DNA from: Sulfitobacter sp. W027
GTDB taxonomy: Bacteria; Pseudomonadota; Alphaproteobacteria; Rhodobacterales; Rhodobacteraceae
Length of the DNA stretch: 64,000 bases
Assembly: GCF_025143985.1 (NCBI RefSeq)
Contig: NZ_CP083564.1
Coordinates: 2,233,501-2,297,500, forward strand
Direction of reading: 5' to 3'
The position numbers were made by a program, and so were the translations under genes. Every line of letters begins with the position of its first letter. Position 1 is the stretch's first letter. Below the pieces are notes generated by a model. It was not told the DNA's origin. It did no database searches and was given only the letters and a program-made list of their open reading frames with translations. This document shows positions 1 to 64,000 of the stretch, in pieces.

Positions 1-81
1 AGATGTTGCGTTCAAATATGTGTCATGGACCCAACGCTCTGCCCCCGCGTTGATCTGTGAAGATTATAAACGGAGCACTCC

Positions 82-753
82 ATGACCAAGACACTTTTCC
101 TCACCGGCGCCTCCAGCGGGATCGGCGCTGCCACTGCCCGTGCCGCCGCCAAAGCAGGTTGGAACATCGGCCTTTTTGCCCGCAGCGAAGACAAGTTGAA
201 CGACCTCGCCGCCGAGATTGGCGATCAGGCGCTGGTGCTTGTGGGCGATGCCACGGACTACGATGCGCAGAAACAGGCGCTCGACAAGCTGGCCAATCAC
301 TTTGGCGGGGTAGATGCCGCCTTTGCCAATGCCGGGCGCGGCACCAGCCCTGCGGGCACAGAGAACGGCGATCCGCAGGATTGGAAGGCGATGGTCGACC
401 TCAATATCATGGGCGCGCTCTATACCGCTCATGCCGCCATGCCGCATCTGCGCAAAACCACCGGGCAATATGTCGTCACCGGCTCCGCCGCAGGGCGCCG
501 CCATATCCAAGGCTCAATCTACAGCGCGACGAAGTGGTTCATCCACGGCTTAGCGGGCAATCTGGCCGATGAGATGGCCGAATGGGGCGGGCGCTGCATG
601 GTTGTGTCCCCCGGAATGGTCGACACCGCGTTTTTTGATGAGGCCAAGCCCGACAAGCTGCAGCCCGAGGACGTGGCAAATGCCGTCATGCATGCCCTTG
701 AGGCCCCGGCTCGTGCAGCTATCCGTGAGATCCACCTGATGCCAACGGGATAA
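82..753 (+). CDS. SDR family NAD(P)-dependent oxidoreductase
   Basis: A 223-residue classical short-chain dehydrogenase/reductase. The Rossmann glycine motif TGASSGIG lies at residues 8-15, the NAG motif at 83-85, the structural Asn near 109 and the catalytic Ser135/Tyr147/Lys151 set (YSATK). The protein is slightly short for the family (about 250) because the C-terminal substrate loop is abbreviated. The ATG follows a GGAG-like ribosome site. The substrate cannot be told from sequence. It converges on the yjbQ-like gene, so it is probably a monocistronic cytosolic enzyme. Confidence 0.9.
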   Translation: MTKTLFLTGASSGIGAATARAAAKAGWNIGLFARSEDKLNDLAAEIGDQALVLVGDATDYDAQKQALDKLANHFGGVDAAFANAGRGTSPAGTENGDPQDWKAMVDLNIMGALYTAHAAMPHLRKTTGQYVVTGSAAGRRHIQGSIYSATKWFIHGLAGNLADEMAEWGGRCMVVSPGMVDTAFFDEAKPDKLQPEDVANAVMHALEAPARAAIREIHLMPTG

Positions 754-771
754 GCCCTTCCCGGTCCGGCG

Positions 772-1188
772 TCAGTCGGGCCGGAAATGCGCAGCGATTT
801 GGCGTTGATGAGGCGCGTCACGATGCTCAAACAAGTAAATGCCCTGCCATGTGCCCAGCATCATACGCCCCCGCGCCACGGGGATGCTGAGGCTCACCGG
901 CAGAACCGAGGCTTTGATATGCGCAGGCATATCGTCCGGACCTTCCGCCACATGGGTGAGATACCCCATCTGCGGCGCGTCAGCGGGCGGCACCAGCCGC
1001 GTGAAATAGGCGAGCAGATCGCGCTGCACGTCTGGGTCTGCATTTTCCTGTATCAATAGGGAGGCGGAGGTGTGGCGCAACAATAGAGTCAACAGCCCAT
1101 CGCTCTGGCCCGCAAGCCAACGGGCCACGTCATCAGTAAACTCGTAAAGCGCTTGCCCTTGCGTTTGAAGGGTAAAGACGGTCTGCAT
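772..1188 (-). CDS. YjbQ/UPF0047 family protein
   Basis: A 138-residue protein of the YjbQ family (secondary thiamine-phosphate synthase enzyme in databases; the physiological role is poorly settled). Family hallmarks are the HTSASLLIQENADP segment about a third of the way in and the GTWQGIYLFEHRD block near the C-terminus, which carry the His and Glu residues of the small beta-barrel active site. The reading frame stays open upstream to 1254, but the ATG at 1188 gives the family-length N-terminus (MQTVFTL), so I chose it. Four nucleotides separate it from the upstream secreted-protein gene, suggesting cotranscription. Confidence 0.88.
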   Translation of the reverse strand: MQTVFTLQTQGQALYEFTDDVARWLAGQSDGLLTLLLRHTSASLLIQENADPDVQRDLLAYFTRLVPPADAPQMGYLTHVAEGPDDMPAHIKASVLPVSLSIPVARGRMMLGTWQGIYLFEHRDAPHQRQIAAHFRPD

Positions 1189-1192
1189 CGGT

Positions 1193-1672
1193 TTAGCACG
1201 GCTCCCAAGTCTGCGCTTCGAAGTCCCAGCATTGTCCAGCTGCCTGTTTGGCATCGCTCAACGCAAGGAGGCCCAGCTCTGCCGATCCACGGTCACAGGT
1301 GAGCGCGGCAATCTCACGGTCACCTTCGCCAACCGTGACCCCACCATGGCTGGACTGATCGAATTTGTCGTAGGAACTGTAGACCTCATAACTGTATGCG
1401 CCATTGCGAAAGGTCGTGATTTCCCAGATGGCGCGGCCAATGCCCGGCCACGGTTGGTGCGGGACCTCATGGATCGGCGCGGTCAGGGTAAGGTCCGGCG
1501 GGTCTTTCGGGCCAAAGCGGTAAGTCACGGCATACCCGGTGATACAGACGTCGAGCTGCTTTGCCCCATTGCCGATCGTGCAGCCTAGTACCGTGGTGCT
1601 GTCAGAGGCGCAGAACGCAGTGGCTTGGCCGACGCCAAAGGTCAGAAACAGACTGGCAAACAAGAGACGCAT
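1193..1672 (-). CDS. Hypothetical secreted protein
   Basis: A 159-residue protein that I do not recognise. The ATG at 1672 starts a clear Sec signal peptide (MRLLFASLFLTFGVGQATA) ending at about residue 19. The mature part has about six cysteines, including one at each end, compatible with disulfides in the periplasm. An upstream start at 1729 is in frame but would put 19 residues before the signal peptide, so I rejected it. It lies just upstream of the yjbQ-like gene and is probably cotranscribed with it. Confidence 0.75.
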   Translation of the reverse strand: MRLLFASLFLTFGVGQATAFCASDSTTVLGCTIGNGAKQLDVCITGYAVTYRFGPKDPPDLTLTAPIHEVPHQPWPGIGRAIWEITTFRNGAYSYEVYSSYDKFDQSSHGGVTVGEGDREIAALTCDRGSAELGLLALSDAKQAAGQCWDFEAQTWEPC

Positions 1673-1753
1673 AAGGTCGATCCGTAGCTGGGTTCCGCTC
1701 AGAATAGGCCCGAGGGGCGGCGGAAACAACGGTGTCGGCCCTGAACTGCCGCC

Positions 1754-2164
1754 CTAGAAATCCTCTAGCTCGATCTGACGGTCCAGACAGAACTGTCGCG
1801 CGTGATGGCTGGGCAGGTTCTCTCCGGCGCGGCGCACGGTGACAGAGTAGGACTGCCCCGTATCCCCGCTCACGCGTTCCGGATCAGTGGTGAAAACCAC
1901 GCCAGTTCGGCCCACGCCGCTGACCGATGGGCCGCGTGGCGTCTTGACGAAGAGCCGCTCACCTCTCGGCAGGCCCAATACGTTCTGAGCGAAATCCGCA
2001 GCGGCGCACCAGATATGGCGCGCACCCGCGCCATGATCCTCAATCACCTCAAAGTCGCGCGCGGTGAGCGGCACAACGATGAGCCAGTTCTCGGCCCGGT
2101 AAGCCTGCGCGGCAGCGTGAAGCGGCATCAACAGGCAAAGAAGCATAAGGATAGATTTGCGCAT
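1754..2164 (-). CDS. Hypothetical secreted protein
   Basis: A 136-residue protein with a signal peptide (MRKSILMLLCLLMPLHAAAQA, cleavage near residue 20). The mature domain is small, with two cysteines and a stretch of alternating hydrophobic residues (LIVV, GVVFTT) suggesting a beta-rich periplasmic fold. The start is set by the signal peptide and an AAGGA-type site just upstream; frame-open sequence further upstream was not used. No function is assigned. It lies in the same orientation as the preceding secreted protein with an 81-bp gap. Confidence 0.75.
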   Translation of the reverse strand: MRKSILMLLCLLMPLHAAAQAYRAENWLIVVPLTARDFEVIEDHGAGARHIWCAAADFAQNVLGLPRGERLFVKTPRGPSVSGVGRTGVVFTTDPERVSGDTGQSYSVTVRRAGENLPSHHARQFCLDRQIELEDF

Positions 2165-2268
2165 CGGAGGATCCTTTTGGCGGCATCCCTCTGATGTAAG
2201 CTTTGTGCGGGGCGGGTCAAAGGTCCACCCCGCAAAAGAAGGCGCGGCCACCGGGGCCGCGCGATATT

Positions 2269-4251
2269 TTATTGATCGAGGAAGCTGCGCAGCTTGCGCG
2301 AGCGGCTCGGGTGTTTGAGCTTGCGCAGGGCCTTGGCTTCGATCTGGCGAATACGTTCGCGGGTGACTGAGAACTGTTGGCCAACCTCTTCAAGCGTGTG
2401 GTCGGTATTCATGCCGATCCCGAAACGCATCCGAAGGACACGTTCCTCACGCGGGGTGAGCGATGACAGCACGCGGGTGGTGGTTTCCTTCAGGTTTTCC
2501 TGAATGGCGGAATCCAGCGGCAGAACCGCGTTCTTGTCCTCGATGAAATCGCCCAGCTGGCTGTCTTCCTCATCACCAATCGGCGTCTCGAGGGAGATCG
2601 GCTCCTTGGCGATCTTCATCACCTTGCGGACCTTCTCAAGCGGCATTTGCAGCTTTTCGGCCAGTTCCTCTGGCGTTGGCTCGCGGCCAATCTCGTGCAG
2701 CATCTGGCGACCGGTACGAACCAGCTTGTTGATCGTTTCGATCATATGCACCGGAATACGGATGGTGCGTGCTTGGTCAGCAATCGAACGGGTGATTGCC
2801 TGACGGATCCACCATGTCGCGTAGGTCGAGAATTTATAGCCGCGACGGTACTCGAACTTGTCCACGGCCTTCATCAAGCCGATGTTGCCTTCCTGAATGA
2901 GGTCAAGGAATTGCAGGCCACGGTTCGTGTACTTTTTGGCGATGGAGATCACGAGACGCAGGTTCGCCTCGACCATTTCCTTCTTGGCCTGACGGGCTTC
3001 TTTTTCGCCCTTCTGAACCTGCTGCACGATGCGGCGGAATTCTGAGATATCCAGACCAACGTACTGACCAACCTGCGCCATGTCGGCGCGCAGTTCTTCA
3101 ACCTTGTCGCTGGAGCGTTCGATGAACATCTGCCAACCGCGACCGGACTTCTCGGCCATGCGCTCCATCCAGTTGGGATCAAGCTCGTAGCCACGATAGT
3201 TGTCGACGAATTCCTTGCGGTTGATCCGTGCTTGGTCGGCCAGCTTCACCATGGCGCTGTCGATCTGCATGATGCGGCGGTTGATGCCGTAAAGCTGATC
3301 GATCAGGGCTTCGATGCGGTTGTTGTGCAGGTGAAGCTCATTCACCAAAAGCACGATCTCGGAGCGCAGCTTTTGGTACATCGCTTCTTGGTCCTTTGAG
3401 AAGGACCCGTCTTCGTTCAGCGTGGCCGAGATGCGGCTGTCCTGCATCGCGCTAAGCTTTTCGTAATCATCTGCGATGATGTCGAGCGCTTCGAGCACTT
3501 GAGGCTTCAGCGCAGCTTCCATGGCCGCAAGGCTCATGTTGGCCTGTTCGTCCTCATCGTCATCATCGTCCGTCGAGATCGGATTGCCGTCAGCGTCGTA
3601 CTCGGGCTTCGAGTCTTCGCTCTTGGTCTCGCTCCCGGCGGTGGGGGCGACCACGGGAGAGGTCTCTTCCTCGTCGCCCATCTGCGTGCCGAAGGTCGCC
3701 TCAAGATCGATCACATCGCGCAACAGAATGTCTTCGGAAAGAAGTTCGTCGCGCCAGATTGTGATCGCTTGGAAAGTCAGCGGGCTTTCGCAAAGCCCGG
3801 CAATCATCGTGTTGCGGCCAGCCTCGATGCGCTTGGCGATGGCGATCTCGCCCTCGCGGCTGAGCAGCTCAACACTGCCCATCTCGCGCAGGTACATGCG
3901 CACCGGGTCGTCGGTACGGTCAAGTTTCTCCGAGGTGCCCGAAGACAGCGCCACATCGCGGTTGGATTCAGTCGTCGCGATTTCGGTCGAGCCCTTGGCC
4001 TCTTCCTCTTCGGCTTCCTCATCCTCAATGATGTTGATGCCCATTTCCGAGAGCATCGACATCACGTCTTCGATCTGTTCCGAGCTTACCTGATCAGGTG
4101 GCAGCACGGTGTTCAACTGATCGTAGGTGATATAGCCCTTTTCGCGCGCCTCACCGATCATCTTCTTCACGGCGGCCTGGCTCATATCGAGCGAGTGGCC
4201 TGCTTCGGAATCGTCGGTCTTTGCGTCGTCGTTCGTATCTTTGGCAGCCAT
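2269..4251 (-). CDS. rpoD: RNA polymerase primary sigma factor RpoD (sigma-70)
   Basis: A 660-residue housekeeping sigma factor. The N-terminal region 1.1 is followed by region 1.2 ([21 protein letters not shown]), an acidic non-conserved insert with a run of Asp/Glu, the highly conserved region 2 ([20 protein letters not shown], -10 recognition and melting), region 3, and region 4.2 with the -35 helix-turn-helix ([20 protein letters not shown]) close to the C-terminus. The ATG at 4251 has a strong GGAGGAG ribosome site; an in-frame ATG 11 codons upstream lacks this support. It lies downstream of dnaG in the same direction, the conserved macromolecular-synthesis arrangement, here without rpsU next to it. 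Confidence 0.98.
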
Positions 4252-4276
4252 CTCATGCTCCTCCAGCGCGTCAGCG

Positions 4277-4316
4277 CGAATCATCCGCAGATGATTCGGT
4301 TTTCCGAATCATGCGG
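4277..4316 (-). promoter_or_regulatory. Alternative hairpins between dnaG and rpoD
   Basis: In the 136-bp gap between dnaG and rpoD, CGAATCAT (4277-4284) pairs perfectly with ATGATTCG (4291-4298) around a 6-nt loop. The segment 4285-4299 can instead pair with 4304-4316 around a TTTC/GAAA loop with a small bulge. The two hairpins share bases, so only one can form. No U-run follows. A transcript-processing site, internal promoter region or attenuator are all possible; in E. coli the equivalent gap contains an RNase E cleavage site. Confidence 0.45.
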
Positions 4317-4387
4317 GGTTCTTGGTGATTCTTAAACCCGTTACCCGGCATTTTCAAAAAGTCCTTCAAAAGGGTCACGTTGATGCC

Positions 4388-6388
4388 TCATCCGCGGCCC
4401 TTCGACTTGTCATATTTAATCGTTCCTAGCAGCGCGTCGAGGGCGCTGCGTTCATCGCGGCTCATGGTCATGCCGTTGTCGCCAACGTCAAATTCACCGT
4501 TGTTGTCTTCCTGTGCACTGCGGCGGGCAATGTCGGCGGCGCGGGCCGCTTCGCTCAGACGCCAGGTGACCCCCTCGTCTGCCGGGCCGCTTAAGTCTTC
4601 TACGGCTTCGGCAATTTCCTCGTTCAGCCCGCGGGCGGCGTCCAATTTGGCCAGTTCCTCGGCCACGGTCATCCGGGTCATTTCCACATTGCCGGGTTTA
4701 CGGATGCAGGGCGTGATCGCAACGTGGCGTTGCGCCTTGATGTTTTCAAGGGTTTCCCAGCCCAGAGAATAGGAAATCTCTTCGCGCAGCACCTCTTCAC
4801 CGGCATGGCCAAAGCGCAGCAGAAGGTCGCGCAACCGCGCGTGGTCGGGGTCCGCGCAGCCCATCCCTTCCAGCCCGGTCTCAAAGGTTTCGATCAATTG
4901 GGGGCAGCCTGCCAAAGCGACTAGGATCACGGCCTCGCGCAGATGCATGCCCACCTGATCATCGCTCATCGCCACAAGGGCTGAGGCTTTGGTGCTAGCC
5001 AAGGGTGCCAGTGGAGCGCCCCAGTTGCCCCCTTTGCCGCCCTTACCGCCGCCCTTGCCCGGCCCCCTGCCCCCTTGAGGGCGGAAATCAGCGCGCTGTT
5101 TTTGCGGGCGGAAGAGATCCCACCGTAGGTCTTTGATCTCTTGCCCGTAGTGGCTGCGGATCGACGGATCGCGGATAAGTTTAATCTTTTCGCGTAAACT
5201 TTTATCCAGCGCAGCCTTGCGTTCGGGGCTGTCGAAAACCTTGCCTTCAGTCTCGCGCTGCCAGAGCAGGCGAACCATAGGCAGGGCGCCGTCCAGCAGT
5301 TTTTGCAAGGCGCCCGCCCCTTGTGCGCGCAGCAAATCATCGGGGTCTTGCCCCTCGGGCATCATGGCAAAGCGCAGGCTTTGCCCGGCCTCCAACAGCG
5401 GCAGGGCCAGATCAATCAGACGCAATGCCGCGCGTTGACCCGCCGCATCGCCATCCAGCGTGATGATCGGCTCGGGCGCGATACGCCAAAGCATCTGCAA
5501 TTGGTTTTCGGTGATCGCGGTGCCGAGCGGTGCCACGGCTCCCTCAAAGCCCGCGCCATGCAGGGCAATCACATCCATATAGCCTTCGGCCACGATCAGT
5601 GGCTGACCCCGGCCTGCAGCGGCGCGGGCGTCTTTCACGTTGTAGAGGCTTCGGCCCTTGTCAAAAAGTTCGGTCTCAGGAGAGTTGAGGTATTTAGCCT
5701 TATCTTCCGGGTCCATCGCGCGGCCACCAAAGGCAATCGCCCGGCCCCGGGCATCCCGGATCGGGAACATGATGCGGCCGCGGAAAGTGTCGTAAGGCCG
5801 TCCGCCCTTCGTCGAAGGTTTTGCTAGCCCCGCGCCAAAGATCAGGTCATCCGCGACCCTTTTCGCCTTCAGCGCGTCCCACAGCCCCTGCCAATTATCT
5901 GGGGCAAAGCCAATTTCCCAATGCGCCTGCGCCTGTTCCGACAACCCGCGCTTGGCCAGATAGTCACGCGCCGCCCCTGCAGCCCCAGTGCGCAGCTGCA
6001 GACGGAACCATTGCACTGCCTGTTCCATCACCTCGGCCAGTTGCGTGCGTTTGTCGGCCTTGGCCTGCGCGCGCGGGTCTTGCTTAGGAACCGGCATGCC
6101 GACTTCGCGGGCGATGATCTCCACCGCCTCCATGAAGCTTACATTCTCGGTCTCGCGCACGAAAGAGATCGCATCGCCCTTCGCGTGACAGCCAAAGCAA
6201 TAGTAGAACCCCTTGCGGTCATCGACGTGGAAGCTGGCCGATTTCTCCTGATGGAAGGGGCACGGCGCCCACATGTCGCCCTTGCCCTGATTGGACTTTC
6301 GATTGTCCCATATGACCTTGCGCCCCACCACCTGAGACAGGCTGGCGCGGTCACGCAGTTCTTCCAAAAATCCAGGGGGCAGGCTCAT
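4388..6388 (-). CDS. dnaG: DNA primase DnaG
   Basis: A 666-residue replicative primase that makes RNA primers for DNA replication. The N-terminal zinc-binding domain has Cys43, His46, Cys64 and Cys67 (CPFH...CFGC). The catalytic TOPRIM core includes EGYMD (Glu268) and DGDAAG (Asp312). The C-terminal helicase-binding region is preceded by a Gly/Lys-rich linker near residue 450. The reading frame extends 21 codons further upstream, but the family N-terminus begins at MSLPPGFLEELRDR (ATG at 6388). rpoD follows on the same strand. Confidence 0.97.
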   Translation of the reverse strand: MSLPPGFLEELRDRASLSQVVGRKVIWDNRKSNQGKGDMWAPCPFHQEKSASFHVDDRKGFYYCFGCHAKGDAISFVRETENVSFMEAVEIIAREVGMPVPKQDPRAQAKADKRTQLAEVMEQAVQWFRLQLRTGAAGAARDYLAKRGLSEQAQAHWEIGFAPDNWQGLWDALKAKRVADDLIFGAGLAKPSTKGGRPYDTFRGRIMFPIRDARGRAIAFGGRAMDPEDKAKYLNSPETELFDKGRSLYNVKDARAAAGRGQPLIVAEGYMDVIALHGAGFEGAVAPLGTAITENQLQMLWRIAPEPIITLDGDAAGQRAALRLIDLALPLLEAGQSLRFAMMPEGQDPDDLLRAQGAGALQKLLDGALPMVRLLWQRETEGKVFDSPERKAALDKSLREKIKLIRDPSIRSHYGQEIKDLRWDLFRPQKQRADFRPQGGRGPGKGGGKGGKGGNWGAPLAPLASTKASALVAMSDDQVGMHLREAVILVALAGCPQLIETFETGLEGMGCADPDHARLRDLLLRFGHAGEEVLREEISYSLGWETLENIKAQRHVAITPCIRKPGNVEMTRMTVAEELAKLDAARGLNEEIAEAVEDLSGPADEGVTWRLSEAARAADIARRSAQEDNNGEFDVGDNGMTMSRDERSALDALLGTIKYDKSKGRG

Positions 6389-6502
6389 GACTTCATATAC
6401 CGGGCGGGGCGGATCAGAGTCCAGAGGAGGCAGGTCAGCCACGGGCGGCAAAGCGCCCTTCCATACTGGGCAGCGCCCCTGCCCAGTATGATGCTTGTCA
6501 GC

Positions 6503-6811
6503 TTACTGCGCGAGGCACATTTCTTTCCATGCAGCGGAAAGATCGTTCTTTTTCACATCGCGCATTTTCATTTCATAGACCCAAGGGGTCACCAGCGGGA
6601 TCGCGGTGTTAAAGCTCTCGGGCCATGTTGCCTTAGCCTTCACGGCGGCGGGGACTTCGCGTTCTTTCACCCGGTCCAGCCGTGCCTGCTGCACGGCGGC
6701 GACCACGGCGGCCTGATGCATACAGCTGTCTTCTTTTTTCGAGGCTGCCAGCGCCGGGCCCGAGACCGCCATGCTCATTGCGGCCAATGCGGCCAAAATC
6801 GTTCTGTTCAT
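6503..6811 (-). CDS. Hypothetical small secreted protein
   Basis: A 102-residue protein with a signal peptide (MNRTILAALAAMSMAVSGPALA, cleavage near residue 22) and a charged mature part with two cysteines, one early (SCMH) and one near the C-terminus (EMCLAQ), which may form a disulfide. I do not recognise the family. It sits between the sarcosine oxidase operon upstream and dnaG downstream, all on the same strand, with gaps of 51 and 114 bp, so readthrough from the sarcosine oxidase operon is possible but unproven. Confidence 0.75.
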   Translation of the reverse strand: MNRTILAALAAMSMAVSGPALAASKKEDSCMHQAAVVAAVQQARLDRVKEREVPAAVKAKATWPESFNTAIPLVTPWVYEMKMRDVKKNDLSAAWKEMCLAQ

Positions 6812-6862
6812 GTCTATGCTCCATCGTTTGCCAAACGGGGATTCGGGCCCCCGCCGGATAAC

Positions 6863-7399
6863 CTAGCGCCGCGATGCCACCGCTTCCATAGCGCGGCGCA
6901 ATTCCTGCACCAATGTGGCGGCCATCGACCGATAGACCATCAGCAGAAACCCGGTCTCGGTGCGGGTGATCGAAGCGGGCATGTCGCGCAATTGGCTGCG
7001 CAGGGTCTGGCCGGATTTGAACGCCGCATCGCGCAGATCCACCGGTGCCAATCGCGCCAGCACATCCTCGGCCCCCGCCCCCTGCAATTCCGCCACCGCC
7101 CATCCGTCCGAGACCTCTACAAGGGCTGCATGTTTCGCAAGCGCCTCATCAGGCGTAGGCCCGACAAGCAGCGCCTCTTCCCGGCCAAACCACAGGCATT
7201 GGGCATCGCCCTCAGCGGTGCTCTGAAGTGGCTCTGGCAGTGCAACCCCATGGGCCGCCTCAAGCGCTTTGGAGAGGCCCGCCCGATCAAACACGCCCAG
7301 TACGGTCAACTGGCCCAGATCACGGGCCGCCACCGTCATGTCACCGATGTGCAGCGGGAGCAGCTCGCCGAACGGCGTTTGCGCTTTCAATTCAACCAC
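6863..7399 (-). CDS. soxG: Sarcosine oxidase gamma subunit
   Basis: A 178-residue subunit of heterotetrameric sarcosine oxidase, related to the folate-binding GcvT fold; it helps pass the oxidised methyl group to tetrahydrofolate. The assignment rests on its position as the last gene of soxBDAG and on typical segments such as VLGVFDRAGLS and the C-terminal SITRTETGFLLMVYRSMA. No ATG is available: I chose the GTG at 7399, 8 bases after a perfect GGAGG, which overlaps the soxA stop by 8 bp and implies translational coupling. A TTG at 7426 is the alternative. Confidence 0.9.
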   Translation of the reverse strand: MVELKAQTPFGELLPLHIGDMTVAARDLGQLTVLGVFDRAGLSKALEAAHGVALPEPLQSTAEGDAQCLWFGREEALLVGPTPDEALAKHAALVEVSDGWAVAELQGAGAEDVLARLAPVDLRDAAFKSGQTLRSQLRDMPASITRTETGFLLMVYRSMAATLVQELRRAMEAVASRR

Positions 7400-10328
7400 G
7401 GGCGCGCCCTCCTTCCGGGTCCACAAAGACCGGGGCGCAGATCTCCACCTCGGCCTCGATTTCGCGCAGATGGTCGACCATGCGCATCACCTCCCCATAC
7501 CGTGCGCGGCCCCGGGTAACAAAGCCCAGCCCGACAAAGGTACCGACATCCGGCGCAAAACCGACCGAAGTCGTATGCCCCTGCACATTCTCGCGCATGG
7601 CCACGGCCCCGGCCTCGAACAGAAACGCCCCTGCGGTCAACTGCTTCACCGCGCCCACAGGCCGCAGCCCCACCAGTTGCGCGCGGCTTGGATCGCGCAG
7701 GCCGGGGCGTTCCGACATGGTCTTGCCGATACAGTCCTTGCCGTCCGACACCATGCGCTCCATGCCGATGTCGCCCGCCGTGGCGCGCCCATCAATCTCT
7801 GCATGGGTGATATGGCCCTTTTCCAACCGCAGCACGTTCAGCGCCTCCATTCCGTAAGCGCCGCCCTCCATCGCCTCGGCCCGCGCGACCAGCAGATTGA
7901 ACAGCGCCGCGCCAAAGCGCGCTGGCACCGCGATCTCATAAGCATGTTCGCCGGAAAAGGAGATGCGGAACAGCCGCCCATCCACCCCGCCGAGCCGCAC
8001 GTCGCTACAGGCCATGAAAGGAAAGCTGTCATTTTCGACCGGCTGCTCCAACAACCCATTCAGCAAATCGCGCGACTTCGGCCCTGCCACGGCAAACTGC
8101 GCCCAGTGTTCGGTGACCGGGGTCAGATGCACTTGCCATTTGGGATGCAGACATTGCGTCACGAATTCCAGATGGCGCATCACATCACCGGCAGCGCCGG
8201 TGGTGGTGGTCATCAGGTAATGCGCCTCCCCCAACCGCGCGCAGGTGCCATCGTCCATGACGAAACCATCCTCGCGCAGCATCAGCCCATAACGCACCTT
8301 GCCGACCTTCAAAGTGCTGAATTTGTTCGTATAAATCAGATCGAGAAGCTTGGCCGCATCCGGCCCCTGAATGTCGATTTTGCCTAAGGTCGAGACATCG
8401 CAGATACCCACCGTCTTGCGGACAAACCCGACCTCGCGATCACAGGACTGACGCCAGTTGCGTTCCTGCCCGCGTGGGAAATAGCTGGGGCGATACCACA
8501 GTCCCGCCTCCACCATCGGGGCGTTCATGGCAAGGCTGGCCGCATGGCTGGTGGTCAGCCGTTCGGGCGCAAAGCCCTTGCCCTGCCCGCCCGCTCCCAT
8601 CGCTGCAATCGCAACCGAGGTATAGGGCGGGCGGAAGGTGGTCGTGCCCGTCTCAGCAATCCCACGCCCCGTGGCATCGGCCAGCACCGCCAGCGCCGCT
8701 ACGTTGGAATTCTTACCCTGATCCGGTGCCATACCCTGCGTCGTGTAGCGCTTCATATGCTCGACAGAGCGGAAGCTCTCCGCCGCTGCTTGCTGCACGT
8801 CTTTCACGCAGACATCGTTCTGAAAGTCGAGCCACGCCCGCCCTTTGCCCGGCACCGCCCAGAGGGGCTTGAGGCTATAGGGCGCGTCATCGGCCTGCGG
8901 CAGGTCCACGGCCTCTGCCTTGCGGCCCAAAGCCTCCAGCGCATCCCCTGCCGCTGCCACACCCGCCGCAAGACAGCCATGGGTTGAGAAAGTTCCGTTG
9001 CAGGCCCCCGCCACATGCATCCCCGGCACCGCGCCGGGGCTCGGTACGAAGGCGTGGATCGCTGGATCCCAAATGGGTCGCCCACCCAGATGGCAGGTCA
9101 GATGCACCGAAGGGTTCCAGCCGCCCGACATGGCCAAGCAATCCACCTGTATCTTATGCTCTCCGCTCGCTGTGCGAATGGTGACCGACTCCAATTCTTT
9201 GCGCCCCGATGCTTTGCAGACAACGGCACCGTTCAGCACCGGGTAATCCGCGCCAACAACGCTGACCCCTTCACGGCTGTCGATCAGCGCGGCCACATGC
9301 ACCCCCGCCGCCGACAGATCGCGAGCGGTGCGATGCGCGTCGTCGTTGTTCCCAAAGACCGCCATCTGTTTGCCCGGTGCCACGCCCCAGCGGTTCAGAT
9401 AGGCCCGGACCGCACCGGCAGTCATGATGCCCGGGCAGTCGTTGTTGGCGAATGCGACCGGGCGCTCCAAGGCCCCCGCCGCGAGGAGCGATTGCTTGGC
9501 CGCGATGCGCCAGAAACACTCCAGCGGCGCGCCCTCGCCCCGCCGCGCACGGTGTTGATTGACCCGCTCCAACGCACCGAACATGCCGCCGTCATAGGCC
9601 CCGGTGACCGTCGTGTGCGGCATAAGGCGCACGTTGTCCGTCGCCGCCAGTTCCGCCACCACGCCCGCGGCCCACGCATGGCCCGGCTCACCGTCGACAC
9701 GTTCGTTCTCGGCATTCAGCCGCCCGCCCATCAGCGCATCTTCGTCGGCGAGGATCACATCCGCCCCCGCCCGCGCCGCCACCAGCGCCGCCATCAGACC
9801 CGCCGGGCCTGCGCCGATCACCAAGAGATCGCAAAAGGCATAGGCTTTCTCATAGGCGTCGGCATTGGGCTGGCCGCTCAGCCGACCAAGCCCTGCCGCG
9901 CGGCGGATCACTGGCTCGTAGACATGTCGCCAGAACCGACGCGGCCACATGAAGGTCTTGTAATAGAACCCCGCCCCCAGAAAGGGGGCGCCAGGGTCGT
10001 TTACCGCCATGAGATCAAAATCAAGGCTCGGCCAAGCGTTCTGGCTGCGCACCTGCAAGCCTTCGTAAATCTCTTGCATCGTAGCGCGAACGTTGGGCTC
10101 CGATGCGGGGCCAACCCCGGTGGTCACCAGCGCGTTCGGCTCTTCGCTGCCCGCGCTGAGCACCCCGCGCGGGCGGTGATATTTGAACGACCGCCCAATC
10201 AATCGCTGACCGTTCGCCAGCATGGCCGAGGCGACCGTGTCGCCCGCAAAGCCGTCATAGCGCCGCCCGTCGAAAGTAAAGCTGACCGGCGTCTCCCGGT
10301 CGATCAATCCGCGCCCTGCGATCCTCAT
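7392..10328 (-). CDS. soxA: Sarcosine oxidase alpha subunit
   Basis: A 978-residue large subunit. The N-terminal domain resembles 2Fe-2S ferredoxin-fold proteins (SFTFDGRRYDGFAGDTVASAML). It is followed by a dinucleotide-binding domain with VIGAGPAGLMAA around residue 170, and a C-terminal aminomethyltransferase (GcvT-like) half that binds folate. The complex oxidises sarcosine to glycine, giving H2O2 and 5,10-methylene-tetrahydrofolate. Its ATG overlaps the soxD stop (ATGA), and its stop overlaps soxG, so the four subunits form one tightly coupled operon. The length is normal for the family. Confidence 0.96.
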   Translation of the reverse strand: MRIAGRGLIDRETPVSFTFDGRRYDGFAGDTVASAMLANGQRLIGRSFKYHRPRGVLSAGSEEPNALVTTGVGPASEPNVRATMQEIYEGLQVRSQNAWPSLDFDLMAVNDPGAPFLGAGFYYKTFMWPRRFWRHVYEPVIRRAAGLGRLSGQPNADAYEKAYAFCDLLVIGAGPAGLMAALVAARAGADVILADEDALMGGRLNAENERVDGEPGHAWAAGVVAELAATDNVRLMPHTTVTGAYDGGMFGALERVNQHRARRGEGAPLECFWRIAAKQSLLAAGALERPVAFANNDCPGIMTAGAVRAYLNRWGVAPGKQMAVFGNNDDAHRTARDLSAAGVHVAALIDSREGVSVVGADYPVLNGAVVCKASGRKELESVTIRTASGEHKIQVDCLAMSGGWNPSVHLTCHLGGRPIWDPAIHAFVPSPGAVPGMHVAGACNGTFSTHGCLAAGVAAAGDALEALGRKAEAVDLPQADDAPYSLKPLWAVPGKGRAWLDFQNDVCVKDVQQAAAESFRSVEHMKRYTTQGMAPDQGKNSNVAALAVLADATGRGIAETGTTTFRPPYTSVAIAAMGAGGQGKGFAPERLTTSHAASLAMNAPMVEAGLWYRPSYFPRGQERNWRQSCDREVGFVRKTVGICDVSTLGKIDIQGPDAAKLLDLIYTNKFSTLKVGKVRYGLMLREDGFVMDDGTCARLGEAHYLMTTTTGAAGDVMRHLEFVTQCLHPKWQVHLTPVTEHWAQFAVAGPKSRDLLNGLLEQPVENDSFPFMACSDVRLGGVDGRLFRISFSGEHAYEIAVPARFGAALFNLLVARAEAMEGGAYGMEALNVLRLEKGHITHAEIDGRATAGDIGMERMVSDGKDCIGKTMSERPGLRDPSRAQLVGLRPVGAVKQLTAGAFLFEAGAVAMRENVQGHTTSVGFAPDVGTFVGLGFVTRGRARYGEVMRMVDHLREIEAEVEICAPVFVDPEGGRARG

Positions 10329-10597
10329 GCCATGGCCCTTTTCACATCAGACGCCAGTTCGACGGCGTGAACCGCATGGGTCACCGTATCGCGGGTGACG
10401 ACCAGCCACGCGCCGCAACCGCCCTCATGCTGCCACAGGTCGCGGGTCTCTCCCGCCGGGTTGTCGCGCAGGTGAAGGTAAGCATCCCAATCCTCTTCCG
10501 AGGCGTCGGGCGCGGGCCGCGCTAAGGCGATGGCATCGCCGCGATAATAAAACTCCCGCCGGTCCCGGCTGCCGCAAATGGGGCATTCAATCCGCAT
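10325..10597 (-). CDS. soxD: Sarcosine oxidase delta subunit
   Basis: A 90-residue zinc-binding small subunit. CPICGSRDRREF at residues 5-16 supplies the first Cys pair, and a later Cys/His set around HEGGCGAWLVV completes the usual Cys3His site. The size and the position between soxB and soxA are typical. Translation is coupled: it starts 12 bp after soxB and overlaps soxA by four bases. Confidence 0.94.
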   Translation of the reverse strand: MRIECPICGSRDRREFYYRGDAIALARPAPDASEEDWDAYLHLRDNPAGETRDLWQHEGGCGAWLVVTRDTVTHAVHAVELASDVKRAMA

Positions 10598-10609
10598 GGT
10601 CGCCCTCCC

Positions 10610-11863
10610 TTAATGCAAGTTGTGCTGAGACCCGGTGGCCTCTTCATCCATCAGACCTTCGCCCGAGCGGAACCGGTCGAGCCGGAAGCCCGCCGCTGTC
10701 TCATGCGGCTGCCCGGTGGCCATCAGATGCGCCAGCGCATAGCCCGATGCCGGCACCGCCTTGAAGCCGCCGTAGCACCAGCCGCAATCGATGAACAAAC
10801 CCTCGGTATCCGTCTTGTCGATGATCGGGCTGCCGTCGGGCGTCATGTCCATGATCCCGCCCCAAGAGCGCAGCACGCGGGCCTTGCCCAGCATCGGCAT
10901 CAGGGTCATCCCCGCCTCCATCACATGTTCCATCATCGGCAGATTGCCGCGCTGCGCATAAGAGGCGTAGAAATCCAGATCGCCGCCAAAGACCAAGCCG
11001 CCCTTGTCGGACTGGCTGATATAAAAATGCCCCATGCCGAAACTGACCACATGGTCGATCACCGGCTTGAGCCCCTCGGTGACGAAGGCTTGCAAGACAT
11101 GGCTCTCGATCGGCAGGCGCATCCCAGCCATGGCCGCCACCTGCCCCGAGCGCCCCGCCGTGACAATCGCCACCTTCTTGGCCCGGATCGCGCCGCGCGT
11201 GGTTTGCACCCCGCGCACCGCGCCGTTTTCAACGTCGATCCCGGTGACCTCGCATTGCTGGATCAGATCGACCCCGCGCTGGTCCGCGCCGCGGGCATAG
11301 CCCCAAGCCACTGCATCATGCCGCGCCGTGCCGCCGCGCCGGTGCAGCAACCCACCATAGACGGGGAAACGCCCGTTGTCGTAATCTAGATAGGGCAGCA
11401 GACGGCGCAAGGCGTTGCGGTCGAGCAATTCCGCGTCATCGCCTTGGTTGATCATCGCATTGCCGCGCCGGGCCGAGGCATCGCGCTGCGCGTCGGAATG
11501 AAAAAGGGTAATCACCCCGCGCTGGCTGAACATCACATTATAGTTCAACTCCTGCGACAGCCCCTCCCAGAGCTTCAGCGAATGGCTGTAGAACTCGGAG
11601 TTGCCCGGCAGGATGTAATTGCCCCGCACCACGGTGGTGTTGCGCCCGACATTGCCGCCGCCGAGGTACCCCTTCTCCAGCACCGCGATATTGGTCATGC
11701 CGTGATGCTTGGCGAGATAGTAGGCCGTGCTCAACCCATGCCCGCCGCCGCCGATGATCACCGCGTCATACTCAGGCTTCGGCGCGGGATCGCGCCAATG
11801 GGGCGTCCAGCCGCGATTGCCGGTCAACCCTTCGCGCAACACCCGCAATCCTGAAAAGCGCAT
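10610..11863 (-). CDS. soxB: Sarcosine oxidase beta subunit
   Basis: A 417-residue FAD-dependent subunit with the sarcosine-oxidising centre. The Rossmann motif VIIGGGGHGLSTAYYLA begins near residue 35 and continues with the ADP-binding Glu (VLEKGYLGGG) and the NTTVVRGNYI segment. A C-terminal FAD-binding block has PDGSPIIDKT and CGWCYGGFKA. In this family the subunit also carries covalent FMN on a histidine. The ATG at 11863 follows GGGAGGG; an in-frame start at 11917 has no ribosome site. It is the first gene of the soxBDAG operon. Confidence 0.96.
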   Translation of the reverse strand: MRFSGLRVLREGLTGNRGWTPHWRDPAPKPEYDAVIIGGGGHGLSTAYYLAKHHGMTNIAVLEKGYLGGGNVGRNTTVVRGNYILPGNSEFYSHSLKLWEGLSQELNYNVMFSQRGVITLFHSDAQRDASARRGNAMINQGDDAELLDRNALRRLLPYLDYDNGRFPVYGGLLHRRGGTARHDAVAWGYARGADQRGVDLIQQCEVTGIDVENGAVRGVQTTRGAIRAKKVAIVTAGRSGQVAAMAGMRLPIESHVLQAFVTEGLKPVIDHVVSFGMGHFYISQSDKGGLVFGGDLDFYASYAQRGNLPMMEHVMEAGMTLMPMLGKARVLRSWGGIMDMTPDGSPIIDKTDTEGLFIDCGWCYGGFKAVPASGYALAHLMATGQPHETAAGFRLDRFRSGEGLMDEEATGSQHNLH

Positions 11864-11930
11864 TCCGATCCCTCCCCCAGACCGGGCCACTGAACCAAGT
11901 CTGCGCGAAAGTATCAATCACCGAAAAGCT

Positions 11931-12692
11931 CTACCGAAGGGCTGCGCCCGCCGCATCGCCAAGCCGCGCCGCCATTTCGCGATAGGGGAATGGCCCGTGG
12001 CTGATCCGAGCCACGCCACAGGCCGAAAGTGCTGCGTTATCCGGGGCGGTTGGTGATTTCAGCACGTTCACTGGCAGATCGACTGCGGCGCAGACCTGCG
12101 CGATCAGCGCAGGGTCGATAAGACCGGGCACGAAGTAGCCGCTTGCGCCAGCCTCCCCATAGGCCCGCCCCCGGCGGATGGCCGCGTCGATCTGCGCGGC
12201 GTGATCTTTGACCGCGGATTGCAAGAACAGATCGCAGCGCGCGTTGATGAACAACGGCACTCCTTCTGCTTCCGCCGCCCCGCGAATTGCCTCGATGCGC
12301 CGTCTTTGCAGGTCGATGTCATGCAGACCGTCGCCGCCCACCACCTGATCTTCAAAGTTCAGGCCCACCGCACCCGTGCCGATCAAAGCGCGGATGTTGT
12401 CGCCCAAATCCTCTGGCGAAATGGCGTAGCCGCCCTCGAAGTCGATGCTGACCGGAAGATCGACCGCCTGCACAATCTCGCTCGCAACGCGCAACAATCT
12501 GTCCAGCGGCAAGGCCTGCCCATCCGCAAACCCCTGCGCTGCGGCAACCGACCAAGACCCTGTCGCGATCGCCTTGGCCCCGGCATCTGCCACAGTCCGG
12601 GCCGATCCTGCGTCCCAGATATTATACAGCACCAGCGGGTTGCCCTTGCTGTGCAGAAAGGCAAACTCCCGTGCAAAACCCTGCTGATCCAC
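11931..12692 (-). CDS. Isocitrate lyase / PEP mutase family protein
   Basis: A 253-residue TIM-barrel protein of the isocitrate lyase/phosphoenolpyruvate mutase superfamily. Recognisable segments are LYNIWDAGSARTVADAGAKAIATGSWSVA at the N-terminus, the metal-binding VSIDFEGGYA (Asp and Glu) and GLNFEDQ. The lyase loop Cys found in true isocitrate lyases is not evident, so the reaction (C-C lyase or phosphonate chemistry) cannot be fixed. It lies between gdhA and the sox operon on the same strand, 67 bp upstream of soxB. Confidence 0.85.
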   Translation of the reverse strand: MDQQGFAREFAFLHSKGNPLVLYNIWDAGSARTVADAGAKAIATGSWSVAAAQGFADGQALPLDRLLRVASEIVQAVDLPVSIDFEGGYAISPEDLGDNIRALIGTGAVGLNFEDQVVGGDGLHDIDLQRRRIEAIRGAAEAEGVPLFINARCDLFLQSAVKDHAAQIDAAIRRGRAYGEAGASGYFVPGLIDPALIAQVCAAVDLPVNVLKSPTAPDNAALSACGVARISHGPFPYREMAARLGDAAGAALR

Positions 12693-12718
12693 CGCCGAGA
12701 CCTCCCTAAATGCAACTC

Positions 12719-12738
12719 GGGGGGGCGCATGCCCCCCC
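12719..12738 (-). terminator. GC hairpin after gdhA
   Basis: A perfect 8-bp stem of GGGGGGGC and GCCCCCCC encloses a 4-nt loop 12 bp after the gdhA stop codon. There is no U-tract on either strand, so it may stabilise the 3' end or act as a weak terminator; Rho involvement cannot be judged. Confidence 0.5.
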
Positions 12739-12749
12739 GGTATGATCTT

Positions 12750-14180
12750 TTACAGTCCCTTGGCGCGGTAGCTTGCCGCCACCTTTTCGATTGAGACCAG
12801 ATAGGCCGCCGTGCGCAGGTCGTCTACGTCATCGCGGCTGTGCCAGACATTTGCCATGGCCTCATAGGCTGTGCGCATCGTGTCATCGAGACCCGACCGG
12901 ACCAGTTCCAACTCGCCCGCCCCGCGCAGATACTTCTCTTTGAAGTTCGGGCTCAGGGTCCAGCCCAGTTCCTTGTCAGCCGAAAGCCGCTCCAACTCGT
13001 CGACCACCAGTTGGTGGCGCGATTCCTCGGCGCGGCGCTGCATGCGGCCAAAACGGATGTGGCTCAGGTTCTTGACCCATTCGAAATAGGACACCGTCAC
13101 ACCGCCGGCGTTGGCATACATGTCCGGCACAATCACGGTGCCCTTCTTGCGCAGCACTTCGTCGGCCCCGGCGGTCACCGGGCCGTTCGCGGCCTCGATA
13201 ATCAGCGGAGCCTTGATGCGCTTGGCGTTGCCGAGGTTAATCACCCCTTCAAGTGCTGCCGGGATCAGGATGTCGCATTTCGCTTCAAGCAGCTTGGCAC
13301 CATCGGCTTCGCAATGGGTGTCGGGATAGCCGGTGATGGTTCCGTGTTTGGTGATCCACTGGTGAACCGCCTCTACGTTCAGCCCGTCTTCGTCATGCAA
13401 CGCGCCGTCGCGTTCGATGATTGCGGTGATCTTGCAACCGTCTTCCTCGCTCAGGAACTTGGCGGCGTGATAGCCCACATTGCCGAGACCCTGAATGATG
13501 ACGCGCTTACCCTCAAGCTTACCGCTTAGACCGGCCTTTTTCAGCCCTTCGGGATCGCGGAAGAACGCCTGAAGCGCATATTGCACGCCCCGGCCCGTGG
13601 CCTCGGTCCGGCCTTGGATGCCGCCCGCGTTGATCGGCTTGCCGGTCACACAGGCGACACCGTTGATGTCGGTGGTGTTCATGCGTTTGTACTGGTCCGC
13701 GATCCACGCCATCTCACGTTCGCCCGTGCCCATGTCGGGCGCGGGCACGTTTTGGGCGGGGTTGATCATGTCGCGCTTGATCAGCTCATAGGCAAACCGC
13801 CGGGTGATCAACTCAAGCTCGTGCTCGTCATAATCGCGCGGGTCGATGCACAGCCCGCCCTTAGAGCCGCCAAAGGGCGCTTCGACCAAAGCGCATTTAT
13901 AAGTCATCAACGCCGCCAGCGCCTCGACCTCGTTCTGGTTCACCGCCATGGAATAGCGGATGCCGCCCTTTACGGGCTCCATATGCTCGGAATGGACCGA
14001 GCGGTAGCCGGTGAAAGTATGGATACGGCCGCGCAGGCGCACGCCAAAGCGCACGGTATAGGTGGCATTGCAAACGCGGATTTTCTCTTCAAGACCGGGT
14101 GGCAAATCCATCAGCGCGACCGCGCGGTTGAACATCAGGTCCACACTGTCGCGGAAACTCGGCTCATTGGCTGGATTCAT
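12750..14180 (-). CDS. Glutamate dehydrogenase (Glu/Leu/Phe/Val family)
   Basis: A 476-residue oxidative deaminase that interconverts glutamate and 2-oxoglutarate plus ammonia. The catalytic region has VKGGIRYSMAVNQNEVEALAALMTYKCA and APFGGSKGGL with the substrate-binding lysines near residues 75-110. The dinucleotide fold has IIQGLGNVGYHAAKFL near residue 235, and ANGPVTAGADEVL follows. The size matches the short hexameric class. It may be NAD- or NADP-linked; the sequence alone does not decide. It probably heads its own transcript and links amino-acid catabolism by the neighbouring operon to the TCA cycle. Confidence 0.95.
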   Translation of the reverse strand: MNPANEPSFRDSVDLMFNRAVALMDLPPGLEEKIRVCNATYTVRFGVRLRGRIHTFTGYRSVHSEHMEPVKGGIRYSMAVNQNEVEALAALMTYKCALVEAPFGGSKGGLCIDPRDYDEHELELITRRFAYELIKRDMINPAQNVPAPDMGTGEREMAWIADQYKRMNTTDINGVACVTGKPINAGGIQGRTEATGRGVQYALQAFFRDPEGLKKAGLSGKLEGKRVIIQGLGNVGYHAAKFLSEEDGCKITAIIERDGALHDEDGLNVEAVHQWITKHGTITGYPDTHCEADGAKLLEAKCDILIPAALEGVINLGNAKRIKAPLIIEAANGPVTAGADEVLRKKGTVIVPDMYANAGGVTVSYFEWVKNLSHIRFGRMQRRAEESRHQLVVDELERLSADKELGWTLSPNFKEKYLRGAGELELVRSGLDDTMRTAYEAMANVWHSRDDVDDLRTAAYLVSIEKVAASYRAKGL

Positions 14181-14532
14181 CGGTCTCTCCTCTTCTTATC
14201 TGGCCGCGTTACCTCTGGTTCTGGGGCGCGACTCATCTGGCTGCCCTTGGGGCATGCCGCGGCACCCTAGGATGCCTCTTTGCAAGGTGCGACCTATTTA
14301 ATCGCTATTTGCAAAACTTTATCAACCGTGGGTAGGCAAGGGTCAGCCCCCCTCCCCGAACAAGGGAATACCCGCGACTTTGCAGGGGCTTTTTCCCGCG
14401 AAACCTCCCCCGTTCGCCGCCTAATGCCCCAGATGCGCCAAACTCTGGACACTTTCCCCCAGCAAAAGAATGACAAGGCAAATGCCGTCCATTCCCTTTG
14501 GCGCATGCTGCGTGCCAAAGGAAGAAAGGTTG
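14181..14532. other. Intergenic region between divergent gdh and TadG-like genes
   Basis: This 352-bp gap separates divergently transcribed genes and should contain both promoters. I see a pair of TTTGCAA direct repeats (14279-14285 and 14308-14314, 29 bp apart) in an AT-richer stretch, and a short GGCAT...ATGCC inverted repeat near 14251. No convincing -35/-10 pair, RNA gene or coding potential is visible. Confidence 0.4.
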
Positions 14533-15969
14533 ATGACGATGACCACACCACCTCGGAGTTCAGGGTTTCCCCGGCGGCGCTTGCCCGCGATGCTTCAGCG
14601 TTTCGCACGCGAAGAAGACGGGCTGGTCACACTGTTTGCCATTCTGATGATCCTGTTGATGATCCTTATGGGCGGTGTCGGCGTTGACCTGATGCGCCAC
14701 GAGCGGGAACGCTCAAGGGTGCAGGCCGTAGCCGACCGTGCGGTGCTGGCGGCGGCCGACCTCGATCAGACACTCAGCCCCGAAGCTGTCGCCCGCGACT
14801 ATTTCGACAAGTCAGGGCTGGCCGACTACATCTCAAGCGTGAAGGTTGAAGAGGGGTTGAACTACCGCCGTGTCACGGTCGATGCCTCGCGCGATCTGAA
14901 CACCATGTTCATGAGCAAGTTCGGCCAAGACAAGCTGCATGTCCCCGCCAAAGCAACGGCGGAAGAAAAAGTAGCCAAAGTTGAGATTTCCATGGTGCTC
15001 GATATCTCCGGCTCCATGCGTGAAAACGGCAAAATGGCCAACCTCCATGATGCCAGTGATGTGTTTATTGATACCGTGCTCAAGCCCGAGAATGCCGATC
15101 TGATCTCAATCTCGGTGGTGCCCTATACCGCGCAGGTGAACATCGGGCAGGACATCATGGATCAGTTGAACATCACTCAGTTGCATTCCTTCTCCCACTG
15201 CGTCGACTTTGACGACAGCGAATTTGACCTTACCGGCATCAGCCAGACCCGCAGCTATGAGCATATGCAGCACTTTGAGGCGGGTTTTAACTGGAACGGC
15301 TATCACCGCGAAAACACCGGGCGCTACGACAATATCTATAACCCCGGCTGTCCGAAACAAAGTTACGAAGAAGTGGCGACCTACTCGCAGAACGCGACCG
15401 CGCTGAAAAACCGTATCTCCAATTTCCAGCCCCGTGCGAACACCGCAATCCATCTGGGGATGAAATGGGGCGTGGCCCTGCTGGACCCGTCCTTCCGCCC
15501 AATCAATCAGGCCATTGGCGGCGATGCTGTGTTCCAAGGACGCCCGGCTGAGTATGACGACATCGACACGCTTAAGACGGTGATCCTGATGACCGACGGC
15601 GTGAACGTGACCACCCGTCGGATCAACCCGCAGGCCTATGCCAACAAAGATCACTACCGCCACTGGAGCGATTACCCCTTTTACTGGTGGCTTAACCGCA
15701 ATGTCCGCTCCAGCGAACATTACCGGTGGTACACGACCAAATACACCGCCACTCAGGCCGATAATTTGCTGGATAAGATCTGCGATGCGGCCAAGGCTAA
15801 AGGCATCGTGATCTGGTCCATCGGCTTTGAAGTGACCGACCACGGCGCGTCTGTGATGAAAAACTGCGCCTCGTCGGACAGCCATTTCTTCCGCGTCGAA
15901 GGGGTTGAGATCGTAAACGCTTTTGAAGCCATCGCACGGCAGATCAATCAGTTGAGACTGACCCAATGA
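14533..15969 (+). CDS. TadG-like protein with von Willebrand factor A domain
   Basis: A 478-residue envelope protein. A single hydrophobic helix at about residues 30-55 (LFAILMILLMILMGGVGVDLM), with a basic segment before it, anchors the protein as in TadE/TadG. The periplasmic part carries a VWA domain with a MIDAS motif, DISGSM, near residue 156 and the later TDG at about 355. VWA TadG proteins accompany Flp/Tad adhesive pili. Overlap with the next gene (ATGA) shows coupling. No tadA/tadB/cpaF machinery is in this window, so the partner pilus system must be elsewhere, or this is a stand-alone surface cluster. Confidence 0.85.
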   Translation: MTMTTPPRSSGFPRRRLPAMLQRFAREEDGLVTLFAILMILLMILMGGVGVDLMRHERERSRVQAVADRAVLAAADLDQTLSPEAVARDYFDKSGLADYISSVKVEEGLNYRRVTVDASRDLNTMFMSKFGQDKLHVPAKATAEEKVAKVEISMVLDISGSMRENGKMANLHDASDVFIDTVLKPENADLISISVVPYTAQVNIGQDIMDQLNITQLHSFSHCVDFDDSEFDLTGISQTRSYEHMQHFEAGFNWNGYHRENTGRYDNIYNPGCPKQSYEEVATYSQNATALKNRISNFQPRANTAIHLGMKWGVALLDPSFRPINQAIGGDAVFQGRPAEYDDIDTLKTVILMTDGVNVTTRRINPQAYANKDHYRHWSDYPFYWWLNRNVRSSEHYRWYTTKYTATQADNLLDKICDAAKAKGIVIWSIGFEVTDHGASVMKNCASSDSHFFRVEGVEIVNAFEAIARQINQLRLTQ

Positions 15970-16505
15970 TACAGAGAACCATCAAAGCATGGCGTCGGTT
16001 TCGCGGTGATGAGAATGGCTCGGTGATGCTGATGGAGTTCGCCATCCTGTCGCCGCTGCTCTTTGGCTGTCTGCTTATGTCGCTGGAGATGAGCTTTTAC
16101 GCCATGCGCCACATGTTCCTCGACCGAGGCTTGGATATGACGGTGCGCTACATCCGGCTGAACACCAATACAGAGATGACGCATCAGACGATCAAAGACA
16201 AAATCTGCGAGTCGGCTGTGTTTTTGGAGGACTGCAAAACGACCCTGCGCCTTGAAATGATCCGCGTTGATCCACGCAATTTCGCAACCTTTGATCAGAC
16301 CCCTGATTGCGTCGATACTTCCGAAGACCCCAAACCGGTGCGCGGCTGGAACCTTGGGGTGGAGCACCAGTTGATGCTGCTGCGCGCCTGCGCCCAATTC
16401 GAACCCTTCTTTCCGACCACCGGCCTTGGCTATGCCCTTAAGAAAGACGGCGCAGGCCGTGTTTCCATGGTCTCAAGCGCGGCCTTCGTACAGGAGCCGA
16501 ACTGA
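15966..16505 (+). CDS. TadE/TadG-like pilus assembly protein
   Basis: A 179-residue protein with the TadE-type N-terminus: a short basic stretch, then DENGSVMLMEFAILSPLLFGCLLMSLEMSFYA at about residues 17-48, in which a Glu precedes the membrane helix as in pseudopilin-like TadE. The remainder is a soluble periplasmic domain with several cysteines. It overlaps the genes on both sides by 4 bp and 1 bp. Its role in Flp pilus biogenesis is inferred from family and context. Confidence 0.85.
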   Translation: MIQRTIKAWRRFRGDENGSVMLMEFAILSPLLFGCLLMSLEMSFYAMRHMFLDRGLDMTVRYIRLNTNTEMTHQTIKDKICESAVFLEDCKTTLRLEMIRVDPRNFATFDQTPDCVDTSEDPKPVRGWNLGVEHQLMLLRACAQFEPFFPTTGLGYALKKDGAGRVSMVSSAAFVQEPN

Positions 16506-17053
16506 TGTGCGTGCTGTCCTCCATGCTGACCCGATTCAAGCGGAGCGAAGAGGGCTCGATCGCCGTTGAGACGGTGATCATGCTGCCGCTGATGTTCTGG
16601 GCCTATCTGGCCATGTATTCGACCTTTGACACCTTCCGCATGTACAACCTCAACCAGACGGCAGCCTATACCGTCGGCGACGCCATCTCACGCGAGACAC
16701 AGGCGATTGATCCCAATTACCTGCAAGGGATGCATGAACTGTTTGAGTATCTAACCCGCGGCACCGGTCAGACGGCGATCCGCGTGAGTTCCATTTGGTA
16801 TGATCAGGAAAACGATCGCTTCCACACCGATTGGTCGCAGGTTCGGGGTACCGTTCAGCCTTTGACCAGTGAGGATGTGCACAGCTGGCACAGCAAACTG
16901 CCCGTCATGCCCAACAACGAACGTGTCACCTTGGTGGAGACATGGCGCGATTTCGATCCGCTGTTCAAAACCGGGTTAGAGCGCCGCGACATCTATAACT
17001 TCGTCTTCACCCGTCCACGCTATGCGCCGCGCACGGTCTGGTCTGACAGTTAA
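16505..17053 (+). CDS. TadE/TadG-like pilus assembly protein
   Basis: A 182-residue second TadE-like protein. The N-terminus (FKRSEEGSIAVETVIMLPLMFWAYLAMYSTFDTFRM) has the Glu before the hydrophobic helix at about residues 22-45, then a periplasmic domain. The start overlaps the previous stop by one base, completing a three-gene unit. Its 3' end overlaps the convergent membrane-protein gene by 4 bp. Confidence 0.84.
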   Translation: MCVLSSMLTRFKRSEEGSIAVETVIMLPLMFWAYLAMYSTFDTFRMYNLNQTAAYTVGDAISRETQAIDPNYLQGMHELFEYLTRGTGQTAIRVSSIWYDQENDRFHTDWSQVRGTVQPLTSEDVHSWHSKLPVMPNNERVTLVETWRDFDPLFKTGLERRDIYNFVFTRPRYAPRTVWSDS

Positions 17054-17556
17054 GTGGAGTTGCGTTCGGCCAGTTTGGCGCGAATGATCTCGGCAATCAG
17101 CTTGGTCTCATTGGCCGGGGTCATGCCGCCCACACCGATACGGCGACCAAGGCTCCACCACAGGCCCAAGCGCCAGCCGCGTGGCACGCGGCGGTTGGTC
17201 TTGAGCAGAAAACCGTTTGAGGGTTTGACCGCGAACGCCCCCTGATCAATACGCTCGATCTCGTCCATGCGGACGATCACCCGGCCATCGGCATCGCGCA
17301 GCGCCTCATCGGTGAGCTGCACGGCGCTGGCTGTTGAGCGGCGCATCACCTCGGCAATGGCAATGAACCCAAGCCCCACAAGCGCCAGCGCGATCTGCCA
17401 CCCCGGATCCGGCGAGCGGTTGAAGGCAGAATAGAGCAACATTCCACCCAGCCCCGCCAGCGACAAAAGCCCGATCCCGCGCCGTGCCGGGGAAGCCTTG
17501 GCCGTGGCCAGGACGTTGCCAGTGCCTGTATGCATCATCTGGGAAGTATTGGTCAT
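17050..17556 (-). CDS. Hypothetical membrane protein with two TM helices
   Basis: A 168-residue protein with two predicted membrane helices (GIGLLSLAGLGGMLLYSAF, GWQIALALVGLGFIAIAEVM) and a C-terminal soluble part (VQLTDEALRDADGRVIVRMDEIERIDQG) that resembles small PH-like or YdbS-like domains; that resemblance is tentative. The frame is open far upstream, but that part lies inside the CpxP-like gene on the same strand, so the ATG at 17556 (MTNTSQMM) is the sensible start. It may be the last member of the sigma-factor operon, 124 bp downstream of the CpxP-like gene. Confidence 0.75.
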   Translation of the reverse strand: MTNTSQMMHTGTGNVLATAKASPARRGIGLLSLAGLGGMLLYSAFNRSPDPGWQIALALVGLGFIAIAEVMRRSTASAVQLTDEALRDADGRVIVRMDEIERIDQGAFAVKPSNGFLLKTNRRVPRGWRLGLWWSLGRRIGVGGMTPANETKLIAEIIRAKLAERNST

Positions 17557-17680
17557 CAGGCTGGGCTTTCTGGGGGGCAAAGGGGCCGTGATCCTGCCGC
17601 GCCTGCCGATTTCACTCGCCCTCGGCCTAGCTCGCTGTTGGGCAAAGGGCAAGACCGGGCACCCAAAGCACCCTACCCAA

Positions 17681-18199
17681 TCACCGCTCAGGTTTGCTCC
17701 CGCGCTTGGCCCTTTTGCGGGCGTGCCCTGCCTCCAATCGCTCCTGCAACTTATCGGCATAGGCCTTGCGCGCGGCAGCATCCATGGCGCTGACCTCGGC
17801 CAACCAAGCGCCATGGGCCACGCTTTGAACACCGGCTGCCGCCACGCCTTGGGCGGCAAGAACCGCAGCGGCCACATCCGGCTCAAACGGGTCGGCCCGC
17901 AGCGCGCTGAGCATCTCGTCATAGAGTGCGCGGCGTGCGCTTCGATCAAGATGATGCGCCTTGCTGCTTGCGCGCATCTTCTCATGCAGATCGCGCCGGG
18001 CCTCGGGCGGCAATGCTTGGACATAGGGCGAGGCATAGCTGCGCACCCCCGGCAGATCGCCATCGCTGCGCGGCCCCGGCCCACCGTGTCGCCACATCGC
18101 GCCGCCAAGCGCGCCGAGGATCATCACGTTCAGGGCCAGGGATAAGCCAAGCGCCAATCGCATGAGGTGCCTGCGGCGTGGTGTCGGAACCTGTGTCAT
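17681..18199 (-). CDS. CpxP-like periplasmic metal-sensor type protein
   Basis: A 172-residue protein with one N-terminal membrane anchor or uncleaved signal (LALGLSLALNVMILGALGGAMW, about residues 15-36) and a helical, charged periplasmic domain (LPPEARRDLHEKMRASSKAHHLDRSARRALYDEMLSALRADPF) of the periplasmic heavy-metal sensor / CpxP type. The C-terminus is Lys/Arg-rich. The start at 18199 has a GGAGG site located inside the end of the preceding gene, one base away, so the two are coupled. Role in envelope stress sensing is inferred from family and from the adjacent ECF sigma factor. Confidence 0.78.
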   Translation of the reverse strand: MTQVPTPRRRHLMRLALGLSLALNVMILGALGGAMWRHGGPGPRSDGDLPGVRSYASPYVQALPPEARRDLHEKMRASSKAHHLDRSARRALYDEMLSALRADPFEPDVAAAVLAAQGVAAAGVQSVAHGAWLAEVSAMDAAARKAYADKLQERLEAGHARKRAKRGSKPER

Positions 18200-18200
18200 C

Positions 18201-18575
18201 TCAACTTTCCTCCATGTCCCAGCCATATCCGCCAAGTTCGACCGCCGTATCAAGCTCAGCCCTGTCCAAAGCCTCGGTCTCCCATGTGCCAGTCACGAAT
18301 TGCCCGGCCAAATCCGGCATGCCCTCGGGGGGGGCAACACCAACCCAGATGCCCACCGCCGCGGCGGTGGCAAGACCGCTCAGCCCTGCCGCACCGCCCA
18401 AGATCTGCCAAAGCGCTTGGTACCACGGCTGGCGCGACGCCTTGGGCATATGCGCTTCGGCATCGGCCAGGACCCGTGCCTGCAGATCGCCAGAGACCTG
18501 CGGCGGATTGGCCCGTGCCGCGGCAAAGAAATTTTCCAATGCCCCATCACTCAATGCGTCGTCAAAGTCATTCAT
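18201..18575 (-). CDS. Putative anti-sigma factor, single-pass membrane protein
   Basis: A 124-residue protein with an N-terminal cytosolic helical part (DGALENFFAAARANPPQVSGDLQARVLADAEAH), one membrane helix near residues 65-85 (AAGLSGLATAAAVGIWVGV) and a short acidic periplasmic tail. It begins inside the last codons of the ECF sigma gene (8-bp overlap), the usual position for an anti-sigma. It lacks the HxxxCxxC zinc motif of ZAS anti-sigma factors, so the role rests on position and topology. Homologues are, as I recall, often left unnamed or misnamed. Confidence 0.65.
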   Translation of the reverse strand: MNDFDDALSDGALENFFAAARANPPQVSGDLQARVLADAEAHMPKASRQPWYQALWQILGGAAGLSGLATAAAVGIWVGVAPPEGMPDLAGQFVTGTWETEALDRAELDTAVELGGYGWDMEES

Positions 18576-19164
18576 TTTCAAACCCCAATGCGTCCCGTTG
18601 CGCAGACAGATGCGCGGCCAACGCCCGTTTACCCCGTGCGGTCAGGCTCTCCACCGCTTCCACCCCAATGCCCAAGACTTCGGCAATCTCGGGGTTTGCC
18701 ATACCGTCAATATGCCGCAGCACCACCGCCTGACGCTGCCGGTCGGGCAGGCTGGCAAGCGCCTGTTGCAGCGCGTCCACACGGGCCGTCTGCTGCATCC
18801 TCTGTGCCGCGCCGGGTGTCGGATCGGCGGGTTCGGCCACGTCATCAAGACCCGTCGCCCCCGCACCGCGACGCCGCAGGCGGTCGGTGCAGAGGTTGGC
18901 CACAACTCGGTAGACCCATGTCGTAACCTTGGCCTCTCCTGTGCGCCACTTTGGCGCTTGGCGCCACAGACGCAACATCGCCTCTTGGGCCACATCCTCT
19001 GCCTCGGCACGGTCGCCCAGCACCCGCAGCGCGTGGCCGTGAATGCGCGGCACCAGCCGGGCGGTCAACAGCCGCGCCGCTGCCGCATCGCCACTGGCGT
19101 AGCGCTGCAACAACTCGGCATCCGCATCCTGCTGCTCGTCGGACAAATCCTGCATCCCGTCCAT
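18568..19164 (-). CDS. ECF-family RNA polymerase sigma factor
   Basis: A 198-residue alternative sigma factor. Region 2 (DRAEAEDVAQEAMLRLWRQAPKW...TWVYRVVANLCTDRLRRR) is at about residues 50-100, a short linker follows, and region 4 has the helix-turn-helix (LPDRQRQAVVLRHIDGMANPEIAEVLGIGVEAVESLTARGKRAL) at about 140-183. There is no C-terminal extension. The start at 19164 is chosen over ATG 19155, and both have weak ribosome sites. It is flanked by a five-EF-hand protein upstream and a putative anti-sigma downstream, with which it overlaps by 8 bp. Confidence 0.93.
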   Translation of the reverse strand: MDGMQDLSDEQQDADAELLQRYASGDAAAARLLTARLVPRIHGHALRVLGDRAEAEDVAQEAMLRLWRQAPKWRTGEAKVTTWVYRVVANLCTDRLRRRGAGATGLDDVAEPADPTPGAAQRMQQTARVDALQQALASLPDRQRQAVVLRHIDGMANPEIAEVLGIGVEAVESLTARGKRALAAHLSAQRDALGFENE

Positions 19165-19210
19165 CGCTAAGGCCCGGGCGCGCCATGATCAAGCGCGCCC
19201 GGCGCATCAC

Positions 19211-19813
19211 TTAGTCGCGCTGCGGCTTGTCATGGTCCATCTTGTGGCCCTTGCCGTGCCGCTTGCCATGCATTTTCTTGGCCGCTTCGAACTCTTCGGC
19301 GCTGATGCTGCCGTTCTCGTCCTTGTCCAGACGCTCGAACATCTTGGCGGGGTCGTGGCGCTGCGTCATTTCTTCCATCGACAGCTTGCCGTCGTCATTG
19401 GCGTCCATACGCTCAATCATGCGCTCGCCGCCTTTGTCACCGCGCTTGCCATGCTTTTTGCCGTCGCGTTTGTCGCCGCGCTTGTCACCCATGGCTTCCA
19501 ACTCAGAGGCGTCGAGGCTGCCGTTGCCGTCAGTGTCGAACCGCTCCAGCATCTTGGCCGAACGCTCGGCCCGGCGCGCATCGCCTGCGGCTTTCAGTTC
19601 TTCGCCAGTCACGAAACCGTCGCCATCGGCGTCAACCTTGGCAAAACGCGCCTCGGCATGGGCCTGAAACTCTGCCTGTGTGATCTCACCGTTGCCATCA
19701 GCGTCAAGCTGCTGGAACCGGTCTTGCCCGCTTTGCTGCGCGGTGGCGGCGACGGCACCGATGGCCAGCAATCCGCTGAGGGCTGCGATCTTCATGTTTG
19801 TGCGAATGGTCAT
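19211..19813 (-). CDS. Secreted EF-hand calcium-binding protein
   Basis: A 200-residue periplasmic or secreted protein. A signal peptide at residues 1-26 (MKIAALSGLLAIGAVAATAQ core) is followed by five canonical 12-residue EF loops at about 37-48, 61-72, 93-104, 137-148 and 163-174, each with Asp at position 1, Gly at 6 and Glu at 12. A Lys/His/Gly-rich segment at 110-130 and a His/Lys-rich tail (MHGKRHGKGHKMDH) could bind other metals. It has a GAGGAG site before ATG 19813. It lies 46 bp upstream of the ECF sigma gene, likely in one operon. Confidence 0.9.
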   Translation of the reverse strand: MTIRTNMKIAALSGLLAIGAVAATAQQSGQDRFQQLDADGNGEITQAEFQAHAEARFAKVDADGDGFVTGEELKAAGDARRAERSAKMLERFDTDGNGSLDASELEAMGDKRGDKRDGKKHGKRGDKGGERMIERMDANDDGKLSMEEMTQRHDPAKMFERLDKDENGSISAEEFEAAKKMHGKRHGKGHKMDHDKPQRD

Positions 19814-20031
19814 CTTGATACTCCTCGTTTTTTAAAGACCGTCTCACGCTTTTGCGCCGCGATCACAGGGTCAAACGGCTGGCGCCAGAACTTCCGTCGC
19901 AGGTTTTCGAACTTTTTCTTAAAAAGGCACCACAGCCCCAGCCTGCGCGACATGGCGCCGCAACGGCAGCCTCGGGGCTTTTCATTTCATGCCTCAGGTT
20001 GCATCTATCTCCCAACCAAAGGATCGCTTCC

Positions 20032-20448
20032 ATGTCACAGACACAGCAACTCTCTCCCGATGCCGTAGAGACTCAAGACGGCGAAGAGCGGCCCCGCCTG
20101 CCCGCCATGCTGCGCGGCTGGCGTGGCAAATGCCCCTCTTGCGGGGGCGGGCAGTTGTTGCACGGCTATCTTAAGGTGAATGACGATTGCGCCGTCTGCC
20201 GCCAAGAGTTCCACCACCACCGCGCCGATGACGGCCCGGCCTATCTGACCATTCTGCTCGTCGGTCACCTGCTGGCACCGGGGCTGCACATCGCCTTCGT
20301 CGTTTGGCGGCCCGAGCCTTTGACGCTGTTCACCATTTTTGCGGTTGGCTGCACGGCGCTGTCGCTCTACCTTCTGCCCAGACTGAAGGGGGCCATGATC
20401 GGCTTTCAATGGGCCAAAAGGATGGGCGGCTTCGGCGGCACCACCTAA
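20032..20448 (+). CDS. DUF983 family membrane protein
   Basis: A 138-residue protein. CPSCGGGQLLHGYL and CAVC form a two-CxxC zinc-ribbon-like element at about residues 33-58, followed by the DUF983 signature (DDGPAYLTILLVGHLLAP) and two membrane helices. The start at 20032 has an AAAGGA site; open frame further upstream was not used. The function of DUF983 proteins is unknown. It is followed 42 bp later by the NUDIX gene in the same direction. Confidence 0.9.
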   Translation: MSQTQQLSPDAVETQDGEERPRLPAMLRGWRGKCPSCGGGQLLHGYLKVNDDCAVCRQEFHHHRADDGPAYLTILLVGHLLAPGLHIAFVVWRPEPLTLFTIFAVGCTALSLYLLPRLKGAMIGFQWAKRMGGFGGTT

Positions 20449-20489
20449 AGCCGCCCGCCCTTCGGCCCAAACCGCCGGAGCATCGCCGC

Positions 20490-21185
20490 ATGACAATCGA
20501 CAAGACCAAAATCCGCAACGCAGCCACGGTGATCGTGCTGCGTGATCGTCATGTGACCCCGCATATCCTGATGGGGCAGCGGGGGGCCAAAGCAGCGTTC
20601 ATGCCCAATAAATTCGTCTTTCCCGGCGGGGCGGTGGACGCAGCCGATGCGCGCGTGCCACTAGCCGCCCCGGTGAACGCACTCTGCAATGGCAGGCTTT
20701 GCGATGACACCGAACCGTCCTTGGCCCATGCCATCGCCGTCGCGGCCATCCGTGAATTGTGGGAGGAAACCGGGCTGGTGCTGGGCCGCAGGGGGACGTG
20801 GGAGGGCGACGTGCCCGCCGATTGGAAAACCTTCGCTGCCACCGGCCATCTGCCTGACGCCTCCGCCCTGCAATTCGTGTTTCGGGCGCTGACACCTCCG
20901 GGCCGGCCGCGCCGTTTCGATGCGCGGTTTTTCCTTGTGGATGCCGATGACATCGCCAGCGACCCAGATGATTTCGACGCCGCCTGTGATGAGCTTTCGC
21001 ATCTGCAATGGGTGCCGCTCAGCCGGGCGCGGTCGTTTGACATGCCCTTCATCACCGAGGTCGTGTTGGCCGAAGTCGCCGCCCGCGCGCGTGACACAAA
21101 CCCGCCCGCCTCGGTGCCGTTTTTCAAGAACAACGACGAAGAAAGCCTGTTTCTGCGCCTGCATGGCCGCCCGATGCCGGGTTAA
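20490..21185 (+). CDS. NUDIX hydrolase
   Basis: A 231-residue pyrophosphohydrolase-like protein. The Nudix box is present in a split form: FPGGAVDAAD at about residue 48, then a 20-30 residue insert and AAIRELWEETGLVL near residue 90. The insert and the large C-terminal portion resemble the RNU1/NUDT19-like group that acts on CoA or related compounds, but the substrate is not proven. The ATG at 20490 follows GGAG. Its stop overlaps the convergent EamA transporter by 4 bp. Confidence 0.88.
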   Translation: MTIDKTKIRNAATVIVLRDRHVTPHILMGQRGAKAAFMPNKFVFPGGAVDAADARVPLAAPVNALCNGRLCDDTEPSLAHAIAVAAIRELWEETGLVLGRRGTWEGDVPADWKTFAATGHLPDASALQFVFRALTPPGRPRRFDARFFLVDADDIASDPDDFDAACDELSHLQWVPLSRARSFDMPFITEVVLAEVAARARDTNPPASVPFFKNNDEESLFLRLHGRPMPG

Positions 21186-22102
21186 GTCACCAGCACCAGC
21201 ATCAAGATAGAGACCGCGAGCACAGCCATCCCCGTCCATTCGCGCCCCGAAATCCTTTCGCGGAAAAACAGGGTTGAGGCGGCGATGCTCAGCATCAACT
21301 CCACCTGCCCTAAAGCCTTCACATAGGCCGCGTTTTGCAGGGTGAAGGCGATGAACCAGCACAGCGATCCGCCCAATGACGTCAGCCCGATCCACACGGC
21401 CACGCGGCGCGCGGCCCAGACCCTGCGCATCTGCCCCGGTTCGCGCAGGCGCAGCCAAACGGCCATGATCAGCGTCTGCATCAGCACCACCGCCGCCAGC
21501 GTCACGCCCGCACGCAGCAGCGGATCGTCTGAAACCACGGCCAATGACGCGCCCCGATAGCACACCGCCGAAATTGCGAAGAGAAACCCCGAAGCGATCC
21601 CCAACCCGGCCGCACGGTTGCGCAGATCGGCAAGGCGCAGCCCCTTGGCCTCAGCCCCGCCGGATAGAAGCAACAGGCCAACAACCCCAAGTGCAATGGC
21701 CGCGAACCCCGCGCCAGAGACACCTTCGCCCAACACGATCCAGCCCATCAGCACAGTCTGGATCACCTCGGTTTTCTTAAAGGTGATGCCCACGGCAAAG
21801 TTGCGTTGCTTGAACAAAAGCACCACGCAGACCGTCGCCATAATCTGCGCCGTGCCGCCCATCAATCCATAAAGCCAGAACCCCGGACCAAGCGTGGGCA
21901 CCCCCTGCCCGCTAAGCCCCAGATAAAGCGGCAGCAGCACGGCCACGAATGGCGCGGAATACAGGAAGCGCGAGAAGGTCGCCCCGCCCGCCGACAGGGT
22001 ATCGGTCGCCAGATGCTTTTGCAGCATGAAGCGCCCGGTCTGAAAAACGGCGGCAGCAAGGGTGACGAGGATCCACAGATCGGGGGCGAAAATACTGTCC
22101 AT
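21182..22102 (-). CDS. EamA/DMT family transporter
   Basis: A 306-residue inner-membrane protein with about ten hydrophobic helices, arranged as two five-helix repeats typical of the drug/metabolite transporter superfamily. Family-like positions include the end of the first repeat (VLMGWIVLGEGVSGAGFAAIALGVVGLLLL) and of the second (SIAASTLFFRERISGREWTGMAVLAVSILML). The substrate is unknown. It lies 42 bp downstream of the lipocalin gene in the same orientation and may be cotranscribed with it. Confidence 0.9.
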   Translation of the reverse strand: MDSIFAPDLWILVTLAAAVFQTGRFMLQKHLATDTLSAGGATFSRFLYSAPFVAVLLPLYLGLSGQGVPTLGPGFWLYGLMGGTAQIMATVCVVLLFKQRNFAVGITFKKTEVIQTVLMGWIVLGEGVSGAGFAAIALGVVGLLLLSGGAEAKGLRLADLRNRAAGLGIASGFLFAISAVCYRGASLAVVSDDPLLRAGVTLAAVVLMQTLIMAVWLRLREPGQMRRVWAARRVAVWIGLTSLGGSLCWFIAFTLQNAAYVKALGQVELMLSIAASTLFFRERISGREWTGMAVLAVSILMLVLVT

Positions 22103-22143
22103 AAAAGCCTATAGGCCGAAGCCGGGCGGCAGTGCCAGCGCGG

Positions 22144-22689
22144 TCAGCGTCTCATTTGTAAGGCGCTGAGGTCATATCCGTTGAAATCCAGTATCTCTTG
22201 TGCCGCAGTGATCCGGTCTTCGCCCCCCGTCGCTTGACGGTCAAGGATCCAGCCATAGCCCCCCTCGGGGCTGCCGACAACGGCGGTGCGGAAGCCTTCA
22301 TCGACCCAAAGCACCCAGAAGGCGCGCTCGGCCCCACCCACGGCGGCGCGCATGGTATAGCGCCCCGGCCCCTCTTCGCTCAGCGCCCAGAGGTCGCGCC
22401 GGTCGGTGCAAACCCCGGCGGCATCGCACGCCTCTCGGGTTTCGATCAATGTCGGCCCCTGCGGCGCGAAAGTCACTGCGAGCAGATTGGCGTCCCCCGG
22501 AAAGGCCGCACGGATCTGCCAATCGCCGCCGAACCGCGCCGCGTCAAAGCGGCTGGTGGCCCCGATCAGCGCTTCGGCATTGCGAAAACCGGTCTGCACG
22601 GGGGGCGGTTCGCTGCGGTTGCAGGCCGCCAGAGCGCCGAGCAGTAAAAGCACAGCGGCACGACGCGCCCAAGGGATTGAACAGCCCAT
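22144..22689 (-). CDS. Lipocalin-family lipoprotein (Blc-like)
   Basis: A 181-residue lipoprotein. The signal peptide ends in a lipobox LAAC with the lipidated Cys at about residue 23. The mature domain has the lipocalin GDWQIRA motif (GxW) at about residue 54 and the typical C-terminal EGGYGWILDRQ strand. Blc-type lipocalins bind hydrophobic ligands or lysophospholipids at the outer membrane. The ATG at 22689 overlaps the aldo/keto reductase stop by one base; a TTG one codon upstream is possible. Confidence 0.85.
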   Translation of the reverse strand: MGCSIPWARRAAVLLLLGALAACNRSEPPPVQTGFRNAEALIGATSRFDAARFGGDWQIRAAFPGDANLLAVTFAPQGPTLIETREACDAAGVCTDRRDLWALSEEGPGRYTMRAAVGGAERAFWVLWVDEGFRTAVVGSPEGGYGWILDRQATGGEDRITAAQEILDFNGYDLSALQMRR

Positions 22690-23732
22690 CAATAAGGCAT
22701 CGGATGGGATTTATGCGCCGCATCAAGGTCGGCCATCACCTCATCGCTCAGGGTCAGGTCGGCCCCGCCAAGCGCAACATCAAGCTGCTCAAGGCTCGTC
22801 GCGCCAAAGATCACCGAGCCCATGAAGGGCCGCGTGGCACACCATGCCAGCGCCATTTGAACGGGGTCGAGGCCGTGTTTCTGGGCCACTTCAAGATAGG
22901 CCGCGACCGCCTTAAAAGCGCGCGGCGTGACGCGACCGCCCAGGTCTTCGTTCAGCGACAGACGCGATCCGGCGGGGATTTTTCCGCCCTGATATTTCCC
23001 GGTCAGCAACCCGGCGGCGAGCGGCGAAAAGGCCAGCATGTCGATCTGCTCATTCACGCAGGTCTCAGAGACATCGGTATCGGCCAAACGGCACATCAGC
23101 GAATATTCGTTCTGCACCGAGATCGGGCGCGGCCCGCCCGTGCGCTCGGCCACGGCGGCCCATTGGGTCAGCCCCCATGCGCTTTCGTTGCTCAGACCAA
23201 AGGCGCGGATCGTGCCACGCTCAACCTCGCGCTGCAGCGCGCCAAGGGCGTCTTCCATATGGGCGATTGTCTCGGCCCGGTTCTGACCGGACGGGTCAAA
23301 GGTCCAATTCTTGCGGAACATATAGCTGCCGCGGTTGGGCCAGTGAAATTGGTACAGGTCGATATAATCCGTCTGCAACCGCTTCAGCGACCCTTCGATG
23401 GCACCGGGGATCGTGTCGGATGAAATCGGCGCACCGTTGCGGGCATGTTGCATCCCTTCCCCGGAATGTTTGCTGGCCAAAACCACCTCGTCGCGGCGCT
23501 TGTCGCGGGCGACCCACTGGCCAATGATCTCTTCCGTCCGGCCAATCGTCTCGGCGCTGATCGGGTTCACCGGATACATCTCGGCCGTGTCGATGAAGTT
23601 GATCCCGGCGTCGAGCGCGCGGTCGATCTGCGCATGGCCTTCCTCGGCGGTGTTCTGGGTGCCCCAAGTCATGGATCCCAAACAGAAATGCGAGACGTCG
23701 ATATCGCTTGAGCCGAGCTTGTTCATCTTCAT
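22689..23732 (-). CDS. Aldo/keto reductase
   Basis: A 347-residue NADPH-dependent oxidoreductase. It follows the AKR pattern: LCLGSMTWG-like start (FCLGSMTWG), DAGINFIDTAEMYP with catalytic Asp and Tyr at about residues 45-52, the catalytic Lys in VLASKHSGE, the His in YQFHWPNRG, and the cofactor loop IFGATSLEQLD. It resembles E. coli Tas. The start at 23732 (MKMNKLG) has a GAGGA site. It is coupled to the downstream lipocalin gene and divergent from the MFS transporter across a 154-bp gap. Confidence 0.92.
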   Translation of the reverse strand: MKMNKLGSSDIDVSHFCLGSMTWGTQNTAEEGHAQIDRALDAGINFIDTAEMYPVNPISAETIGRTEEIIGQWVARDKRRDEVVLASKHSGEGMQHARNGAPISSDTIPGAIEGSLKRLQTDYIDLYQFHWPNRGSYMFRKNWTFDPSGQNRAETIAHMEDALGALQREVERGTIRAFGLSNESAWGLTQWAAVAERTGGPRPISVQNEYSLMCRLADTDVSETCVNEQIDMLAFSPLAAGLLTGKYQGGKIPAGSRLSLNEDLGGRVTPRAFKAVAAYLEVAQKHGLDPVQMALAWCATRPFMGSVIFGATSLEQLDVALGGADLTLSDEVMADLDAAHKSHPMPY

Positions 23733-23886
23733 CGTCTGGTCCTCGCTTGTGATTTGCCCGCAACCTAGCCGCCTGCCCGGCCTTCGCAAGGGCAATTGCC
23801 AAGCGCCGATCCATAGGCCCCGGCAAAAGCGTAAAATGGCTGCATTCTCCCTTCCCCTCGCCGGGCAATGGACGCAATGTGCGCCC

Positions 23887-25110
23887 ATGCGCCTGCTCAT
23901 ATCCTTCGCCGCCCTCTTCTTTTCGGTCATCCTCCTGCAACTCTCTACCGGAGGTGTAGGGCCGCTCGACGTGCTTTCAGGCCTACAGCTTGATTTCTCG
24001 CGGCAGGAAATCGGTATGCTCGGTTCGGCGCATTTTCTGGGCTTTTTCATCGGCTGCTGGTGGGCACCGCGTTTGATGGGCAGCGTCGGCCACAGCCGCG
24101 CCTTTGCCGCTTTCACCGCTGCGGGCTCCATCGGATTGATGGCGCATATGATGGTGGTGGATCCTTACGCATGGGGCCTGATGCGCGTGGCGTCGGGCAT
24201 GTGCGTCGCCGGGTGCTATACGGTGATCGAGGCATGGATGCAGGCCAAGGTCACCAATGAGACACGCGGGCGCACCATGGGGGTGTACAGGGTGGTCGAC
24301 ATGAGCGGTTCGCTCGCCGCGCAACTGATCGTCGGCGTGCTCGCCCCAGCCTCCTATGTCTCCTACAACCTGCTCGCCATCGGCTGTTGTGCTGCACTTT
24401 TCCCCCTGACGCTGACCAAGGTTCGCCCGCCTGAGACGCCCAACCAACCAAGGCTGCGCCCGCGCCTTGCTTTTGACCGCTCGCCCTTGGCGGCGGCGGG
24501 TGTCGTGGTAGCGGCGGTCTCAAGCGCTTCGTTCCGGATGGTCGGGCCGATCTACGGGCAAGAGGTGGGGCTCAGCGCCACACAGATCGCATGGTTCCTC
24601 GCCGCCTTCGTGCTGGGCGGAGCGCTCGCGCAATATCCGATGGGGATGCTGGCCGATAAATACGACCGCCGCTGGGTTCTAATCTGGCTCTCGGTTGCGG
24701 CGATGGTGGGCTGTGCTGTCACGGTGATGGGCGCGGGCTATGGCACCATGGGGATCATGCTTTCGGCAGGGCTCTTCGGGGCCACGACCTTTCCGATTTA
24801 TTCGGTATCTGCCGCCCACGCCCATGACTTCGCCAGTTCGGACGAGCGTGTCGAACTGTCTGCCGCCTTGATGTTCTTTTTCGCCGTGGGGGCCATCGGC
24901 GCGCCCTACCTTGCCTCTGTGCTGATCGAAGGCTTCGGTGCATCGGCGTTGTTCGTGATGATCGCAGCGGCGCATGGGGTTTTGGTGATCTTCGGCCTCG
25001 CCCGGATGCGCGCTCGCCCCACACGGACCGACCGCACACCCTACGTCTACGCCCCGCGCACCACCTTCCTCATCGGACGGCTCTTGGGCCGCACCCGAGA
25101 CCGCGACTAG
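23887..25110 (+). CDS. MFS transporter
   Basis: A 407-residue major facilitator with twelve hydrophobic segments. The loop 2-3 region (WAPRLMGSVGHSRAF) and the second-half equivalent (GMLADKYDRRWVL, close to the GxxxDRxGRR signature) support the family, and the length is normal. It resembles YcaD-type sugar-like permeases, but the substrate is unknown. The frame is open for about 160 codons upstream, but that part is antisense to the aldo/keto reductase, so the ATG at 23887 is used. Confidence 0.9.
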   Translation: MRLLISFAALFFSVILLQLSTGGVGPLDVLSGLQLDFSRQEIGMLGSAHFLGFFIGCWWAPRLMGSVGHSRAFAAFTAAGSIGLMAHMMVVDPYAWGLMRVASGMCVAGCYTVIEAWMQAKVTNETRGRTMGVYRVVDMSGSLAAQLIVGVLAPASYVSYNLLAIGCCAALFPLTLTKVRPPETPNQPRLRPRLAFDRSPLAAAGVVVAAVSSASFRMVGPIYGQEVGLSATQIAWFLAAFVLGGALAQYPMGMLADKYDRRWVLIWLSVAAMVGCAVTVMGAGYGTMGIMLSAGLFGATTFPIYSVSAAHAHDFASSDERVELSAALMFFFAVGAIGAPYLASVLIEGFGASALFVMIAAAHGVLVIFGLARMRARPTRTDRTPYVYAPRTTFLIGRLLGRTRDRD

Positions 25111-25112
25111 AC

Positions 25113-25177
25113 TATTCCCGTCTTTTGCTGGCAACAGCGCAGCCCTTGCGATAAGGCTGCGCCAAGCACCGGGAATA
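25113..25177 (+). promoter_or_regulatory. Nested hairpin leader upstream of metG
   Basis: In the 72-bp gap before metG, TATTCCCG (25113-25120) is complementary to CGGGAATA (25170-25177), and between them GCGCAGCC (25137-25144) pairs with GGCTGCGC (25155-25162). The outer stem covers the GGGAA that is the only plausible ribosome site for metG, 12 bases before the ATG. It could regulate metG translation or end the upstream MFS transcript. It matches no riboswitch I know. Confidence 0.45.
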
Positions 25178-25182
25178 TAGAT

Positions 25183-26895
25183 ATGACACGCCACCTCATC
25201 ACCTCCGCCATCCCCTATATCAACGGGATCAAACATCTGGGTAACCTCGTGGGCAGCCAGTTGCCTGCCGACCTCTATGCCCGCTACCTGCGGGGGCGTG
25301 GGCAGGAGGTTCTGTTCCTCTGCGCCACGGACGAACACGGCACCCCAGCCGAGCTGGCTGCCGCCAAGGCGGGCAAGCCGGTCGAAGAATATTGCGCCGA
25401 AATGTATGAGACACAGGCCCGCATCGCCGAGGGCTTTGGTCTGAGCTTCGACCACTTCGGCCGCTCCTCCAGCCCGCAAAACCGCAAACTGACGCAGCAT
25501 TTTGCGGGCGCGCTGGCGGACCAAGGCCTGATCGAAGAAGTCTCACAGCGCCAGATTTACTCCCCCACCGATGGCCGCTTTCTGCCCGACCGCTATGTCG
25601 AAGGCACCTGCCCCAACTGCGGGTTTGAGGACGCGCGCGGCGATCAATGTGACAACTGCACCAAGCAGTTGGACCCCGAAGACCTAATTAATCCGCGCTC
25701 CACCATTTCAGGCGCGACTGATCTGGAGATGCGCGAGACCAAGCATCTGTTCCTGCGCCAGAGCAAGCTGAAGGATGAGCTGGACGACTGGATCAATTCC
25801 AAGACCGATTGGCCCGTGCTCACCACCTCCATTGCCAAGAAATGGCTGCATGACGGCGACGGTCTGCAGGACCGTGGCATCACCCGCGACCTGAGCTGGG
25901 GCGTGCCGGTGAAGCGCGGCGATCGGGACTGGCCGGGAATGGAAGGCAAGGTCTTCTATGTCTGGTTCGACGCGCCCATCGAATACATCGCCTGCGCGCA
26001 GGAGTGGGTCGATGCGGGCAAAGGGTCTGATTGGGAAAGCTGGTGGCGTACCGACAAGGGCGCGGATGACGTGCGCTACACCCAGTTCATGGGCAAGGAC
26101 AACGTGCCTTTCCATACCCTCAGCTTCCCGGCCACGATCAAGGGCTCGGGCGAGCCGTGGAAGCTGGTGGATTACATCAAATCTTTCAACTACCTGACCT
26201 ATGATGGCGGGCAGTTCTCCACCTCGCGCGGGCGCGGTGTGTTCATGGATCAGGCGCTGGAAATCCTACCGGCGGACTACTGGCGCTGGTGGCTCTTGAG
26301 CCATGCGCCAGAGACATCGGACGCGGAGTTCACTTGGGAAAACTTCCAAGCCTCGGTGAACAAGGATCTGGCCGATGTGCTGGGCAATTTCATCAGCCGG
26401 ATCACCAAGTTCTGCCGCTCCAAGTTTGGCGAAGCGGTGCCGGAGGCGGGCGAATATGGGGAGGCCGAACAGGCGCTGATCGAAGACATCACTGCCCGCG
26501 TCGCGCGTTATGAGACGCTGATGGAAGCCATGGAGGTCCGCAAATCCGCCGCCGAACTGCGCGGCATATGGGCGGCGGGGAACGAATACCTGCAAGCCCA
26601 AGCACCTTGGACCACGTTCAAGACCGACCCCGACAAAGCGGCGGCACAGGTCCGGCTGGCGCTCAACCTGATCCCGCTCTACGCGGTGCTTTCTGCCCCG
26701 TTCATCCCCACGGCCTCGGCGTCGATGCTCGAAGCGATGAAGGTCGAAGACATGCCTTGGCCCGACGACGTGCTAGCCGCCTTGGGCAAACTCGCCCCCG
26801 GCCATGCCTTTGATGTGCCTGAGGTGCTTTTTGCCAAGATCAGCGATGAGGACCGGGAGAATTGGTCGGAACGTTTCGCGGGCAAGCGGCATTGA
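25183..26895 (+). CDS. metG: Methionyl-tRNA synthetase
   Basis: A 570-residue class I synthetase that charges tRNA-Met. The HIGH-type motif is HLGN (about residues 18-21) in [13 protein letters not shown] zinc-binding insert has two CxxC pairs ([17 protein letters not shown]) at about 145-161. The KMSKS equivalent is the FSTSRGRG segment near residue 348, and the helical anticodon domain follows. There is no C-terminal EMAP-like dimerisation domain, so it is the short form. A strong terminator follows immediately. Confidence 0.97.
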
Positions 26896-26903
26896 TCTGA
26901 AAC

Positions 26904-26943
26904 AATAAAACAGCGGCGCACCGCGATGAGCCGCTGTTTTATT
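26904..26943 (+). terminator. Rho-independent terminator after metG
   Basis: A perfect 14-bp stem pairs AATAAAACAGCGGC (26904-26917) with GCCGCTGTTTTATT (26930-26943) around a 12-nt loop, ending in a T-rich tail (TTTTATTT). It is symmetrical enough to act also for the convergent PAS-protein gene. Confidence 0.88.
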
Positions 26944-26993
26944 TGCGCGATGCCCGCTTCAAATGCCGCGTCGTGTTTCTGGTGCTCCCTGTT

Positions 26994-27410
26994 CTACGGC
27001 TTCTTCAGTATCAGGCCCTTCGCTGCGACCTCTACCCCCAGAAATTGCAGGCCTTGAACCGTGCCATCTGGCGCTTGCAGGGCGGTGAACCGGCCTTCGA
27101 CAGTGCGGGCCGTCTCTTCCCCCGGGTGCATCTCGAAACATCCCGATTGCTGCTGACCTCGCAAGACCTGCGCAAACAAACTTTCGATTGCGGCCCCGTC
27201 GCTCAGGCGCGGGCCAAATAGATCGATGATGCGTTGGTCGGTAAGGCAGTCCCCCAACCCAAAGGTGACACCGCATGCCGCCTCATTGGCGTGGCGCACA
27301 CGTCCGGCTGGATCAAAAACCACCTCAATCTCAGCGCTTTCCACTCTGACGAGAGGTGCTGCACTGTCCTCATTCAAATGACCTTCGTGTCTCGAATAAT
27401 CAGCCTTCAC
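26994..27410 (-). CDS. Small PAS-domain-like protein, orphan
   Basis: A 138-residue protein whose only recognisable content is one PAS-like sensor fold (IEVVFDPAGRVRHANEAACG, then LTDQRIIDLFGP and the closing strands GRFTALQAPDGTVQGLQFLGVEV). No kinase, cyclase or HTH output domain follows. It may be a free-standing sensor or the remnant of a longer sensory protein. I chose GTG 27410 with AAGG upstream; an ATG at 27482 is in frame but lies in a low-complexity CCCCATGAAA repeat. It is divergent from the MHYT histidine kinase, which suggests a functional link that is not proven. Confidence 0.55.
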   Translation of the reverse strand: MKADYSRHEGHLNEDSAAPLVRVESAEIEVVFDPAGRVRHANEAACGVTFGLGDCLTDQRIIDLFGPRLSDGAAIESLFAQVLRGQQQSGCFEMHPGEETARTVEGRFTALQAPDGTVQGLQFLGVEVAAKGLILKKP

Positions 27411-27866
27411 AGCCGCATCGCCTTGGGTCGGACACTTAAGGCTCCCCCCGGGCCCATATTCTTCCACCCCATGAAACCCCATGAAACCCCATGTGACGCG
27501 GCAGCTTCCCCGAGGTCAAACTGACACCGCGTCGCGCAGCTGCACCATGGGTGGCCATTCGCTCGAGACACCGCAGACCCCCGCGCCACCTCAGTCGCGC
27601 GGAGAACCACCACAACAGATGGGCTCCCCTTTGACACAGACCGAATACCAATCTTTGCAATGGGTTAATCGGACTTGTTCCACCCCTCGACCCTGCCATC
27701 TCGCCCCCTAAGAATAACCGAGCCCTCAGGCTCACTGCTATAGGAGGCCTAGCCGCTAGGTCTTACGACCCAGTTAAAGAGACGGCACAGTGTAAACTTG
27801 AGAGGGCCATATTTTGGCCCTATTCGCACAGCAATTAATTAAGTGTTAAATTTAGTTAGGATAAAA
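27411..27866. other. Intergenic region between PAS gene and MHYT kinase
   Basis: About 450 bp without a convincing gene, unusually long for this window. It contains an imperfect CCCCATGAAA repeat (about 27467-27492), a GAGCC-CTCA-GGCTC hairpin near 27720, a CCTAG-CCG-CTAGG hairpin near 27747, a 7-bp AGGGCCA/TGGCCCT hairpin (27803-27821) and an AT-rich promoter-like end with a CtrA-like site. A small RNA cannot be excluded from sequence. Confidence 0.45.
27835..27849 (+). promoter_or_regulatory. CtrA-like site TTAA-N7-TTAA before the MHYT kinase
   Basis: TTAATTAAGTGTTAA matches the full CtrA consensus TTAA-N7-TTAA exactly and ends 17 bp before the kinase ATG, in the only AT-rich stretch of the region. 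CtrA governs motility, signalling and gene-transfer functions in Rhodobacterales. The motif is short and could occur by chance in AT-rich DNA. Confidence 0.45.
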
Positions 27867-29408
27867 ATGTTCCGGGTCGCCCATAGTATTCATCATGACC
27901 ACGACCTTGGGCTGGTGCTGCTGGCGGCCCTGCTGTGCGTTTTTGGAAGTTGGGTCGTCTCGCGGCTCTATCACCATGTGCTTGAGCAGCCGCGCTCACA
28001 GGCGATGATCTGGTGTTACCTCACCGCGATGACCGCCGGGGTTACGATTTGGTGCACCCATTTCATTGCGATTCTCGCCTATCAGCTTGATGCGCCCGCA
28101 ACGTTCCACTTTTCGCTGACGTTCCTGTCGCTGATCATCGCCATTGTCGGATCGACATTGGGCGTCATTATCGCAGGCGTAATCAAGTCGCGCCGCGCAA
28201 CGCTCTTGGGCGGGACGATCTTTGGACTGGCGATCTCGGCCATGCATTACACCGGCATGATCGCCTACCGGGTGCAGGGCGCGATCAATTGGGACATGGG
28301 CTATCTGACCGCCTCAGTGATCATTGCAGTGGTGCTCGCGACGCTCGCGCTCGGCGCTGCGCGGCGCGGGGGGCTGGGCAGTATCTTGTGGATGACAGCG
28401 CTCTTGGCCTTGGGCATCATCCTTTTGCACTTCACCGGCATGGCCGCCTTTCAGGTGACACCGCTCACCGCGCAGCCGCTCTATGTCAATCCGGTCGAGT
28501 ACCGCCTTATTGCACTTATCATCGCGGGCACAGCCGCCATTATCGCGTTGGCCGCGCTCTTTAGCTATGTCGTCGAAAATCGTACCCGCAATGAAAGCGT
28601 CGAAGAATTGCGCCAAGCCCGCGATGCCGCTGAAAGCGCAAGCCGTGCGAAATCGGAATTCATGAGCGTGCTCAGCCATGAGCTGCGCACCCCGCTGACC
28701 ATCGTTATCGGCTACGCCAGCTTCCTGTCGGAACTCAAACGCCACAACCTTGCCAAGCTCGCACCGGAGGAGAAACCGGCGTCTGAGCATTTCGACAAAA
28801 TGGGTGATCAGGCAGAACTTTACGGCCAGCGCATCAAATTCGCGGGCGGGCAATTGCTGACCATCATCAACGATATCCTCGACTACACAAATATGGAGCT
28901 CAACGACCTCGCGCTGGACAAGACCGCCTTCGACGCCCGCGAGCTGTTGGAGGAAGTGGTTGAGCTGCACCACGGCTCTGCCCATGACAAGTCCGCAACA
29001 CTGCATATCGACACGCCGCCGCTCACCGTCACAGCCGACCGCCGCCGTAGCCTGCAACTGCTCGGCCATATTGTCGGCAACGCGCTGAAATTCTCCAAGG
29101 CGCGCGATATTTACCTGCGAGTCCGGCCCCATACAGGCGGGTTCTGCTTTGATGTCGAAGACAATGGCGTGGGCATCGCCGCGCAAGATCTGGACCGCAT
29201 TTTCGAAGCCTTCACGCAGATCGAAGACGCCGATGACCGCGCCGAAGGCGGCACGGGTTTGGGGCTGGCGATTTGCAAGAAACTGGCCCTCGCCCATGGC
29301 GGCGACATCACGGTCAAAAGCACGCTTGGTCAGGGCACGACCTTTACCGTTTTCATATCCGGCGCCACGCAAATGGCGGAGCCTGCGATGCTCGCCCAAG
29401 CGAGCTAA
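27867..29408 (+). CDS. MHYT-domain sensor histidine kinase
   Basis: A 513-residue membrane kinase. Residues 15-235 form a seven-helix MHYT sensor with the three repeats marked by THF (about 64), HYTGM (127) and HFTGM (188), proposed to bind copper and sense O2, CO or NO. A short coiled segment leads to the HisKA domain with phospho-acceptor His271 (SHELRTP), then a complete HATPase with N box (GNALKF), DNGVGI and GGTGLGLAI. The start at 27867 has AGGA five bases upstream, better than a GTG at 27843. No response regulator is adjacent, so it is an orphan kinase. Confidence 0.93.
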   Translation: MFRVAHSIHHDHDLGLVLLAALLCVFGSWVVSRLYHHVLEQPRSQAMIWCYLTAMTAGVTIWCTHFIAILAYQLDAPATFHFSLTFLSLIIAIVGSTLGVIIAGVIKSRRATLLGGTIFGLAISAMHYTGMIAYRVQGAINWDMGYLTASVIIAVVLATLALGAARRGGLGSILWMTALLALGIILLHFTGMAAFQVTPLTAQPLYVNPVEYRLIALIIAGTAAIIALAALFSYVVENRTRNESVEELRQARDAAESASRAKSEFMSVLSHELRTPLTIVIGYASFLSELKRHNLAKLAPEEKPASEHFDKMGDQAELYGQRIKFAGGQLLTIINDILDYTNMELNDLALDKTAFDARELLEEVVELHHGSAHDKSATLHIDTPPLTVTADRRRSLQLLGHIVGNALKFSKARDIYLRVRPHTGGFCFDVEDNGVGIAAQDLDRIFEAFTQIEDADDRAEGGTGLGLAICKKLALAHGGDITVKSTLGQGTTFTVFISGATQMAEPAMLAQAS

Positions 29409-29421
29409 GTTTCGGCAAAAG

Positions 29422-29437
29422 TGGTGCGGGCGGTGGG
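29422..29437. repeat. attL: 16-bp copy of tRNA-Leu 3' end
   Basis: TGGTGCGGGCGGTGGG, the reverse complement of the tRNA 3' terminal CCCACCGCCCGCACCA. It lies 13 bp after the kinase stop and 143 bp before the integrase start. Nothing else of the tRNA is present here, as expected for the distal attachment site. Confidence 0.88.
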
Positions 29438-29580
29438 CATCCAACTACTATATCTTGATGCACCACGGAATGCCGAACCCCCAGTAAAATAGTTGCATCT
29501 GCTGGATTTCTTGTATCAAGGCACTTCACAATACCCCGTGGCATACCATATCTTGAGGGGGATAGAGAGGTGGACTGATA

Positions 29581-30780
29581 ATGGGCCGCGCAACAAATCG
29601 ACTGAGTGCATCGGCGGTCAAAGCCGCGCCCGCTGGCAAACATGCGGATGGCGGAGGTCTCTGGCTGGTCAAGCGACCCGATGGCGGCGCGCAGTGGGTG
29701 CTTCGTGTCACCCCGCACGGTAGACGGCGCGAGATGGGCCTTGGGGCTTATCCGGACGTTTCACTGAAAGAGGCCCGCGAGTCTGCGGAGCAATGGCGGA
29801 GACTTGTGCGGGAAGGTCTGGACCCTATCAAGGAACGGGAACGACAGCGCCGTGAAGCGGCCCGCAACATTCACAAGCTGGCTGATATCGCTTTGGACGC
29901 GTTCGAAAGCCGCAAGGCTGAGCTTAAAGGTGACGGTAAGGCGGGGCGCTGGTTCTCCCCTCTCGAATTGCACATCCTGCCAAAGCTGGGGCAAGTGCCA
30001 GTAGCAGATATCGACCAGCGAGACATTCGCGACACCCTTGCGCCTATCTGGCACACCAAAGCCGCGACTGCCGAAAAAGCAATGAGCCGCCTGAACATCG
30101 TCCTGCGACACGCGGCGGCGCTGGGGCTGGAGGTGGATCTGCAAGCGACCGAAAAGGCTAAGGCGCTACTAGGTCGCCAACGACACACTGTCACGAATGT
30201 TCCCTCTCTGCCTTGGCAAGAGGTGCCAGCTTTCTACCAGTCGCTTGGCGGCAGTATTACAGAACTGGCGCTGCGCTTGCTAATCTTGACCGGAGCGCGG
30301 TCTGGGCCAGTGCGGAATATCCATATTGACCAAATCGAAGGCGATGTTTGGACCATTCCGGCAGAGGGCATGAAGGGCCGCAAAGATGCGACAAAAGACT
30401 TCCGCATCCCTTTGTCGAAAGAGGCCCAGCGCGTGATTGCAGAGGCGCGCAAGTTTGCTCGCGACGGATTTTTGTTTCCTAGTGTCAAACGTGGCGTGAT
30501 TTCTGATATGACTATGACTGCGTTTATGAAGCGTCGGGGCATGGCCGAACGCCCTCATGGATTCCGTACATCTTTACGTGTCTGGCTGGCAGAGGCCACT
30601 GACGCTCCCTATGACGTCGCAGAAATATGCATTAGCCATGTCGTAGGCTCAAAAACAGTACAAGCTTACAAGCGGACAGACTACTTAGAACGACGCCGAG
30701 CACTTTTGGAGCGATGGGCAGATGTTGTAGCCGCTGAAAGTCCAGAGATACTTCGTTTTGTCGGAGCGAAAGCCCCATGA
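29581..30780 (+). CDS. int: P4-type tyrosine recombinase/integrase
   Basis: A 399-residue site-specific recombinase. The N-terminal DUF4102 arm-binding domain (DGGGLWLVKRPDGGAQWVLRV) covers about residues 1-85, then a core-binding SAM-like domain, then the catalytic domain with Arg240 (TGAR), His326-x-x-Arg329 (HGFR), His353 (SHVVG) and nucleophile probably Tyr363 (AYKR). All key residues are present, so the enzyme should be active. It is 143 bp from the attL core. Its stop overlaps the start of the next gene (ATGA), so the integrase and the following unknown gene are translationally coupled. Confidence 0.96.
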   Translation: MGRATNRLSASAVKAAPAGKHADGGGLWLVKRPDGGAQWVLRVTPHGRRREMGLGAYPDVSLKEARESAEQWRRLVREGLDPIKERERQRREAARNIHKLADIALDAFESRKAELKGDGKAGRWFSPLELHILPKLGQVPVADIDQRDIRDTLAPIWHTKAATAEKAMSRLNIVLRHAAALGLEVDLQATEKAKALLGRQRHTVTNVPSLPWQEVPAFYQSLGGSITELALRLLILTGARSGPVRNIHIDQIEGDVWTIPAEGMKGRKDATKDFRIPLSKEAQRVIAEARKFARDGFLFPSVKRGVISDMTMTAFMKRRGMAERPHGFRTSLRVWLAEATDAPYDVAEICISHVVGSKTVQAYKRTDYLERRRALLERWADVVAAESPEILRFVGAKAP

Positions 30781-31622
30781 CACCTAATGCGAAGAAGTTC
30801 AAAGTCGGGCTTGACGAGTATTGGAGTGTACCTGCTGAGGATTTGCCGGAAATGGGTATATCTGTGGTTGGGAACTATATATTTCCGGTCGAGAAGCCAG
30901 ACGATAAATTAAAGTTCCCATCTTCAAGCTCTAGCGAGAATATGGGGTTCTATGCGACCTCCGGCGCGATTCAACACTTTGTCAATCGAGAGCGGCCCTA
31001 TGGACCACCCGCGCCCATTCGCCCGTCGGATCAATCGAAGGGTTTTGCCGCGATACAATTAGCGCTGTTTGACGATTTAGAGGTAGATTTTGAATGCCTT
31101 GAAGTCCTCAATGCCCATGGCTGGCTGGAGAGGAACGGCGAGATTAAGCGAGATTTAGTCGCGGATATTGCTAAGATAGACGGCGTTTGCTCCATAACTA
31201 AAGCAAAAATTCAGTTTGGAGAAAATTGGGAGGTTCTTCTTCTGGAACGCGCTGCCGTTCATTTTGCCGAACCACTTTCAAGGCTTTGGTATGCCGCGAA
31301 CATTCGGTCACTTTATTATGCGCACCATGATGATATCCGCGTAGGCTACCTGTGGGCCGAATATCGGTTTAAAATGAAAATGGAACTGAATACCCTTAGA
31401 GGAGAAAAGGTTCTGAAGGCGGCAGCTAAAGCGGCAGATCAAACAAATTCGGCCCATATTGGCCTTAGAGAAGCCCGCTTCAGAGTGATGGAGAGGTTTG
31501 TTCCGACAATCGGGCCTGACAAAGCCGCCATTGAATGTGAACTACGAGGGCTCGGGAGCGCTCAGGCCGTCAAACGTCAGTGGAATAGGTTTCAAGGCGG
31601 AGGGAGAGACACCCCAAAATGA
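30777..31622 (+). CDS. Hypothetical element protein, paralogue A
   Basis: A 281-residue protein that I do not recognise. It has no signal peptide or membrane helix. The second half shares with the next gene a EPxxRxWYAAN segment, a GYLWxEYRxKMxME segment and an identical C-terminal 32 residues beginning VPTIGPDKAA. The N-terminal 130 residues are much less alike, suggesting a variable front and conserved tail. It overlaps the integrase stop and the next start by 4 bp each. The role may be in element maintenance or cargo; neither is shown. Confidence 0.8.
   Translation: MTPNAKKFKVGLDEYWSVPAEDLPEMGISVVGNYIFPVEKPDDKLKFPSSSSSENMGFYATSGAIQHFVNRERPYGPPAPIRPSDQSKGFAAIQLALFDDLEVDFECLEVLNAHGWLERNGEIKRDLVADIAKIDGVCSITKAKIQFGENWEVLLLERAAVHFAEPLSRLWYAANIRSLYYAHHDDIRVGYLWAEYRFKMKMELNTLRGEKVLKAAAKAADQTNSAHIGLREARFRVMERFVPTIGPDKAAIECELRGLGSAQAVKRQWNRFQGGGRDTPK
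31498..31594 (+). repeat. 97-bp perfect direct repeat, copy 1
   Basis: The 3' part of paralogue A is identical, including all third codon positions, to 32325-32421 in paralogue B. Sequence on both sides diverges at once, with several mismatches in the preceding 40 bp. Confidence 0.9.
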
Positions 31623-32443
31623 AACCCCCTCTCGATAAGCTAGTCACGATAGATGGCATAGAATTTACCGTAATTGACCATCCTTCCGGAGAACGGTGGC
31701 TGGCTCCGCATGATTCAGAGAAGCAAAAAAAGCATTTCCCTGTAGAATGGCCACTTCTGCAATCTTATCTAACTGCCTCTCGCGGCATCTCTGCTCACAT
31801 ACTCGATCCGTTCTCGGATAGAGAAAACAAAGAACTCGGCTTGCCTTCAAACCGTTCAACCTCTGGTTTTTCGGCTGCCCACCTCAACCTCACTGGCGAT
31901 TGGAATTTCTATCCGGAGTGTATGGATGTTCTAGATGCCAACGATTGGCTAGCGGAACCGTATGGCCCACTTTCAAAGCAGATATTGGAAACCGTGTGCC
32001 GTGAGGATGGAGAGGGCATCTTGACCAAATCACAGGATGTCTTCGGGGATGGATGGGAACATTACATTGCGGAGAGAGCTAGCATATATGTCACCGAACC
32101 GTTTACGCGCGTTTGGTACGCGGCGAATATGCTGTCGGCCTATTTTGCGCGAAACGATGAGCTCTTATTTGGTTACCTTTGGTGCGAATATCGTCTTAAA
32201 ATGCGCATGGAGAGAAATGCTCGCACTGGCTCAAAAGTAATCGCAGGAACTAAACTCGCGGCCCACCAAACCAACATTGCTCATTCCAGTCTTAGAGAAG
32301 CACGCTTTAGGATGATGGAGAGGCTTGTTCCGACAATCGGGCCTGACAAAGCCGCCATTGAATGTGAACTACGAGGGCTCGGGAGCGCTCAGGCCGTCAA
32401 ACGTCAGTGGAATAGGTTTCAGAGCAAAAAGAGGGACACCTAG
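31619..32443 (+). CDS. Hypothetical element protein, paralogue B
   Basis: A 274-residue paralogue of the preceding gene, overlapping it by 4 bp. Shared features are EPFTRVWYAAN, FGYLWCEYRLKMRMERN and LREARFRMMERLVPTIGPD, ending in a C-terminal block identical to paralogue A over 32 residues. It has no signal peptide, membrane segment or known catalytic motif. The arrangement int-A-B looks like a single transcript. Function is unknown. Confidence 0.8.
   Translation: MKPPLDKLVTIDGIEFTVIDHPSGERWLAPHDSEKQKKHFPVEWPLLQSYLTASRGISAHILDPFSDRENKELGLPSNRSTSGFSAAHLNLTGDWNFYPECMDVLDANDWLAEPYGPLSKQILETVCREDGEGILTKSQDVFGDGWEHYIAERASIYVTEPFTRVWYAANMLSAYFARNDELLFGYLWCEYRLKMRMERNARTGSKVIAGTKLAAHQTNIAHSSLREARFRMMERLVPTIGPDKAAIECELRGLGSAQAVKRQWNRFQSKKRDT
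32325..32421 (+). repeat. 97-bp perfect direct repeat, copy 2
   Basis: Second copy of the 31498-31594 block, 827 bp downstream. Recombination between the copies would delete most of paralogue B and leave one chimeric gene in frame. Confidence 0.9.
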
Positions 32444-32502
32444 GCCGCTGTCCCGAAGTCAGATCGGTAGAAGTGTTTCATGCGACAACATGGAGCACAA
32501 AC

Positions 32503-32673
32503 ATGCAGTATCTTTCATTTCGCGACCTTCAAGCCAAGCTCGGCGGACGTGGCCGCACCACCATCTATCGTGACGTCGATCTAGGCCGCTTGCCTAAACC
32601 ACTAAAAATTGGCTCCCGTCTTTACTGGAACGAAGCTGATATCGACGCCATCCTTCAAGCAAATGCCAAATAA
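32503..32673 (+). CDS. AlpA-family HTH regulator / excisionase-like
   Basis: A 56-residue protein with the AlpA/MerR-like winged helix: YLSFRDLQAKLG, TTIYRDVDLGRLPKPLKIGSR and the closing WNEADIDAIL. In P4-like elements AlpA proteins activate or direct integrase-mediated excision. ATG 32503 follows GGAG with 8-bp spacing; an in-frame ATG at 32473 lacks a site. It is separated from paralogue B by 59 bp. Confidence 0.85.
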   Translation: MQYLSFRDLQAKLGGRGRTTIYRDVDLGRLPKPLKIGSRLYWNEADIDAILQANAK

Positions 32674-32784
32674 CCACATCCCCGCCATGCAGAGCGCATG
32701 GGCGGCGGATGTAGCGTTTTCCGTGGAAGGAATGCTTGCACCCTACCCCCAGCGCCTTGCGGCATCAACCGTGAGGACTTCCCT

Positions 32785-33072
32785 ATGTCTCAAGACCGTT
32801 TTTACTCTAGCGACTCTCATGTGTTTTGGACGTGCAAAGCACTGCTGGACAAGCGCACCATCAGCCACAAGACCGAGATACGCGAGGTTAAAGGATGGCG
32901 GCTCGGCGCTATCATCCACCGACTACGCCACCACTACGACTGGCCGATCTATGCCGAGTATCGCGGCCCGCAGAACGTTGCGCATTATTCCCTGAAAGCA
33001 GGGGTAGACCGCAGCAAGCTGCGCTTCCCTCCGTCCGCGCGCGCCTTGGCTGATGAAGGGGGCGCAAAATGA
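32785..33072 (+). CDS. Hypothetical phage-type protein
   Basis: A 95-residue protein, mostly a small winged-helix-like region (TISHKTEIREVKGWRLGAIIHRLRHHYDWPIYAEYRG) of a type common in prophages and islands of Rhodobacterales; that resemblance is from memory. The start at 32785 has GAGGA about 9 bases upstream. Its stop overlaps the next small gene (ATGA), beginning a string of overlapping genes. Confidence 0.7.
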   Translation: MSQDRFYSSDSHVFWTCKALLDKRTISHKTEIREVKGWRLGAIIHRLRHHYDWPIYAEYRGPQNVAHYSLKAGVDRSKLRFPPSARALADEGGAK

Positions 33073-33170
33073 CCCCTGCTATCATTCGCCGCCTGTGCCG
33101 CCAGTTTGGCCTGACCGATACACAAGCCCGCTTGATCTGGGCGCTGCACTATGGGGGCAAACATGACTGA
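33069..33170 (+). CDS. Small 33-residue protein
   Basis: A 33-residue frame (MTPAIIRRLCRQFGLTDTQA...) that starts in the ATGA overlap with the previous gene and ends by overlapping the next gene by 8 bp. It is basic and helical. It is supported only by its perfect fit into the overlapping series, which would otherwise have a gap. Confidence 0.5.
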   Translation: MTPAIIRRLCRQFGLTDTQARLIWALHYGGKHD

Positions 33171-33333
33171 CCCACATACGCGCATAACTAAAGACAAAGG
33201 CAAATGGCACGTCATGGCCCGCAGGACCGCGCAGGGAGCCGCAGAAGGCGTCTGGGTGTCTCTAGGTGGCTGCGCTTGCCAGATGACTGCTGTGCGGCTC
33301 TGGCTGGCCTGTCTTACGGTGGACAAACGCTGA
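33163..33333 (+). CDS. Small hypothetical protein
   Basis: A 56-residue basic protein beginning MTDPHTRITKDKGKWHV, with two close cysteines (GGCACQ). It overlaps the previous small gene by 8 bp and the next start by one base (TGATG). I do not recognise it. Confidence 0.6.
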   Translation: MTDPHTRITKDKGKWHVMARRTAQGAAEGVWVSLGGCACQMTAVRLWLACLTVDKR

Positions 33334-33722
33334 TGGCAGGCAAACCATACAAACACAAAAAGAGGGGGGCTGGGCGTTTCGTCCAGCTTCCCGAATGGGT
33401 GCTGGCGACACCAGCATGGGCTACCCTGCCCCCCGGTCCACGCGCGCTCTACGTTGAATTGAAACGGCGCTACAACGGCGCAAACAACGGCGAGATATTC
33501 CTCAGTCACCGCGACGCGGCAGTTGCCTTGCACGTTCACCGCAACACGGTCGGGCCTTGGTTCAAGATGCTAGAGGAACGCGGCTTCATCCACATGACCC
33601 GCGCCCCGCACCTTGGCTCTTCCGGCGTTGGTCGCGCATCGACATGGGCATTGGCAGAGGCGTCTACAATCGACGGCAGTAGAGCGTCGCTAGCCTTCAA
33701 GAAATGGAGAATCCCCGCATGA
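33333..33722 (+). CDS. HTH-domain phage-type protein
   Basis: A 129-residue protein whose core (RFVQLPEWVLATPAWATLPPGPRALYVELKRRY, LSHRDAAVALHVHRNTVGPWFKMLEERGFI) looks like a winged helix of the replication-initiator or GntR-like type found in small phage elements. The basic N-terminus (KPYKHKKRGAGR) fits DNA binding. It overlaps neighbours at both ends. It may be a replication or regulatory protein of the element. Confidence 0.72.
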   Translation: MAGKPYKHKKRGAGRFVQLPEWVLATPAWATLPPGPRALYVELKRRYNGANNGEIFLSHRDAAVALHVHRNTVGPWFKMLEERGFIHMTRAPHLGSSGVGRASTWALAEASTIDGSRASLAFKKWRIPA

Positions 33723-33997
33723 ATACTGTGTATGCCTTGTCACAAATATTGGGCGTCGTTTTGCGATTGGGGCAGTCATGCCCAGAATATGTGACGCCTT
33801 CCATTCGTTCTACCGTGAGCGGCGACACAGCAAAGGTGACACATATACATTTAGCCATAGGCTGGGATGAAAGGCGGGAGGCACCAAGAAGTTCAGCCCG
33901 CATGTTCTCGGACCCGATACGGGCTGCGAAATACGCACATCCACAATTCAGGGAACTTGGGGGCCATTGGGCGGGAAACCCCCAACTTGGCTTATGA
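33719..33997 (+). CDS. Hypothetical protein
   Basis: A 92-residue protein starting in an ATGA overlap with the preceding gene. It has no signal peptide, membrane helix or motif that I recognise. The overlap is the main reason to believe it. Confidence 0.55.
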   Translation: MNTVYALSQILGVVLRLGQSCPEYVTPSIRSTVSGDTAKVTHIHLAIGWDERREAPRSSARMFSDPIRAAKYAHPQFRELGGHWAGNPQLGL

Positions 33998-34024
33998 TTT
34001 CGTTGAAAAAACGGGGAATATCGT

Positions 34025-34666
34025 ATGGGCGGTTTCGGATCTGGGCGTAGCGGCCACAAACTGAAGGCAGAGCATTGTAAGTCTCTGGACGTGAACCGCC
34101 TTCACCGGGAAGGATGTTTGCGACCCGGCATGCGCGGCAACTGGGTTTGGTCGCGCGACGGGGAGGAAGTTGGGCGGATTGGCTACTCGGCAGAGCAAGG
34201 CCGACTTACTCTAAGCTACCGCTTTCAGCGGTATGGTGAGGAGTGGGAATCGATAAAAGAGGCCGTCCACCTCAGCCACGCGGATTGTCACTACGGCAAC
34301 CAGCGGCCTTACTTTCTTTGTCCCGGCGTTCTGAACGGACGGCACTGCGGGCGGCGCGTAGGAAAGCTTTTCTTAGGGGGCCGCTACTTCCTCTGCCGCC
34401 ACTGCTGCGGCATCTCCTATGCCAGTCAGTCAGAGCCTCGCTATGACCGCATGCTGCGCCGCGCCAACAAACTTCGTGTCGCGCTGGGCGGCGAACCGGG
34501 CACGGTGAATTGCATAGCACCCAAGCCAAAAGGCATGTGGCATCGCACCTACCAGCGTAAACGGTTTGAAATAGAATGGTGCGAGCACCAAGCAGACCGA
34601 CTTTTCATCGCAAAATATGCACATCTTCTTACCGGGGACGAGCGAGCCTTGTTCGACTTGAGTTAA
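34025..34666 (+). CDS. Zinc-ribbon protein of mobile elements
   Basis: A 213-residue protein that starts MGGFGSGRSG, a start I recall from a widespread family of mobile-element proteins of unknown function. After a SLDVNRLHREGCLRPG segment it has an insert domain and a four-cysteine zinc ribbon (CPGVLNGRHCGRRV, CRHCCGISYASQ) at about residues 99-135. A basic C-terminal region follows. The gene lies 27 bp after the previous one. Nucleic-acid binding is a reasonable guess. Confidence 0.78.
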   Translation: MGGFGSGRSGHKLKAEHCKSLDVNRLHREGCLRPGMRGNWVWSRDGEEVGRIGYSAEQGRLTLSYRFQRYGEEWESIKEAVHLSHADCHYGNQRPYFLCPGVLNGRHCGRRVGKLFLGGRYFLCRHCCGISYASQSEPRYDRMLRRANKLRVALGGEPGTVNCIAPKPKGMWHRTYQRKRFEIEWCEHQADRLFIAKYAHLLTGDERALFDLS

Positions 34667-34824
34667 GTAGTGCACAACGTCGCGCCAGTAGCGGAAGACC
34701 TGCCAGTTGAGAGCAGAGGACGTGTGAATATGACACACTTCAACCATTGCGCGAAGATTGACTTGTGAAGACTCGAAAGCTTTTGCATTTTCTCCGCGGA
34801 ATCAAACAAAAGCGCAATGAGTGA

Positions 34825-35655
34825 ATGACCAATAAAATTTTAACTGCATTAACTTCTGCCTTCATCATGGCGGCTTCGGTAGCTGCCTCACAGCCCGAAG
34901 AAGGATACCCCTCCCCAGCTGGAAATGTTCGGGTAGTTGGGGAAAGCTACGAAAAAACTCTCTATGTAGGAGAAACGAAGTTTGACCTTGGTTCTCAACA
35001 CCTAATCAGTGTCAGAGAGCCGTCCGAAGAAGGGTTCTCGGAACATTTCCCAAATCATTTCCTAATCTGGGAATGGGGTGGAGGAAGTATGTGTCACGGT
35101 TTCTTCCGCTGGCTAAATGCAAACGAGACGCCGCCAAAGCTGACTGAGAGTTTCGGAACTTGTAAGGACGTTGCAAATAACCTTCGTGTTGAAGACGGAA
35201 AGGCAATTTTCGAGCTTTACGGAGCAGGCAGCGAAGGCCGTGTCTCTTTTATCTATGATGGGGAACAAGTAACCGAGCGGAACGCTGGTCTTGACGGAAT
35301 TTCTAAGGTCGCCAACCCGTATGACCCGGAAGCTTGGATCGGAGAACATCCGTGGATCTACTTCGCAGCTCCCGAAAATGAAGCATTCTTGACCGACCTT
35401 CTCGGCTGGGAACTGCTTGACCAGCTCAGGTTCTACGGAGTGGGAAGCGAATTTACTGAAGACGAAGGCTGGGTAGTGGGAAGATTGTGCCAACAATCCC
35501 AATGCAACACCAACAAGCTTGTAGTTGCGATATCAAAATCTACAGCAATGCCCTATATCGCGTACAAGCATTGGAAACACGAGGAATGGAGGTTTATTGG
35601 GGACGCCCCGGAAAAAATGCCGAACTCAGTACGCGGCTATTTGGCGGAGGGCTAA
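34825..35655 (+). CDS. Secreted hypothetical protein, element cargo
   Basis: A 276-residue protein with a signal peptide (MTNKILTALTSAFIMAASVAAS, cleavage about residue 22). The mature domain is acidic with four cysteines (MCHGFF, GTCKD, LCQQSQC) likely to form disulfides in the periplasm. No family is recognised. Base composition is more AT-rich than the flanking chromosome. It lies 158 bp after the zinc-ribbon gene and 6 bp before the membrane-anchored gene, so the two are likely one operon. Confidence 0.72.
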   Translation: MTNKILTALTSAFIMAASVAASQPEEGYPSPAGNVRVVGESYEKTLYVGETKFDLGSQHLISVREPSEEGFSEHFPNHFLIWEWGGGSMCHGFFRWLNANETPPKLTESFGTCKDVANNLRVEDGKAIFELYGAGSEGRVSFIYDGEQVTERNAGLDGISKVANPYDPEAWIGEHPWIYFAAPENEAFLTDLLGWELLDQLRFYGVGSEFTEDEGWVVGRLCQQSQCNTNKLVVAISKSTAMPYIAYKHWKHEEWRFIGDAPEKMPNSVRGYLAEG

Positions 35656-35661
35656 ACTTAG

Positions 35662-36243
35662 ATGTTCCAGATTCTTTCTCGGATTTCCCCGCTCGGCAAA
35701 CTAATCGAGCATTCGGCAAACGCACTTACGGTCGTAGGTGGCGCCATAGGCCTCTATGCTGTCGCACATCCAGAAACCATCGCGACCTACCTCGATCGCA
35801 TAGACCAAAATGTCGACATTATTGCCGAAAGCATCCCGCTCTGGCCTGTTGTTGAGGGTCTTGAAACTCAGTTCACGCCACCTCGCTTCGCCGGATTCAC
35901 GGTAGAAATAGCCAACCCCAAGAACCTTGTAGTTAACGATTTCTCAATCCACGCCGAGTTCAACCATCCGAGTGCAGGAGAAAGCTTCACTCTTGTAGGC
36001 CCCAGCCTCCTGCCCCCAAATGAAGTTGTCACTTTTTCGAGGAATATCATTCGAAAGCCGTGGTTCGTCGCTCTACAGCGCAACGGCGAAGTGCAACTTC
36101 TTGTTTGCATGTCTGGCTCCCTCGAAGGAAACGATGAAGTTTTCTATGAAGGGCGGCTTTATACCGTGGATCTAGCTGAAGAGACTTCAGTCCTAAGCGG
36201 ACGAAAATTCTCACTTGGTGAAAACAGCGCATGTGAAAAGTGA
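35662..36243 (+). CDS. Membrane-anchored hypothetical protein, element cargo
   Basis: A 193-residue protein with one N-terminal hydrophobic helix (ANALTVVGGAIGLYAVA, about residues 19-36), then a soluble domain of beta-strand character (FAGFTVEIANPKNLVVNDFSIHAEF...NEVVTFSRNI) that may be Ig-like and face the periplasm. No known family is recognised. It follows the secreted partner by 6 bp and ends 184 bp before the tRNA attachment site, in the usual cargo position at the end of an element. Confidence 0.7.
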   Translation: MFQILSRISPLGKLIEHSANALTVVGGAIGLYAVAHPETIATYLDRIDQNVDIIAESIPLWPVVEGLETQFTPPRFAGFTVEIANPKNLVVNDFSIHAEFNHPSAGESFTLVGPSLLPPNEVVTFSRNIIRKPWFVALQRNGEVQLLVCMSGSLEGNDEVFYEGRLYTVDLAEETSVLSGRKFSLGENSACEK

Positions 36244-36426
36244 TAGTCGATCATCATCCGCTCTAGTGAGTTGCCAAAGTGGGGAGAGCGACATGCTCTT
36301 CCCACATTTGTTGACAAGCTAGCTTTGCTTTGCACGCACCGGAACTCGAACGGGGGACCAATAGGGGGATAGGCCACCCCGTATCGATGCCAACGCACTG
36401 ATATAAAGCATAAAACAGAAAAATGA

Positions 36427-36513
36427 TGGTGCGGGCGGTGGGACTCGAACCCACACGGGGCTACGCCCCAACAGATTTTAAGTCTGGTATGTCTACCATT
36501 CCATCACGCCCGC
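36427..36513 (-). tRNA. tRNA-Leu (anticodon UAA), CCA encoded
   Basis: The reverse strand folds as a type II tRNA: 7-bp acceptor stem GCGGGCG/CGCCCGC, D arm with GGTAGA, anticodon loop CTTAAAA giving anticodon TAA, a long variable arm (GGGGC-GTA-GCCCC), T arm TGGG-TTCGAGT-CCCA and an encoded 3' ACCA. The 3' end (36427-36442) is the attR copy of the 16-bp core, so integration left the tRNA intact. Confidence 0.97.
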
Positions 36514-36574
36514 ATCGGGGCGCACAATAAGCATCATGCGGGCGGTGTAAATGGGCGAATGACCCAGCCCCGAC

Positions 36575-37051
36575 TCATGCGCTATCCGCCAGCATCGTTT
36601 CTTTCACCGCCTCCATCGCGACGTAGGTCGAGGTGCTAGCTACATGCGGCAGGGTCGAGATGACTTCTCCCAGAAAGCGGCGGTATTCCGACATGCTGCG
36701 CGTGCGGACCTTGATCAGATAGTCGAAATGGCTCGCAATCATATGCGCCTGCTCAATCTCAGGTACTTTGGCCACAGCAAGGTTGAACGCTCGCAGCGCT
36801 GCCTCGCGCGTGTCGTTCAGCCGGACTTCGACGAAGGCCACATGGTCAAGCCCCAGACGGATCGGGTCCAAAAGCGCGCGGTAGCCGAGGATCACGCCGC
36901 TTTCCTCCAAACGGCGCAGCCGTGCTTGGGTGGGGGATTTCGACAGGCCAATGCGCCGCGCAAGGTCGGTGATGCTGATGCGGCCATCCTCGGCCAGAAC
37001 CGATAGAATCGCGCTGTCGAACCGGTCCAGATCGAAAAGTTCATTTGCCAT
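36575..37051 (-). CDS. putR: Lrp/AsnC family regulator, PutR-type
   Basis: A 158-residue regulator. The N-terminal winged HTH (FDSAILSVLAEDGRISITDLARRIGLSKSPTQARLRRLEESGVI) is at about residues 10-55 and the ligand-binding RAM domain follows (VAFVEVRL...HFDYLIKVRTRSMSEYRRFL). It is divergent from putA across 107 bp, the standard arrangement of the proline-responsive activator PutR in Rhodobacterales and other alphaproteobacteria. The symbol rests on context. Confidence 0.9.
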   Translation of the reverse strand: MANELFDLDRFDSAILSVLAEDGRISITDLARRIGLSKSPTQARLRRLEESGVILGYRALLDPIRLGLDHVAFVEVRLNDTREAALRAFNLAVAKVPEIEQAHMIASHFDYLIKVRTRSMSEYRRFLGEVISTLPHVASTSTYVAMEAVKETMLADSA

Positions 37052-37077
37052 GTGATTACCCTACACTTCAGACATAT

Positions 37078-37120
37078 CGACCGCATTATTGATCATCTTC
37101 GGTCGAAACTCCTGATCATC
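37078..37120. promoter_or_regulatory. Candidate PutR operator region
   Basis: Within the putR-putA gap an inverted repeat CGACCG (37078-37083) / CGGTCG (37100-37105) brackets 16 bp, and the motif TGATCATC occurs twice (37090-37097 and 37113-37120), 23 bp apart, roughly two helical turns, as expected for Lrp-family dimers. No experimental data are implied. Confidence 0.4.
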
Positions 37121-37158
37121 ATCCGGTATTCTGGGTCAAACATCAACTGGAGCTTGCC

Positions 37159-40100
37159 ATGGCCCTCGATCACGCCCCCGCCCTTCGCCAAACCATCGAC
37201 GCGCGCACCTACGCCGACCCTGACGCGCTGCTGACCGAGCTTAAGGCGCAGGCCGATCTTTCTGCCGAAGACCGCGCCCGAATCACCGCCAATGCAGCGG
37301 GCCTGGTCCGTGACATTCGCGGCACCTCGGCTCCCGGCATGATGGAAGTCTTCCTCGCCGAATACGGTCTCAGCACGGACGAAGGCGTGGCGCTGATGTG
37401 TTTGGCCGAGGCGCTGCTGCGGGTGCCAGACGCCGATACGATTGATGCGCTGATCGAAGACAAAATCGCCCCCTCCGATTGGGGCCGCCACATGGGCCAT
37501 TCGACCTCCAGCCTCGTGAACGCCTCCACATGGGCGCTGATGCTGACGGGTCGTGTCCTAGATGACGACCAGCCCGGCCCGGTGCGCCACCTGCGCGCGG
37601 CGATCAAGCGTCTGGGTGAGCCGGTGATCCGTACCGCCGTCAGCCGCGCCATGCGCGAGATGGGCCGCCAGTTCGTTCTGGGCGAAGACATTCAGGCGGC
37701 GATGAAACGCGCCAAGGGGATGGAGAAAAAGGGCTTTACCTACAGCTACGACATGCTGGGCGAAGCGGCCCGGACCGAGGCGGACGCCAAGCGCTATCAC
37801 CTCAGCTATTCCCGTGCGATCTCGGCCATTGCCGATGCCTGCACCCATGACGACATCCGCAAGAACCCCGGCATTTCGGTGAAGCTTTCGGCCCTGCATC
37901 CGCGCTATGAACTAGCGCAGGAAGAAGCCGTGATGCGCGATCTGGTGCCGCGCCTGCGCGCACTGGCACTGCTGGCGAAATCGGCGGGCATGGGGCTCAA
38001 TATCGACGCCGAAGAGGCCGACCGCCTCGCGCTATCGCTCGAAGTCATCGACACGGTGATGGGCGAGCCTGCGCTGGCAGGCTGGGACGGGTTTGGCGTG
38101 GTGGTGCAGGCCTATGGCCCGCGCGCGGGCGTGGTGCTCGACACGCTTTATGACATGGCCAAACGTCACGACCGCCGCATCATGGTGCGTCTGGTGAAAG
38201 GGGCCTATTGGGACACCGAGATCAAACGCGCGCAGGTCGAGGGCATCGATGGTTTCCCGGTTTTCACCCGCAAGGCCGGGACCGATGTAAGCTACATCGC
38301 CAACGCCCGCAAACTGCTGAACATGACCGACCGCATCTATCCGCAGTTCGCCACGCACAACGCCCATACCGTTGCCGCCGTCTTGCATATGGCCGACGAC
38401 CCCGAGGCCTATGAATTCCAGCGTCTGCACGGCATGGGCGAGACCCTGCATGACATCGTGATGGAAAAACACGGCACCCGCTGCCGCATCTACGCCCCCG
38501 TTGGCGCGCACCGCGATCTGCTGGCCTATCTGGTGCGGCGTTTGCTTGAGAACGGCGCGAACTCCAGCTTCGTGAATCAGATCGTCGATGAGAACGTGCC
38601 GCCAGAAGTCGTGGCCGCCGATCCCTTTGACCAGTTGCAAGACAGCGCCCCGACGATCCCGCGCGGGCCGGAGGTGTTCTTGCCTCAACGCGCCAACGCC
38701 AAGGGCTTTGATCTGGCCCATAGCCCGACCCTTGCCGCCATTGAAGAGGCTCGTGCGCCCTTTGCGGATGCCACATGGACCGCCACGCCGATCCTTGCAG
38801 GCGACGCCAAGCCCGAGGCCGAAGAGACCGTCAGCAACCCGACCGGCTGCACCTCGCCAGGCACGGTGCAGCCCGCCTCCGAGGCCGATGTCGCCACGGC
38901 GCTCGACAATGCCACCCCTTGGGACGCGCCGCTGGACACCCGCCGCGCAACGCTTTTGCGGGCCGCTGACATGTTGGAGGACCGCTACGGCGAGATCTTC
39001 GCCATCCTTGCCCGCGAAGCAGGCAAGGGGCTGCCCGACTGCGTGGCCGAGTTGCGCGAAGCCGTCGATTTCCTGCGCTACTACGCAGCACAGGCCACCA
39101 ACGAGCCGCCCGCGGGCATCTTCACCTGCATCTCGCCGTGGAACTTCCCACTGGCGATCTTTTGCGGGCAGGTCACAGCGGCGTTGGCGGCTGGCAATGC
39201 GGTGCTGGCCAAACCGGCCGAGCAGACCCCGTTAATCGCCAAACTCGCCGTCGAAGTGCTGCATGAAGCGGGGGTGCCGCGCTCTGCCCTGCAACTCCTG
39301 CCGGGTGGCGGCAAGGTGGGCGCGGCGCTGACCGGCGATGCCCGCATCAACGGGGTGGCCTTCACCGGCTCCACCGCCACCGCCCTGCGCATCCGCGCCA
39401 ACATGGCCGAACATTGCGCCCCCGGCACCCCGCTGATCGCCGAGACCGGTGGCCTTAACGCCATGATCGTCGACAGCACCGCCCTGCCCGAACAAGCGGT
39501 GCAGGCCATCGTCGAAAGCGCCTTTCAATCGGCAGGGCAACGCTGCTCTGCCGTGCGCTGCCTCTATGTGCAGGAAGACATCGCCGAAGACCTGATCCGC
39601 ATGCTCACGGGCGCCATGCAGGCGCTGAACATGGGCGATCCGTGGCATCTGTCGACCGATGTCGGCCCCGTTATCGACGACACCGCGCGCAAAGGGATCG
39701 TCGAGCATATCGAAGCCGCCCGCGCCGAAGGCCGCGTCATAGCGGACCTCAAAGCGCCCGAGGGTGGCACTTTCGTCGGCCCGGCGATCCTGCGGGTGGG
39801 CAGCATCAGCGAGATGAAACGCGAGATTTTCGGCCCCGTGCTGCATGTGGCGACTTTCAAAAGCCATGAACTCGACGCCGTGATCGACGCGATCAATGCC
39901 ACGGGCTATGGGCTGACCTTTGGTTTGCACACCCGGATCGACGACCGGGTGCAGCATGTCTCGGAACGGATCGAGGCGGGCAACATCTACGTCAACCGCA
40001 ACCAGATCGGTGCCATCGTCGGCAGCCAACCCTTTGGCGGTGAAGGGCTTTCGGGCACCGGGCCAAAGGCAGGCGGGCCGAACTACCTGCCGCGTTTCTC

Positions 40101-40575
40101 GGCACCTGACCATCAGGACGCTGCTGGCACATGGGACAATGCAGAGACCAAGCTCCCCGCCCTGCCCGCGCATCAGAAAACCGTGCTGGAAACCCAATCG
40201 ATGCCCGGCCCGACCGGCGAGAGCAACCGCCTTTCGACCCTGCCGCGCCCGGCGCTGTTGTGCATGGGACCGGGCGCCGAAACGGCAGAGGTGCAGGCCA
40301 GGGCCGTGCGGGCGCTCGGCGGTGTCGCGGTCACGGCCTCGGGCCGGATCAACCCCGATGCGCTGACCACCGGCCCAGCCTATGGCGGCGTGCTCTGGTG
40401 GGGTGATGACACCACCGCACGACAGATCGACCAAGCACTTGCGGCCCGGGGCGGCGCAATCATCCCACTGCTGCGCGGCCTGCCCGACACCGCGCGTGTT
40501 AGGGCCGAGCGTCACGTCTGTGTTGACACCACTGCCTCCGGCGGCAATGCACAGCTCTTGGGCATGATGGCCTAA
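37159..40575 (+). CDS. putA: Bifunctional proline dehydrogenase / P5C dehydrogenase PutA
   Basis: A 1138-residue enzyme that oxidises proline to glutamate. The N-terminal half is the FAD-dependent proline dehydrogenase barrel (KLSALHPRYE, NIDAEEADRLALSLEV, MVRLVKGAYWDTEIKRAQ). The C-terminal half is the aldehyde dehydrogenase with Glu in IAETGGLNAM and the catalytic Cys in SAGQRCSA. There is no N-terminal DNA-binding domain, so regulation falls to the divergent PutR. A C-terminal extension of about 100 residues follows the ALDH domain. Confidence 0.97.
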   Translation: MALDHAPALRQTIDARTYADPDALLTELKAQADLSAEDRARITANAAGLVRDIRGTSAPGMMEVFLAEYGLSTDEGVALMCLAEALLRVPDADTIDALIEDKIAPSDWGRHMGHSTSSLVNASTWALMLTGRVLDDDQPGPVRHLRAAIKRLGEPVIRTAVSRAMREMGRQFVLGEDIQAAMKRAKGMEKKGFTYSYDMLGEAARTEADAKRYHLSYSRAISAIADACTHDDIRKNPGISVKLSALHPRYELAQEEAVMRDLVPRLRALALLAKSAGMGLNIDAEEADRLALSLEVIDTVMGEPALAGWDGFGVVVQAYGPRAGVVLDTLYDMAKRHDRRIMVRLVKGAYWDTEIKRAQVEGIDGFPVFTRKAGTDVSYIANARKLLNMTDRIYPQFATHNAHTVAAVLHMADDPEAYEFQRLHGMGETLHDIVMEKHGTRCRIYAPVGAHRDLLAYLVRRLLENGANSSFVNQIVDENVPPEVVAADPFDQLQDSAPTIPRGPEVFLPQRANAKGFDLAHSPTLAAIEEARAPFADATWTATPILAGDAKPEAEETVSNPTGCTSPGTVQPASEADVATALDNATPWDAPLDTRRATLLRAADMLEDRYGEIFAILAREAGKGLPDCVAELREAVDFLRYYAAQATNEPPAGIFTCISPWNFPLAIFCGQVTAALAAGNAVLAKPAEQTPLIAKLAVEVLHEAGVPRSALQLLPGGGKVGAALTGDARINGVAFTGSTATALRIRANMAEHCAPGTPLIAETGGLNAMIVDSTALPEQAVQAIVESAFQSAGQRCSAVRCLYVQEDIAEDLIRMLTGAMQALNMGDPWHLSTDVGPVIDDTARKGIVEHIEAARAEGRVIADLKAPEGGTFVGPAILRVGSISEMKREIFGPVLHVATFKSHELDAVIDAINATGYGLTFGLHTRIDDRVQHVSERIEAGNIYVNRNQIGAIVGSQPFGGEGLSGTGPKAGGPNYLPRFSAPDHQDAAGTWDNAETKLPALPAHQKTVLETQSMPGPTGESNRLSTLPRPALLCMGPGAETAEVQARAVRALGGVAVTASGRINPDALTTGPAYGGVLWWGDDTTARQIDQALAARGGAIIPLLRGLPDTARVRAERHVCVDTTASGGNAQLLGMMA

Positions 40576-40596
40576 GACAGAAATCGGAGGAGCACC

Positions 40597-41748
40597 ATGC
40601 TGACGAACAGCGACATCGAAGACCTGACGCAGTTTCGCAGGGCGCTCCACCAATATCCCGAGGTCTCGGGCGAAGAGATTGAGACCGCCCGGACCATCGC
40701 GGCGGAATTGAAGAAACTCAGCCCCACCCGCATCCTGACGGGTTTGGGCGGGCATGGCGTCGCTGCTGTTTTCGAGAGCGGCACCCCCGGCCCTACGGTC
40801 CTCTTCCGCGCTGAGTTGGACGCCCTGCCGATCCCCGAAGAACATGACATTCCGTGGGTCTCAAAAGTGCCGGGCAAAAGCCATGTCTGCGGGCACGATG
40901 GCCATATGACCATGCTGCTGGCGCTTGGGCGATTGATTGCGCGCCAACCGGTCGCCAAGGGCCGCGTGGTGCTGATGTTTCAACCCGCCGAGGAAGACGG
41001 CAGCGGTGCACGCGCCGTGGTGAACGACCCGGCCTATGCCGAGATTGCCGCCGATTATGCCTTTGCCATCCATGTCGAACCGGGCCGCCCTTTCGGCCAT
41101 GTCGACACGGCCCCCGCCTTGATCAACTGCGCCTCGAAGGGCATCGCCCTGACCCTCAGCGGCAAGACCGCCCATGCCGCCAGCCCCGAAGACGGCAGAT
41201 CGCCCGCGCCTGCGCTGGCCGAGTTGATCCCCGCGCTGCAGGCGCTCGGCCCGGGTGGGGCGCTTGATGACAATTTTCGCCTCGTTACCCTCACCCATTT
41301 GCGCATGGGCGAGCCAACCTTTGGCGTGGCCCCGGGCGAAGCGGTGCTCTACGCCACTCTGCGCAGCACCCGCGACGACGCCCTAGCCGAGATCGAAGAG
41401 GCCCTGCGCGCCGAAGTCGCCCGCGCCGCCGAGACCCACGGGCTGACAGCGGAATTCGCGGAATCCGACCATTTCGCCGCCTCCATCAATGACCCCGAAG
41501 CCTATGCCATTGCCGCCGCAGCGATGGACGCACTTGGCGTGTCGCACGGGCAGAGAAACTTGCCGATGCGCGCCTCCGAAGATTTCGGCCTGTTCGGACG
41601 CGACGCCAAGGCGGCGATGCTCTGCCTCGGGCCGGGGGAAGATTACGCCGCGCTGCACAATCCCGACTACGATTTTCCCGATGACCTGATCCCCATCGGC
41701 GCGGGTATTTTCGAACGGATCGCGCGGGATTTGCTCGGCACCGCTTGA
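40597..41748 (+). CDS. M20 family amidohydrolase
   Basis: A 383-residue zinc-dependent hydrolase of the M20D group (hippurate hydrolase / N-acyl-amino-acid amidohydrolase). Metal and catalytic segments are LFRAELDALPI, CGHDGHM near residue 100, QPAEEDGSGAR at about 129 and the lid-domain HAASPEDGRSP near 188. It follows putA by 21 bp with GGAGG upstream, so it is probably cotranscribed and may release amino acids for the same catabolism. Confidence 0.92.
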   Translation: MLTNSDIEDLTQFRRALHQYPEVSGEEIETARTIAAELKKLSPTRILTGLGGHGVAAVFESGTPGPTVLFRAELDALPIPEEHDIPWVSKVPGKSHVCGHDGHMTMLLALGRLIARQPVAKGRVVLMFQPAEEDGSGARAVVNDPAYAEIAADYAFAIHVEPGRPFGHVDTAPALINCASKGIALTLSGKTAHAASPEDGRSPAPALAELIPALQALGPGGALDDNFRLVTLTHLRMGEPTFGVAPGEAVLYATLRSTRDDALAEIEEALRAEVARAAETHGLTAEFAESDHFAASINDPEAYAIAAAAMDALGVSHGQRNLPMRASEDFGLFGRDAKAAMLCLGPGEDYAALHNPDYDFPDDLIPIGAGIFERIARDLLGTA

Positions 41749-41830
41749 CAGATGCACCGGCGGGCGCAGCTAACTGCGCTAATCCCTCCGCCGCTTGACG
41801 CGGTGCAAGACTTGGCAAAGGCTGGCCCGC

Positions 41831-42574
41831 ATGTTCCCGATCCGCGATCATAACCCCTCGGGCCGCACGCCCTATGTCACCTACGCGCTGATGGCGGTGA
41901 ACATCGGGGTGTTCCTGTCCTATCTGTCGCTGATGGCGGACGAGCGTGCCTTAGGGGAGTTCTATTACACCTACGCCCTGCTGCCCGCGCGGCTGACCCA
42001 TGGGGAGGGGTATTTCGGCCTCATTACCTCGCAATTCTTGCATGGTGGCTGGATGCACCTGGCCGGTAACATGCTGTTTCTGTGGATCTTTGGCGACAAT
42101 GTCGAAGATGAGATGGGCCGTGGGCGCTATCTGCTTTTCTACCTCGCCTGCGGCATCGCGGCGGGTCTGGGCCAAGTCGTGACGGAGCCGCTCTCGTGGG
42201 TGCCCATGGTCGGGGCCTCGGGCGCGATTGCCGGCGTCATGGGGGGCTATCTGCTGCTGTTCCCCCGTGCCAAAGTGGATATTCTGGTGATTTTTATCGT
42301 GTTTTTCCGCATCTTCGCGATCCCCGCGTGGATCATGCTGGGCCTGTGGTTCGGCATGCAGTTCATTGGCGGCATCGGCGCCACACCCGGCACTGGAGGC
42401 GTGGCCTATTGGGCCCATGCGGGCGGATTCATCGCGGGGCTGGTTCTGGCCCTGCCGCTTTGGCTGCGCCGGGGCGGTTTTGCCTTTTGGCGACAGACCG
42501 ACGGCCACCCGCCCCATGCCGCGGCAAAATACGACCTGCGCGAAAGTCGCATTCCCAAGGTAGGACGCAAATGA
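41831..42574 (+). CDS. Rhomboid family intramembrane serine protease
   Basis: A 247-residue membrane protease with six or seven helices. The conserved HGGWMHLAGNMLFLWIFGDNVED segment is at about residues 70-95, the catalytic Ser in VGASGAIAGVMGG (GxSG) near residue 133 and the catalytic His in YWAHAGGFIAG near residue 195. The active site looks complete. The start at 41831 (MFPIRDHNPSG) matches the family N-terminus. It overlaps the GFA gene (ATGA). Confidence 0.93.
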   Translation: MFPIRDHNPSGRTPYVTYALMAVNIGVFLSYLSLMADERALGEFYYTYALLPARLTHGEGYFGLITSQFLHGGWMHLAGNMLFLWIFGDNVEDEMGRGRYLLFYLACGIAAGLGQVVTEPLSWVPMVGASGAIAGVMGGYLLLFPRAKVDILVIFIVFFRIFAIPAWIMLGLWFGMQFIGGIGATPGTGGVAYWAHAGGFIAGLVLALPLWLRRGGFAFWRQTDGHPPHAAAKYDLRESRIPKVGRK

Positions 42575-42957
42575 CCGAAACCTCAGAAACCCGCCGCGCC
42601 TCCTGTCACTGCGGGGCCGTGGTGATCGAAGCGCTGTTTCCGCGCGGTCTGGCCTCGGCCTCGCGCTGCACCTGTTCCTTCTGTCGCCGTCGCGCAGCGG
42701 CCACAGTGACGGCACTGGCCGAGACGGTGACCGTGTTGAAAGGAGCCGAGAACCTTACGCTCTACACTTGGGGCACGCATACCGCGCAGCACTATTTCTG
42801 TAAGACCTGCGGCATCTACACCCACCACCGCCGCCGCTCGAACCCGGATGAATGCGGCGTGAACCTCGGCGCGATTGACGGGGTGTCGCCATGGGAGATG
42901 GAACCGCTGCCCTATAGCGACGGCATCAACCACCCATCGGACCGCAAGGGCGACTAG
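42571..42957 (+). CDS. GFA family zinc protein
   Basis: A 128-residue protein of the glutathione-dependent formaldehyde-activating (CENP-V/GFA) family. Zinc cysteines occur as SCHCGAV (residues about 12-15), CTCSFC (34-39) and FCKTCGIYTHH (about 76-86). Most members have not been shown to act on formaldehyde. It overlaps the rhomboid stop and converges on the DUF2235 gene with a 4-bp overlap. Confidence 0.9.
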   Translation: MTETSETRRASCHCGAVVIEALFPRGLASASRCTCSFCRRRAAATVTALAETVTVLKGAENLTLYTWGTHTAQHYFCKTCGIYTHHRRRSNPDECGVNLGAIDGVSPWEMEPLPYSDGINHPSDRKGD

Positions 42958-44045
42958 AGGCTAGAGATCACCCCCTGCATCCGCGCCAGAAGCCCCGGCT
43001 GCGGCTCGCCCTGTGCGCGGCGCTGATCCACGCTTTCGTGCAGCCGTTCTGACGGGTCGGCCCCCACCACTCGGCGGCGGCGGGTCACCAGCATTTTCCC
43101 ATAGCCGCGCCATTGACCAATGGAGGGCGCTGTGGGGTCTTGTTCAAACCGCTCAGCCCATCCTTCGGGCAGCGGCAGACCGCTGTCCTCCATCCGCGAC
43201 AGCAGCCAGACCAGTGGGATATTGGCCAAGGGCCGAGCCGCCTCATGGCCGCCCAACTGCCCGCCGATGTCGCCATGGGTGCCGGGGAACCAGACCTGCT
43301 CCAACCGCCCGGTGTAGCCTTCGGGCGTGGTCCACATCACCGGCGCATAGGAGACACGGGATTCGTTCAGCGCCAGCGCCTGAAACCCGTTCTTCACGAT
43401 ACCGCTCAGATCATGGTTGTGGAACATATGCAGCGGTTGGGACAGCCGCCAAAAGAGCGGTGCATTCAGGCCAAGCGATTTCACCGTGTCCCAGACGCCA
43501 ATCGCCTCAATCTCGACCTGCGGGTGGCAATTGGCCTTGGCAAATAGCGCCCCGGCTTTGCTCAAGGTTTGTGCTTCGTAATGGCGGTAGACATCGCGGA
43601 TGTTACGCTCTGTCGCGACCTCGGCACGCAGGAGGCCCACCCGGTCGATCACCCCGGCGAGCGAGCGCACGGCATAGCCGCCACGCGAATAGCCCATCAG
43701 GAAAATCCGATCTCCGGGTCGGTAGCGCGAGGCGAGATAGCCATAGGCGCGGCGGATCTGTCGGTTGATGCCACGGCCCATCACCACATCGCGCGCGCTG
43801 CGCCAGTCGCGCCACTGCAGGCCCGGCTCATAATAGATCGACAGGGCGCTGCCCATCTCGCGGCAAAGGCCATAGGCAAGGCCCGCATTGGTCTCGCTCC
43901 CCCGGTCGAGCGAGGACATGGTGCCATCAAGGATGATGACATGGGTCACCGCCCCCCGGCGCGGGCCGAAGTCAGTCGCAGGCCGCCGCCAGAGCCGCCC
44001 GAACAACCGTTGAAACAGGGTTTTACTCGGCTGCGATTGCGGCAC
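42954..44045 (-). CDS. DUF2235 alpha/beta-hydrolase-like protein
   Basis: A 363-residue protein of the DUF2235 family, whose fold includes type VI lipase effectors of the Tle1 type. Landmarks are the N-terminal VIILDGT, the nucleophile elbow GYSRGGYAVRSLAG (Ser in GxSxG), the acid in GVWDTVKSLG and the histidine region FPGTHGDIGGQ. The start is uncertain: I chose GTG 44045, preceded by GGGAG, which lies inside the last codons of the upstream molybdenum-enzyme gene. It may be a housekeeping hydrolase; no VgrG or PAAR gene is nearby. Confidence 0.85.
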   Translation of the reverse strand: MPQSQPSKTLFQRLFGRLWRRPATDFGPRRGAVTHVIILDGTMSSLDRGSETNAGLAYGLCREMGSALSIYYEPGLQWRDWRSARDVVMGRGINRQIRRAYGYLASRYRPGDRIFLMGYSRGGYAVRSLAGVIDRVGLLRAEVATERNIRDVYRHYEAQTLSKAGALFAKANCHPQVEIEAIGVWDTVKSLGLNAPLFWRLSQPLHMFHNHDLSGIVKNGFQALALNESRVSYAPVMWTTPEGYTGRLEQVWFPGTHGDIGGQLGGHEAARPLANIPLVWLLSRMEDSGLPLPEGWAERFEQDPTAPSIGQWRGYGKMLVTRRRRVVGADPSERLHESVDQRRAQGEPQPGLLARMQGVISSL

Positions 44046-46320
44046 CTTGCAGCATCTCCCAGACCCGATGCGGTGTGAAAGGCATATCCGCCTGCCGCAC
44101 ACCGCGTTCCCAAAGTGCATCCTGCACCGCGTTCGACACCGCCGCGAGTGCCCCCACGGTCCCGGCCTCTCCGCAGCCTTTCATGCCCATGGCATTGGCG
44201 GTTGAGGGGACAGGCTCAGACGTGAAAGAGATCATCGGCAGATCAGCGGCACGGGGCATGGCATAATCCATGAAAGTCGCGGTCAGCAACTGGCCGTCCT
44301 CATCATAGACAACCCGTTCCTGCACCGCTTGGCCGATGCCTTGGGCGACCCCGCCATGCACCTGACCTTCGGCCAGCATCGGGTTGATCAGATTGCCAAA
44401 ATCATCGACCACCGTATAGCGATCGAGCATCACCACCCCGGTTTCAGGATCAATCACTACCTCAGCCACATGCGCCCCGTTGGGATAGCTGCGCCCCGGC
44501 AGGCTGGCGCGTTCGTGGTGAGACAGCAGATCGTCTCGGCCCTTGGCACGGGCCATCTCGGCCACCTCCAGCATGGTGGGCGTGACGTTTGACCCTTCGG
44601 CGCGAAAACGTTCATCGTCGAAGGTGATATCGCCCGCGTCCACGCCCAATTCTTCAGCCAGAAACGCCGCGAACACCTCGGTAATCTTCGCCACAGTGGC
44701 CAAGGTCGCCGTGTTCTGCGTGGTGACCGAACGTGAGCCGCCCGTGCCACCGCCTTTTTGGATCAGGTCGCTATCGCCCTGCACAACGCGGATTTGCTCC
44801 GCCGGGATGCCGGTTTGGTCCGACAAGAACTGCGCATAGACCGTCTCATGCCCCTGCCCATTGCTTTGGGTACCGACATAGATCGTCACGCTGCCATCCT
44901 CCTCAAAGACCACTTTGGCTGCTTCGGAAGGATCGCCCAGAATGCTTTCGATATAGTAACACAAGCCCTGCCCCCGCAGCAGGCCGCGTTTGGCGTCCGC
45001 CGCCTGGCGGGCAGCGAACCCCGCGCGGTCACCCTCCTCGCCTACACGGGTCAGCAGGCGCGCGAAATCGCCCACGTCGTAGAGCTCTCCCGTGGCGGTG
45101 GTATAGGGAAATTGATCCGGTTTGATGAAGTTGATGCGGCGCAGCTCCCAAGGATCGACGCCCAACTCTCGCGCGGCGCGGTCCATCAACCGCTCCAACA
45201 CATAGATCGCCTCGGGCCGCCCTGCACCGCGATAGGCGTCAACCTGCACGGTGTTTGTGTAATAACCCTCTACATGCAGATAGGTGTCTTGCACGTCATA
45301 GACGCCCATCAAAACCTTAGAGAACAGTTGCGACTGGATTGGCTGGCCAAACTGGCTGTTATAGGCCCCGAGGTTGCAGCGCGTATCCACGCGATAGGCG
45401 GTGATCTTGTGGTTTTCGTCAAAGGCAAACTCGGCCCATGACACCAGATCGCGCCCGCCATTGTCGGTCAGCATCGCCTCCGTTCTCTCCGACATCCAGC
45501 GCACCGGACGGCCCAGCGCCCGCGCGGCTTGGGCGACGCAGAAATACTCAGGGTAGGTCATGGCTTTCATGCCGAAACCGCCGCCGATATCGGGGTTGGT
45601 TACGCGCACGCTGTCTTCGCTTAGTCCAAAGGCTTTGACAAAAAAGTTCTTATGCGCCCAGACGCCCTGCCCGCCCAGCGCCACATGCAAACGTCCCTCG
45701 GCCCATTCGGCATAGCAGCCGCGCGGCTCCATCGAATTGACGATGATGCGGTTATCGCCGACCTCCAGCTTGACGCGACGTGCGGCCTTGGCAAATGCCG
45801 CCTCCACCTTAGCCTCATCCCCCATGCCCCAGTCAAACGCACGGTTGTCTGGCGCTTCAGGGTGCAATGTTTCGCCACCCGGGGCGATGTCCATCTTGGC
45901 AGGCAGGTCATCGGCATCAAAGAGGATCAACTCAGCCGCGTCGCGGGCCTGTTGCAGGGTATCCGCCACGATCAAGGCCACCGGCTCGCCCACATAGCGC
46001 ACACGGTCTTTGGCCAAGATCGGGCGCAGCGGTGCCGCCCCTTTGCTGCCGTCGCGGTTATCAACAACCGTATGCGGCAAGGCGATATCCATCCCCGCCG
46101 CTTCCAGATCGGCGCAGGTCAGCACCAAATGGACGCCCGCCGCTTCGCGGGCATCGCTCACGTCCAACTCGGTTATCACCCCATGGGCCACGGGGGCTTG
46201 GAAAAAGACACCCTGCAATGCGTCCCGGGGCGCGATGTCATCCACATAGCGGCCCTCGCCGGTCAGAAAGCGGTGGTCTTCCACCCGTTTGACCGGCTGA
46301 CTTTTCCCGAACTTCTCCAT
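44023..46320 (-). CDS. Xanthine dehydrogenase-family molybdenum subunit (CoxL form II-like)
   Basis: A 765-residue molybdopterin-binding large subunit of the xanthine oxidase/aerobic CO dehydrogenase superfamily. Typical features are RFLTGEGRYVDDI at the start, the glycine-rich GGGFGMKAM near residue 247, the active-site loop AYRGAGR at 362-368 and the base-catalyst Glu in CGEAG near the C-terminus. The loop is the form II type, not the AYXCSFR of true CO dehydrogenase. The FAD and iron-sulfur subunits are not adjacent, so it is an orphan here. The substrate is unknown. Confidence 0.92.
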   Translation of the reverse strand: MEKFGKSQPVKRVEDHRFLTGEGRYVDDIAPRDALQGVFFQAPVAHGVITELDVSDAREAAGVHLVLTCADLEAAGMDIALPHTVVDNRDGSKGAAPLRPILAKDRVRYVGEPVALIVADTLQQARDAAELILFDADDLPAKMDIAPGGETLHPEAPDNRAFDWGMGDEAKVEAAFAKAARRVKLEVGDNRIIVNSMEPRGCYAEWAEGRLHVALGGQGVWAHKNFFVKAFGLSEDSVRVTNPDIGGGFGMKAMTYPEYFCVAQAARALGRPVRWMSERTEAMLTDNGGRDLVSWAEFAFDENHKITAYRVDTRCNLGAYNSQFGQPIQSQLFSKVLMGVYDVQDTYLHVEGYYTNTVQVDAYRGAGRPEAIYVLERLMDRAARELGVDPWELRRINFIKPDQFPYTTATGELYDVGDFARLLTRVGEEGDRAGFAARQAADAKRGLLRGQGLCYYIESILGDPSEAAKVVFEEDGSVTIYVGTQSNGQGHETVYAQFLSDQTGIPAEQIRVVQGDSDLIQKGGGTGGSRSVTTQNTATLATVAKITEVFAAFLAEELGVDAGDITFDDERFRAEGSNVTPTMLEVAEMARAKGRDDLLSHHERASLPGRSYPNGAHVAEVVIDPETGVVMLDRYTVVDDFGNLINPMLAEGQVHGGVAQGIGQAVQERVVYDEDGQLLTATFMDYAMPRAADLPMISFTSEPVPSTANAMGMKGCGEAGTVGALAAVSNAVQDALWERGVRQADMPFTPHRVWEMLQGAAIAAE

Positions 46321-46390
46321 CTGACGCTGCCCCTGCTGCCCTGCCTATTACAGCGCAACAGTAGCGGGCGAAGCGTCAGTGTCCAGAGGC

Positions 46391-47551
46391 TCAGGCCGCC
46401 TTGCGCTTGGGCTGAGCCCCGAGGTCCGACACAAGTGCGACCCCCGCCAGACCATAGCCATTAAAGACGGTCGACATGGCGATGGAATAGGCCCCCATAC
46501 CGCCGAACAAGAGGTAATCCCCGGTCTGCGCATCCTCAGGCAATGGCAGGCCGTCGGGCAAACGGTCCAGCGAATCGCAAGTCGGGCCAAAGACCACACG
46601 CGGTTTGGGTGCCCCTTGGCGCAGCGCGCCATCAGGGCCGACCACATCGACCAGCCCCGACAGGCCCATGTCGCGCAGATCGGGCAGCCCCCCATAGATT
46701 CCGTCGTTCAAGAAGACAGTCCGCCCCTCATTGCGCATCCCCTTGATACGGGTCGCCAAGACAGCCGCATCGGCAACCATCGCGCGGCCCGGCTCGCAGA
46801 GCAGCCTCGGTGCTTCCGCGCCAAAATTCTCAACCAACGCCGCTTTCACGGCAGCGAAAACAGCCCGGTGATCGGGCGAGTCAAACCCACGATCGACGGC
46901 AAAGCCTCCGCCAATGTTCAACCGTTCGATCGAGACATCCGCCATCCGCAGGATATCCGCCGCCGCGTGGACGTATTGCACCCAAGCTTGCGGGTCATTG
47001 CACTGCGTGCCGGGATGGAAACACATCGAAGGGGTGAACCCCATCTCTACCACCGCGCGCAGCAGCGCCGCCGCCTGCTCAGGCGCCGCGCCGAATTTGG
47101 ACCCGAAATCATAGGCCGCACCCTTGACCGGCAGCGCGAACCGCACCGCCACCTCATTGTCGCGCGGCACGTCGTGCAGCTTGGCCAGTTCCGACATGTC
47201 ATCAATCGACCAGCTATAGACGTCCGCCGCGATCCCGGCCTTTACCTCCGCTGCCGAACGCACCGGGTTGTTGTAATGCAGCACCGCCTGCGGGCAGACC
47301 GCGCGAACCGCTGCCATCTCCGCCGGAGAAGCGACATCAAAAGTGGTGATCCCGGCGGCGACGAGGTTCGACAACACCTCTGTCCGGTCATTGGCCTTGA
47401 CCGCATAGGTCACCAGCCCATCAAAGTCCGCCTGAAAGCGCCGCGCCGTGGCTTGCAGTACCGAAGGCGCAAGGAACAGCACCGGCGCGTCAGGGCTGTG
47501 TTTCGCCAGATAGGCGGCGGGCGTGGCTGAAAGGGGGGCGGTATGCTGCAT
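46391..47551 (-). CDS. Type III PLP-dependent ornithine/lysine decarboxylase
   Basis: A 386-residue fold III decarboxylase. The PLP lysine is in TYAVKAND near residue 50; the glycine-rich LNIGGGFAVD and the phosphate-binding CEPGRAMVADA follow; the active-site CDSLD loop (Cys from the partner subunit) is near residue 325. It makes putrescine or cadaverine; ornithine is likelier by homology but not certain. It is divergent from an Lrp-type regulator across 100 bp, which probably controls it. Confidence 0.92.
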   Translation of the reverse strand: MQHTAPLSATPAAYLAKHSPDAPVLFLAPSVLQATARRFQADFDGLVTYAVKANDRTEVLSNLVAAGITTFDVASPAEMAAVRAVCPQAVLHYNNPVRSAAEVKAGIAADVYSWSIDDMSELAKLHDVPRDNEVAVRFALPVKGAAYDFGSKFGAAPEQAAALLRAVVEMGFTPSMCFHPGTQCNDPQAWVQYVHAAADILRMADVSIERLNIGGGFAVDRGFDSPDHRAVFAAVKAALVENFGAEAPRLLCEPGRAMVADAAVLATRIKGMRNEGRTVFLNDGIYGGLPDLRDMGLSGLVDVVGPDGALRQGAPKPRVVFGPTCDSLDRLPDGLPLPEDAQTGDYLLFGGMGAYSIAMSTVFNGYGLAGVALVSDLGAQPKRKAA

Positions 47552-47651
47552 GGTGGCCTCTTGTTTGCTTTCCCCCAGTGAACCGCGAATTTTGGTCGAT
47601 TCATCGTGTCAAACCGCCTAAAGTGACGGAAACTTTCGGCATAGTGACGAC

Positions 47652-48092
47652 ATGAAACCACAACTTGACGATACAGACCGCGCTTTGATCGCGGCACTTC
47701 GATCCAACGCCCGCCTGCCGGTCGCTGATCTGGCCCGCAGTCTTGGGCTTGCCCGCACCACCGTTCAGGCCCGGCTTGAGCGGCTAGAGCGCAGCGGTGC
47801 CATCGTCGGCTACACCCTGCGCTTGGGCGAGGCTGCCCGCGCGCCGCTGCACGCCACGGCTCTGGTCAACATCGAACTGCGCGCCGGCCCCGCCGTGCTG
47901 GCCCGGCTGCGCAGCCTGCCCGGCGTGCAGGTCGTCCACACCACCTCGGGCCGCTTTGACTTGCTGGTGCAGATCGCCGCGCAAACCACGCAGGAACTGG
48001 ACGAAACCCTCGACCGTATCGGCGAGACGCGGGGCGTGAAGGGCAGCGAAAGCCTGATCCACCTGAGCACCAAGATCGACAGACGCGGCTAA
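47652..48092 (+). CDS. Lrp/AsnC family transcriptional regulator
   Basis: A 146-residue regulator with the N-terminal winged HTH ([41 protein letters not shown]) and the RAM ligand-binding domain. It is divergent from the ornithine-type decarboxylase, so it is probably its amino-acid-responsive regulator. It is not closely similar to the putR gene product in this window beyond the family fold. Confidence 0.92.
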
Positions 48093-48184
48093 CCCCTCCC
48101 TCGCTATGGCCCAAGCCCTGCCAGGGGTCTTTCCCTCGCCGCGCCAGACCGCTAAACGGGGCGCAACAAAAGGGATCATTGACC

Positions 48185-51118
48185 ATGGCACTCGAAAAGA
48201 CCTTCAACGCCGCCGAGGCGGAAAGCCGCATCTACGCCGATTGGGAGACCAAGGGCGCGTTCAAGGCCGGCGCGAACGCGCGGCGCGACGAGCATTTCTC
48301 GGTGATGATCCCGCCGCCGAATGTCACCGGCTCGCTGCACATGGGCCATGCCTTCAACAACACGCTTCAGGACATCCTCGTGCGCTGGCACCGGATGCAG
48401 GGGTTTGACACGCTCTGGCAGCCCGGTCAGGATCACGCGGGCATCGCCACACAGATGGTGGTCGAGCGTGAGTTGGCCGCCACCGGCCAGCCCGGCCGCC
48501 GTGAATTGGGCCGCGAGGCGTTCACCGCCAAGGTCTGGTATCAAAAGCAGAAATCCGGCGGCACGATCATCGACCAGCTGCGCCGTCTGGGCGCCTCCTG
48601 CGACTGGTCCCGCAACGCTTTCACTATGTCCGGCGCCCCCGGTGCGCCCGAGGGCGAGGAAGGCAATTTCCACGATGCCGTCATCAAGGTCTTCGTGGAT
48701 ATGTACAACAAGGGGCTGATCTACCGCGGCAAGCGGCTGGTCAACTGGGACCCGCATTTCGAGACCGCGATCTCTGACCTCGAGGTCGAGAGCACCGAGG
48801 TCGACGGTCACATGTGGCACTTCAAGTACCCGCTGGCGGGCGGCGAGACCTACACTTACGTAGAGCGCGACGAGGACGGCAAAGTGCTGTTCGAAGAGAC
48901 CCGCGACTATATCTCCATCGCCACCACACGGCCCGAAACCATGCTCGGCGACGGTGCTGTTGCAGTTCATCCATCGGATGAACGTTATGCGTCAATCGTC
49001 GGAAAACTCTGCGAAATCCCGGTCGGCCCGAAAGAGCAGCGCCGTCTTATCCCGATCATCACCGACGAATACCCAGACAAGAACTTCGGCTCCGGTGCGG
49101 TGAAAATCACCGGCGCGCATGACTTCAACGACTACGGCGTCGCCAAGCGCAACAACATCCCGCTCTACGCGCTGATGGACACCCAAGGTCGGATGCGTGC
49201 CGATGGCCTGCCCTACGATCAGGCAGCCGCCCGCGCGCAGGCCATCGCCGAGGGTTCCGAAGCAGCGCCCGAGGACGCGACCGAGATCAACCTGGTGCCC
49301 GACGCCTACCGCGGCCTCGACCGTTTCGAGGCCCGCAAGCGCGTGGTCGAGGACGTGACTGCCGAGGGCCTTGCCGTGATGACCGAGGCCACGGACCCCC
49401 GCCTTGGCCGTTCCGCCAAGAAGGCCCCCGTCGAGCCCGGCGAAGGCGGCGAGATGCGCACCGAGGAGGAGAACCTCGTGCCGCTGGTCGAGGCCAAGAA
49501 GATCATGCAGCCCTTCGGCGACCGCTCCAAGGTGGTGATCGAGCCGATGCTGACCGACCAGTGGTTCGTCGCCACCGACAAGATCGTGCAGCCCGCCATC
49601 GACGCCGTGCGCTCGGGCGAGGTGACGATCCTGCCCGAACAGGACCGCAAGGTGTATTTCCACTGGCTGGAGAACATCGAGCCCTGGTGCATCTCGCGCC
49701 AGCTCTGGTGGGGGCACCAGATCCCGGTGTGGTTCGACGACGAGGGCAATGAGTATTGCGCGCCGACGGAGGCCGAGGCGCAGGCCATGGCGCCGGGCAA
49801 GACGCTGCGCCGCGACCCCGACGTGCTCGACACCTGGTTCTCCTCCGGCCTTTGGCCCATCGGCACGCTGGGTTGGCCCGAGCAGACGGCGGAATTGGAA
49901 AAATACTTTCCTACCTCCGTGCTGGTCACCGGTTTCGACATCATCTTCTTCTGGGTCGCCCGGATGATGATGATGCAATATGCCGTGGTCGACCAGAAAC
50001 CCTTCGACACTGTCTATGTCCACGCGCTGGTGCGCGACGAGAAGGGCAAGAAGATGTCGAAGTCCTTGGGCAATGTGCTCGACCCGCTGGAGTTGATCGA
50101 CGAATACGGCGCTGACGCTGTGCGCTTCACGTTGACTTCTATGGCGGCAATGGGCCGTGACCTGAAACTCAGCACGCAACGCATCGCGGGTTACCGCAAC
50201 TTCGGCACCAAGCTGTGGAACGCGCACCGCTTTGCCGAGATGAACAACGTCTTTGCCAGCATGCCCGCCGCGATGCCGCAGCCGCAGGCGACGCTGAACA
50301 AGTGGATCGTTGGCGAGACCGCCCGCATCCGCGAAGAAGTGGACGCCGCCCTCGGCAACTTCCGCTTCAACGACGCGGCCAACGCGCTTTATGCCTTTGT
50401 CTGGGGCAAAGTCTGCGACTGGTATGTGGAGCTTTCCAAGCCGCTGTTGCAGGACGACGCCCCCGAGGCCGAGGAAACCCGCGCCACGATGGCTTGGGTG
50501 CTGGAGCAGTCCTTGGTGCTGCTGCACCCGATCATGCCCTTCATCACCGAAGAGCTTTGGCAGACCACCACCAAGCGCGACCAGTTGCTCGCTCTGACCG
50601 ATTGGCCAACCTACACCACCGCCGATCTGTTGGATGCAGAGGCTGACCGTGAATTGAACTGGGTGATCGGCCTAATTGAAAGCATCCGGTCCGCCCGTCA
50701 GCAGATGCATGTCCCTGCGGGCATGAAGGTGCCGATGCTGGTGACCGAGATGGACGCCGCTGCCCAAGGCGCATGGGACCGCAACGAGGTGATGATCAAG
50801 CGGCTGGCACGGGTCGAGAGCCTTGAGCGCGCCGAGAGCTTTCCAAAGGGAACGGTCTCTATTGCGGCACCGGGGGCCAGCTTCGGCTTGCCGCTGGCCG
50901 GGTTGATCGACATCGATGCCGAGAAGGCGCGTCTGCAAAAGTCGCTCGACAAGCTGGGCAAGGAGATCGGCGGGCTGAAGGGGCGTTTGAACAACCCCAA
51001 GTTCGCGGCGTCTGCACCGGAAGAGGTTGTCGCCGAGGCGCAGGCCAATCTGGATGCACGTCAGGAAGAGGCCGACCAGTTGCAGGCGGCGTTGGATCGC
51101 TTGGCCGAACTGGGCTGA
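48185..51118 (+). CDS. valS: Valyl-tRNA synthetase
   Basis: A 977-residue class I synthetase that charges tRNA-Val and edits Thr-tRNA. The HIGH motif is HMGH at residues 52-55 ([14 protein letters not shown]), the editing domain CP1 occupies roughly 200-420 and KMSKS is at about residue 622. The C-terminal anticodon domain ends in the valine-specific coiled-coil arm (INID...[24 protein letters not shown]). The ATG at 48185 follows AAGGGA. Its length is slightly long for the family because of an acidic insert. Confidence 0.97.
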
Positions 51119-51135
51119 CGACAAACACGACGGAG

Positions 51136-51275
51136 CCGGGCAGCGCCAGACCGCGGGATGGCGCTGCTCACGGGGCAGTTGGGCAGTTTATCTCTGCCGC
51201 GCTTAGGCAAAGATCACAGGACGGCACTTCGCTTGCAAAAGCGCCAGCCCGTCCGGGCGGTCTGGCGCTGCCCGG
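51136..51275. repeat. Inverted repeats between valS and crotonase gene
   Basis: A perfect 19-bp inverted repeat (51136-51154 against 51257-51275) encloses 102 bp. Each arm can also form a local hairpin: CAGCGCCA/TGGCGCTG at 51141-51148/51159-51166, and AGCGCCAG/CTGGCGCT at about 51240-51268. The unit sits 18 bp after the valS stop and 48 bp from the convergent gene's stop, so it may work as a two-way terminator or 3' stabiliser. Confidence 0.6.
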
Positions 51276-51322
51276 CGGCCTTTGGCCGTGATTCCGGGCT
51301 GTTTCGCAGAACGCCCCTAGCC

Positions 51323-52114
51323 CTATTTAAACACCGCAGGCCGCTTGCCGAACTCTGCCGCGATCACCTCCATCTGCTCAGGCTTGCCCAAGAGCGCCGC
51401 CTGTTCCCGCGACTCGGCCTCCAACACATCCGCGTCCGACGCCCCTGATTCCGCATAGCCAATCAATCGCTTCGCCGCCCGCACCGCATTCGGCCCCTTA
51501 CCTGCGATCGCCTGTGCCAGCGCCAAAGCCGCCGCGTGTGGATCGTCGGCTAGTTCTGTCACCAACCCCCAGCGCTCGGCCTGCGCCGCGTCAATCGGAG
51601 CCGCCGTATAGATCAACCGCCGCAGCACGTCCGAACGCACTAAACGCGGCAGCAGCACCATTCCCCCCATGTCCGGCACGATGCCCCATTTCATCTCCAT
51701 CACTGCAAGCTTAGTCTCGGGCGCCGCAATGCGGATATCCGCCCCAAGCGCCAGTTGCATCCCGGCGCCATAGACCACGCCATGTAGCGCCGCGATCACC
51801 GGGATTTCCAGACGGTGCCAAACCATCGACACCTCCTGCCACTTGTTCGTCGTCCCCTCGCCATGGGTGCGCGGCATGATCAACGCTTCGACATCCTGCC
51901 CCAGCATCCCCGAGAGCCCGCCGATATCAATGCCGGCGCAAAACCCTTTGCCCTCACCCGACAACACCACCGCGCGGGCATCCGAGGCCGCAACCTCCTG
52001 TCCTGCCGCGATGATCGCCTCAATCATATCATCATCCACCGCATTCATCTTGTCCGCGCGGGTGAGGGTCACATGGGCGATATGGTCTTCGATCCGGGTG
52101 GTGACGCGGGGCAT
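51323..52114 (-). CDS. Crotonase / enoyl-CoA hydratase-isomerase family protein
   Basis: A 263-residue crotonase-fold enzyme. The oxyanion-hole segments are present (GKGFCAGIDIGG near residue 64; ALHGVVYGAGMQLALGADIRIA near 110). The second catalytic region reads EMKWGIVPDMGGMVLLPRLV, where only one Glu of the pair is conserved and Asp replaces the usual second residue, so isomerase activity is as likely as hydratase. The start at 52114 has AGGAGA. The CoA substrate is unknown. Confidence 0.9.
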   Translation of the reverse strand: MPRVTTRIEDHIAHVTLTRADKMNAVDDDMIEAIIAAGQEVAASDARAVVLSGEGKGFCAGIDIGGLSGMLGQDVEALIMPRTHGEGTTNKWQEVSMVWHRLEIPVIAALHGVVYGAGMQLALGADIRIAAPETKLAVMEMKWGIVPDMGGMVLLPRLVRSDVLRRLIYTAAPIDAAQAERWGLVTELADDPHAAALALAQAIAGKGPNAVRAAKRLIGYAESGASDADVLEAESREQAALLGKPEQMEVIAAEFGKRPAVFK

Positions 52115-52233
52115 GGCTGTTCTCCTGAATGTTTGGCGCAGTTCAGCGCAGATCATCGCGCGGCACCAGCAAAACGTGGCGGCAGGTGCGGCGGCACTTG
52201 CCCTCTCAACGGCGCAACCCTACACCTTGGCGC

Positions 52234-53337
52234 ATGACATATGCACGCCTCACCCCCCTCGCCGAACGCCTGCCCGCCAACGTCCCCTTCGTGGGCCCCG
52301 AAGCGCAGGAGCGCAGCCTAGGCCGCCCCTTCAAAGCGCGGCTTGGCGCCAATGAAAACGTCTTTGGACCTTCGCCCCGCGCCATCGCGGCCATGGCAGA
52401 AACCGAGATGTGGAAATACGGCGATTCCGAAAGCGTAGATCTGCGCGCGGCGCTGGCCGAACTGCACGGCATCGCGCCCGAAAACATCATCGTCGGCGAA
52501 GGGATCGACGGGCTGCTGGGCTATCTCGTTCGTCTGCTGGTGGGCGAAGGCGATGCGGTGGTGACCTCCGAGGGAGCCTATCCGACCTTCAACTACCATG
52601 TCACGGGCTTTGGCGGCGTGCTGCACAAGGTGCCCTACCGCGACGATCACGAAGACCCGGCGGCGCTTTTCGCCAAGGCAGCGGAGGTGGATGCTAAGCT
52701 CGTCTACCTTGCCAATCCCGACAACCCGATGGGCACCTGGCATAAGGGTGCGGCACTGGCGCGCGCGCTCGACGACCTGCCCCAGGGCAGCCTGCTGTTG
52801 CTGGATGAGGCCTATATCGAATGCGCCCCCGAAGGCACCGCGCCCGTGCTTTCCGCCGATGACCCACGGGTGATCCGGATGCGGACCTTCTCCAAAGCCT
52901 ACGGGCTTGCCGGGGCGCGGATCGGCTATGCCATCGCCGCGCCCGAGTTGATCACGGCCTTTCACAAGGTTCGCAATCACTTTGGTCTGAACCGCGCGGC
53001 ACAGGCGGGTGCCTTGGCGGCGGTGCAGGATCAAGCCTACCTTAATGAGGTTCAGACCAAGATCGCCGAAGGTCGGGACAGGATCGCTCAAATCGCTGAA
53101 AAGAACGGGCTAAGCACCCTGCCCTCCGCAGCCAATTTCGTCGCGATCGACTGTGGCGGCGATGGCGCCTTCGCCAAGGCGGTCCTCGATGCGCTGGTGG
53201 CGCGGGGCATCTTTGTGCGCATGCCCTTCGCCGCGCCGCAAAACCGCTGCATCCGCATCAGTTGCAGCACGGCGCAAGAGCTGGATCACTTTGCCGCCGC
53301 ATTGCCCGACGCCTTGACCGAAGCGCGCGGGGCTTAA
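52234..53337 (+). CDS. Histidinol-phosphate aminotransferase-like PLP enzyme
   Basis: A 367-residue fold I class I/II aminotransferase of the HisC type. RLGANENVFGPSPRAI near residue 36, NPDNPMGTW at about 165, LLLDEAYIECAP near 190, and the PLP lysine in TFSKAYGLAGARIGY at about residue 225 all match. It may make histidine or act on other aromatic acids, as many organisms hold several hisC paralogues; no other his genes are near. The start at 52234 is preferred to a frame extension upstream. Its stop overlaps the convergent aminotransferase. Confidence 0.88.
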   Translation: MTYARLTPLAERLPANVPFVGPEAQERSLGRPFKARLGANENVFGPSPRAIAAMAETEMWKYGDSESVDLRAALAELHGIAPENIIVGEGIDGLLGYLVRLLVGEGDAVVTSEGAYPTFNYHVTGFGGVLHKVPYRDDHEDPAALFAKAAEVDAKLVYLANPDNPMGTWHKGAALARALDDLPQGSLLLLDEAYIECAPEGTAPVLSADDPRVIRMRTFSKAYGLAGARIGYAIAAPELITAFHKVRNHFGLNRAAQAGALAAVQDQAYLNEVQTKIAEGRDRIAQIAEKNGLSTLPSAANFVAIDCGGDGAFAKAVLDALVARGIFVRMPFAAPQNRCIRISCSTAQELDHFAAALPDALTEARGA

Positions 53338-54542
53338 GCCCCGCCGATCACTTCCGCCGCCGCTTGCAGTGCGCCGGGCCCGTGTTCGATCTTCAGCGCC
53401 GAAAGCCCAGCTTCAATCCCGCCGAGCAGCCCCATGACCATATGGCCGTTCACATGGCCCATATGGCCGAGGCGGAAAAAACCATGCCACGCAGGCTCCC
53501 CCGGCAGGGCCATGCCCAGCCCGACACCCAGCGTCAGACCCAGATTGCTTTGCACCCAATCGCGCAGTTCAGTCGCATGGGGCGCTTGCAGCCGCAACGC
53601 GGTGACGGCATGGCTGCGCAAGGCGCGGTCTTCGATGTTGAACCGCAGGCTGCCTTGGGCCGACCATGCTTCACAGGCCGCCCAAACCGCGCGGGCCAAG
53701 GTCTCGTGGCGCTGCCAGACCTGCTCGATCCCCTCTTCGTGGATCATATCAAGGGCGGCGCGCAGGCCATAAAGGTGATGCGTCGGGGCGGTGCCGCCGT
53801 GGTATTGGTAGAACTCCTCCGCATGGGCGCGCGGCGACCAATCCCAATAGCGACTCACTCGTGGCAGACGCGCGCGGGCCTCCTCCGCTCTGTCGTTGAA
53901 GAACACGAAAGCCATGCCCGGCGGCACCATGAGCCCCTTTTGCGAGGCGGTGACCATGACATCGACGCCCCAAGCGTCCATCTCGAACCGCTCACATCCA
54001 AGCGAGGCAATACAATCGGCCATCAAGAGCGCAGGGTGGCCTGCCTCATCCAACAGACGGCGCAGCCCGGGCACATCGTTGCGCACCGAGCTTGAGGTGT
54101 CCACATGGACCGCCATCACCGCCCTGATCTGATGGCCGCTGTCAGCCTTTAATCGCTCGGCCACCTGCGCCAGATCAACAGGCGCGTTGCGGCCAAAGTC
54201 GAGGATCTCCACCTCGGCCCCCAGCCCCGTTGCCATCTCGGCCCAGCCATGGCCAAATCGCCCCGTGGCCAAGACCAGCACCCGGTCGCCGGGTGCAATG
54301 ACATTGCTCAGCGCTGCCTCCCAAGCGCCGTGGCCGTTGCTGATATACATCGCCACATGACGATCTGTACGCGCCACGCGCTTCAGGTCAGCGGCCAGTG
54401 CAGGCATCATCTCAACCAACTCGCCCTCATAGATATTGGGGGCCGCGCGGTGCATCGCGCTTAGCACCGCTTCGGGCATGACCGAAGGGCCGGGAATGGC
54501 AAGGTATGAACGACCTTGAGCGAGTTTAATATGCGTTGTCAT
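53334..54542 (-). CDS. Class V aminotransferase (alanine/serine--glyoxylate type)
   Basis: A 402-residue class V PLP enzyme. Features are YLAIPGPSVMPEAVL at the start, NGHGAWEAALSNV at about residue 68, the aspartate in MADCIASLGCERFEMD and the PLP lysine in ASQKGLMVPPG at about residue 200. It converts glyoxylate plus alanine or serine to glycine, which would fit sarcosine/glycine metabolism nearby; the donor is not proven. It overlaps the convergent aminotransferase by 4 bp and is divergent from the ABC exporter across 234 bp. Confidence 0.9.
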   Translation of the reverse strand: MTTHIKLAQGRSYLAIPGPSVMPEAVLSAMHRAAPNIYEGELVEMMPALAADLKRVARTDRHVAMYISNGHGAWEAALSNVIAPGDRVLVLATGRFGHGWAEMATGLGAEVEILDFGRNAPVDLAQVAERLKADSGHQIRAVMAVHVDTSSSVRNDVPGLRRLLDEAGHPALLMADCIASLGCERFEMDAWGVDVMVTASQKGLMVPPGMAFVFFNDRAEEARARLPRVSRYWDWSPRAHAEEFYQYHGGTAPTHHLYGLRAALDMIHEEGIEQVWQRHETLARAVWAACEAWSAQGSLRFNIEDRALRSHAVTALRLQAPHATELRDWVQSNLGLTLGVGLGMALPGEPAWHGFFRLGHMGHVNGHMVMGLLGGIEAGLSALKIEHGPGALQAAAEVIGGA

Positions 54543-54776
54543 GGTATTAGCTGCCGTTTTGAAAATGCGTGACCAGGCTGCGGTCGGGCGCAGCTTACTG
54601 CCCGCCGGGCCGGGGTCAACACGCGATCGAACCCAAGGTCAACCGCGCCAAGAATGGCCCCCAACTGCGCGCATATCGCGGATGCCCCGGCTAAAGTGGA
54701 ACCGCCGCGACCGCTTGCCCTGCTTGCCACGCTTTCGTACACCGGAAAGGACTGCCCAAAAGGATCAGGCACCGGA

Positions 54777-56633
54777 ATGAATGATGACAGTTACACCTCC
54801 GCACAGTTGATGCGTTGGCTCTGGCGAGACTATCTAAAGAAGCACACCGGCCTGATGGCCATCGCAGTGATCTTCATGATCATTGAGGGCTCGACCTTGG
54901 GCGTGCTGGCGAAACTGATGGAACCGATGTTCGACCGCGTCTTCGTGGGCGGCGACCGGGGTGCGCTGGTCTGGGTCGGTCTGGTGCTGGTCGCGATCTT
55001 TGCCCTGCGCGCACTGGCCACAGTGGTGCAAAAGGTGCTGCTGACCCGCGTGGCGCAGCGCACGGCGGCGGATCTGCGTATTGATCTGCTGGACCGGATG
55101 ATGCGCCAAGACGGTGCCTTTCACCAAAACCATCCGCCCGGGTTTCTTGTGCAGCGCGTTCAGTCAGACGTCAACGCGGTCAGCGATGTATGGCGGGCGG
55201 TGATCACCGGCGCGGGGCGCGATCTGGTGGGCCTGGTAATCCTGATGGGGGTCGCCATTGCGATTGATCCGATCTGGGCGCTTTTGGCGATGATTGGCGT
55301 GCCGCTGATGGTGCTGCCAGCCGCCCTCGCCCAGCGTTTCGTCCGCGCCCGCTCGCGCGAGGCGCGCGACATCGGCGCCAGCCTCTCGACCCGTTTGGAC
55401 GAGGTCTTTCACGGCATCGTCCAAATCAAGCTCAACGCGCTGGAAGCCTATCAGGCCCGGCAATACCGCGAGTTGACCCGCACCTTCATCCGCACTGAGG
55501 TTCGCGCCGCCTTTGGCAACTCGGCGATCCCCGCAATGATCGATATCATGTCGGGCATCGGTTTCATGGCCGTGATCGTCTACGGCGGGTCCGAGATCAT
55601 CGCGGGCAACAAGACCATTGGCGAGTTCATGACCTTCTTCACGGCGCTTGGGTTCATGTTCTCCCCCCTGCGCCGTCTGGGGGCGATCAGCGGGCTTTGG
55701 CAGATGGCCGCTGCAGCTTTAGAGCGGATCAAGGAACTGCTCGACGCGCCGCTGCACCTGCGCAGCCCCGCCAAACCTGTGGCCGCGCCCGATGGCCCGC
55801 CGGATGTAGCGCTGCGGGATGTCTCGCTTTCATATGGCGAATCCAAGGTGCTTAACGGGCTGAACTTGACGGCGAAAGCCGGTGAAACCACTGCGCTTGT
55901 CGGCGCATCGGGGGCCGGGAAGTCGACCATTTTTAACCTGCTGACTCGGCTGGTTGATCCGCAAAACGGCACTGTGCAGATCGGTGGGGTGGACACCACC
56001 GCCATGGCAATCCCTGACCTGCGCGGCATGTTCTCGGTCGTGACCCAAGAGGCGCTCCTGTTCGACGAAACCCTCCGCGAGAATATCGTGCTGGGCCGTA
56101 ATGATGTGACCGATGAAGAACTCGACCGGGTGCTGAAAGCTGCCCATGTGGCCGACTTCCTGCCGCAGCTTGAACTGGGGCTTGAGACCCGGGTCGGGCC
56201 CCGCGGCTCGGCCCTGTCGGGTGGGCAGCGTCAGCGCGTGGTCATCGCCCGCGCCCTCCTGCGCGATACCCCCATCCTCCTTTTGGACGAGGCCACCAGC
56301 GCATTGGATGCGCAATCAGAGCAGGTTGTGCAAGACGCGCTCGATCTGCTTGCCAAGGGCCGTACCACAATTGTCATTGCGCACCGTCTGTCGACCATCC
56401 GCAGCGCTGACAAGATCGTGGTGATGGATCGAGGCCGCGTCACCGATGAGGGCACCCATGATGAGCTGATGGAGCGCGGCGGCATCTATGCGGATCTCTA
56501 CCGCCTGCAATTCCGCGACGGCAAAACGGTTTCCGATGCTCGCGGTCTGGGCGCACGCGCGGCAAAGCAGCACCGCGAGAGGCTGCGACAGCCCAACCTG
56601 ATACAGCGCATCGGCTCTATGTTCTTCAGTTAA
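54777..56633 (+). CDS. ABC exporter, MsbA-like half-transporter
   Basis: A 618-residue fused permease-ATPase. Six membrane helices form the N-terminal ABC type 1 exporter domain (ITGAGRDLVGLVILMGVAIAIDP in the middle). The nucleotide-binding domain has Walker A GASGAGKST at about 375, signature LSGGQRQRV at about 480, Walker B ILLLDEATSALD at about 500 and H-loop IVIAHRLST. It is most like lipid flippases of the MsbA group. The ATG at 54777 is chosen; the frame is open 41 codons upstream. The downstream convergent glycosyltransferase is separated by a hairpin. Confidence 0.92.
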   Translation: MNDDSYTSAQLMRWLWRDYLKKHTGLMAIAVIFMIIEGSTLGVLAKLMEPMFDRVFVGGDRGALVWVGLVLVAIFALRALATVVQKVLLTRVAQRTAADLRIDLLDRMMRQDGAFHQNHPPGFLVQRVQSDVNAVSDVWRAVITGAGRDLVGLVILMGVAIAIDPIWALLAMIGVPLMVLPAALAQRFVRARSREARDIGASLSTRLDEVFHGIVQIKLNALEAYQARQYRELTRTFIRTEVRAAFGNSAIPAMIDIMSGIGFMAVIVYGGSEIIAGNKTIGEFMTFFTALGFMFSPLRRLGAISGLWQMAAAALERIKELLDAPLHLRSPAKPVAAPDGPPDVALRDVSLSYGESKVLNGLNLTAKAGETTALVGASGAGKSTIFNLLTRLVDPQNGTVQIGGVDTTAMAIPDLRGMFSVVTQEALLFDETLRENIVLGRNDVTDEELDRVLKAAHVADFLPQLELGLETRVGPRGSALSGGQRQRVVIARALLRDTPILLLDEATSALDAQSEQVVQDALDLLAKGRTTIVIAHRLSTIRSADKIVVMDRGRVTDEGTHDELMERGGIYADLYRLQFRDGKTVSDARGLGARAAKQHRERLRQPNLIQRIGSMFFS

Positions 56634-56639
56634 TCTGGC

Positions 56640-56667
56640 AGGGGCGCAGGAGAAATCCCGCGCCCCT
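56640..56667. terminator. Hairpin between ABC exporter and glycosyltransferase
   Basis: An 8-bp GC-rich stem AGGGGCGC/GCGCCCCT (56640-56647, 56660-56667) with a 12-nt loop fills the 35-bp gap between convergent genes. It has no U-tract, but its position suits two-way transcription arrest. Confidence 0.55.
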
Positions 56668-56668
56668 C

Positions 56669-57352
56669 TCACGAGCGCCGATAGCTCTGCGCGAGGTCGT
56701 CAGGGCTTGCCCCCATCGCGTAACGTCCAAGTGTCCATAGATTGCGGCCACCCCGGCGAAGCCACCCTTGGCGGCGGTACTTTTCGGCGCTGGTGATGGC
56801 CAGCCCTTCCAGCCGGTGCAGCCGACCGCGCAGAGCGCGGGCCAAGGCAACATCCTCCATCAGTGGCTGATCCGGATAGCCGCCCACCTCTTCATAAAGC
56901 GCGCGGGGCAGCAACAGACCCTGATCGCCATAGGGCAGGCCAAGACCGCTGCGCAGGTTTGCCCAGCCCGCCACCAACCGCGGTACCAGCCCCCGCTGAT
57001 CGAACCGTAGGCGGAACCATCCCGCAGCCCCGCCCCTGTTCGTCATGTGGTTCTGCGCCGCATCGGTCCAGCCCGGCGCCAGCACTGTGTCTGCATGAAG
57101 CACCAAGAGCCAATCGCCCCGCGCAGCCCCACACCCACGCCGCAACTGCCCGCCCCGTGACGGCGCGCCCAAAATCACCTCTGCCCCCCAGCCTTCGGCC
57201 AATGCGCGGGTGTTATCCGTTGATCCGCCATCGCTGACGATCACCTCGCGGATCAACCCGGCCTGCAATCCTTCGACAAGAGCAGCGAGGCAGGCGGGCA
57301 GCGCGGCGGCTGCATTCAGGCTGGGAATGACGATAGAGATCGGCGCGCGCAT
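56669..57352 (-). CDS. Family 2 glycosyltransferase (TIGR04283-like)
   Basis: A 227-residue GT-A glycosyltransferase with ISIVIPSLNAAAALPACL at the start, DGGSTDNT near residue 41, the DxD-like LHADTVLAPGW at about 85 and the acceptor-side MEDVALARALR near 170. It lacks membrane helices. The substrate is unknown; TIGR04283 proteins are often linked to arsenosugar biosynthesis, but no partner gene is here. It is divergent from ygfZ across 64 bp. Confidence 0.87.
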   Translation of the reverse strand: MRAPISIVIPSLNAAAALPACLAALVEGLQAGLIREVIVSDGGSTDNTRALAEGWGAEVILGAPSRGGQLRRGCGAARGDWLLVLHADTVLAPGWTDAAQNHMTNRGGAAGWFRLRFDQRGLVPRLVAGWANLRSGLGLPYGDQGLLLPRALYEEVGGYPDQPLMEDVALARALRGRLHRLEGLAITSAEKYRRQGWLRRGGRNLWTLGRYAMGASPDDLAQSYRRS

Positions 57353-57416
57353 GGTTGCCCCTTTTGGATGGGTTTGACAGGTTATATGTCATGGCCAGCA
57401 ATCAAAGGACAACCGC

Positions 57417-58163
57417 ATGACCACCCGCCGCATTCTGCGCCTCTCCGGCCCCGACACCCGCGACTTCCTGCAGGGCATCGTGACCAATGACGTTGGCAAA
57501 CTGGACCAAGGCCCGGTATATGCCGCCCTGCTGACGCCGCAGGGCAAATATATGGCCGATTTCTTTCTGATCGCTGAGGGTGAGAACGTTTTGCTCGATG
57601 TCGATGAGAGCCTTGGCGATATGCTCACCCAACGGCTGTCGATGTATAAGCTGCGCGCAAAAGTAACGATTGAACCCACGGAACTGCATGTGCACCGTGG
57701 AACTGGCCCCGCCCCAGAAAATGCCGTGGCTGACCCGCGTCATCCAGAAATGGGCTGGCGCGCCTACCGCGACACGCCGCAGACCGAGGACACGACCGAT
57801 TGGGACGCTCTGCGGGTGGCGCATCTGATCCCTGAAACGGGCGTGGAACTGACCCCGGATACGTTCATCCTCGAAGCCGGGCTTGACCGGATCAATGGGC
57901 TCGACTTTCGCAAGGGCTGCTATGTCGGGCAAGAGGTCACGGCACGGATGAAGCACAAGACCGAGTTGCGCAAAGGGCTAACGCGGGTCGCGGTCAGTGG
58001 CACCGCCGCGCCGGGTACAGCGATCACGGCGGTGGGCAAACCCGCCGGCACGCTTTACACCCAGTCGGGGGGGCAAGCGCTGGCGCATCTGCGCTTTGAC
58101 CGTGCCACCGGCCCGATGCAGGCCGATGGCGCTGAGGTTACTTGGCCCGGTCCTGCTGTCTGA
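57417..58163 (+). CDS. ygfZ: Folate-binding Fe-S cluster protein YgfZ
   Basis: A 248-residue GcvT-like protein with the YgfZ/IBA57 signature KGCYVGQEVTARMKHKTELRK near residue 180, containing the conserved KGCYxGQE. It uses tetrahydrofolate in assembly or repair of Fe-S enzymes. It is compact for the family (about 300). The start ATG at 57417 is preceded by AAAGGA. A strong terminator lies downstream, shared with efp. Confidence 0.93.
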   Translation: MTTRRILRLSGPDTRDFLQGIVTNDVGKLDQGPVYAALLTPQGKYMADFFLIAEGENVLLDVDESLGDMLTQRLSMYKLRAKVTIEPTELHVHRGTGPAPENAVADPRHPEMGWRAYRDTPQTEDTTDWDALRVAHLIPETGVELTPDTFILEAGLDRINGLDFRKGCYVGQEVTARMKHKTELRKGLTRVAVSGTAAPGTAITAVGKPAGTLYTQSGGQALAHLRFDRATGPMQADGAEVTWPGPAV

Positions 58164-58183
58164 GCATCCCCTAGAGACGAAAA

Positions 58184-58204
58184 AGCCCCGGCAAAACCGG
58201 GGCT
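58184..58204 (-). terminator. Rho-independent terminator for efp (and ygfZ)
   Basis: A perfect 8-bp stem AGCCCCGG/CCGGGGCT with a 5-nt loop. On the minus strand it is followed by TTTTTCGTC, a good terminator for efp, whose stop codon is 28 bp before. It may also stop ygfZ transcription, 20 bp downstream of its stop. Confidence 0.85.
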
Positions 58205-58232
58205 GATCCTCATTTCAAAAGATGACGTGGCG

Positions 58233-58796
58233 TCAGGCGCGTTCGACATATTCCATGGTCTCGGTGTTCACGACGATGTCCTCGTCCTGCCCCACGAAGG
58301 GCGGCACGGTGATTTTCACGCCATTTTCCAGCACAGCAGGTTTGAATGAATTTGCCGCTGTCTGACCCTTCACAACTGGCTCGGTCTCGGCGATTTTGCA
58401 CACCACTTTCTGAGGCAGACGGGCGTTCAGCGCCTCTTCCTCATGGTACTCGACCACGATCATCATGCCGTCTTGCAAGAAAGGACGTGTGTCACCCAGC
58501 AGTTCGGCATCCAACTGCACCTGCTCATAGGTTTCGGTGTCCATGACAACCAGCATCCCACTGTCTTCAAACAAGAATTGCTGATCTTTCTGCTCCAAAC
58601 GCACGCGCTCGACCTTGTCCGCAGAGCGGAAACGTTCGTTCAATTTGGAGCCGTTGCGCAGGTTGCGCATCTCGACTTGGGCAAAGGCGCCGCCCTTACC
58701 GGGCTTCACGTGATCGACCTTAACAGCCGCCCAGAGGCCACCGTTATGTTCAAGGACGTTTCCGGGGCGGATCTCGTTTCCGTTAATCTTGGGCAT
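58233..58796 (-). CDS. efp: Elongation factor P
   Basis: A 187-residue translation factor that relieves ribosome stalling at polyproline. The three-domain length is normal. The modification-site loop is VKPGKGGAF with Lys34 as in E. coli. The C-terminal end [25 protein letters not shown] is the typical alphaproteobacterial ending. ATG 58796 gives the family N-terminus [13 protein letters not shown]; the frame is open 38 codons upstream but unsupported. The modification enzymes EpmA/EpmB are not in this window. Confidence 0.96.
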
Positions 58797-59017
58797 GTGA
58801 CAAAACCACGACATAAGGTTGATGATAAGATGTCCGGGTCTATATCGGGAGGGATGGTCCCCTGCAAGCGGGCGATATCTGCAGTCGCTACGGCAACTAG
58901 ATATGCGCAAGTTGCATGGGAGGTATGCTAAATAGAGGTATCCGAATCAAAGGATATCCGTCATAAGGACCTCCACGCCCGAATGACAAGAGCAAGAATA
59001 ATCGAAAGGACGACGAG

Positions 59018-59338
59018 ATGAAAGATTTCGTTGATGGCACCGCTTTCAACAACGAGCAAGGCAACCGCGCACGCAAGCTCTTTGCTGCTGTGGTGCTTGC
59101 TGCTTTGGATGACGCAATTGCCGACGACAAGAAATATGGCAACGGCCCAGAACAGATCGCCCGCTGGGCCCGTTCGCGCGATGGCCGCGAAGTGCTGAGC
59201 TGCGCCGGGATCGACCCCAACGAGCGAGTCGTCGAAGGTTTGATGGAATTTGTGGGCAAAGGCGTGCGGACTTCCGTCGCCCTGTCGCGCGAAGAATCCG
59301 AGCGCCGCAATGCCGCGCTTCAGGCCGAAGCCGCCTAA
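59018..59338 (+). CDS. DUF6280 family protein
   Basis: A 106-residue protein of a family seen in Rhodobacterales: MKDFVDGTAFNNEQGNRARKLFAAVVLAALDDAIADDKKYG, then GPEQIARWARSRDGREVLSCAGIDP. It is helical, soluble and without a known motif. The function is not described. It is divergent from efp over a 221-bp gap and ends at a classic terminator, so it is a separate, probably well-expressed unit. Confidence 0.88.
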   Translation: MKDFVDGTAFNNEQGNRARKLFAAVVLAALDDAIADDKKYGNGPEQIARWARSRDGREVLSCAGIDPNERVVEGLMEFVGKGVRTSVALSREESERRNAALQAEAA

Positions 59339-59363
59339 GAATATCCGCCAAGCGGAGCAATTG

Positions 59364-59389
59364 ACGCAGCCTTCGGGCTGCGTTTTTTT
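59364..59389 (+). terminator. Rho-independent terminator after DUF6280 gene
   Basis: An 8-bp stem ACGCAGCC/GGCTGCGT closed by a TTCG tetraloop and followed by a run of seven T. It is 25 bp after the stop codon and is the clearest terminator in the window. Confidence 0.95.
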
Positions 59390-59410
59390 GTGTCCGCTGT
59401 TTGGGGGCCG

Positions 59411-59989
59411 TTAGCCTGCGCCGAAAAAGAAAATCCAATTGCGTAGCGCCAGCCCTTCGGCCAGCAGCAGCGCGAGGGTCACGCCCGACAGCACCCACCC
59501 CGGCCTGCGCCACCAGAGCGAGAGAGCAGCCAGCGCGCCGACTAGCGCTTCAATCGGGGCGACCCAGCCCGCGCCATGCCGCACATCCCAATAGCTGACG
59601 GGGCTTTCGAATATCCAACCCGTCAGCGGCCAGAAATGCGCCCGTCCGTCATCGTGATGCAGTGGCAAGTCGAACAGAAGATGCAGCAGCGCCGCCCCGG
59701 TCAGCGCCACGGCCCAGCCCGCTTGCCGCCAAACCGCCAATGCCAGAAGCGCACCCCAAACGATGAAGGAGTTATCTATCGAAAAGACCGTCTGCCAGAG
59801 ATCCGAGTAGTAAAGCTGGCCAAAGACCACACTCCCCGGCAGCCCTTGGACATAAAGCGCAAAGCCCGCCATCAGATAGAGCGACAGGTCCGGCAGCAGC
59901 GCCCCGGCGAGCGCCGCCCAGATCAACGGCTTGGTCCCTTCTCGCCCCATCACGGCAGCACCCAAAAGCAAATGTGCAGGCGTGTTCAT
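59411..59989 (-). CDS. Hypothetical membrane protein (YdjM-like?)
   Basis: A 192-residue integral membrane protein with about five helices. The N-terminal [15 protein letters not shown] and internal [27 protein letters not shown] carry conserved His and Asp residues in the pattern of the metal-dependent, YdjM/LexA-binding membrane hydrolase group; activity is not shown. Convergent to the DUF6280 gene and divergent from cobQ across 60 bp. Confidence 0.78.
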
Positions 59990-60049
59990 CGCAGCTCTTT
60001 CCCCTTGGATGATTTTGCGCCAGTTTGCGCGAAACAGGGGCAGAATGAC

Positions 60050-61507
60050 ATGACCAAAGCCATCATGATACAGGGCACCGGCAGCAATGTCGGCAAGTCG
60101 ATGATCGTTGCCGGATTAATCCGCGCCTGCACCCGGCGCGGGCTGCGCGTGCGCCCGTTCAAACCACAGAACATGTCCAACAACGCCGCCGTCACCGAAG
60201 ACGGGGGCGAGATTGGCCGCGCGCAGGCATTGCAAGCGCGTGCCGCTGGTGTGTCGCCGCATACAGACATGAACCCCGTGCTGCTCAAACCCCAGAGCGC
60301 CACCGGCGCGCAGGTCGTGGTGCAGGGCAAGATCGCGGGCCAGCAAGAGGCGCGAGAGTTTGGCCGCAACAAAGCCAGCCTGATGCCCGCGGTGCTGCAA
60401 TCCTTTCACCGCTTGGCCGAAAGCTGCGACCTGATCGTGGTCGAAGGCGCGGGCTCTCCGGCAGAGACCAATCTACGCGCGCGCGATATCGCGAACATGG
60501 GCTTTGCCCGTGCCGCGGGGGTGTCGGTGGTGCTGATGGGCGACATTGACCGGGGTGGCGTCATCGCACAGATCGTCGGGACACAGGCGGTGCTGGACGA
60601 CGGGGACAACGCCCTGATCCGTGGCTTTGCCGTCAATAAATTCCGCGGGGACCGCAGCCTCTTTGACGCAGGCCGCGATGACATTGCCAAGCGCACCGGC
60701 TGGCCCAGTCTTGGGGTGATCCCGTGGTTCGACGCCGCCCACCGCCTGCCCGCCGAGGACGTGATGGACCTGCCCGCCCGTGCCCGCTCGGGCGGGTCGG
60801 GTTGTGTTATCGCTGTGCCGCGCCTGCCGCGTATTGCCAACTTCGATGACCTTGACCCATTGGCCGCTGAGCCGGGCGTTGACCTGCGGATGATCATGCC
60901 CGGCTGCCCCCTGCCCGCCGATGCGGATTTGATACTGATGGTCGGGTCAAAATCCACGATTTCGGACCTCGAAGCCTTTCGGGCCGAGGGGTGGGACATC
61001 GACCTTGCCGCCCATATCCGACGGGGCGGCCATGTGCTGGGGCTTTGCGGTGGCTATCAGATGCTGGGCAAGACGATCACCGATCCGCAGGGCATCGAAG
61101 GCCCGGCGGCGCAGGTCGCGGGGCTGGGGCATCTGGATGTTGAGACGACCATGGCCCCGCTGAAACATCTGTCCGAAAAATCGGGCCAGCATCCCGCCAG
61201 CGGCACAGACCTCACAGGCTATGAAATCCACATCGGCGAAACCACTGGCCCCGATTGCGCCCGTGCGTGGCTCAGCTTCGACGGAACACCCGAGGGTGCG
61301 GCCTCCCCTTCGGGCCGGGTGCAGGGGTGCTATATGCATGGAATTTTCAGCTCAGACGCCTTCCGCCGCGCCTATCTTGGCGGTTTCGGCGTGACCTCAT
61401 CGCTGGATTTCGAAAGCGGCGTGGAAGAGGCGCTGGACGCGTTGGCCGATCATGTCGAGACCTATATGGATGTCGACCTGTTCCTCTCCCTCGCGGAAGA
61501 GGTCTAG
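60050..61507 (+). CDS. cobQ: Cobyric acid synthase CobQ
   Basis: A 485-residue glutamine-dependent amidase that amidates four carboxylates of adenosylcobyrinic acid diamide in cobalamin synthesis. The ATP-binding N-terminus has [12 protein letters not shown] at residues 8-19. The glutaminase domain has nucleophile Cys333 (GLCGGYQ) and His430 (YMHGIF). ATG 60050 matches the family start. No other cob genes are beside it, so it is a detached cobalamin gene, as commonly seen in Rhodobacterales. Confidence 0.95.
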
Positions 61508-61539
61508 GCTGGAGAGCGTGCAGCCCTCCAGCCTCATGT

Positions 61540-62655
61540 TTAAAACTCGACGACCGCGCGGATAGATTCACCTTTGTGCATCAGCTCGAAGCCTTCGTTG
61601 ATCTGATCCAACGTCAACTTGTGGGTGATCATCGGGTCGATCTCGATCTTGCCGTTCATGTACCAGTCAACGATCTTAGGCACGTCCGTCCGCCCTTTGG
61701 CCCCGCCAAAGGCGGTCCCGCGCCAAACACGCCCCGTCACCAGTTGGAATGGCCGCGTGGAAATCTCGGCCCCCGCAGGTGCCACACCGATGATGATGCT
61801 CTCGCCCCAACCCTTATGCGCACATTCCAGCGCGTCGCGCATGACCTTGGTGTTGCCGGTCGCGTCAAAAGAATAATCCGCGCCGCCTTTGGTTACTTCG
61901 ACCAGATGCGCCACCAAATCGCCTTCGACGTTTTTCGGGTTCACAAAATCGGTCATCCCGAAATAGCGCCCGACCTCTTCCTTGTCGTCGTTGAGGTCCA
62001 CGCCCACGATCTGATCCGCCCCCGCCATCCGCAAACCTTGGATCACGTTGAGCCCGATACCACCCAGCCCAAAGACCACGCAACGCGCGCCCAATTCGAC
62101 CTTGGCCGTGTTGATCACCGCACCGATGCCCGTGGTGACGCCGCAGCCGATATAGCAAATTTTGTCGAAAGGCGCGTCTTTACGCACCTTGGCCAGCGCG
62201 ATTTCCGGCACCACGGTGTGGTTGGCGAAGGTCGAACAGCCCATGTAATGGTGGATCGGCGTGCCATCGAGCATGGAAAACCGCGTTGTGCCATCGGGCA
62301 GCAGGCCCTGGCCTTGGGTCACGCGAATTTTTTGGCAGAGGTTGGTTTTGCCGCTCAGACAGTATTCGCACTCGCGGCACTCGGGTGTGTAGAGCGGGAT
62401 CACATGGTCGCCCGGCTCCAGCGTGGTCACGCCTTCGCCGACTTCCAACACCACGCCCGCGCCTTCGTGACCAAGGATCGCGGGGAAGATGCCTTCGGGA
62501 TCATCGCCCGAGCGGGTGAATTCGTCGGTGTGGCACAGGCCAGTCGCCTTGATCTCGACCAAGACCTCGCCGCGCTTCGGCCCTTCGAGGTTGACCTCCA
62601 TGATTTCAAGCGGTTTGCCAGCTTCGACAGCGACGGCGGCACGGGTTCTCATCAT
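61540..62655 (-). CDS. S-(hydroxymethyl)glutathione dehydrogenase / class III ADH
   Basis: A 371-residue zinc-dependent dehydrogenase for glutathione-dependent formaldehyde oxidation. The catalytic Zn ligands lie in GLCHTDEF, GHEGAG and the later Cys (YIGCGVTTG). The structural zinc site has four cysteines in PECRECEYC and TNLC. The NAD fold has FGLGGIGLNVIQG. It is the usual size. Start ATG 62655 has GGAGAG. With sarcosine oxidase and the GFA protein it supports formaldehyde detoxification. Confidence 0.95.
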   Translation of the reverse strand: MMRTRAAVAVEAGKPLEIMEVNLEGPKRGEVLVEIKATGLCHTDEFTRSGDDPEGIFPAILGHEGAGVVLEVGEGVTTLEPGDHVIPLYTPECRECEYCLSGKTNLCQKIRVTQGQGLLPDGTTRFSMLDGTPIHHYMGCSTFANHTVVPEIALAKVRKDAPFDKICYIGCGVTTGIGAVINTAKVELGARCVVFGLGGIGLNVIQGLRMAGADQIVGVDLNDDKEEVGRYFGMTDFVNPKNVEGDLVAHLVEVTKGGADYSFDATGNTKVMRDALECAHKGWGESIIIGVAPAGAEISTRPFQLVTGRVWRGTAFGGAKGRTDVPKIVDWYMNGKIEIDPMITHKLTLDQINEGFELMHKGESIRAVVEF

Positions 62656-62706
62656 GGGTCTCTCCTTTGAGGTTAATCACTTGGTGCTATATGGAGCACG
62701 GCTGCA

Positions 62707-63006
62707 TCAAATGTCCATTTCTGAAAGCAGTGCTGCCCAAGATGCACCGTGCATGTCGCGGTCGTCTATCGCCCCTTGGATGCTGGGACGCGGCAGGCTG
62801 ATCTTGATCACATTCAGCGCGGCAATGTCGAAACGCTTGATCTCTTGGCTATTTGCCCCCAACCGCGCCGCGACCTTATCGGTGTCCAAACGGTCGCAAA
62901 CCGCGTCATAGGCCGCCTCTGAGCCGCAGAAAATATCGATGGTCAGCCAGAACGGTCCGGCGTTCTTGGAGCGGACCTTCTGAACGAGCGTGCCGAGTTG
63001 GGTCAT
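62707..63006 (-). CDS. DUF4387 family protein
   Basis: A 99-residue protein of the DUF4387 type (MTQLGTLVQKVRSKNAGPFWLTIDIFC...). It is nearly always next to DUF1446/AtuA-like proteins, as here, overlapping that gene by 4 bp. The pair is thought to act in breakdown of branched or isoprenoid acids, but biochemical proof is lacking. Confidence 0.88.
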   Translation of the reverse strand: MTQLGTLVQKVRSKNAGPFWLTIDIFCGSEAAYDAVCDRLDTDKVAARLGANSQEIKRFDIAALNVIKISLPRPSIQGAIDDRDMHGASWAALLSEMDI

Positions 63007-64000
63007 GTCTCAACCACCTCCAGCGTAAAGGCCTGCATGGGATCGTCGAGCGTCAGAACGTGATGCAGAGCAAACTCATAGACCGCCCCGCGCGGCATCT
63101 CCGCAGGAGAGAAGGGAAAGGCAAAGGTCGGCTGTTCTTCGTCACGGGTCAGCGGATGGTGCAGCAGATAGGGATTCAGCATTTTGCCCAACTCATCGGC
63201 CAGCGCGGCCGTTTCTGCCGTAACGATGGCCATCACGCCCACCTCAACCGGTGCGGCTTCGCGGGCCTCAAGATCGCCGAAGCTGGCGTTTTGCCCAATC
63301 AAGCGCAGCTCAATCGAATAGCTGTCAGGCGGCGCGTCGAGCCGTTGGCCCGCCTTCTCCAAGCATTTCGCGGTGATGTCATCGGCCCAAGTCTGCGCGT
63401 TGGCAACGTAATGCGCGTCACGCAAGAGCACCATGAGCACGGTCTGATAGCCCGCAACCCGCGCCCCTTCGAGCTTAACGGTATATTCATCCGACGGCAC
63501 CCAACGCGCGCCGCTGACATGAACGCGGCTGTCGTCCAAAGCGCGGTAGAGCGCGCGGGTGACATCCAGATGGCCACCGGGCTCATAGAGGATGAAAGGG
63601 TCGGAATTTTCATAGAGCATATGTGCTGAGACGGTATGCGGCGTGGCATGCGCCCCGTCAGCCAAGGGATGAATAACGAAGCCGCCTGCATCGTCAAACT
63701 CAACCATCAGCACGCCCGATTGTGGGTTGCTGGCGCAAAGCGCGCCGCATTCGCCGATCTTGGCCGCGTGCCATGCCGCACCTGCGTCGATGCCCATTTG
63801 CAGCGGCAGAGCTGCGATGATCGCCGTGTCGGTGGTCCGCCCGCAGATGATAACTTCCGCCCCGGTCTCCAGCGCCGTCGCCACCTGTTCGGCCCCGGCC
63901 AGCGCCACGATATTGGTGCAGGCACGGATGCCGTCGGCGTCGATCTCCGGCGCGCCGGACAGCGCGGTGATACGGCCCTCGGTGAAGGCCTGCGCGGTTT
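63003..64000 (-). CDS. AtuA/DUF1446 family protein, 5' end outside window
   Basis: Only the C-terminal 332 codons are inside the window; the frame runs open through the right edge, so the start is not visible. The protein shows the AtuA-like sequence VIICGRTTDTAIIAALPLQMG, VKLEGARVAGYQTVLMVLLRDAHY and SYSIELRLIGQNASFG. AtuA is named for acyclic terpene utilisation in Pseudomonas, but most homologues belong to other acid pathways. It is coupled to DUF4387. Confidence 0.87.
   Translation of the reverse strand, partial: TAQAFTEGRITALSGAPEIDADGIRACTNIVALAGAEQVATALETGAEVIICGRTTDTAIIAALPLQMGIDAGAAWHAAKIGECGALCASNPQSGVLMVEFDDAGGFVIHPLADGAHATPHTVSAHMLYENSDPFILYEPGGHLDVTRALYRALDDSRVHVSGARWVPSDEYTVKLEGARVAGYQTVLMVLLRDAHYVANAQTWADDITAKCLEKAGQRLDAPPDSYSIELRLIGQNASFGDLEAREAAPVEVGVMAIVTAETAALADELGKMLNPYLLHHPLTRDEEQPTFAFPFSPAEMPRGAVYEFALHHVLTLDDPMQAFTLEVVET

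Follow-up and report, generated by a model that had tools for sequence, protein, structure and literature searches.

The stretch of DNA analysed here (64,000 nt, the window) contains an intact tRNA-Leu(UAA) gene on the reverse strand (36427..36513), which is the target gene of an inserted element and whose 3' end holds a 16-nt core (att) copy, TGGTGCGGGCGGTGGG (36427..36442, forward strand). An exact second, distal copy lies 7005 bp away (29422..29437, forward strand), as the initial annotation had reported; no further copy with one mismatch or fewer is present elsewhere in the window, and none arose in 100 dinucleotide shuffles. All five of the nearest relatives, taken as those matching the tRNA and the next gene at 87-92% across the whole query, have an empty site with a single uninterrupted core. 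This was the comparison that the initial annotation had proposed. Sequence identity stops directly outside the cores, another point of that annotation that holds. In G033 the same tRNA is occupied by a different but related element. Because the core is exact, empty sites exist and another related element uses the same tRNA, the locus is an integrative element as first claimed; it is real and not a one-off, and it entered by recombination at the 16-nt core in the tRNA 3' end, with the tRNA staying whole. A tyrosine integrase, a duplicated tRNA 3' end and empty sites, the features of a tRNA-targeting genomic island, are all found. At 53.4% G+C the element lies below its two 10-kb flanks (61.5% and 63.7%). 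A tRNA-like stretch at 36336-36359 had no second match in the genome with up to three mismatches, and Rfam returned the tRNA and one sub-threshold match.

The genes of the element are all read from the forward strand. At the end far from the tRNA, beside the distal core, lies a gene for a P4-like tyrosine integrase (29581..30780) with Arm-DNA-bind_3, Phage_int_M and Phage_integrase domains. The protein looks intact: R240, H326, R329, H353 and Y363 are conserved in 32/32 aligned family integrases, a count that covers these five residues and not the catalytic lysine. The start of the post-integrase gene c1 (30777..31622) overlaps the int stop by 4 nt, and that of its paralogue c2 (31619..32443; 54% over 199 aa) overlaps the c1 stop by 4 nt. 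A model of c1 (mean pLDDT 83.4) gave nothing better than E 0.89 with Foldseek against the PDB, which is not proof of a new fold. An AlpA-like HTH protein is encoded at 32503..32673 (HTH_17, 1.5e-5; Phage_AlpA, 4e-4; the two matches narrowly miss the curated threshold), followed by a conserved structured segment (32671..32787) in which a middle strand has two alternative predicted partners, the small conserved protein o5 (32785..33072) and ORFs of 33 aa (o6, 33069..33170) and 56 aa (o7, 33163..33333). Next are o8 (33333..33722), a 129-aa winged-helix protein that is the hallmark of the family described below, the poorly conserved ORF o9 (33719..33997) and zn (34025..34666), a protein with an MGG[FY]GSGR motif and cysteine pairs. 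Two cargo genes complete the element, one for a rare protein with a leader-like N-terminus and three other homologues found (34825..35655) and one for a protein without a family (35662..36243). The best fold and profile matches of o8 are plasmid RepA/DnaD-type replication initiators and are weak (best Foldseek E 1.6e-3); in VIA, TFIIE chains score almost as high, and general winged-helix chains come close to the initiators. From sequence and model, o8 is probably a replication initiator, and the earlier view that nothing in the element is recognisably replicative is probably wrong for this gene.

With o8 as the marker, 39 family loci were mapped, of which 27 are bounded by a repeated tRNA end. 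Bounded elements measure 3.7-13.4 kb (median 5.7 kb), and those above 10 kb (L066, L069, L071, L093, L099 and L106) may take in some ordinary chromosomal DNA. To count as bounded, an element had to have a core copy 50-400 bp ahead of the integrase gene, and the position of int at the far end in 27/27 is hence by construction and no finding. The other 12 loci (L067, L076, L083, L084, L085, L087, L089, L090, L094, L101, L103 and L105) fell outside this set through contig ends, a tRNA or integrase that was not found, the opposite order or no second core. Target sites are Leu, Ser, Thr, Arg and Ala tRNA genes within the Rhodobacteraceae, and the usual gene order is int, a post-integrase gene, an AlpA-like gene, a winged-helix gene, o8, cargo and tRNA. 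An ORF of at least 120 aa lies beside the int stop in 23/27 bounded elements and overlaps it in 19/27, with the start codon chosen as that nearest to the int stop; an AlpA-like gene is present in 25/27 and zn in 13/27. The covarying segment of about 117 nt 3' of alpA is found in 17 elements; its structure alignment used 14 of the 16 loci having alpA and o5 by tblastn, as L091 and L101 would not align. In L074, L081 and L098 the o5 slot is occupied by an HTH_91 winged-helix protein. There are two variable slots, from int to alpA and from 34645 to the tRNA; of the cargo room proposed at both ends, that at the tRNA end is confirmed, and the other slot lies directly after the integrase gene. Integrase type tracks the target tRNA, and o8 has been swapped across integrase types; the int and o8 trees disagree (L074, with no clean int frame, is absent from both), and modules have therefore been exchanged. 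The family is widespread and combines a constant core with two slots whose content varies, and a full-text search of open-licence PMC papers returned no prior description of these elements.

No structural or conjugative genes were recognised in ten window proteins per scan with Pfam, PHROGs, PADLOC and NCBIfam. The 21 bounded elements below 8 kb supplied 55 non-core ORFs for scanning, among which no Pfam family for capsid, terminase, relaxase or primase was found (6 ORFs were dropped and L091 has none; 8 Pfam and 15 PHROGs families were found). In a larger set, non-core ORFs of 100 aa or more numbered 111, of which 97 were scanned and 14 reverse-strand, overlapping or short ones dropped, and results for this set hold among the families listed (25 of 39 Pfam, 25 of 46 PADLOC). 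The window scans, with the Pfam and PHROGs scans of the relatives' 55 ORFs, support the original statement that structural and conjugative genes are missing. P4-like satellites and CP4-type islands share with this element a P4-type integrase, an AlpA-like regulator and a tRNA target; however, none of the P4 genes for replication, capsid sizing or polarity was recognised among the ten window proteins, and the element is far smaller. Capsid-forming PICIs differ in having their own capsid and packaging genes, of which the scans found none in the window proteins or the relatives' 55 ORFs, and IMEs and ICEs in the relaxase or mating-pair genes that the protein-family scans did not find.

A closer likeness is to the phage-inducible chromosomal minimalist islands (PICMI) of Vibrionaceae. 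According to their published description (PMC10803314) these average 6.7 kb and have a gene overlapping int in 21/35 subfamilies and contiguous with it in 4; excision of the Vibrio satellite PICMI115 requires each of int, iolg and alpA, and the published model makes the primase gene prim mandatory and calls fis-adjacent integration a hallmark. Set against this description, the shared features are small size, int followed by an overlapping gene (c1, by 4 nt; 19/27 bounded elements), an AlpA-like gene side by side with int in a small element, small gene(s) after alpA, a probable replication gene at the end of the core, variable cargo toward the target site and no capsid genes. The likeness is one of layout, and the post-integrase proteins resemble iolg in position only. 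Family scans, which did not use the published prim model, found no primase among the window proteins, with o8 in its place, and a tRNA-Leu(UAA) gene, or other tRNA genes in relatives, is used instead of fis. The element may work like a PICMI, but it is not filed as one because it has neither the primase nor the fis site. A report on Pseudomonas tmRNA islands that carry AlpA and are moved by jumbo phages (PMC12595487) describes a tyrosine integrase, direct repeats of an RNA gene, alpA, phage-defence cargo and no transfer genes, all as here; those islands differ in size (<20 to >70 kb against 3.7-13 kb), in a RadC and YqaJ core and in their tmRNA target.

One explanation for the data, which we favour by a little over even chances, is that the element is an intact, site-specifically integrated minimal hitch-hiker (satellite) that would excise, replicate and be packaged by a helper phage. 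The initial annotation had suggested a helper-dependent satellite; the PICMI-like layout strengthens this, and we infer the helper, excision and packaging, the last because the scans picked up no genes for particles or for mating. Five IMG/VR contigs of temperate-phage size (L119, L120, L121, L125 and L131; 28-37 kb, far larger than the element) carry integrases 63-69% identical to that of the window. Next to the int stop each has an ORF of 278-377 aa, which is homologous to the elements' post-integrase proteins in 3/5, and 4/5 have an AlpA-like match. In L119, what we take by eye to be ParB-, helicase- and primase-like genes follow. This shared int and post-integrase pair favours the satellite reading, as do the exact cores with their empty sites, the recurrence of bounded elements with AlpA-like and int-adjacent genes, the initiators that head the matches of o8, the lack of capsid, terminase, relaxase and primase families in the scanned ORFs of the small elements, the exchanged modules and the slot-2 cargo of relatives, which includes restriction, DarT/DarG and Fic-like genes. 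Against it are the weakness of these initiator matches, the merely positional likeness of the post-integrase proteins to iolg, the missing PICMI primase and fis site, and loci in which int adjoins the tRNA, namely L089 and, from a scan of genome contigs with the zn protein, two distant Parahaliea loci beside tRNA-Pro.

Another possibility, which we consider rather unlikely, is a relaxase-less mobilisable element that excises, perhaps replicates and leaves the cell by conjugation, using an oriT on which a resident plasmid or ICE can act. The lack of particle genes in the scans would fit, as would one relative on a large Tritonibacter replicon; however, the scans show no relaxase family, and the AlpA and post-integrase module is common to the phage-size contigs. 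It is improbable that the element only integrates and excises by itself and relies on gene transfer agents, generalised transduction or transformation to reach new cells. The sole match to the one terminase family searched in its own genome, PF03237, does lie in a cluster that by eye resembles a gene transfer agent, but an RcGTA particle holds about 4.5 kb, less than this 7-kb element, and such transfer would not need a replication-type gene. Still more improbable is the immobile remnant of a decayed prophage or island: few genes, orphan cargo, lower G+C and some broken relatives (o8 or zn frames that are incomplete and contain stops) point that way, but the window genes are open, its cores are exact, other genera have the same small set of core genes, both cores are kept in elements down to 3.7 kb, and modules are exchanged.

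Under the satellite reading, a signal, probably an infecting phage, would switch on the alpA-o5-o8 genes, and the structured segment after alpA would control these genes or serve as an origin. The integrase, post-integrase protein and AlpA may form an excision complex like int/iolg/AlpA of PICMI115; o8 would initiate replication of the circle after excision, enzymes of the host or helper taking the place of a satellite primase, and a helper phage would package the DNA. More tentatively, and with less than even confidence, we propose a new Rhodobacteraceae family of minimal phage satellites, akin to PICMI or convergent with them. Here a 129-aa winged-helix initiator of RepA/DnaD type would stand in for the primase, and a switch of about 117 nt would control the replication genes. 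P4 immunity is set by the CI RNA of P4, and pairing of the middle strand with either of its two partners may act in much the same way. If the satellite reading is true, minimal PICMI-type hitch-hikers are not confined to Vibrio and occur commonly in a major group of marine bacteria, where they use a different replication gene and different target sites; if the family reading is true, members down to 3.7 kb are among the smallest integrating satellites. The family provides a naturally minimal set of genes with which to ask what a satellite requires, explains small islands in tRNA genes that carry defence functions, and supplies a defined structured segment for testing.

The IMG/VR scans gave five loci for o8 and one for zn. 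No free copy of the element was among them, no terminal repeat of 15-200 nt occurred in the stretches searched, and no excised circle, helper or particle was seen; neither o8 nor zn matched any of 50,697 phage records. These results also count against the satellite reading. The o8 loci (L108-L112) are larger contigs carrying distant o8 relatives, and the zn locus (L113) is a phage-like contig in which the zn gene neighbours tRNA-Ser.

The element is a real minimal integrative element and is probably active. It occupies a tRNA-Leu(UAA) gene on the minus strand (36427-36513, ARAGORN), whose final 16 nt, including the CCA, have an exact second copy at 29422-29437, 7005 bp away, as the initial annotation had described; no further core with one mismatch or fewer was found in the window, and 100 shuffles gave none. 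It had also been predicted that relatives would show an empty site with one uninterrupted core, and this was present in all five genomes that matched the tRNA and the next gene at 87-92% across the full query (G009, G026, G003, G062 and G024): in each, a histidine-kinase gene (ending at 29408 in the window) directly adjoins the intact tRNA, and the window flanks, once joined at the core, can be aligned across this site. Three genomes (G012, G023 and G013) were uninformative, as their histidine kinase lies elsewhere and does not adjoin this tRNA, and another, G033, carries a related element in the same tRNA, 5667 bp from core to core. The G+C content of the element is 53.4%, compared with 61.5% and 63.7% in its flanks. 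Just inside its tRNA end, the stretch 36336-36359 resembles the T-arm and 3' end of a tRNA, and no second match with up to three mismatches was found in the same genome (4.1 Mb, 5 contigs).

Starting at the distal core and running towards the tRNA, the gene order is integrase (29581-30780), c1 and c2 (30777-32443, with a 4-nt overlap between each start and the preceding stop), an AlpA-like HTH gene, alpA (32503-32673), the small genes o5, o6 and o7, the winged-helix gene o8 (33333-33722), o9, the cysteine-pair gene zn (34025-34666) and two cargo genes. At the DNA level, it shares with the element of G033 two conserved blocks, 29422-30680 (81%) and 32503-34644 (77%), the second beginning at the alpA start codon, and no similarity was found between or after them; variable slot 1 therefore runs from the integrase gene to alpA, and slot 2 from zn to the tRNA. 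Including the window's own genome, o8 was matched in 15 of 62 genus genomes (E <=1e-20), 21 of 295 family genomes (E <=1e-25) and, with an alignment as query, 15 of 289 genomes sampled from the class (E <=1e-10); the genus search found no other copy in the window's genome. Thirty-nine loci were mapped, and 27 bounded elements (3729-13379 bp, median 5667) had a 14-30 nt tRNA-end repeat just before the integrase gene. Their targets are tRNA genes for Leu (UAA, CAG, GAG, UAG), Ser (UGA, GCU, GGA, CGA), Thr (GGU, UGU, CGU), Arg (CCG) and Ala (GGC); Leu, Ser, Thr and Arg tRNA genes are also among the sites reported for Rhodobacteraceae prophages (PMC8224337). An AlpA-like gene was detected by tblastn or motif in 25 of the 27 (not in L095 or L104), and o5 and zn in 13 each, the o5 slot of L074, L081 and L098 holding an HTH_91 winged-helix protein.

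An o8 profile search returned 1081 proteins; among the 120 matches listed, those named were 'hypothetical', helix-turn-helix or MocR-type regulators, and many of their contigs were only 4-8 kb. The contigs of L067, L076, L083 and L094 break off inside the element or immediately next to it; several copies, or a circular form present during assembly, may be the reason. Distant zn loci in the gammaproteobacterial genus Parahaliea (L025, L026) lie beside tRNA-Pro genes, with an integrase gene adjoining the tRNA. A Tritonibacter mobilis replicon of 1.26 Mb listed in PLSDB (NZ_CP015231.1, about 66964-69787) carries a related o8 (56%) and further similarity to the element.

In a tree built from 26 integrases, Ser/Arg/Ala elements fell on one side and Leu/Thr elements on the other (100/100), with target labels needing 7 changes against 13.0 in shuffles (0/200 as low). 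On the o8 tree 11 changes were needed (26/200 as low), and the window's o8 grouped with L070 and L093, both Ser elements, and L092 (99/98). The integration and o8 modules have therefore reassorted, an exchange that argues for activity.

Proteins encoded directly after the integrase differ widely, apart from a few groups that resemble one another. In 23 of the 27 bounded elements an ORF of 120 aa or more begins close to the integrase stop, overlapping it in 19; that of L106 is a transposase-type gene. For c1 and c2, 24 additional homologues were found in the protein database, with 12 invariant positions that include a WYA motif. Five of eight checked phage-like contigs with related integrases have such an ORF adjoining the integrase gene, three of them homologous to the elements' post-integrase proteins. 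In the Vibrio island PICMI115, excision is reported to require each of the integrase gene, the gene overlapping it and alpA, and to be induced by AlpA supplied in trans (PMC10803314). By analogy we read c1 and c2 as putative excision partners, from position and not from sequence. The C-termini of c1 and c2 are specified by an exact 97-bp direct repeat (31498-31594 and 32325-32421), outside which the two genes have diverged; this suggests recent conversion or partial duplication. The window's genome holds another island (L140, G000:C1:1955500-1975400, about 12393-17025) with an integrase 62% identical to that of the window, followed by an ORF, two AlpA-like matches, an o6-like match and an ATPase-like ORF, with more phage-like ORFs beyond.

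The element works like a PICMI but falls outside the PICMI definition, and we infer its excision, replication, RNA control and packaging. Across the 21 bounded elements below 8 kb, 55 non-core ORFs gave eight Pfam families at 1e-4 (HTH_91, Fic, SNase, DUF3800, Rap1a, DUF5681, MerR and SWIM) and 15 PHROGs families, mostly of unknown function, with two endonuclease and two regulator families; neither search found terminase, capsid, relaxase, helicase or primase families among them. The larger L106 appears to encode a DUF3631-type protein, judged from a single match among 97 scanned non-core ORFs. The terminase family PF03237 has one match in the window's genome, in what we take to be a gene transfer agent cluster, and a resident helper is thus not evident from this search. 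The one PICMI helper described in the available part of the Vibrio report is virulent (PMC10803314).

Between alpA and o5 lies a structured segment, the gap measuring 111-118 nt in the 14 aligned elements (of 16; two were dropped). In the consensus, 7 pairs form a nearly invariant outer helix and another 7 an inner stem, in which 4 pairs show changes on both strands. Pairing holds in 94.9% of 196 cells against 86.8% when shuffled (0/500 as high) and falls to 33.2-45.4% on sliding by 1-3 columns; double-change cells number 21 against 10.0 (0/500), and neither pairs with a double change (4; 256/500) nor further pair types (8; 194/500) exceeded shuffles. An alternative 5' hairpin (-22 to -29 kcal/mol) using the same middle strand is possible in 14/14, and the folding z of the whole region averages -3.3 (-2.2 to -6.2). 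G-U occurs on the gene strand in nine cells and A-C in four, which favours RNA over DNA only slightly. A covariance model found the segment at E <1e-8 in 18 of 63 sources. These comprise the 14 training rows, L107, whose stretch is that of L067, and three new finds (L098, L074 and L094), and together they represent 17 elements. It was present in 13 of 15 bounded Leu/Thr elements as against 0 of 12 Ser/Arg/Ala elements, and the model found none in the eight other tRNA-Leu(UAA) loci (L057-L064) or in the eight IMG/VR contigs given. Weak matches fell at the same place in L095 (E 0.15) and L099 (0.45), the remainder being mostly reverse strands of strong ones. The segment may serve as a regulator RNA, an origin or a packaging site.

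Slot 2 of the window encodes a rare protein, for which three further homologues were found and which has a weak, sub-threshold Ivy-domain match (E 0.014), and a protein without a family. Among the slot-2 products of relatives are, by resemblance, two type IIG restriction enzymes, DarT and DarG (placed in L069 and L071 from ORF length and reading); L079 has a Fic protein (PADLOC SoFic, 3.7e-50) and L069 a PDC-S02 protein (1.2e-134), again by resemblance, and single tests of six more slot-2 proteins (one each from L065, L070, L092 and L102, two from L078) gave no defence-model match. Between the core copies of L093, a DNA polymerase III alpha-type gene, assigned by ORF length to the one such Pfam match, and the gene preceding it (6084-10933) may be either cargo or ordinary chromosome.
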